The notes under the pieces: generated by a model
Seen by the model: only the letters and a program-made list of their open reading frames with translations
The model's database searches: none
What the model was told of the DNA's origin: nothing
Program-made: the position numbers and the translations under genes
Virus record (IMG/VR): IMGVR_UViG_3300037110_000209
Span: 1-25,424 of that record
DNA from: a virus
Direction: 5' to 3' (one strand)
Length of the DNA: 25,424 bases
In this document: positions 1 to 25,424 of the stretch, in pieces
How positions within the stretch are numbered: the first letter of the stretch is position 1
How the letters are laid out: every line of letters starts with the position of its first letter

Positions 1-8
1 GTTTCCAT
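1..8 (-). CDS. Start of a gene cut by the window edge
   Basis: An ATG on the minus strand at position 8 reads Met-Glu and then leaves the window. It is preceded by a strong Shine-Dalgarno sequence, AGGAGGA at 16-22, seven bases from the ATG, and it follows a terminator at 51-84. Most genes in this window have A-rich leaders without such a site, so this downstream gene may be translated at a high level. Nothing can be said about the product. Confidence 0.55.
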
Positions 9-50
9 AATAATTTCCTCCTAATTTTTGTTTAGTAATTATTTTTATTT

Positions 51-84
51 TAAAAAGCCTGACTGATTAGAACAATCAGTCAGG
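51..84 (-). terminator. Rho-independent terminator after the 65-residue gene
   Basis: An 11-bp perfect stem (58-68 with 74-84, arm CCTGACTGATT) closes a 5-base loop. Read on the minus strand it is followed by CTTTTTAAAAT. It sits 33 bases past the stop codon of the 118-315 gene and before the next start codon, as expected for an intrinsic terminator. Confidence 0.85.
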
Positions 85-117
85 TCGAGAAGCTGAAAGA
101 ATAGCAACAAACTTGTG

Positions 118-315
118 CTATCTTTCTATTAAACCGTTTAGGATATCATTTTTCTGAAACTTTCTAATATCAGGATGTCCTTCTATTTTAGAACATGAAT
201 AATATCTTACCTTTTCGCCATCAATATTTTTAGAAATATATCTAAAATAATTAACAACCCAAATTGAATCTTCAAAAATGAATTTAGCGCCTGATTTAAT
301 GTTTTTTGTTTTCAT
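118..315 (-). CDS. Small hypothetical protein, 65 residues
   Basis: I do not recognise the family. The product is a basic 65-residue protein with no signal peptide and no membrane segment. It begins MKTKNIKSGAKFIFEDSIWV and has an aromatic core (WVVNYFRYI, residues 19-27). The gene stands alone as a transcription unit: it is preceded by the 135-bp repeat that carries a promoter (309-443) and is followed by a terminator at 51-84. Its start codon lies inside the repeat, so its leader and first bases are identical to those of the 17441-17791 gene. The two proteins share only the first residues (MK) and are otherwise unrelated by eye. Being expressed from the same promoter as the deazaguanine operon suggests the same timing, but gives no function. 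Confidence 0.75.
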   Translation of the reverse strand: MKTKNIKSGAKFIFEDSIWVVNYFRYISKNIDGEKVRYYSCSKIEGHPDIRKFQKNDILNGLIER

Positions 316-350
316 AATTTTTGCTATTTTTTTAATTGTTTTTAATGACG

Positions 351-380
351 TAAATATACAACTTATATTTTTAAAAACCT
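351..380 (-). promoter_or_regulatory. Promoter of the 65-residue gene (copy 1)
   Basis: On the minus strand the box TATATTTA (351-358) lies 36 bases upstream of the start codon. It is preceded by GTTTTTAAAAATATAAGTTG. The same box precedes the genes starting at 9302, 13503, 17791, 21969 and 24397. It fits the TAnnTTT core of Bacteroidota -7 elements, so a phage promoter read by the host polymerase is inferred. Confidence 0.6.
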
Positions 381-386
381 AATAAT

Positions 387-425
387 TTATCAATTATTTT
401 TAAAAAAGTTTTAATTAATTGATAA
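387..425. promoter_or_regulatory. Operator-like 10-bp inverted repeat upstream of the promoter
   Basis: The arms TTATCAATTA (387-396) and TAATTGATAA (416-425) are exact reverse complements separated by 19 bases, that is, about two helical turns between equivalent points of each arm. They lie just upstream of the -33 region. The identical pair occurs at 17863-17872 and 17892-17901. The spacing and position suit a dimeric activator or repressor, but the very AT-rich context makes chance palindromes more likely than usual. Confidence 0.35.
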
Positions 426-462
426 TCAGATATTTATATAATTCACCATCGCCTATATGTAA

Positions 463-496
463 CAAAAAACAGGTCACCTCGCATGGAGGAACCTGT
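463..496 (-). terminator. Terminator of the recombination operon
   Basis: On the minus strand ACAGGT (from 496) pairs with ACCTGT (ending 469), with an inner CCTC/GAGG stem, and is directly followed by TTTTTTGTT. It lies 24 bases past the stop codon of the gene ending at 521 and closes the long operon that begins near 9302. Confidence 0.8.
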
Positions 497-520
497 CACC
501 ATTACAGGAAAGGAAGTTAA

Positions 521-838
521 CTAACTTGAAATATGCCATACATACTCATATCCTGAACTGAAATATTTTTCCTGTTTCATCAAATCCATTATTTTCGTAA
601 TAATCATGTCATCACGTTGATTCTTATTCATCTGCTGTACAGAAAGTGAATCAGTTTTGACTATTTCAGTAATATCAGCACCATTAACGATATGCCAGTC
701 TCCCATACCTTTGGCTGTTACAAACTTGTTTACTGCGAAATAATAAAGAGTATCTTCTCTGTTATCTGGATGGTAAATCTCAAGCACCTTAACTTGTGCT
801 TGATTCAATGCACTAATAACATCTGTCTTTCTAATCAT
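521..838 (-). CDS. Hypothetical protein, 105 residues
   Basis: I do not recognise this protein. It has no signal peptide, membrane segment or metal-binding motif. The first half is predicted by eye to be mixed alpha/beta and includes a tryptophan-containing segment (GMGDWHIVNGADI, residues 44-56). The second half is mostly polar helix (residues 65-92). The start at 838 overlaps the end of the 831-1154 gene by 8 bases, which suggests translational coupling. It is the last gene of the recombination operon: a terminator follows at 463-496. A late position in that operon hints at a nucleic-acid role, but nothing in the sequence proves it. Confidence 0.75.
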   Translation of the reverse strand: MIRKTDVISALNQAQVKVLEIYHPDNREDTLYYFAVNKFVTAKGMGDWHIVNGADITEIVKTDSLSVQQMNKNQRDDMIITKIMDLMKQEKYFSSGYEYVWHISS

Positions 839-1154
839 TGGTTCTATCTTTATATTGTTTAAACTCGTTTATTCTTTTATTTACAGGTATTCTGAGGTCA
901 TGAGCTCGTTTTTTAAAATAATTCACTTTTTCTTCCTTAGACCAAGTAGCTGTTTTTAAAATTGTCGCTGATTTACATTGCTTAACCTTTATTAAGTATG
1001 TTAAAGGTTGCTCACATTCAACACACACAAATTCCTTATTTTGGATGAGAAATTGAGGGTTTTTGTATTCACTATAATACGCTGTAAGACTAAAATCAAC
1101 GTCAAAGATTCTGCCCTTTCTGGAGCATTTTTCGTTATCACACTGCACTTTCAT
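831..1154 (-). CDS. Small zinc-ribbon-like protein, 107 residues
   Basis: The N-terminal half carries two cysteine pairs, CDNEKC (C5, C10) and CVEC (C44, C47), spaced as in a zinc ribbon or treble-clef fold. The C-terminal third is strongly basic (KEEKVNYFKKRAHDLRIPVN and following, residues 73-107), which would suit nucleic-acid contact. The family itself is not recognised. It sits between two other small genes at the end of the recombination operon: it starts one base before the stop of the 1156-1374 gene region and overlaps the next gene by 8 bases. A DNA- or RNA-binding accessory protein is the simplest guess. Confidence 0.75.
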   Translation of the reverse strand: MKVQCDNEKCSRKGRIFDVDFSLTAYYSEYKNPQFLIQNKEFVCVECEQPLTYLIKVKQCKSATILKTATWSKEEKVNYFKKRAHDLRIPVNKRINEFKQYKDRTND

Positions 1155-1155
1155 T

Positions 1156-1374
1156 TTACCAGGATATTTTTGTTAATTTTTCATATCTTGACACTTGAGC
1201 CAGGCAATCAAGTTCATATCCTTTTGATATTAAGTATTGCTCATTTGAATAATTAATTTCCATAATAATACTTGTTTGTCCATGCTCGCATGCAAGTTCA
1301 ATAAAAGTATTTAAATTTTGATTCTTTTCCTTAATATTATTAAGGGTTCTGATACGAGATTCTTTTGCTGTCAT
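1156..1374 (-). CDS. Small hypothetical protein, 72 residues
   Basis: The protein is of unknown family. It begins with a charged helix (MTAKESRIRTLNNIKEKNQN) followed by a second segment containing CEHGQTSIIMEINYSNEQYL (residues 29-48) and a short tail ending KLTKISW. There is no signal peptide and no membrane segment. It lies 21 bases downstream of the RuvC-like gene and one base before the zinc-ribbon-like gene, so it is clearly part of the same operon. Only the tight packing, the open frame and the A-rich leader support it as a gene. Confidence 0.7.
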   Translation of the reverse strand: MTAKESRIRTLNNIKEKNQNLNTFIELACEHGQTSIIMEINYSNEQYLISKGYELDCLAQVSRYEKLTKISW

Positions 1375-1395
1375 AATTTTACGTTTTAATTATTA

Positions 1396-1926
1396 TTATA
1401 AATTTTTTCTACGAGCATATTGGGCAATTAGAATTGCGTCAATCATACCATCATGCTCTTTAGTGCAACGTTCCGTTGGTAGGAAATTTATCTTTGGGAA
1501 CAATCTCTTAGCAGCAATAAGACTTGTAGCTTTTGTATCTATCTTATATTTTGGCATACCTTTCTTATCTTTCTTGCCAGTAGTTATTAATACTGGCTTG
1601 ACTCCTGACCACATCTCCTTCTGCCATATTTTGGGTGGTACTTTAGTAAAAGGTAAACTACAACATTTAATAACAGCATCTAATTGTCCACATCCAAATC
1701 CGAATGTGAAGTTACTTCCGGCCGATGCACCAAAAATAGAATGTACATCTTCAATACATACATGTACTTTATTCACTTCATCATAAGCCGAAAGGATATG
1801 AAAGATATTTTCAATATCTATTTCTCCTTTAGCAATCAGAGGCATTTTAAAAATATTAATTTTATCCCCTGTAATAATTGCTATTCCTCCCTGAAGTCCT
1901 GGGTCTATTCCTATATACGTCTTCAT
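1396..1926 (-). CDS. RuvC-like Holliday junction resolvase
   Basis: The protein has the RNase H-like fold signature of RuvC-type resolvases. The first strand is YIGIDPGLQGGIA with D8; the second acidic site is CIEDVH with E59 and D60; the last is HDGMIDAILIAQYA with D159 and D163. A glycine-rich segment (FGASAGSNFTFGFGCGQ, residues 65-81) follows the second site as in RuvC. At 176 residues it matches the family length of 150-190. It would cut four-way junctions made by the RecA encoded upstream, before packaging by the terminase. It starts one base after the stop of the nuclease gene, in the same operon. Family membership is clear; whether it acts on junctions, flaps or both is not. Confidence 0.85.
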   Translation of the reverse strand: MKTYIGIDPGLQGGIAIITGDKINIFKMPLIAKGEIDIENIFHILSAYDEVNKVHVCIEDVHSIFGASAGSNFTFGFGCGQLDAVIKCCSLPFTKVPPKIWQKEMWSGVKPVLITTGKKDKKGMPKYKIDTKATSLIAAKRLFPKINFLPTERCTKEHDGMIDAILIAQYARRKNL

Positions 1927-1927
1927 A

Positions 1928-2689
1928 TTATTTAAGAATTTGATTAAATCCTTGGTCTCCTTTGAGGAGGGTTAAAGGTATTAAATAATCTGTAAATTTG
2001 TTATCAATTTTTTGGTTTGGAATCTTACATTGATACCATTTATGTAAGGAATAAATGTAATAATCTTTCTCGAAATAATCCGGGACAGCTATACTGTCCT
2101 GACCCATATATCTCATCTTTTTATAATTAGGGATAGCAAGTTCCTCACTATCGTTCTGTGGTTCTGGATCCCCTCTTTCAACCGCGACGCTTAATTCTAT
2201 AGCAAGTTCCTCACTATCGTACTGTGGTATATAGTTGTATTTATCATCTGAAAATTCTACCCTTGTTATAATCAATATTGAATCATATTTAATGGCAAGT
2301 TGACGTACATTATTTTCAAGATTTCTCCATGCAACCCTATTCATCTCAGGGAACTGAGGTGCTATATTCAAATAGCAAAAGCACAAACGCTCAGCTGTAG
2401 AGTTCCACCTCATATCATCAGCAGGTATTAAATGTCCCTGGTCCCAGCCACTGTTAGAATAATCATTATTATGTGCCATATTGATACCCATCGTGTCGCT
2501 GCTCCAGAAATGTGAATATCGTTCTATCACGTGTTTATTCACTTTACCCCTTGTAAGTATATAAGCAGTAAATATCGGAACCTTATTTACTGTGTCAAAT
2601 TCGACCTCAAAATACGGATTATTAATAAATACCTGACCAAAGGTATTTACCGAAAGAAATAACGTCAAAATAAGCAAATTTATTCTCAT
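1928..2689 (-). CDS. Exported DNA/RNA non-specific endonuclease (NucA/Serratia type)
   Basis: The core of the beta-beta-alpha metal nuclease family is visible: WDQGHLIPADDMRWN replaces the usual DRGH motif with the general-base histidine kept, and LNIAPQ supplies the magnesium-binding asparagine, followed by WRNLENNVR. I chose the start at 2689 because it gives a good signal peptide (MRINLLILTLFLSVNTFG, then Q) and lies just after the sbcC stop at 2694. A start at 2722 also exists, with AAAGGA upstream, but adds eleven residues that spoil the signal and overlaps sbcC by 29 bases. An exported nuclease inside a recombination operon is odd. It could degrade host DNA at the envelope, or block a competing phage. 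An in-frame 66-bp duplication adds a second DSEELAI segment. Confidence 0.8.
   Translation of the reverse strand: MRINLLILTLFLSVNTFGQVFINNPYFEVEFDTVNKVPIFTAYILTRGKVNKHVIERYSHFWSSDTMGINMAHNNDYSNSGWDQGHLIPADDMRWNSTAERLCFCYLNIAPQFPEMNRVAWRNLENNVRQLAIKYDSILIITRVEFSDDKYNYIPQYDSEELAIELSVAVERGDPEPQNDSEELAIPNYKKMRYMGQDSIAVPDYFEKDYYIYSLHKWYQCKIPNQKIDNKFTDYLIPLTLLKGDQGFNQILK
2133..2228. repeat. In-frame 30-bp direct repeat inside the nuclease gene
   Basis: Positions 2133-2162 and 2199-2228 match at 29 of 30 bases. The offset is 66 bases, exactly 22 codons, so the reading frame is kept and the residues DSEELAI occur twice. It looks like a recent tandem duplication in a surface loop between conserved nuclease elements. 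Confidence 0.9.
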
Positions 2690-2693
2690 ATTT

Positions 2694-4691
2694 CTAATAT
2701 TTAAGTATTCTACTAACTCCATTTTCCTTTACTATCACTATGCAATCAGTTTTCGTACTATCATGAGCTACATGAGTTGTAATAAACACCGACTTCTTAA
2801 TATTACTTAATGATTTGATGAGCGACCTAATACCAAGTCCATCTACTGATTCAAGTATCTCATCAACCCAACATATATTCAAACCACCCGTTTTTGATGT
2901 AGAATTAATCAATGATTGAATCGCTAATATGACACTAAACTCGATTCGAGCCTTCTCACCACCGCTCAATTTATTGAAGCTTCCTGCATCTATTCCATTA
3001 CGAAGAACTTGAGCAGTGATATTTTCCTTAAGACGTCCGTCTGACAGTACCTTATATCCTTCAAGTCTTATCTGAAGATTAGCACCCATCTTACCAAGAT
3101 ACATATTTGAATATCCCTGAATAATTGACAGCGACTGATTGGTCAAGTGACTGTAGAACCTTTTAAATAATCCCTGCCATTGCTTCAGGTTCATAATCGT
3201 CTCATCCTGTACTTCTATAAGGTTTGATTTTTTAATGATTTCTACCTCTACTTCTTTAATCTTAGCTTCCAGCTCAGTCTTACGAGCATTACTATTAGAT
3301 TTCTTAACATCTGTGATAGATTTTTGAAATGATTCTATTTGCTTATTAGCATTATCAATATTTTGTTTTAAAAATGATATATCATTTTCTGTTTTACGGA
3401 TAATAAGTTCTTGTGTTGCTATGTCCTGTTCATATTTGGTCACTTGACACTCGAGATCTTTCTTCATCTTACGGAACTTCATAAGCTCTTCCTCGTATGA
3501 TTTCCGTTCAGTATCTAATTTATTTATTTTCGTATTAATAGATGACATTTCAGTCCCTACCTTTTCAATTTCCTTACTGATTTCACCAAGTGCCTGCTCA
3601 ATTACAGGAATATTCTTTTTAGATTCATTAATATCTATTTTACTATCACCAGGAAGAAATTGAAATTTACATTTAGGACATGATACAGATGAGGAAAGAT
3701 TCTTTTTAATTTCACCCATCAAATCATTATAATCAGATATACTGTTGAATAAGGTGTTCTTTTGCTGACGCAACTTTACATTGCTTTCATCCAGTTTATG
3801 GGATTCAGTTCTAATCCTTTCCAGCTCTTCATCATATTTGATATCCTTCAGGTTCTCTATGTTCTTTAAAGTAACCTGCATCCCATGTTTGTAGGTCTTT
3901 ATAATATCATTTATACTGAGTATATAGGATTGCTTCCGTTCAATTTCAGTATTGCTCTTAATTATAACAGCTTTACAGTTATCAATAGATTCATTAATTT
4001 GCTTAATCTTCTCTTCCTGTTCAGATTTAAAGGTATTATCAACATTTAATAAATCTTCTTTATATACATCTATCTTAGAATTAAAAGAAACGACATTAAT
4101 ATTATGACCATCCAATACCTTTTGCTCATCAGCAATATCCTTATCAATCAACTTTTCAATACCATCCAACTTATCTACATTACTGAACCTTGCGATAAGG
4201 TCTTTTTTATCAGAATCTGAAGATGAGAAGAACGACACATATTTCTCCTTATTGATTAGATAATAATTTTGAACATCCTCTCTCGAGATACCGATTATAG
4301 AAAGTATCAAATCATTCCCTGCATTTATAGAAGCAAATGACTGAGGTTTCCCGTTCAGAAATACTTCCAATTTCGACGATTTCTTTAGAAATAAGGAACG
4401 AACTATTCTCAACTGTACTTTGCTACCACTATTAACAAAACCTGCCTCAATCTCACAAAATTCATCTCCTGTGGTTATCAGTTCATTATCCTTTACTTTG
4501 CGTATGGAATTGCCAAGTAAGATATAATTCATAGCTTCCTCCAGTGCTGACTTCCCTGATCCATTACTTTCAGCATTGTCATCACTGTTATTGATTCCAG
4601 TTATCAAGAACGGAATATTATTTACAAAAATGTAGTGCTCTTCACGAAACGATAACCAGTTTTTCAGCTTTATATATTCAGGATACCACAT
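2694..4691 (-). CDS. sbcC: SbcC/Rad50-like recombination ATPase (T4 gp46-like)
   Basis: The 665-residue protein has the Rad50/SbcC layout. The N-terminal ATP-binding half contains Walker A ESNGSGKSAL (residues 41-50). Long coiled coils run on both sides of a zinc hook, CPKC (C338, C341). The C-terminal half has the ABC signature KLSGGEKARIEFS, a Walker B region CWVDEILES and the H-loop TTHVAHD. The length is close to T4 gp46 (about 560) rather than bacterial SbcC (about 1050). With the SbcD-like nuclease it should form a complex that resects DNA ends to load RecA. It follows a 30-residue ORF in the operon and is followed by the exported nuclease. The Walker B segment lacks the usual proline (DEP), as in gp46. 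Confidence 0.92.
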   Translation of the reverse strand: MWYPEYIKLKNWLSFREEHYIFVNNIPFLITGINNSDDNAESNGSGKSALEEAMNYILLGNSIRKVKDNELITTGDEFCEIEAGFVNSGSKVQLRIVRSLFLKKSSKLEVFLNGKPQSFASINAGNDLILSIIGISREDVQNYYLINKEKYVSFFSSSDSDKKDLIARFSNVDKLDGIEKLIDKDIADEQKVLDGHNINVVSFNSKIDVYKEDLLNVDNTFKSEQEEKIKQINESIDNCKAVIIKSNTEIERKQSYILSINDIIKTYKHGMQVTLKNIENLKDIKYDEELERIRTESHKLDESNVKLRQQKNTLFNSISDYNDLMGEIKKNLSSSVSCPKCKFQFLPGDSKIDINESKKNIPVIEQALGEISKEIEKVGTEMSSINTKINKLDTERKSYEEELMKFRKMKKDLECQVTKYEQDIATQELIIRKTENDISFLKQNIDNANKQIESFQKSITDVKKSNSNARKTELEAKIKEVEVEIIKKSNLIEVQDETIMNLKQWQGLFKRFYSHLTNQSLSIIQGYSNMYLGKMGANLQIRLEGYKVLSDGRLKENITAQVLRNGIDAGSFNKLSGGEKARIEFSVILAIQSLINSTSKTGGLNICWVDEILESVDGLGIRSLIKSLSNIKKSVFITTHVAHDSTKTDCIVIVKENGVSRILKY

Positions 4692-4735
4692 ATATTATCT
4701 ATTGTTTCAGGAATTTGTATGTCTCTTTAATATTA

Positions 4736-4828
4736 TTAATCCTCAACTTCATCTTTTTGTTTTTCTGCCATGATTCTTAGACAATAATAGATGCCTAAAG
4801 TAATTGGAATCACCACAAGACAACACAT
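4736..4828 (-). CDS. 30-residue membrane microprotein between recA and sbcC
   Basis: An open frame of 30 codons fills most of the gap between recA (stop at 4849) and sbcC (start at 4691). It reads MCCLVVIPITLGIYYCLRIM followed by AEKQKDEVED, that is, one hydrophobic segment of about 17 residues and a charged tail. A GTG at 4846 could extend it by six residues (VNICGI). It is the same length and build as the ORF at 5906-5998 on the other side of recA, although the sequences do not resemble each other. It may be a small inner-membrane protein. A chance ORF cannot be excluded for such a short frame; the gap would otherwise be an unusually long spacer in this tightly packed operon. Confidence 0.45.
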   Translation of the reverse strand: MCCLVVIPITLGIYYCLRIMAEKQKDEVED

Positions 4829-4848
4829 TAATATACCACAAATATTCA

Positions 4849-5895
4849 CTATAACAAATTTAATAATTTGTTCAATAATTTAGTCTTTATTTCATCATAT
4901 AATTCAGGGTTGTCTTTGAGTATTTCCTTACTGGAATCAGCACCCTGTCCTAATTTGACATCACCATAAGAATACCAGCTACCTGACTTCTTAATGATAC
5001 CGACCTTTTCATCCGACGCCATATCAAGTATTTCACGATAAACATCTATTCCTGCTCCATATTCAATCTGAAATTCAGCTTGACGAAAGGGTGCGAACGT
5101 CTTATTTTTTATGACTTTTACCTTAGTCTTAGAAGCCAAAAAAACTTCTCCGTCTTTTTCATAACCAGTTCTACGTACATCAACACGTATTGATGCATAG
5201 AATTTCAGAGCATTACCACCAGTTGTAATTTCAGGAGAACCGAACATCACACCGATTTTATCCCTTAATTGATTGATAAATATTACTATACAATCATTCT
5301 TAAAGATAGTGCTGTTGAGCTTTCGCATAGCCTGAGACATCAATCTCGCGTGCAGTCCCATCTTACTTTCACCGAACTCACCATCAATTTCAGCTTTCGG
5401 AGTAAGGGCAGCAACAGAGTCAATGACCACAATCTTTACCTGTCCAGACTTTATAAGTTCTTCTGCTGTCGTAAGAGCTTGTTCACCATTATCAGGCTGG
5501 GTAAAAATGAACATCTTTTCCGAAAGATCCACACCAAGTGCTTCTGCATAAATAGCATCAAAGGCATGCTCAGCATCTATAACAGCACAAGGATAACCTT
5601 CCTTCTGAGCTTCCACAATAGCATGCAGAGCAAGTGTTGTTTTGCCTGATGACTCCGGACCATATAATTCAACTATTCTTCCACATGGCCATCCTCCACC
5701 TAATGCAAGATCAAATCCAACTGATCCACTGGATATACGATTAATACTTTTATCAGCTTGAGCTCTGAAGTCTACAATTGTACCCTTACCAAAATTCTTA
5801 TCAATATTTGCTATTGCCATTTCAAGACGTTTGTTATCAACTTGTACTGAAGGTTTGGATTCTTTTTCCTGTTTAATCTGTGATTTGTGTATCAT
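4849..5895 (-). CDS. recA: RecA recombinase
   Basis: This is a full-length bacterial-type RecA of 348 residues, not the shorter UvsX type. Walker A is [12 protein letters not shown] (residues 79-90). Walker B is [12 protein letters not shown]. Loop L1 ([20 protein letters not shown]) and loop L2 ([20 protein letters not shown]) are both present, followed by the family segment [17 protein letters not shown]. The C-terminal domain with [14 protein letters not shown] is intact, but the long acidic tail of many bacterial RecA proteins is missing and the end is [10 protein letters not shown]. It would form filaments on single strands and drive strand exchange, with resection by the SbcC/SbcD pair and junction cutting by the RuvC-like protein, all in the same operon. 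Confidence 0.97.
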
Positions 5896-5905
5896 TTTTA
5901 TTTTT

Positions 5906-5998
5906 TTAATTTGTTTTTTTACTGAAACTATCTACATCGTGGTGTATTACTATTAATGTAATGCTAATAAGAACGATTAGAATTAATCCTTGTGTCAT
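5906..5998 (-). CDS. 30-residue membrane microprotein between sbcD and recA
   Basis: The start codon overlaps the sbcD stop as ATGA (5995-5998), the coupling used elsewhere in this genome. The frame reads [20 protein letters not shown] followed by [10 protein letters not shown]: one strong hydrophobic segment (residues 4-18) and a short polar tail, 30 residues in all. The stop lies 10 bases before the recA start. The coupling makes it a better candidate than most frames of this size. Its function is unknown; it could anchor a partner to the membrane or act as a small toxin-like or regulatory peptide. Confidence 0.55.
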
Positions 5999-7020
5999 TT
6001 TAATTGTTTTTTAAGGTATTTCAATCCCACAGCAGGGTCACTAATCCCATTACTTTCACAAAATTTTCCGAACTGATTGATTATCTCAGTATTATTGAAC
6101 TCTATCACCTCGTCGTTCTCGGCTTGTTCAATAGAACCATCAATATCATCATTCTTACGTTTCACATCGATTCCAAGTGAACGGTACTTATCTATATCTA
6201 TTGAATCTACAGCAGTCTTATCTCCTACAAATTCAAATCGAATATTATTTCCTGAACTCATGTGTTGGACAGCTAATTTATCAATGTCCTTAAGATTAAG
6301 CTTCTTCAAATCTATCACAACCTTATGATATTCCTTAAACTTAGATTTGATAAACTTTGTACTGAGATCGTCATATAAAACAGTGAATCCCTTTTCAGTG
6401 TCCTCACCGAAATTATTCTGAGCAATGCTACCTATATAAATCCCATTCCTGTCGTGATAATGACCTGAAAAGACAGCGTTAAATTTCTTAAACATACTCA
6501 ACTTAATGTCACTATCCACGATACTTCCATCATTATTCTTAGCACCCGTTACACCCTGATGTATTAATAAAACATTCCTTTCATCCTTAATAGGCTCGCA
6601 TTGATTCAACTTTTCAAGAAATAATTTATCTTCAAAATAAGGAATTAAATGGATATTAATAATATCTTTATCAACAAAACACATACAAGAATAATCTCTA
6701 ATCAATTTAAAATTGGGAAAATTATCAAATGGATCAAGATAACTGTCTAAAGAATTTAGATCTACTTTATCATGATTTCCAGGGAAAGCTATCAACTCAA
6801 CATTAGCTTCCTTAAACATATTAAGGATTTCAATAAAGAATACAAGAACTGACAGTTCCTGCGATTTTCTTGCCTGAAAAACATCTCCCAATAGTATTAC
6901 CTTATTAATCTCTAATTTATTTGCAAGGGCAAGCATTTGTACTACCAAATCTCTTATTTGGTCTAAATTTCTTTTATCAATATGCCAGTCGGTCGTCAAT
7001 ATAACTATTGGTTGCTTCAT
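5995..7020 (-). CDS. sbcD: SbcD/Mre11-like nuclease (T4 gp47-like)
   Basis: All calcineurin-like phosphoesterase motifs are present: DWH (D11, H13), GD (LLGDVFQAR, D46), GNHD (FPGNHDK, residues 79-85), the HQG histidine (LLIHQGVTG) and GHYH (FSGHYHDRNG). The 341-residue length fits phage gp47/SbcD proteins. The C-terminal region (residues 230-341) would hold the DNA-capping and SbcC-binding parts. It should be the manganese-dependent nuclease partner of the SbcC-like ATPase encoded two genes downstream, with recA between them, so the two subunits are not adjacent as they usually are. Its stop overlaps the next microprotein start by ATGA. Confidence 0.93.
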   Translation of the reverse strand: MKQPIVILTTDWHIDKRNLDQIRDLVVQMLALANKLEINKVILLGDVFQARKSQELSVLVFFIEILNMFKEANVELIAFPGNHDKVDLNSLDSYLDPFDNFPNFKLIRDYSCMCFVDKDIINIHLIPYFEDKLFLEKLNQCEPIKDERNVLLIHQGVTGAKNNDGSIVDSDIKLSMFKKFNAVFSGHYHDRNGIYIGSIAQNNFGEDTEKGFTVLYDDLSTKFIKSKFKEYHKVVIDLKKLNLKDIDKLAVQHMSSGNNIRFEFVGDKTAVDSIDIDKYRSLGIDVKRKNDDIDGSIEQAENDEVIEFNNTEIINQFGKFCESNGISDPAVGLKYLKKQLK

Positions 7021-7036
7021 CTTTTATATATTTAAT

Positions 7037-7061
7037 AGGGGTTGTCATGATGACAACCCCT
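7037..7061. other. Strong intergenic hairpin before sbcD, no U-tract
   Basis: A 12-bp perfect inverted repeat (arm AGGGGTTGTCAT, 7037-7048 with 7050-7061) is centred on one base and fills the gap between the single-strand-binding gene and sbcD. On neither strand is it followed by a run of T (the minus-strand continuation is ATTAAATATATAAAAG). It may be an mRNA stabiliser or processing site that sets a high level for the upstream gene relative to sbcD, or a weak attenuator. Confidence 0.55.
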
Positions 7062-7071
7062 ATAATCAACA

Positions 7072-8550
7072 TTACTTACTCTTTTGCATTCTGGCTCTCA
7101 TAGCTGCAATCTTAGCTTTGGTATCATTAACCTTAGTATCAGATTCTTCTTCCTGTTCTTCTGCTTCAGGTTCATGAACTTCCTCATCAAACTCTTTATT
7201 AGGTTTTAAGGCTCCTGGCTTAGTATCAAGTATGGCCGTGTCATCAGGTTCTCCTGTTTCGGCAGCCTGTTTTGATTTGGAAACGAAATAAGCCTTCATA
7301 TTCTTTACTGTCTCGATTTCTTCTTCAGATTCAACTTCTACCTCAGCTTCACGAATAAGTTCTCGAATTTTATCATCACTGAATGCTGTTGTAATGACGA
7401 ATTGATAATTCTTTTCCTTCCTGTATCGCTTCAGCTCTTCCCTGTTCATAGAATCAAATTTATCACCTGATACTTCTGTCTCAGGTTCTTCAACAGGAGC
7501 AGGTTTGGATCCTGGTTTGACAACTGATTTAACGGGCACAGAAGGTGCTGATTTTACTACTTTTTTCGGTGCTTCTTCCTCAGGGATTTCAGCAGCTTCT
7601 TCAGTTTTGACTGTTTGTTCAGTAACTTCTGCTACTGCTTCAGGGTATAAGGCATCTAATTCTTCAACAATCTTGAGAAATTCTTCATTCTCGAACATAT
7701 TATAACCATTTCTTTCATCAAAAATTTGAAGACCTTCAAGTTGTTTTTCAAAATCTGAACGCTTAAAGGAGTCCCTGTAAATACTTTTCAATGAAGGTTG
7801 TTTATCAAACTCTTCGAGCTGAGCATCAGTTAATCGTTCTGAAGTAATAAATTCATCCCATGTTTTAAATTTTTGAGGATTAAATTCACGCTTCTTAACA
7901 GTTGTCACATTCTTTCCTGTTTTAATGTCTTTTCCTAAAATAAGAATCAAAGAAATACCATTATTTGGATCACTAAAAACATCCGTTGTTATAGGATCAG
8001 AACCTTCTTCAGCGATGTTCAACTCTTCCATGCGGTCTTTTATGGGTCTCATTATTTCTAAACGACCTAATTTAGCATTTTGAAATGCATAAAGAACGTA
8101 AGATGTACTATATCTAATACCAGGATTCCACCCCTTTTTATCACGCCAGCCTGTAATTGGGTTGAGTTTTCTTTGACGTTCATCTTTATCTTGGCATTCT
8201 TCAGCTATTTTAGCTGCTACAGCTTTAGTATATTCCTCAACCAAATCCTTTTCAGTTCCGGCATGAACTTTACTATTAAAAACAGGGCGATCAGCAACAA
8301 TTTTTTTACCGGTTTTTTGGTTATCTTTTACTTCATCAATTCTCAGTGGAATCCAAACAACACATTTTGGTTCTAAAGAAGGATCCTTAGGATCATGAGG
8401 GGGGCAAACTCTAAATACATTTTGACCTTCTTTTAAAGAATGAAAACCAGGACGACCTTCTCTATTTCCAGTAAGTCTTTCTGTATTCGCAACAATTTCT
8501 TTATTAGCACTTATCTGTGCTCCTTTGTACTTGTCTCTTAAACTTGACAT
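7072..8550 (-). CDS. Probable single-stranded DNA-binding protein with long acidic tail
   Basis: The 492-residue protein has an N-terminal half with features of phage single-strand-binding proteins of the T4 gp32 style: a short basic leader (MSSLRDKYKGAQ), a strand GQNVFRVCPPHDPKD (residues 43-57), and several aromatic and basic strands up to about residue 270. The second half is low-complexity, rich in Glu, Pro and Val, with a small helical domain (MNREELKRYRKEKNYQFV and SDDKIRELIREAE) between acidic linkers. It ends in a basic KAKIAAMRARMQKSK. Acidic tails of such proteins recruit replication and repair partners. Its place between a UvsY-like candidate and SbcD supports the call. The family is inferred from architecture and context, since I see no single diagnostic motif. 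Confidence 0.55.
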   Translation of the reverse strand: MSSLRDKYKGAQISANKEIVANTERLTGNREGRPGFHSLKEGQNVFRVCPPHDPKDPSLEPKCVVWIPLRIDEVKDNQKTGKKIVADRPVFNSKVHAGTEKDLVEEYTKAVAAKIAEECQDKDERQRKLNPITGWRDKKGWNPGIRYSTSYVLYAFQNAKLGRLEIMRPIKDRMEELNIAEEGSDPITTDVFSDPNNGISLILILGKDIKTGKNVTTVKKREFNPQKFKTWDEFITSERLTDAQLEEFDKQPSLKSIYRDSFKRSDFEKQLEGLQIFDERNGYNMFENEEFLKIVEELDALYPEAVAEVTEQTVKTEEAAEIPEEEAPKKVVKSAPSVPVKSVVKPGSKPAPVEEPETEVSGDKFDSMNREELKRYRKEKNYQFVITTAFSDDKIRELIREAEVEVESEEEIETVKNMKAYFVSKSKQAAETGEPDDTAILDTKPGALKPNKEFDEEVHEPEAEEQEEESDTKVNDTKAKIAAMRARMQKSK

Positions 8551-8607
8551 GATTTTTAAAATTTAGATTAATAATAAATTATATATGAAACCTGTAAGCA
8601 GGAAATT

Positions 8608-8757
8608 CTACTTTTTAATACGATAATTATTTATATCTCCAGTAAAGGAAGGATTATTACAAATAAACCAATCATTTCCATTATAAACTTCAATATTTTT
8701 ATCTTCAACAAAAGCCTTTATTAAAGGTAAAAATTTTTTAGCATCTATTCTTGTCAT
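8608..8757 (-). CDS. Small phage protein, 49 residues
   Basis: The ATG at 8757 overlaps the stop of the preceding gene as ATGA. The frame reads MTRIDAKKFLPLIKAFVEDK and continues to a C-terminal FTGDINNYRIKK. The combination of an N-terminal helix, a central YNGNDW and a final YRIK is a layout common in small phage proteins of unknown function. There is no signal peptide or membrane segment. It precedes the single-strand-binding candidate by 57 bases. The real role is unknown; the ATGA coupling and familiar layout make it a likely gene. Confidence 0.65.
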   Translation of the reverse strand: MTRIDAKKFLPLIKAFVEDKNIEVYNGNDWFICNNPSFTGDINNYRIKK

Positions 8758-9302
8758 TTCTCCTTTGTTTTATCTAATGTTTTTTTATGTATTTTAATCA
8801 TAATTTGATTAATAGTTCCTTCGAGTATATTATCTTCGAATTCTTTTGGTGTGAGGTTATTTTTTAAATTATTAAGTTTATCATCTTTAGATTTAACCGA
8901 CCAATAAATTGAATTAAGTATATTGCAATCTTTTTCTTTTCTTAATAATTTAAGACATCTATCTTTATAAACAGGATCGCATATTATTTCATCTTCCACA
9001 TCATCTTTTGAAAAGTCTTTTCCTGGTTTTTGACCATCAGCTATTTTACGTGAACGAATCATTTTACGTAAATTAGACTTAAAAATTTCAAAATCTAATT
9101 TCGACTCTGCGAAACGATTATCTACCTCAGCCTTCATTAAGCCAATTTTATTAAGAATGGTAGATATCGTTACTATCTCACCTATTATATTTTCATAATG
9201 AATTTTTGTAAGGTCATCAAGGTCTGAATCTGTATCTAATTCAGTAAATTTAAGATTTATAAATTTATCTTCGAAATGAATAGTGATTGTTTGCTGTTCC
9301 AT
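8754..9302 (-). CDS. Helical protein, possible UvsY-like recombination mediator
   Basis: The 182-residue protein is charged and largely helical. A helical segment (YENIIGEIVTISTILNKIGL, residues 36-55) is followed by VDNRFAESKLDFEIFKSNLR and RKMIRSRK, then an acidic stretch (KDDVEDEIICDPVYKDRCLK) and a further helix ending in LNNLKN. This order resembles UvsY, the mediator that loads recombinase onto single strands coated with binding protein, and the gene heads the operon with the single-strand-binding candidate and RecA. No strict motif exists for UvsY, so the assignment rests on layout and context only. It is the first gene after a promoter at 9321-9352. The alternative is simply an unknown recombination-operon protein. 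Confidence 0.3.
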   Translation of the reverse strand: MEQQTITIHFEDKFINLKFTELDTDSDLDDLTKIHYENIIGEIVTISTILNKIGLMKAEVDNRFAESKLDFEIFKSNLRKMIRSRKIADGQKPGKDFSKDDVEDEIICDPVYKDRCLKLLRKEKDCNILNSIYWSVKSKDDKLNNLKNNLTPKEFEDNILEGTINQIMIKIHKKTLDKTKEK

Positions 9303-9320
9303 TTTTTACAATATTTAAGC

Positions 9321-9352
9321 TAAATATACAAACTATATTTTAAAATAAAAAC
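9321..9352 (-). promoter_or_regulatory. Promoter of the recombination operon
   Basis: TATATTTA (9321-9328, minus strand) lies 18 bases before the ATG at 9302 and follows GTTTTTATTTTAAAATATAG, close to the sequence upstream of the 135-bp repeat promoter. It falls in the only gap between dnaE and the downstream operon. Confidence 0.55.
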
Positions 9353-9355
9353 TTT

Positions 9356-12300
9356 TTAAGAATATATTTCTATTTGAGTTGAATCTTCGGTCTGTAAAAC
9401 ATTTTCTTTTTTATAATTATCATAAGCAATACAACCATTAATAATTAATATCTTTTTTTCTGATTCTATAATCTGCTGTTTAAATTGTTCCCAGATTTCA
9501 CTCCAAAAAATGATCCAGATAAAATCATAATTATTTTCGATTTTAATCTGAGCAAATTCTCCTTTTTTACTATTCTTAATTATAATTTCAGATACTACAC
9601 CACAAACCACAACTTTCTTTCTTACAGAAGCATAATCTTCATCATGAAAATTAAGTTTATTAATATCAAAATATTTATCAATATTCCACCCCTTTTGATT
9701 TTGATTAAAGATTTCTTTATATTTAAAATAAGCTAAATTAGAAACGCTCTTTTGCTGTAACAACCACCACCAGTCTTTGTTCAAATAAGTTATATTATCT
9801 TCTATAAAACTTTTTTCTTTTTTAGACCGATATTTATTATATTTTTTTAAAATATTAATTCTTTCAATTGGTCTTTTAATATTTTCAATTTCATCAAAGC
9901 AACCCGCTAAAACTAAATTTTCAACGACAGTTTTATTAATTTTTGCTTTAGGGACTCTTTGAATAAATTCTTCAAAAGAAAAGAAATTACCATTAATATT
10001 TCTCTCATTCATTATAACTTCAGTAGATACATCTCCACAATTACGTATTCCAGATATAGACCAATAAATAAAACCTTTTTCAAAATCAGTAGTAAATTTA
10101 ATAGATGATTTATTAATATCAGGAGGTTTAATTTTAACCAAATCACCTGTCTTTTTAATCTCAGATAAATAAAAGGGAATATCATCTTCTTTTGCAAACT
10201 CAAAAGCAGCTGTCCAAAATTGAATAGGATAATTTATTTTTAACCATTGAGAAATATATCCTGTTATTGCATAAGCCGCGGCATGCGATTTATTAAATCC
10301 GTATAGGGCAAATTTTTCTAATTTATTCCAAATATCATCAGCTTCTTTTAAGGGGCACCCCTTAATTTCAGTTGCATTCGTAATAAATTTACTCTTATAT
10401 GATTCAAGAAGTTTTCTATCTTTATGTCCCATTGCTCGTCTAATATCATCAGCTTCAACTAAATCAAAACCTCCAAGAATACTACAAGCTTGCATAATTT
10501 GTTCTTGGAAGATTATAATTGAATAAGTATTTCTTGTCACCTCTTCTAAACCAAAATCATAACGTGGTTCTTTTTTTCCTTCTTTAAGAAATACATATTC
10601 ATTATGCATGTTTGATTCCATAACACCGGGGCGATAAAGGGCTATCATTGCAATAAGATCTTCAATATTTTCCGGTTTTACATCCTTAGAATAATTAGTT
10701 AAACCCTTACTACCAAAATGAAATGAATCTGCGTTATAACCTTCTTGAAATAAATAATAAACACGTTTATCATCTAAAGGAATCTTATAGATATCTATAT
10801 CTTTATCTGCTGTTTTCTTAATTAAATCTAAAATAAAAGCAAACTTATCTAATTGTTGTATTCCTAAAATATCTTCTTTTAAATAACCTGCATCAGCCAA
10901 CATCTCACCCTGCCATTCAGATACAAGAATTTTTTCACCATCTTTTTCTCCCCATCTTACAGGTATTTGTTCAAATATAGTTTTATTATCAGAAACTATA
11001 ATCATAGCACAAGCATGTACAGATGTTGATTTGGGTTGACCGAGACATAATTCTATATTCTCAATAATATTAGGGTGTTCTAATATAAATGACTTTAATT
11101 GAGGTTTATTTATTGCATTTAAAAACAATTCTTCCCATTTCGGATTAGCATTATCTTCAATATCTAAAACTGAAGTAATATAATTTAAAGTACCTATATT
11201 AATACTTTCTTGACGTGATAAATCTTTAATAGCAGCTTTAAGCTGAAGTGAAGTATAAGTACCTACAGAACAGACATGATTTATTCCATATTTAGATTCT
11301 ATATAATGTTTAACTTCAATTCTTCGTGAAGCTGGAAAATCGGAATCTATATCAGGACTTGCACCCTTCGCTACACGACCGGTATTTAAAAATCTTTCAA
11401 AAAGTAAATCATATTTGATCGGATCTATTTTTACTAAATCAAGTAAAAAAGCAATTAAAGATCCTGCAGATGATCCACGACCCACCCCACATAAAATTCC
11501 ATTTTTTTGACTCCAGTCAATTATATCCCATAATATTAAAAAATAATCAAAAAAATTACCAGATTGAATAACTTCAAATTCTGTTTGTATTCTATTATAA
11601 TAAAGATCTTTATCAAAATTTTTAGGTAGTTTACTTTCTATACCTTTTTGAATAAGTGACCAAAATAAACATTCTTTATCACCATAAATCTCTACTTGTT
11701 CAGGAGTAAGTTTAAATTCAGGAAAATATTTTTTTGAAGTACTTATCTCAAAATTACAATCGTTTTTTACATTAATAGTATTATTCCTTGCTTTTTCTAT
11801 AATAACAGAAAAAATCTCAAATTTGTCTTCAAATAAAGGAGATAATTCCAATAATTGATCTTCATAATCTTTGAAATACTGATTTTTTGAAACAGGGTCT
11901 CTTTTATCTGCTATTTGATTTAAAACTATTTTAATTTCATAATCATCCCTGTCAATATAATAAGCATCAGAAATTAAAATCGGCTCAAATGATGAATTAA
12001 TAAATTTTTGTAAATTTAAAAGATAGTCCTTATCCTTATCATCTTTATCAAAAACAACACTATCTATTTGATAATAAACTCGTTTAAATGATTTAAGATA
12101 TTTTCTTATTTTAAGAGAATCAAATAAAAAATATTTGGGATCGATCACTAAAACAAGTCCTTCACTTTTTAATAAAAGACTTTCCTCAGCAATAAAACTA
12201 AAATTATCAATATTAATTTCTTTATTTATCTTTAATAAATTAAACCAACCTTCTTCATTCTCTACAAATAATTTAAATATAGCATTAGAACCTTCTGTTG

Positions 12301-12823
12301 ATTTAACTACAACAGATTCTCCTATTATAGGTTTAATTTTATTCTTTTTACACTTTAACTGAAAATCAAGTACTCCAGCTAATGTATTTCTTTCACAAAT
12401 ACCGAGAGATAAAATATTATGAAATAAAGCTTTTTTACACCAAGTAGAATAATCTTTAGATCCATTTAATAATTCATTTTCACCATGAATACCTAAATGA
12501 CAAAATTCTTCAATAAATTCTTGAGAGGCTTTTCCTAAATTACGAAAAGGAATAAGGTGAACTTTTTTCTTATCTGAATAATAAAAACGCCGTCCAAATT
12601 TAAAGGCATAAAAATCAACAAGAGATTCTTGTTCAGATTCTTCTTCATCTAAAATTAATTCAAAACTATCATCAAAAATCTTACCCCCTTTTTCTTTTAT
12701 AAAAAGGAATCTCCCAATATCTTTTATTAAGAAGATACTGGGAGATTCTTTAGAAATAGCAAGCTTATTTTCTAAAGCTTGCTTTTCTAAAGCTTGCTTT
12801 TCTAAAGCTTGCTTAAATATCAT
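9356..12823 (-). CDS. dnaE: DNA polymerase III alpha subunit, DnaE type
   Basis: This 1155-residue C-family polymerase is the phage replicase. A non-standard N-terminal region (1-107) precedes a PHP domain that starts at CHLGIHGENELLNGS (H109, H113); the usual LTDHG metal motif is replaced by LGICERN, so the PHP domain is probably inactive. The catalytic core has GVGRGSSAGS (447-456), the aspartate pair in SPDIDSDF (D491, D493) and the third aspartate in KEDILGIQ (D651). Further family motifs are FQEQIMQA and GFNKSHAAAYA. The C-terminus has an OB fold (VVVCGVVSEIIIK). No DnaQ-like exonuclease gene is visible in this window. The first residues repeat KQALE three times. The start overlaps the previous gene's stop as ATGA. 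Confidence 0.95.
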   Translation of the reverse strand: MIFKQALEKQALEKQALENKLAISKESPSIFLIKDIGRFLFIKEKGGKIFDDSFELILDEEESEQESLVDFYAFKFGRRFYYSDKKKVHLIPFRNLGKASQEFIEEFCHLGIHGENELLNGSKDYSTWCKKALFHNILSLGICERNTLAGVLDFQLKCKKNKIKPIIGESVVVKSTEGSNAIFKLFVENEEGWFNLLKINKEINIDNFSFIAEESLLLKSEGLVLVIDPKYFLFDSLKIRKYLKSFKRVYYQIDSVVFDKDDKDKDYLLNLQKFINSSFEPILISDAYYIDRDDYEIKIVLNQIADKRDPVSKNQYFKDYEDQLLELSPLFEDKFEIFSVIIEKARNNTINVKNDCNFEISTSKKYFPEFKLTPEQVEIYGDKECLFWSLIQKGIESKLPKNFDKDLYYNRIQTEFEVIQSGNFFDYFLILWDIIDWSQKNGILCGVGRGSSAGSLIAFLLDLVKIDPIKYDLLFERFLNTGRVAKGASPDIDSDFPASRRIEVKHYIESKYGINHVCSVGTYTSLQLKAAIKDLSRQESINIGTLNYITSVLDIEDNANPKWEELFLNAINKPQLKSFILEHPNIIENIELCLGQPKSTSVHACAMIIVSDNKTIFEQIPVRWGEKDGEKILVSEWQGEMLADAGYLKEDILGIQQLDKFAFILDLIKKTADKDIDIYKIPLDDKRVYYLFQEGYNADSFHFGSKGLTNYSKDVKPENIEDLIAMIALYRPGVMESNMHNEYVFLKEGKKEPRYDFGLEEVTRNTYSIIIFQEQIMQACSILGGFDLVEADDIRRAMGHKDRKLLESYKSKFITNATEIKGCPLKEADDIWNKLEKFALYGFNKSHAAAYAITGYISQWLKINYPIQFWTAAFEFAKEDDIPFYLSEIKKTGDLVKIKPPDINKSSIKFTTDFEKGFIYWSISGIRNCGDVSTEVIMNERNINGNFFSFEEFIQRVPKAKINKTVVENLVLAGCFDEIENIKRPIERINILKKYNKYRSKKEKSFIEDNITYLNKDWWWLLQQKSVSNLAYFKYKEIFNQNQKGWNIDKYFDINKLNFHDEDYASVRKKVVVCGVVSEIIIKNSKKGEFAQIKIENNYDFIWIIFWSEIWEQFKQQIIESEKKILIINGCIAYDNYKKENVLQTEDSTQIEIYS
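12771..12815. repeat. 15-bp tandem repeat at the dnaE start
   Basis: Three copies of TCTAAAGCTTGCTTT (plus strand; 12771-12785, 12786-12800, and 12801-12815 with one change) lie just inside the dnaE start. Each copy encodes five residues, giving KQALEKQALEKQALE. Gain or loss of a unit keeps the frame, so the N-terminal length may vary between relatives. Confidence 0.9.
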
Positions 12824-13503
12824 GACTTTTGATTTTTAACAAAAACAGTGCGTGCAAACTGGTAACGAACACCCATATTCTTAGCTACAGAGCTAACAGA
12901 TAAACCAAAATTAAATAATTTAACCATTTTTTCAGTTTTATTGAGAGTATTGTCAATTAATACTTTCTTTTGTTCGTCATCCCATTCGACTTCTGTCATC
13001 TTTTCTTTCTTTTCCTTCTTTTCCTTTGGAATTTTAGTCTCTTTTTCAACTTTTTTACCAACAGGTTTTAAATTTTCAAGTTGACAAACCTCACTGTGTA
13101 AATCACAAACAGCTTTTGCTTGATCTTCTGTAAGTTCAGCATAGTTATCAACTTCACCAATAATTTTAAAAACCTTTTCTATATACTGATGATTCGCGAG
13201 CTTATACATCTTATCGATACATTCATCAACCTCCTTAGCACGATCAGCAGTAATGAGGTTGGATTCATTATCCTTTACTACATCTTTTTGTATAAGAGCA
13301 TCTTTTTCATTTTCCATAACATCTTTTTGTTTTATTTCATTTATTTCAACAATCTTTTGTCCACTTCTACTTATAGCGATTTCAAGAGCTATTTTCTTTT
13401 CTTCTTCTGAAGAAAAGGAATCTGTCTTTATTTTCTTCTCAAGTTGATCTTTGGAGTACTTTCTTAACCTATTAAAGGTTACATCATAATCTGTTTTTTT
13501 CAT
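12820..13503 (-). CDS. Unknown protein with C-terminal helix-turn-helix-like segment
   Basis: The 227-residue protein is highly charged. The first 85 residues are lysine- and glutamate-rich and probably extended or helical. A central helical block (AKEVDECIDKMYKLANHQYI and onward, about 89-150) is followed by a lysine linker (KIPKEKKEKKEK). The last 35 residues (LFNFGLSVSSVAKNMGVRYQ and following) look like a helix-turn-helix of the kind used to recognise DNA. It is encoded immediately upstream of dnaE with an ATGA overlap and is driven by a promoter at 13547. It could be a polymerase accessory factor or a transcription regulator. I do not recognise the family. Confidence 0.7.
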   Translation of the reverse strand: MKKTDYDVTFNRLRKYSKDQLEKKIKTDSFSSEEEKKIALEIAISRSGQKIVEINEIKQKDVMENEKDALIQKDVVKDNESNLITADRAKEVDECIDKMYKLANHQYIEKVFKIIGEVDNYAELTEDQAKAVCDLHSEVCQLENLKPVGKKVEKETKIPKEKKEKKEKMTEVEWDDEQKKVLIDNTLNKTEKMVKLFNFGLSVSSVAKNMGVRYQFARTVFVKNQKS

Positions 13504-13546
13504 AATATTACTATTTTTTAATTTTTAATAAAACTTAATTATGGTC

Positions 13547-13576
13547 TAAATATACAATATATATTTTTTTAAATAC
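13547..13576 (-). promoter_or_regulatory. Promoter of the HTH-dnaE unit
   Basis: TATATTTA (13547-13554, minus strand) preceded by AAAAAAATATATATTG lies 43 bases before the ATG at 13503. It matches the box used by the other units in this window. Confidence 0.55.
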
Positions 13577-13605
13577 TCTCTTTTTTAATAAAAAAGTACT
13601 TATAG

Positions 13606-13634
13606 ACTTAATTTAGAATCATTCTAAATTAAGT
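13606..13634 (-). terminator. Hairpin terminator at the end of the deazaguanine operon
   Basis: A 14-bp perfect inverted repeat (arm ACTTAATTTAGAAT, 13606-13619 with 13621-13634) overlaps the queC stop codon. On the minus strand it is followed, nine bases later, by TTTTTT. The stem is AT-rich and the T-run is displaced, so termination may be partial. Confidence 0.55.
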
Positions 13635-14392
13635 ATTTTCTTAGCATGAAAAACAATATCTCTCCAGGGTTGAATATATTCTACAGGATCTTGACGTTTT
13701 ATATTAATAAAAGCTTCAATTCTTTCAATATCAGCCCCTGACTTACCGGAAGACCTACCTTCTTTATCTGGATTATAAGAAGTGTTGGTATTTCTCAATA
13801 TAGTATCAAAATCTAAATGTAATTGTTTACAGTTATTTAAACAATCTTTTAATATAGATGTTTTGTTGACAGTTATATATGGGGTATGATAAGATACCTT
13901 TTCTGAGCCCCAGTTACCTATTTTAAAAGCATATTCTATTGCGTCTCGAAATTCCGCCCGGCAATCAGCGTAAATTTCGTGGTCGCCCGCGTGAATGCCT
14001 AAGCATATTTCAACATTACCATTTATCTCGTTTGATATTGATAAGGCATAGCCAAAAATAACAGAACTAAATATAGCGTTTCGGTTTGGAACTACGGTTA
14101 AAGCCATATTAGCTTGCTCATAATGACCTTCAGGGACCTCTATATCATTTGAAGTAAGGGCAGATTTAAACATAGTTCCCAATATCGATAAATCGATTAT
14201 TTTATGATCTACATTAAAACCTTTTTCTTGTAAATATAAAATATTTTTAGAGGCTCTTTCTAATTCTATTTTATGCTTTTGCCCATAATTAAAACTAATA
14301 GCATGAACTGTTGTATATCCGTTTGCTAATAAATGAATCAATAAACATGTTGAATCCATGCCCCCGCTAAGTGAAAGTACTGCTGTTTTCAT
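13619..14392 (-). CDS. queC: QueC-like 7-cyano-7-deazaguanine synthase, zinc cysteines lost
   Basis: QueC uses ATP and ammonia to turn 7-carboxy-7-deazaguanine first into the amide and then into preQ0. The PP-loop SGGMDST (residues 9-15) and the family motif GIHAGDHEIYADCR (132-145) are intact, as are the FNYGQKH and VPNRNAIF segments. At 257 residues it is slightly longer than bacterial QueC (about 220-230). The C-terminal zinc site, normally four cysteines in a C...CGxCxxC arrangement, reads SYNPDKEGRSSGKSGAD: the cysteines are replaced by S205, S215, S218 and D221 while the surrounding residues are kept. The enzyme may be structurally altered, or may stop at the amide (ADG). It is the last gene of its operon. 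Confidence 0.9.
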   Translation of the reverse strand: MKTAVLSLSGGMDSTCLLIHLLANGYTTVHAISFNYGQKHKIELERASKNILYLQEKGFNVDHKIIDLSILGTMFKSALTSNDIEVPEGHYEQANMALTVVPNRNAIFSSVIFGYALSISNEINGNVEICLGIHAGDHEIYADCRAEFRDAIEYAFKIGNWGSEKVSYHTPYITVNKTSILKDCLNNCKQLHLDFDTILRNTNTSYNPDKEGRSSGKSGADIERIEAFINIKRQDPVEYIQPWRDIVFHAKKILNLE

Positions 14393-14403
14393 ATTTAAAA
14401 TTT

Positions 14404-14910
14404 TTAAAAAAAGAAATTATGATTATTTATTTTAGGTTTTAAACCTCTTAAAATTAAAAGTTTTTGGTAGGAAGGTTTAACTTCTATTTCAAATGAAGAA
14501 AAAAGACTATCTAAAAAAAGATTACACTCTTTATGAAAATATCCATTCATCAACCACTTTTTATTTGTATTAAAAAGATCTTTCCATAAATCTACTCTTT
14601 CTTTTAAAGAGTATTTTTTAAAATCTTGTTCTTGAATAGTTAATGATTTTTCTTCTTTTGGTTGTAAACTTTTATAAAAGTTTATTTCTTCTTGGATTCT
14701 TTGTCTCTTGATGAGATCTTTTATTGCTCTTTGAAATCCCTCTAACCAATTAACAACTCTTTCCCATCTATCTAAAGTACTTGTTTGATTGTAATAATCA
14801 AACACCTTTTCAAGTTTTAATTCTAAATTATCATTAAATTTACCTTTCAATGATGATCTTAAAATCTGCCATTCAATTTCATACTTAGATATAGTTACCG
14901 ATTTTCTCAT
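14404..14910 (-). CDS. Unknown protein between dpdA and queC, 168 residues
   Basis: I do not recognise the family. The protein is basic and helical, with several tryptophans (WERVVNWLEGFQRAIKDLIK, residues 48-67; ERVDLWKDLF; NKKWLMNGYF). There is no signal peptide, membrane segment or metal motif. It lies 30 bases after dpdA and 11 before queC in the modification operon, so a role in DNA modification is a reasonable inference: a DNA-binding partner of DpdA, a further tailoring step, or a structural subunit. The tryptophan-rich helical build resembles a binding protein more than an enzyme. It is the only gene of the operon between two deazaguanine enzymes with no assigned function. Confidence 0.75.
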   Translation of the reverse strand: MRKSVTISKYEIEWQILRSSLKGKFNDNLELKLEKVFDYYNQTSTLDRWERVVNWLEGFQRAIKDLIKRQRIQEEINFYKSLQPKEEKSLTIQEQDFKKYSLKERVDLWKDLFNTNKKWLMNGYFHKECNLFLDSLFSSFEIEVKPSYQKLLILRGLKPKINNHNFFF

Positions 14911-14940
14911 ATATAATTTTTATTTAAAAATAAGACTTTT

Positions 14941-15732
14941 TTATAAATTAGCAAAGCTTTTAAATAAATTAATATTCTTATAAATAATTTCTTTATTTTT
15001 TAAAGGTTCTTCGAAGAAATCAATCATTTTAGCTCCTAATTTGAACTCAAGACCCATATTTTGATATTCGATTCCATTTAATCCATGTATAACTGGTGAT
15101 GAAGTATCAATTGATTTAATAAAATTAAAACGAGAACTTTTATAAAAAAATAACTCCTGTGGCAGAGAAATACCAAGTAAATGATGTCTTTTATCTTTTT
15201 TAATAATATTAAGCTGTAAAAGTTGATCTAAAAGCATATAACGACCTACACTTCTACCTATATCTTTAGATAAGCCTGAAAGCTTAGAATAAAAACTATA
15301 GCCAAAACTTATAGCAATAACATCAACATAGGGTTCTATATATTCATAACACATTTTATATTCTTGCAGTGAAGAACCGTGTATTACTCCTATTTTCTTC
15401 GAGCGACTGTTACATTTTTTTGAAAGAAAATTATCAAATAATTCAATTGTACCTTCATAATCATCGAATGAATCTGGAATGATATAATAAGTAGGATTGA
15501 GATCTTCTATTTCTTTAATAAATAGATCAGAATCCCAAGCTTTACCTAATTCGAATAAAGAATTATCTAAAATAACTTCTCTACCTTGTTTTAATGATTC
15601 CTGAAAAAAAGATTTATATTGAGGATAGTTCTCAAATAAATGAACTAAAGCATAATCATAATCATTAAAATTACGACTTTCTTCAAGTAAACATAAAGGT
15701 GTCTCGTGACTAACTAAAAGCTTTCCCATCAT
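14941..15732 (-). CDS. dpdA: DpdA-like DNA-guanine transglycosylase
   Basis: The 263-residue protein resembles the phage DpdA group, relatives of tRNA-guanine transglycosylase that swap guanine in DNA for a 7-deazaguanine. Visible features are VILDNSLFELG (D56), IIPDSFDDYEGT (D87), the TIM-barrel strand GVIHGSSLQEY (115-125), VIAISFGYSFY, and a C-terminal block with HHLLGISLPQELFFY and SIDTSSPVIHGLNG. It lacks the C-terminal zinc site of bacterial tRNA enzymes and is shorter (about 370 residues there). The full preQ0 pathway encoded nearby supports a DNA rather than tRNA substrate. The start overlaps the MazG-like stop; M1 (15732) and M2 (15729) are both possible. The exchange releases free guanine. 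Confidence 0.8.
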   Translation of the reverse strand: MMGKLLVSHETPLCLLEESRNFNDYDYALVHLFENYPQYKSFFQESLKQGREVILDNSLFELGKAWDSDLFIKEIEDLNPTYYIIPDSFDDYEGTIELFDNFLSKKCNSRSKKIGVIHGSSLQEYKMCYEYIEPYVDVIAISFGYSFYSKLSGLSKDIGRSVGRYMLLDQLLQLNIIKKDKRHHLLGISLPQELFFYKSSRFNFIKSIDTSSPVIHGLNGIEYQNMGLEFKLGAKMIDFFEEPLKNKEIIYKNINLFKSFANL

Positions 15733-16070
15733 CTATTATCTCCAGAACCGCTAATTAAATTTCTTTCTTTTCTCGAAGCTAATTTATCAATATTTTGTTG
15801 AGCAATTTCTTCTAAAGAAAGACCTAATTCATCACATAAAGCAGCCACATACCACAATACATCACCAATTTCTTTTGAAATTTCTTCTTTTCTCTTTTCA
15901 GGTATTATACCTTGAGAATAAAAATCAAACTCGTCTCGGAGATACTTTTTTACTTTTTCAGCAACTTCACCAGCTTCACCTGTTAATCCCAATGTTACAT
16001 AAGGAATAGCAATTGATGGGTCGTAGATTTTTGAAGTGATTGCTTTTTTTTGATAATCATTTAATGTCAT
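15729..16070 (-). CDS. MazG-like nucleotide pyrophosphohydrolase
   Basis: The 113-residue all-helical protein has the metal-binding signature of the MazG superfamily: GEAGEVAEKVKKYL gives E32 and E35, and EISKEIGDVLWYVAAL gives E67 and D70 (ExxE...ExxD). Such enzymes split NTPs or dNTPs to monophosphate and pyrophosphate. In phages they shape nucleotide pools or lower alarmone levels. It overlaps dpdA by 4 bases (ATGA) and follows a small unknown gene by 4 bases. In this operon a role in trimming guanine nucleotides is plausible, but the substrate cannot be read from the sequence. Confidence 0.88.
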   Translation of the reverse strand: MTLNDYQKKAITSKIYDPSIAIPYVTLGLTGEAGEVAEKVKKYLRDEFDFYSQGIIPEKRKEEISKEIGDVLWYVAALCDELGLSLEEIAQQNIDKLASRKERNLISGSGDNR

Positions 16071-16074
16071 AATT

Positions 16075-16335
16075 TTAATTATTAATTTCGTTAAATATTT
16101 TTTCTGCTCTTTTTAAACTACTACAACACCAAGCCCATTTTCCAAAAGACTTAGATTTAGGGTAAGATACTATTCCAAACTGAGTATTTACTTTTTTCCG
16201 AAAAACTTCAAAATAGACATTGTCTTCTGAAGTTGATTTATAAATATAAGCTTTTTCTGAGGCTTTTACTTGTTCAAATATAAAACCTTTTACTTCCCCA
16301 CGCCCCTCTATAGTTACAGCTAATTCTCGTATCAT
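16075..16335 (-). CDS. Small conserved-looking protein of unknown function, 86 residues
   Basis: The protein is unrecognised. It looks like a compact beta-rich fold: MIRELAVTIEGRGEVKGFIF, then AYIYKSTSEDNVYFEVFRKK, then SYPKSKSFGKWAWCCSSLKR and a final helix. The FGKWAW segment before a helix reminds me of small phage and Bacteroidota proteins of unknown function. No catalytic or metal motif can be named, although CC at 70-71 is notable. Its start overlaps the end of the phosphoribosyltransferase by 4 bases and it ends 4 bases before the MazG-like gene, so it belongs to the modification operon. Confidence 0.75.
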   Translation of the reverse strand: MIRELAVTIEGRGEVKGFIFEQVKASEKAYIYKSTSEDNVYFEVFRKKVNTQFGIVSYPKSKSFGKWAWCCSSLKRAEKIFNEINN

Positions 16336-16823
16336 ATTCTTACTTCCTTTAAATTTCTATCTAAATTTTTATTATCAAGACCATAACCATAAATATAAAC
16401 TCCTGTATTTAATACAAATCCTACATAATCAACTTTTAATTTACAAGTTTGTCTTTTAAAAAGAGAACATATAAATATAGCTTCAGGATGTTGTTTTTTA
16501 AGCTCATATGTAAGTAAATTTAATGTAGAACCAGTCTCTACTATGTCTTCTATTATAACAACATGACGACCTGAAATATCAATCTCATTTGCTTTGATAA
16601 ATACAGATGCTTGTATTTGATTATCTTTATAACTTTTAATACGACAAAAATCAATTTCACAAGCACCATTATATGCTCTAATTAAATCGGCCATAAAAAT
16701 AAAAGAGCCATTTAATACTCCAAGAAATACAGGTGTAATTTGAGTGTCTTGAAAATCAGATTCTATCATGTTTGCTAATTCATGAACACGCTTTTTAATC
16801 TGTTCTTCTGTATATAAAATCAT
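16332..16823 (-). CDS. hpt: Hypoxanthine/guanine phosphoribosyltransferase
   Basis: This enzyme joins hypoxanthine or guanine to PRPP to give IMP or GMP. The family features are clear: PVFLGVLNGSFIFMADL (residues 31-47), the flexible-loop region RIKSY, the PRPP-binding signature VVIIEDIVETGST (88-100), and a C-terminal DYVGFVLN and YIYGYGLD for base recognition. At 163 residues it is just under the usual 170-185. It is very unusual in a phage. It starts 4 bases inside the folE end and lies in the same operon as DpdA, which releases guanine. I infer that it salvages this guanine into GMP, feeding GTP back to FolE. Confidence 0.92.
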   Translation of the reverse strand: MILYTEEQIKKRVHELANMIESDFQDTQITPVFLGVLNGSFIFMADLIRAYNGACEIDFCRIKSYKDNQIQASVFIKANEIDISGRHVVIIEDIVETGSTLNLLTYELKKQHPEAIFICSLFKRQTCKLKVDYVGFVLNTGVYIYGYGLDNKNLDRNLKEVRI

Positions 16824-17437
16824 TTCTGACAGTTATCAATAAGTTTATAAAATTCTTCACGTGAATGAAGTTCATCAGATAAAAATCTCTTAGACATTTG
16901 AGCTGTACACATAATACTATTGTCCTCAGCACCACGCAAAAGGACACATTGATGTTGGGCTTTTATCATCACAGCCACACCAAGATTATCTCCAAGTACT
17001 TTATCAATATAATCGTGAATCTGCATAGTTAATGCTTCTTGTAATTGAGGGCGTCGCATAAACCAATGAACAATACGATTTAATTTTGACAGTCCGATTA
17101 AATTACCTTTAGCTCCAGGAATATAAGCTACATAAGACTCTCCAACAAAAGGAAGCATATGGTGGGAGCAAATTGAATGTACCTTGATATTACCCTCAAA
17201 AACCATACCAAGATAACTATTATTATTTGGAAATACTGTTATATTAGGTGCTGTTTCATAAGCACCACGGGTTATTTCATTCACCATCATCTTAGCAACT
17301 CTGTGTGGGGTTTTTTGCATATTAGGATCACTCTTCCAATCATAGCCTAAAGCTTCAAGAAATTTACCATAAGCTTCTTCTACATGATATAAAGTCATTT
17401 CTTTATCAACTAAAACAACATTTTCACCTGATTTCAT
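16820..17437 (-). CDS. folE: GTP cyclohydrolase I
   Basis: FolE opens GTP to dihydroneopterin triphosphate, the first step of both folate and 7-deazaguanine synthesis. The zinc ligands are visible in HSICSHHMLPF (C90, H93) and HQCVLLRG (C164). Other conserved segments are TPHRVAKMM (43-51), GLSKLNRIVHWF (115-126) and RRPQLQE (128-134). At 205 residues it has the family's usual length. With QueD, QueE and QueC all encoded nearby, its product here serves deazaguanine synthesis rather than folate. It follows the DUF5664 gene by three bases and overlaps the phosphoribosyltransferase gene. Confidence 0.96.
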   Translation of the reverse strand: MKSGENVVLVDKEMTLYHVEEAYGKFLEALGYDWKSDPNMQKTPHRVAKMMVNEITRGAYETAPNITVFPNNNSYLGMVFEGNIKVHSICSHHMLPFVGESYVAYIPGAKGNLIGLSKLNRIVHWFMRRPQLQEALTMQIHDYIDKVLGDNLGVAVMIKAQHQCVLLRGAEDNSIMCTAQMSKRFLSDELHSREEFYKLIDNCQK

Positions 17438-17440
17438 GTT

Positions 17441-17791
17441 TTACTTCCCTTTCTTTATATTATTAATATCCCTATCATCAAATTCTTTTTTCTCACGGAG
17501 TATATAATCTAAAAACATAGCATTACACTGAATATGACTAACATGAGATAGACCTGATTCAAGATCAATATTTTCACCATTTAAAAAAGCAAATACGTGC
17601 CTTAAAAGAGATTCACTTGTTTGAACCACTGATAAACCTTGTTTCCAGTTATTTCGAGAATATTTTTTTGTACCATGTTCTAAAACACGAACCATACCTT
17701 CAAATGATTTAAAATCAACAAGAGACCATTGTGGTTTGTCTAAATTATATCTTAAACCTTTTTCTTCTTTCTTTTCAACTACTTTTTTCAT
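17441..17791 (-). CDS. dATP/dGTP diphosphohydrolase N-terminal family protein (DUF5664)
   Basis: The 116-residue protein carries the conserved block of this phage family: KGLRYNLDKPQWSLVDF (residues 11-27), VLEHGTKKYSRNNWKQGL (36-53), SLLRHVFAFLNGENIDLESG (61-80) and HVSHIQCNAMFLDYI. The domain is named after the N-terminal part of a phage dATP/dGTP diphosphohydrolase (MazZ-like), but most members are stand-alone and uncharacterised. It is the first gene of the modification operon and has the 135-bp repeat promoter directly upstream, with its start codon inside the repeat. A role in trimming purine deoxynucleotide pools is inferred from the family and from its neighbours; a second pyrophosphohydrolase (MazG-like) lies in the same operon. 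Confidence 0.82.
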   Translation of the reverse strand: MKKVVEKKEEKGLRYNLDKPQWSLVDFKSFEGMVRVLEHGTKKYSRNNWKQGLSVVQTSESLLRHVFAFLNGENIDLESGLSHVSHIQCNAMFLDYILREKKEFDDRDINNIKKGK

Positions 17792-17919
17792 AATTTTTGC
17801 TATTTTTTTAATTGTTTTTAATGACGTAAATATACAACTTATATTTTTAAAAACCTAATAATTTATCAATTATTTTTAAAAAAGTTTTAATTAATTGATA
17901 ATCAGATATTTATATAATT
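17785..17919. repeat. 135-bp perfect direct repeat, copy 2 (promoter and leader)
   Basis: This is the second copy, identical to 309-443. It fills the gap between queE (ending 17922) and the first gene of the modification operon (starting 17791), and contains the start codon of the latter. It includes the 10-bp inverted repeat at 17863-17872 and 17892-17901. Confidence 0.95.
17827..17856 (-). promoter_or_regulatory. Promoter of the folE-dpdA-queC operon
   Basis: The TATATTTA box (17827-17834, minus strand) lies 36 bases before the start codon, in the same sequence as the promoter at 351-380. It implies that this operon is transcribed independently of queD and queE, and together with the gene at 315. 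Confidence 0.6.
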
Positions 17920-17921
17920 TA

Positions 17922-18476
17922 TTATCTTATATTTAAAATTTTCTGAATCTGAAGACTTAATTTCCAACGAGGATCTTTCTTAACTTGATCAATAGTCTCT
18001 TGAATATTTCCCATAGAACAAGGTTGTAAATATCTATACTTAAAAGTAGATTCAAAATATTGTTCTAAACTTTGATTCTCATACACAACCTTTAATTCAT
18101 GACCATGTTTTACTTTCCAACTATCAGAATATAAAGTTACTTTAGGAGATATTGTTATAAAATCAATACCTTGAGGTATCTCCTTTGTTCCGTTAGATTC
18201 AATATTGAGCTGATAATTTCTTTCTTTAAAAAAAGAAATAAAATCTCTATCTAATTGTAACGTGGGTTCACCTCCTGTTAAGACAATAATTTTAGAAGGA
18301 AAATCTTTAATTAAATCATAAATTTGTTCAAGAGTGTATTTTGTATAAACATTATGCTCTGTATCACACCAAGAACATTTTAAATTGCAACCCGAAAAAC
18401 GAATAAATATTACAGAAGTTCCTGTATAAAAACCCTCTCCTTGTAAAGAATAAAAAATTTCTGAAATTTTATACAT
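17922..18476 (-). CDS. queE: 7-carboxy-7-deazaguanine synthase, radical SAM
   Basis: QueE rearranges carboxytetrahydropterin to 7-carboxy-7-deazaguanine. The iron-sulfur cluster motif is CNLKCSWCD (C30, C34, C37), the SAM-binding segment is LTGGEPTLQ (residues 66-74), and the N-terminus has the typical SEIFYSLQGEGFYTGT (5-20). The C-terminus keeps PRWKLSLQIQKILNIR, the usual end of the family. At 184 residues it belongs to the short form (E. coli has about 220). The start overlaps the queD stop by one base (TAATG), so the two are co-translated. The next operon begins just beyond its end, behind the 135-bp repeat. Confidence 0.95.
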   Translation of the reverse strand: MYKISEIFYSLQGEGFYTGTSVIFIRFSGCNLKCSWCDTEHNVYTKYTLEQIYDLIKDFPSKIIVLTGGEPTLQLDRDFISFFKERNYQLNIESNGTKEIPQGIDFITISPKVTLYSDSWKVKHGHELKVVYENQSLEQYFESTFKYRYLQPCSMGNIQETIDQVKKDPRWKLSLQIQKILNIR

Positions 18477-19063
18477 TATTCTTGATATTTAAGTTCTATA
18501 GTTGGATTAATAAATTTAATGCTGCTTAAAAGTTTATCATACATCTCAGGATCTTTCCATTCATCGGAAATAGCTTTAGAAATTATAATATCAGATAAAT
18601 TCCACATCCAATATTTAAGATCATCTCTAAAAGATTCAGCGTAGCCAGTAGCTGTTTCATGTACTCTTACTGAAACTAAAGATACTTCTTTTTCTCCATT
18701 ATTAAACTGAGTGTTTTTAATTATTTTATCAATAACATAAAAAAACATTAATGAATACATTTCAGCAGATGGTGAAACTGGCATTTGTATCCAGCGTTCA
18801 CTGTGAAATTTTATAAAATCCTTAAATTCATCTTTTTCTTTTGACCAGATAGAATAGCAATGATCAAAGCTATCAATAAAATCTTTAACTGTACCTTTTA
18901 ATAAACCAAAATCAACAACCATCTGTCCATTATCTAAACCATTTGCAGATAAAAAGGTTTCTATTATATAAGAATGACCGTGAATTGATTTTTTACAGCG
19001 CTCAGAAGAGCAATCCCTAACAACATGAGCTCCTTCAAAACGGAACAATTTTCTTATAATCAT
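18476..19063 (-). CDS. queD: 6-carboxytetrahydropterin synthase
   Basis: QueD converts dihydroneopterin triphosphate to 6-carboxytetrahydropterin. Zinc is held by H13 (FEGAHVV), H28 and H30 (SIHGHSY), with C23 as the likely catalytic cysteine. Further family residues are MVVDFGLLK (48-56), the SFDHCYS histidine, SPSAEMYS and the glutamate of VHETATGYAES. At 195 residues it is longer than E. coli QueD (about 120), with an insertion around residues 70-95 and a C-terminal extension of about 45 residues. Its native promoter seems to be interrupted: the island ending at 19095 separates a TATATTT-like half at 19088-19094 from the rest, so its expression may now depend on readthrough from iscB and tnpB. 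Confidence 0.93.
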   Translation of the reverse strand: MIIRKLFRFEGAHVVRDCSSERCKKSIHGHSYIIETFLSANGLDNGQMVVDFGLLKGTVKDFIDSFDHCYSIWSKEKDEFKDFIKFHSERWIQMPVSPSAEMYSLMFFYVIDKIIKNTQFNNGEKEVSLVSVRVHETATGYAESFRDDLKYWMWNLSDIIISKAISDEWKDPEMYDKLLSSIKFINPTIELKYQE

Positions 19064-19087
19064 TTAGTACAATTTTTAATTTTACAA

Positions 19088-19094
19088 TAAATAT
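19088..19094 (-). promoter_or_regulatory. Orphan -7 half of the queD promoter
   Basis: ATATTTA (minus strand) lies 25 bases before the queD start and directly abuts the right end of the IS-type island. In the 135-bp repeat this box is preceded by the block TTAAAAATATAA, which here is found on the far side of the island at 21441-21480. Confidence 0.5.
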
Positions 19095-19102
19095 GTGAAC
19101 TA

Positions 19103-19125
19103 CCACTAAACTAAAGATTTAGTGG
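19103..19125. repeat. Right-end hairpin of the tnpB element
   Basis: An 8-bp stem CCACTAAA/TTTAGTGG closes the 7-base loop CTAAAGA. It overlaps the tnpB stop codon, as is usual for tnpB right ends, where the same region forms the 3' part of the guide RNA. The minus-strand context GGAAGC (before) and TAGTTCAC (after) fits such ends. Confidence 0.75.
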
Positions 19126-19939
19126 CTTCCTTGTAAAGGTTAAACTTCACAAGCACACTTGAAAGATCAAGTGGCGCGTTCATCGACGCAATATGACTGT
19201 CAAACCATCGATTCAAGATATTTATGGCTGAATTTAAGTCACGGTCAATAATGATGGTGTCTGATAACTGAACTTCTCTATCTTTTAATTCAATTTTAGA
19301 AGAAAAAAGTTTCTTGGTTAAACAGTTAAGTTGAGTCGTCCATTGTTCATTTATCATCATAACATTGGTATTGTTATGTTGACATTTATAGCCGAGGAAT
19401 TGTAGAAACATATTGATATTAGCCTGATGAAAGGATTTTCTAATACCTTTTTTATATTCGTTTACACCTTCGGTAGACATTAACTTCTTAACATTAAGAT
19501 CACCAATTACAATAGTATTGTAATTCATATTCGCTAATTGTTTACTCTGAATATGTAGAGTTTGTTTGATTTGGGCATTCTTTCGTGTATATAATTGATT
19601 TAATTTCCTTTTTACTTTCTTATGTTGAATAGATTTTTTAGTCTTTTTAGATAATTTCGCTTGAACTTTAGCGATTTGCTTTTCAAAATATTGATTGATT
19701 CTTTTGGCTTTATTTCTGATTATAACCTGATTACCTTTGTTATCGATACCGTGAGCTAATTTTTCCAATCCTAAATCCAAAGCTAAAACAGTAGTATCCA
19801 TCAACACTTTATTTTGATATTTAATAGGTTCATCTACGATTAAATCACAGATCCATTTATTATTTTGTTGAAAGAAAACCACCAAATCTTTAGTTTGGTG
19901 GATGAATTTCAACCATTTATTTAAAACTAAAGCTACCAT
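19106..19939 (-). CDS. tnpB: TnpB-like RNA-guided nuclease, N-terminally truncated
   Basis: The 277-residue frame keeps the RuvC half of TnpB: TTVLALDLGLEKLAHG (D55), YNTIVIGDLNVKKLM and IDRDLNSAINIL (D234). The first 25 residues or so are translated from a hairpin end (19869-19916), and the N-terminal recognition and wedge domains of a normal TnpB (about 370-400 residues) are missing apart from NNKWICDLIVDEP. The usual RuvC-II glutamate is G146. A glutamate at E198 (INEQWTTQLNC) sits where rearranged-site relatives carry theirs. Only one zinc-finger cysteine (C206) remains. The frame starts 23 bases inside the iscB end. It is probably an inactive remnant, although the long open frame could also mean selection for RNA binding. 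Confidence 0.75.
   Translation of the reverse strand: MVALVLNKWLKFIHQTKDLVVFFQQNNKWICDLIVDEPIKYQNKVLMDTTVLALDLGLEKLAHGIDNKGNQVIIRNKAKRINQYFEKQIAKVQAKLSKKTKKSIQHKKVKRKLNQLYTRKNAQIKQTLHIQSKQLANMNYNTIVIGDLNVKKLMSTEGVNEYKKGIRKSFHQANINMFLQFLGYKCQHNNTNVMMINEQWTTQLNCLTKKLFSSKIELKDREVQLSDTIIIDRDLNSAINILNRWFDSHIASMNAPLDLSSVLVKFNLYKEATKSLV
19869..19916. repeat. Hairpin end after iscB, inverted copy of the 21381-21428 end
   Basis: The stem CCACCAAA/TTTGGTGG (19879-19886, 19894-19901) closes the loop TCTTTAG. The flanks GAAAGAAAACC and GGATGAATTTCA (plus strand) are identical to those of the minus-strand sequence at 21428-21381. The two copies thus face each other around iscB. It starts directly after the iscB stop codon and lies inside the tnpB frame. 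Confidence 0.8.
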
Positions 19940-21263
19940 AATTATATATTCTTTTAATATTTTTCACAGATAATACTTTTTTGGTGTTTTCAACTTTAAC
20001 ATATGAACCTTTGTTTTGTACCCCAACAACAATATATTTTTTATTATCAACCCATACTAAATCTTTTGGTTGTATCTTATATCTCTGTTTTCTTATTGAA
20101 GGTTCGAATCCTTTTCTATTTAATTGTAAACCTCTATTGTTTCTATGTTTTTGTCTTATTGATGTTATTGAACAACGTATTTGTGTTGTACCATTAGCAA
20201 TAACAAAAGCATCATTATTATGACTCTTACTTATATTATTTTCTTGTCTCTTTAAAAAAGTTATATAACCATAAGTTACTTTTAAATTAGGTATATCATT
20301 CCAAAATTTCTTTTGTATAATAGACATAAACGTATTAGGTTTATAACTTTTAGCTGGATTTAATTTTAAATTTTTTTTATGAAGTTTAACATGGCACTTT
20401 TCATGTAACAAAGCCAAATTTTTAGGTCTATTTGAACCATTTTCACTTCTTGGTTTACAATGATGAATGTGACTTGAATTTCCCTTTGTAAATTCTTTAC
20501 TACATAACTGACATAATCCTTTTTCTCTTACCATCAAAAAACTTCTTAAATTTTGATAACCATACATGTTTCCTTGTTGATAATCAACACCTTCAATTAT
20601 TGGATTTTCTATCTTCTGAATATCAAAATTAGCGGTTTCGATTATTACCTCCGTTATAGGTAATATAGTTTTTAATCTTTTAATTAAATTAAGATGTGTA
20701 TCATATTTTCTTTGAATACTTGGAGGTAACCACCCTTCTTTCTTTTTTCTATTAAGAAATCTTGGTTTACGATACCATAACTTATTTCTTCTACCTCTAC
20801 GATACATTCTTTTTTCAGTCAATCTTTCAGATGTTTTATCATCTAAACTAACAGTTCCTGAAATAAGTTCTTGTTTAGAGGAAACACAAGAAAAACCAAT
20901 GTTTTTATACCCACTGTCAATACCAAGTGTTATTTCTTGAATTTGATTTTCACATTCAAAATTTAACATAATAGTAAAAGGATATAATTTAATAATTTTA
21001 GCCTTACCATTTTTAATTAATTTTCTTGCTTTAGCAGGTAGACAAGGCATTAAAGGATTACCTTCTAAAGAAATAACATACACAACGTCTTTAAGACCAC
21101 CTGTATGATGTTGGTGTAAATTCACTTCGGGATTGTTAAAACGGGTTTTTAAGTCTACCACACTAAGAGTTTCCTCTTTGTTTAATAGTAAACCACAGTT
21201 GCTACGGACTTGTGAAGTATTCGTAGGTGTGTTCTTTTTAGTTCTCTGTTTTAACTGCTGCAT
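19917..21263 (-). CDS. iscB: IscB RNA-guided nuclease
   Basis: IscB is the ancestor-like relative of Cas9 and cuts DNA under the guidance of an omega RNA. Domains in order: PLMP domain (EGNPLMPCLPAKARKLIKNG, residues 67-86), RuvC-I ITLGIDSGYKNIG (D116), arginine-rich bridge helix (RMYRRGRRNKLWYRKPRFLN, 152-171), RuvC-II EVIIETANFD (E209), HNH with CQLC (C251, C254), HIHHCKPRSENGS (H267, H268), N282 and C290, then RuvC-III SKSHNNDAFVIANG (H348, D351) and a target-interacting C-terminal domain (about 365-448). All catalytic residues are present. The first 60 residues have no counterpart in the family; a GTG at 21083, preceded by AGGTGG, may be the true start, with the omega RNA covering the rest. 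Confidence 0.93.
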   Translation of the reverse strand: MQQLKQRTKKNTPTNTSQVRSNCGLLLNKEETLSVVDLKTRFNNPEVNLHQHHTGGLKDVVYVISLEGNPLMPCLPAKARKLIKNGKAKIIKLYPFTIMLNFECENQIQEITLGIDSGYKNIGFSCVSSKQELISGTVSLDDKTSERLTEKRMYRRGRRNKLWYRKPRFLNRKKKEGWLPPSIQRKYDTHLNLIKRLKTILPITEVIIETANFDIQKIENPIIEGVDYQQGNMYGYQNLRSFLMVREKGLCQLCSKEFTKGNSSHIHHCKPRSENGSNRPKNLALLHEKCHVKLHKKNLKLNPAKSYKPNTFMSIIQKKFWNDIPNLKVTYGYITFLKRQENNISKSHNNDAFVIANGTTQIRCSITSIRQKHRNNRGLQLNRKGFEPSIRKQRYKIQPKDLVWVDNKKYIVVGVQNKGSYVKVENTKKVLSVKNIKRIYNYGSFSFK

Positions 21264-21428
21264 GAAAACATTAATAATTTAATTTTTAAGCTCCCTAATC
21301 AACCAATTACTCTTAAATCTCACGATTCAAGCCCCTTGGTCTTTAGCCAAGGGGTGATTGACTGAAAAAAAATATTATATGGTGTGAAATTCATCCCCGA
21401 AACTGAAGATTTCGGGTTTTCTTTCACC
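21085..21428 (-). ncRNA. HEARO/omega RNA of IscB
   Basis: The stretch upstream of iscB has the properties of an IscB-associated omega RNA (HEARO). On the minus strand it begins with the hairpin at 21416-21396, then GGATGAATTTCACACC, an 8-bp hairpin CCCCTTGG/CCAAGGGG with loop CTAAAGA (21354-21332) and CTTGAATCG. It seems to continue into the annotated iscB frame, where GTTTA/TAAAC (21193-21180) and AAGAG-GAAA-CTCTT with a GNRA loop (21178-21165) form two adjacent hairpins. The 165 bases outside the frame (21264-21428) are the secure part; the 3' limit near 21085 is a guess. In this RNA class the guide lies just 5' of the scaffold, here at about 21429-21450. Confidence 0.75.
21381..21428. repeat. 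Left-end hairpin of the iscB element (5' end of omega RNA)
   Basis: The 7-bp stem CCCGAAA/TTTCGGG (21396-21402, 21410-21416) closes the loop CTGAAGA. Read on the minus strand its flanks match the plus strand at 19869-19916, with base changes in the two stems that keep the pairing. Confidence 0.8.
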
Positions 21429-21440
21429 GAAAATTATAAA

Positions 21441-21480
21441 TTATATTTTTAACAAACCTAATTTTTTATCAATTTTTTTA
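21441..21480 (-). promoter_or_regulatory. Displaced upstream half of a phage promoter, now before iscB
   Basis: The plus-strand sequence TTATATTTTTAACAAACCTA and the following TTTATCAATT match positions 363-401 of the 135-bp promoter repeat with only a few differences. The match stops at 21441, exactly where the -7 box would follow; in place of the box stand the island's left-end bases. A weaker box (TATAATTT, minus strand) is present at the junction and could drive iscB and the omega RNA. Confidence 0.6.
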
Positions 21481-21969
21481 GATAATACGTGTAACATCCT
21501 GTATGTCAACCCAATATTTTTTACTTTTTTCTTCAACCAAAACTTTTTTAAGATTAAAGTCAACATCTACGATACGTCCAAACTTTATATCAACCTCACC
21601 TGCGACATCAATCTTAATATCTGTATTGATTTCATAATAATTTATCCTATCAAAAATTTCCAACTGGTCTCTCTCATGCTCATCCTTATAAATAAAGTTA
21701 GGAAATCCAGAGTTCTTATAGATATTATGATAACACCTTTGCTTCAATACCTCAGATGTAAATATTGAAGGTAGGCAGTTACGTAAGACTATATCCTTAA
21801 TTTTTTCTTTTTTAAACTCCATCACTTTCCCATAAAACTCTTTGTCACGAGCCTTTGGATAAATCTTTTTACGCAATTCAGCTACAATATACTCCTCTTG
21901 AAGCTTTTCAAAGAAATCAGATAAAGGAAGATTTCTGGTCTTTGATACAGGATCACTATTATAAATCAT
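21478..21969 (-). CDS. Hypothetical protein, 163 residues
   Basis: The family is not recognised. The N-terminal two thirds are helical and charged (PLSDFFEKLQEEYIVAELRK, then KVMEFKKEKIKDIVLRN and a segment with SGFPNFIYKDEHERDQLEIF). The last 50 residues look like a small beta-barrel: INTDIKIDVAGEVDIKFGRI, VDVDFNLKKVLVEEKSKKYW and VDIQDVTRII, as in SH3- or KOW-like domains. It has its own promoter (21990) and separates the replication genes from the island. The small barrel at the end suggests nucleic-acid or protein binding. Confidence 0.75.
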   Translation of the reverse strand: MIYNSDPVSKTRNLPLSDFFEKLQEEYIVAELRKKIYPKARDKEFYGKVMEFKKEKIKDIVLRNCLPSIFTSEVLKQRCYHNIYKNSGFPNFIYKDEHERDQLEIFDRINYYEINTDIKIDVAGEVDIKFGRIVDVDFNLKKVLVEEKSKKYWVDIQDVTRII

Positions 21970-21989
21970 TTTAGTTTAAAATTAAATTG

Positions 21990-22016
21990 TAAATATACTA
22001 TATTGTTATCAGACAA
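21990..22016 (-). promoter_or_regulatory. Promoter of the 163-residue gene
   Basis: TATATTTA (21990-21997, minus strand) lies 20 bases before the start at 21969. ATTTTTG at its upstream side could be the -33 element. It falls in the short gap behind the primase gene. Confidence 0.5.
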
Positions 22017-22019
22017 AAA

Positions 22020-23027
22020 TCATTTTAATATTTTTATATTAAGACGATTAAGATTGAACGAAAACGGGTCTTCTAACCTATCCATTACTTCTAAAAACTC
22101 ATCTGTAGTAAGATTATCTGGGTCACAATCTTTCTTCCTAATATGTCCCACCATTACATTAAAATACTTTGATAAATGCAATGAACATTGTTTACTCGCA
22201 GGATAAGTATTATTGTCAAACATTAAAATAACATCAGATACACCCTTATCTTGCAGTCGCTTGATTTGAGGTTCAGATACCTTCTGACCAAAGCAACTAC
22301 AACATTTGACTGTATCGTCATTCCATAGATTTAAATGAATATCAACAGCCCTCTTACTAAATGCACCCTCAGTAAGTATGACCACATTAGTTTTGGAAGA
22401 CACTTCATTAATACCATATAGATAGTACGAGAAATCCGTATCAGGACTGTTATCATATCTCAACATTAACCTACATTTCCCCTGCTGAGCATCTTCAAGA
22501 TTCTTATCATGCCATTCTTTACTATGCATAGAACGTGCAAAGTATCCCTTACAACTACCATCCTGCTCACGTATCGGGAATATAATATAATTATTCTTGA
22601 GACGAGGGTCAATACTGGTAATGCCAACCTCATATCGATCATAATCTATTTCCCTAAATCCTCTTACAAATAGGTATTCATGTTTATATATCCTTTTATA
22701 ACCAAGAGGTAATTTACGGTCTGGCATAGTATAATCAACATCGTCAATAACCTTATCTGCAAGCAAATTCTCTAAATGCTCATTAATGTTGATATCACGT
22801 TCAAAATTTCCTAAATCTGGACGATTAATCTTAAAAAATAATTTACGCAACGTCCCATGCTGAGCACAACTTGCTCTCCAACAATTAAAACTTCCTATAT
22901 TATTTGATAAATTAATACCAAATTTATCCTCATGTCCACACCAAGGACATTGCATTCCTGAAAACCATCCCTTATGGCCAACTGAATGAAGGTTTAATTC
23001 TTGTATTATTTTTTGTCTGTTGATCAT
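22020..23027 (-). CDS. DNA primase with zinc finger and TOPRIM domain
   Basis: The 335-residue protein joins an N-terminal zinc-binding domain (CPWC at C27/C30, then C49 and C54 or H57) to a TOPRIM domain with VVILTEGAFSK (E220) and VILMFDNNTYP (D271). It would make RNA primers for the DnaE replicase, working with the helicase encoded just upstream. It is shorter than bacterial DnaG (about 600) and similar to T4 gp61 (342). In the second TOPRIM motif the usual DxD reads DNN (D271, N273), an unusual change; a later acidic stretch (KKDCDPDNL) is kept. The start overlaps the helicase stop by 4 bases. Confidence 0.88.
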   Translation of the reverse strand: MINRQKIIQELNLHSVGHKGWFSGMQCPWCGHEDKFGINLSNNIGSFNCWRASCAQHGTLRKLFFKINRPDLGNFERDININEHLENLLADKVIDDVDYTMPDRKLPLGYKRIYKHEYLFVRGFREIDYDRYEVGITSIDPRLKNNYIIFPIREQDGSCKGYFARSMHSKEWHDKNLEDAQQGKCRLMLRYDNSPDTDFSYYLYGINEVSSKTNVVILTEGAFSKRAVDIHLNLWNDDTVKCCSCFGQKVSEPQIKRLQDKGVSDVILMFDNNTYPASKQCSLHLSKYFNVMVGHIRKKDCDPDNLTTDEFLEVMDRLEDPFSFNLNRLNIKILK

Positions 23028-24397
23028 TCCTCTACCTCTTCATCAATAAAAAGTTTAATTGTTCTTATGTTATCATAAAATCTACTCTTATTAAACTTCG
23101 TTGCTATATATATTATTTTATTTGCCTTATACTCTCTCATTTTATCAACATAAATTCTACCTGTTTCATTTGAATATTCGCTTAATGTTTGATTAAAAGT
23201 AAATACGTAAGAAAAAGAATTTACAAGACCTTTAGCTCCACTAATATTATGTCGAGTCATTACATATTCAGGTCTATTAAAATCTGAAGGGTCTATATCT
23301 GTAGCTTGTGTAGCTGTAGCTCCTCTTATTAAGAATTCAGTACAAATATTTTTAAATTTATCCGCAATTGCTTCTCTTCGCATTTTTTCACCTTCTGTAG
23401 AAACAGGATAACGCCTACCATCTCCCGGATTTGCTTTTTCTAAATAATCAAGACAAATTAATTCGGGTTTTCTTTGATTTATTTTTATATAATCAATAAC
23501 TAAATTACGAAGATCTAACATTGAAAATGTATCAAAACGATCAAAAGCCATTACTGATATTTCACCTTTTTTATTCTTAATATCATTGACAACTTTTAAT
23601 AAACGCTGTCTCATTTCAGGATCAATATTATCTAATTCTAAATCATGTTTATTTACAGAAGACCAAGCAACATCAATTTTTCTTTCCAATAATTCTTTAC
23701 TTCCTTCTAAAGACACATATAATACAGGATGACCTCTACGTGCGGCTGAAATCGCTCTCCACACTAAGTAAGTGGTTTTACCGCCGCCTGATCTTGTTAT
23801 CAATAAATCTGTTTCTGTTTGTTCTGAACCTCCATAAATTTCATTATCTAAAGGCATAACACCAAAAGGGATTCTTAATTTAGAATGATCATCTGTTAAT
23901 CTCTTAAAATCCCTTTTTCTTTGTCTTTCTTCAAACCCACTAAATATATTTTCAAAATAATTGACTTTTTTCAAACAAAAATTAACAATTTCCTCAGACT
24001 CCTTAGAAAATAATTGCATCGCTTCTTCTTGACGGTCACTTTCATTATATACATCTGTTACTTTGTAATACAATTCTTGAAACTTCGCTCTCTTAATATA
24101 TTTTTCAAATTGTTTTAAAGATTCATCTTTATCAACCAACTTTGTATTTGAAATATCGGAGAGTATTTGTTGTGCTTTATAATCTGAAACATTTATTTGT
24201 GAAATAGCTCCTATAGTCGGGAGCTTATTATTATTAGTATGATAAGTGATCATATCTTTCAATATCTTCTTATATTCCTTTAATTCATTAGGAATATAAG
24301 TATATTTAAGATGTTCTTGAACTATTTCTATAACCTCTTTCTTATAAAAACAAAGTTTATAAACTTCATTAAGAAAATTAATTGAGAGTTGTTCCAT
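23024..24397 (-). CDS. dnaB: Replicative DNA helicase, DnaB/gp41 type
   Basis: The 457-residue protein has a helical N-terminal domain (about 1-160) and a RecA-like motor. Walker A is TRSGGGKTT (residues 201-209), preceded by TDLLI. The following strand is VLYVSLEGSKELLERKI with the catalytic glutamate, Walker B is ELICLDYLEKANPGD (D317), and motif H3/H4 includes RGATATQATD and HNISGAKGLVNSFSYVFTFN. These are the features of hexameric helicases that unwind the fork. The primase follows with an ATGA overlap, as a helicase-primase unit. A TATATTTA promoter precedes it at 24422. Length and layout fit phage helicases such as T4 gp41 (475). Confidence 0.9.
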   Translation of the reverse strand: MEQLSINFLNEVYKLCFYKKEVIEIVQEHLKYTYIPNELKEYKKILKDMITYHTNNNKLPTIGAISQINVSDYKAQQILSDISNTKLVDKDESLKQFEKYIKRAKFQELYYKVTDVYNESDRQEEAMQLFSKESEEIVNFCLKKVNYFENIFSGFEERQRKRDFKRLTDDHSKLRIPFGVMPLDNEIYGGSEQTETDLLITRSGGGKTTYLVWRAISAARRGHPVLYVSLEGSKELLERKIDVAWSSVNKHDLELDNIDPEMRQRLLKVVNDIKNKKGEISVMAFDRFDTFSMLDLRNLVIDYIKINQRKPELICLDYLEKANPGDGRRYPVSTEGEKMRREAIADKFKNICTEFLIRGATATQATDIDPSDFNRPEYVMTRHNISGAKGLVNSFSYVFTFNQTLSEYSNETGRIYVDKMREYKANKIIYIATKFNKSRFYDNIRTIKLFIDEEVEE

Positions 24398-24421
24398 TTT
24401 TTAATTTTACAATTATAAATA

Positions 24422-24445
24422 TAAATATACTTATTTTATACAAAT
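24422..24445 (-). promoter_or_regulatory. Promoter of the helicase-primase unit
   Basis: TATATTTA (24422-24429, minus strand) with TTTGTATAAAATAAG upstream lies 24 bases before the start at 24397. The upstream part overlaps the 3' end of the terminase gene. Confidence 0.5.
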
Positions 24446-25424
24446 GAAATACTAATTTCATCAGTAATTTTTTGCATACTCCGCAATGCGAAAAAGCAAG
24501 ACATTACAGTGTCATCATGGTCTACAGCAGCCTGAAGTTTACCTTTATCAGTAAAAGTAATTGAATTAAATTCCGAGCATACCAAATCAATAGTCGCTCT
24601 GGACTTCTCATCTCCACGAGGCATACGAATTAATCCTCTTTCAAATAACACTGAAAGTGCTGGAATCCCTTCATATGGATCCTTCTTATTCTGACCATCA
24701 GTATTAAATCCCTCTGCCCTATTGATCCCTGATTGCTGAGCCAGTTCTAACATCACTTTCTGAAATCCATTAGTTTCAATGATTACACGGTCAGGTTTAA
24801 AATTATTATTTATCCTCACTAATTGCGATATCTGTTCATTAGTTGACGCTCCTTTCTTACGCCACACATGAATAAGGTGGAATACATTCAATGAATCAAC
24901 ACCCCAAACTGTATAACAAGTAAAGTCAGCACCGATACTCCCAGATTTTGCAAAGTCACATCCAACACATACCTTCTTAAACTTAACAGGATACGAATGA
25001 ACATTATCAACCAACGTAATGTCATCCATACCAATAAATGCCTTCTTTAATATATCCCACGGGAATATAGTAGAGGCATCAGTTACAGGCTTAACTAAAT
25101 ACTCACGACTGAACAGTAACGTGCCTTGTGTCTTTTTAATATCTAACAATTCCTTAAAAGAAAACCTTTGAGGATATAATACTGAACCATCTGGGAATAT
25201 AGCAGGATATTCAAATACTTTAAATCTTTTATCAAGCTTTAATTTACCATATAAATCAAGATCATGAAAAGGTGTTCCATCAACTATTAATTGACCGTCA
25301 GGTAGAAGCATAGGATATATTTCAGCAAAAAATACTTCATTAAATTTTTCTCTCTGTATGTTTGAAAATAAGGCACTTTTATCTAAAAAATCATCAACAA
25401 TTATCCATCCAGGGTGAGGTCCTC
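24436..25424 (-). CDS. terL: Terminase large subunit, 5' end outside the window
   Basis: The frame is open to the window edge, so the start is not seen; about 328 C-terminal residues are present. The end of the ATPase domain shows Walker B IIVDDFLD (near 25400) and the coupling motif VDGTPFHD. The nuclease domain follows with VCVGCDFAKSGSIGADFT (first aspartate), DRVIIETNGFQK (glutamate) and AAVDHDDTVMSCFFAL (last aspartates), the acidic cluster of the RNase H-like terminase nuclease. The protein pumps DNA into the prohead and cuts it. It is a late-type gene next to replication genes on the same strand. An internal ATG at 25311 is not the true start, since conserved motifs lie upstream of it. 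Confidence 0.93.
   Translation of the reverse strand, partial: GPHPGWIIVDDFLDKSALFSNIQREKFNEVFFAEIYPMLLPDGQLIVDGTPFHDLDLYGKLKLDKRFKVFEYPAIFPDGSVLYPQRFSFKELLDIKKTQGTLLFSREYLVKPVTDASTIFPWDILKKAFIGMDDITLVDNVHSYPVKFKKVCVGCDFAKSGSIGADFTCYTVWGVDSLNVFHLIHVWRKKGASTNEQISQLVRINNNFKPDRVIIETNGFQKVMLELAQQSGINRAEGFNTDGQNKKDPYEGIPALSVLFERGLIRMPRGDEKSRATIDLVCSEFNSITFTDKGKLQAAVDHDDTVMSCFFALRSMQKITDEISISFV

What the first reader, a model, noticed from the sequence alone, without database searches (positions are those of the whole stretch)
19088..21480. IscB/TnpB island has split the promoter of queD
The perfect 135-bp repeat shows what an intact promoter looks like: a TAAATAT box, about five bases, then TTATATTTTTAAAAACCTAA (plus strand). 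At the island, TAAATAT sits at 19088-19094 directly before one end, and TTATATTTTTAACAAACCTA starts at 21441, directly after the other end. Removing 19095-21440 nearly rebuilds the promoter in front of queD. The insertion would tie expression of the DNA-modification pathway to the island, and would place iscB behind the phage's own upstream promoter element.
Basis: seen in the sequence. Interest (0 to 1): 0.85.

Follow-up and report, generated by a model that had tools for sequence, protein, structure and literature searches.

The report
Nested IscB/TnpB elements split phage promoter
In a virus of bacteria, one small jumping gene (carrying iscB) has landed inside another (carrying a broken tnpB), and together they interrupt a promoter that this virus repeats along its genome, just in front of a gene for making modified DNA bases.

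Summary
Removing it leaves the motif TTTAT at one edge and rebuilds AAAAATATAATTTATATATTTA. This differs from the phage's 135-bp repeat promoter at 2 of 22 positions, keeps the 5-nt spacing seen in all four intact copies, and scores above 20,000 simulated sequences.

The island is two IS200/IS605-type elements of opposite polarity, one inside the other. Outer: a tnpB element with both hairpin ends, whose TnpB lacks about 168 N-terminal residues. Inner: a complete HEARO/iscB element (19861-21362), whose boundary rule was checked in five relatives. Both elements are flanked by the same motif (TTTAT, or ATAAA on the other strand), and their left ends are 85% identical.

The tnpB guide reads the queD promoter and leader. 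The intact IscB's guide reads the tnpB element, not queD. Only queD-queE lie behind the broken promoter; the other 7-deazaguanine genes follow an intact copy at 17827-17848. No island-free relative with the same gene order was found. This is a well-resolved new example of known elements; effects on expression remain inferred.

The parts
21436..21478 (-). Upstream half of the queD promoter (AGGTTTGTTAAAAATATAATTTAT); the last five bases TTTAT (21440-21436) are the motif flanking the outer element
   Evidence: repeat D2/D3; alignment and PWM
21363..21435 (-). Left end (LE) of the outer tnpB element, hairpin GTGAAAG..CCCGAAATCTTCAGTTTCGGG..TTTCAC; the inner 16-24 nt are also the IscB guide
   Evidence: hairpin -17.1 kcal/mol; 85% identical to the inverted copy at 19855-19919
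21116..21362 (-). HEARO (IscB omega RNA), full-length match; first base of the inner iscB element is 21362 (GTCAATC)
   Evidence: RF02033, 109 bits, E 9.2e-23
19917..21263 (-). iscB (448-aa frame; IscB-homologous part from GTG at 21083); RuvC and HNH residues kept
   Evidence: RRXRR 8.7e-62, HNH 2.7e-10; NF040563 303.9 bits; alignment A1
19861..19915 (-). 3' end of the inner iscB element: hairpin CCACCAAACTAAAGATTTGGTGG, ending just before the flanking motif ATAAAT (19860-19855)
   Evidence: fold -17.1 kcal/mol; same anatomy in L012, L013, L015, L017, L030
19861..21362 (-). Whole inner iscB element, 1,502 bp
   Evidence: boundary rule GTCAA[CT]...|ATRAA/ATGA in relatives
19106..19860 (-). tnpB remnant (listed ORF 19106-19939 starts inside the iscB element); RuvC part only, about 168 N-terminal residues missing
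   Evidence: NF040570 profile 163-389 of 389; ISCaje1 TnpB aligned from its residue 169
19095..19140 (-). Right end (RE) of the outer tnpB element = 3' end of the tnpB guide RNA: GAAGCCACTAAATCTTTAGTTTAGTGGTAGTTCAC
   Evidence: fold z -3.34; 146-nt 3' stretch z -4.04
19064..19094 (-). Downstream half of the queD promoter (ATATTTA box) and queD leader; also the tnpB guide (ATATTTATTGTAAAAT...)
   Evidence: sequence
18476..19063 (-). queD
   Evidence: PTPS PF01242 3.6e-19, QueD-like TIGR03367 1.3e-15 but below its cut-off
17922..18476 (-). queE, the only other gene before the next intact promoter copy
   Evidence: TIGR04508 4.4e-42, below its cut-off
17785..17919 (-). Intact repeat promoter copy (core 17827-17848) before the 17791 gene and folE
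309..443 (-). Identical repeat promoter copy (core 351-372)
13547..13568 (-). Intact promoter copy upstream of the gene starting at 13503
9321..9342 (-). Intact promoter copy upstream of the gene starting at 9302

Best explanation
A tnpB-bearing IS200/IS605-type element inserted 3' of a TTTAT motif lying inside the phage's standard promoter in front of queD, without target duplication, so the promoter's upstream half and its TATATTTA box now stand 2.3 kb apart. An iscB (HEARO) element of the same end type, in opposite transposon polarity, sits inside it at its own TTTAT/ATAAA motif. tnpB is 5'-truncated and probably inactive as a protein; IscB and its omega RNA look intact. The queD promoter is broken, leaving queD-queE dependent on read-through or on a weak new start. 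Shown: anatomy, boundaries, rebuilt promoter, guide identities. Inferred: mobility by a TnpA in trans (none seen in the window), IscB activity, loss of queD promoter strength, order of events.
For: Joined site matches the promoter with exact spacing. Among the five promoters only the queD one carries TTTAT at that place. LE and RE hairpins. The two left ends are 85% identical over about 65 nt, the identity running out through ATTTAT. HEARO above its gathering score. iscB-only elements in relatives start at GTCAA[CT] and end before ATGA/ATAAA, their joined flanks giving ordinary gene junctions. TnpB truncation. The guide derived from flanking DNA beside the RE, and the transposon-associated motif, are established for ISDra2 (PMC8612924).
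Against: No island-free relative of this phage was found, so the empty site is rebuilt, not observed. No tnpA seen in the 25-kb window (a fragment). The RE-side contribution is only 7-8 bases in AT-rich DNA (ATATTTA occurs about once per 150 intergenic bp). The motif TTTAT is deduced from two elements here plus relatives of the iscB one, not tested. The tnpB frame remains open, so it may not be dead.
Confidence: 0.85

Rival explanations
1. The promoter half at 21436-21478 belongs to whatever stood downstream of the 163-aa gene, and the ATATTTA beside queD is chance in AT-rich DNA; no single promoter was split.
For: 30% GC window; ATATTTA is common (22 on the minus strand); the RE side alone scores at background (20 against null median 23).
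Against: The join restores exact 5-nt spacing and scores above 20,000 random sequences; the cut points are fixed independently by element anatomy, not chosen to fit.
Confidence: 0.07
2. iscB and tnpB travel together as one composite unit that arrived in a single step, rather than two successive insertions at this site.
For: Both share left-end sequence and flanking motif, so one TnpA could move the outer ends with everything inside.
Against: iscB relatives in other phages are stand-alone elements with the same two boundaries and no tnpB beside them. No second copy of the composite was found.
Confidence: 0.3
3. The truncated tnpB with its guide on the queD promoter is a domesticated regulator (TldR-like) that represses or tunes queD.
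For: The guide covers the promoter box and leader of queD; guide RNA 3' end folds well.
Against: Every IS200/IS605 insertion gives a guide matching its flank. The two RuvC aspartates are kept, and the N-terminal part that a guide-binding TnpB needs is missing.
Confidence: 0.03

Closest known systems
IS200/IS605 tnpB elements (ISDra2; ISCaje1 of Campylobacter phages)
   Same: Subterminal hairpins, insertion 3' of a short motif without duplication, guide from the RE flank. TnpB aligns with ISCaje1 TnpB (30%), sharing the Gly in place of the usual RuvC-II Glu and an NE..T motif further on.
   Different: Outer element has lost about 168 N-terminal residues of TnpB, has no tnpA here, and contains a foreign iscB element.
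HEARO/IscB elements
   Same: HEARO RNA directly 5' of iscB, RRXRR+HNH protein, element from GTCAAT to just before ATAAA; 63-75% identical IscBs in other phages. Viral HEARO systems are already described (over 16% of fragments, PMC9755519).
   Different: Target here is a tnpB element rather than a phage gene junction.
TnpB/IscB insertion-site drive (PMC11870625)
   Same: A guide that records the empty site could cut copies lacking the insertion.
   Different: Activity not shown; TnpB truncated; IscB's guide records the tnpB element, not the queD site.

Membership tests
HEARO/IscB element | IscB protein with RRXRR/RuvC and HNH | tested here: met
HEARO/IscB element | Omega (HEARO) RNA immediately upstream, guide 5' of it | tested here: met
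   RF02033 109 bits; flank differs among relatives at GTCAA
HEARO/IscB element | Element boundaries and target-side motif as in relatives | tested here: met
   GTCAATC...|ATAAAT, as L012; ATGA in L013, L015, L017, L030
HEARO/IscB element | RNA-guided DNA cleavage | not testable with these tools
   needs biochemistry
IS200/IS605 tnpB element | LE and RE subterminal hairpins, no target duplication | tested here: met
IS200/IS605 tnpB element | Full-length TnpB with RuvC | tested here: not met
   profile 163-389 of 389; N-terminal part missing, so it is a truncated member
IS200/IS605 tnpB element | Y1 transposase TnpA | tested here: inconclusive
   no match among the 20 window proteins scanned with Pfam; window is a 25-kb fragment
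Phage promoter of the 135-bp-repeat type | AAATATA-N5-TATATTTA upstream of a gene | tested here: met
   rebuilt site 0 mismatches in the 15 core positions
TldR (nuclease-dead TnpB regulator) | Full guide-binding protein with lost RuvC residues | tested here: not met
   RuvC-I and -III Asp kept, N-terminal part absent

The most novel reading that the evidence does not exclude
The nested pair is a reversible switch on a phage DNA-modification gene. Excision by a host TnpA rebuilds the queD promoter exactly, while guides carried by the island (IscB for the inner junction; a tnpB guide served in trans by full-length TnpB for the promoter) drive the island back. The island would thus gate queD-queE and be spread by RNA-guided cutting of sibling phages with an intact promoter.
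Probability: 0.08. Interest if true: 0.75.

Novelty: new member of a known kind. Interest (0 to 1): 0.42.

Why it matters
It gives a base-exact case of an iscB element inside a tnpB element that share left ends and flanking motif, which bears on the open question of whether one transposase moves both. It also defines a promoter family of an uncultured phage, probably of Bacteroidota, and shows one copy interrupted. IscB-bearing elements in five relatives insert just before an ATGA or ATAAA, often a gene start, so disturbance of phage gene starts by such elements may be common and can be surveyed.

Tried and rejected
Relatives of the phage by primase, DnaE, helicase, queD and the 163-aa gene: only distant ones. 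Chryseobacterium phage MA9V-3 shares helicase-primase-163-aa gene order but has a short gene and dnaE, not queD, next; its 27-kb stretch holds no exact core motif, only two weak 2-mismatch matches. Promoter and LE patterns in IMG/VR: no exact match. TnpB in 395 Bacteroidota genomes at E 1e-15: none. The one LE hit in those genomes (L051) lies in a coding region without a transposon and was dropped as chance. Considered and dropped: the inverted pair 19855-19911/21385-21441 as terminal inverted repeats of one element; relatives show that the inner copy is the 3' end of the iscB element. The Markov test used a pattern with two N positions set where the joined site differs from the repeat; repeat the comparison without that choice.

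Full report
What is there. The window is a 25,424-base IMG/VR virus record, 30% GC. Upstream of queD lies an island read, like nearly all genes here, on the minus strand: left-end hairpin, HEARO RNA, iscB, a second hairpin, tnpB remnant, right-end hairpin, then the queD leader.

The promoter. The 135-bp repeat is perfect (309-443 and 17785-17919) and contains AAATATA-N5-TATATTTA. Four exact cores exist (370, 9340, 13566, 17846, minus strand), each 19-44 bp upstream of a start codon; with up to 3 mismatches the longer motif is found 8 times against 0.38 expected. GTATATTTA occurs six times on the minus strand, all before gene starts. TATATTT also resembles the Flavobacterium -7 box TAnnTTTG (PMC9723704); A-rich leaders, as known from Bacteroidota (own knowledge), suit such a host.

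The split. If the outer element ends after TTTAT (21440-21436) and at TTCAC (19095), removal gives GGTTTGTTAAAAATATAATTTATATATTTATTG. Against the repeat this is 2 differences in 22, with the same spacing, and the likeness runs on for some 60 positions (score 74; null maximum 46). With the island in place the best scores are 13.6 (LE side) and 6.0 (RE side) against about 29-32 for intact copies. So the LE side may keep a weak start toward iscB, and the queD side keeps nothing recognisable. Only the queD copy of the promoter has TTTAT at that place, which would explain why it was the target.

Two elements. BLAST of the island against the window showed that 19855-19919 is an inverted, 85% copy of 21376-21441. 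In five relatives (L012, L013, L015, L017, L030) the iscB element begins at GTCAA[CT] and ends, 16-19 nt after a hairpin, right before ATAAA or ATGA. Joining their flanks gives ordinary junctions, for example TAG|ATG in L013. The same rule here gives 19861-21362. Its end is thus the left end of an IS200/IS605-type element read on the plus strand, whereas the outer element's left end is on the minus strand. Both left ends are preceded by ATTTAT. The outer tnpB element is what remains: 21363-21435 and 19095-19860.

The nucleases. IscB matches NF040563 at 303.9 bits (cut-off 175) and keeps RuvC and HNH residues. TnpB matches NF040570 only from profile position 163 and ISCaje1 TnpB from residue 169. 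It has Gly at the usual RuvC-II Glu (VIGDLNV), like ISCaje1 (ICGDIKT), both with a Glu in NEQWTT/NEAYTS. From memory, such relocation of the Glu is described for TnpBs; this is a lead, not tested. Removal of the inner element leaves the tnpB frame without a start codon, so truncation preceded the iscB insertion or removed sequence beside it; the order is unresolved.

Guides. By the ISDra2 rule (PMC8612924) the tnpB guide is ATATTTATTGTAAAAT, the promoter box and leader of queD. The IscB guide is ATAATATTTTTTTTCA, inside the outer element. The remaining sites in the window have 3 mismatches or more.

Consequences. queD and queE are the only genes before the intact copy at 17827; folE, a DpdA homologue (41% to an annotated phage DNA guanine transglycosylase) and queC follow that copy. 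Read-through from upstream same-strand genes is possible.

Limits. No island-free relative with queD in this place was found; no expression data; no TnpA among the proteins scanned.

Noticed in passing
L012, L013, L015, L017, L030: iscB elements sit exactly before an ATGA or ATAAA, in several cases the start codon of the next gene, so these elements tend to land at gene junctions.
   Followed up: partly
19917-21263: The iscB frame stays open through most of the HEARO RNA, with an ATG at 21263 inside it; a GTG at 21083 after the RNA is the likelier start. The frame is also open through HEARO in L012, L013 and L015.
   Followed up: partly
L041 and L030 (same contig, G010): Another phage carries an iscB of this type and a TnpB of the same clade at separate sites.
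   Followed up: partly
13619-18476: folE, queD, queE, queC and a DpdA homologue (41% to Flavobacterium phage immuto) form a 7-deazaguanine DNA-modification set.
   Followed up: partly
21478-24397: Helicase, primase and a 163-aa unknown protein keep their order in Chryseobacterium phage MA9V-3, hinting at a flavobacterial host.
   Followed up: partly
2133-2228: A 30-base near-perfect direct repeat, 66 bases apart, inside a nonspecific endonuclease gene (1928-2722).
   Followed up: no
12779-12829: Tandem 15-base units (KQALE repeats) at the start of the DNA polymerase III alpha gene.
   Followed up: no
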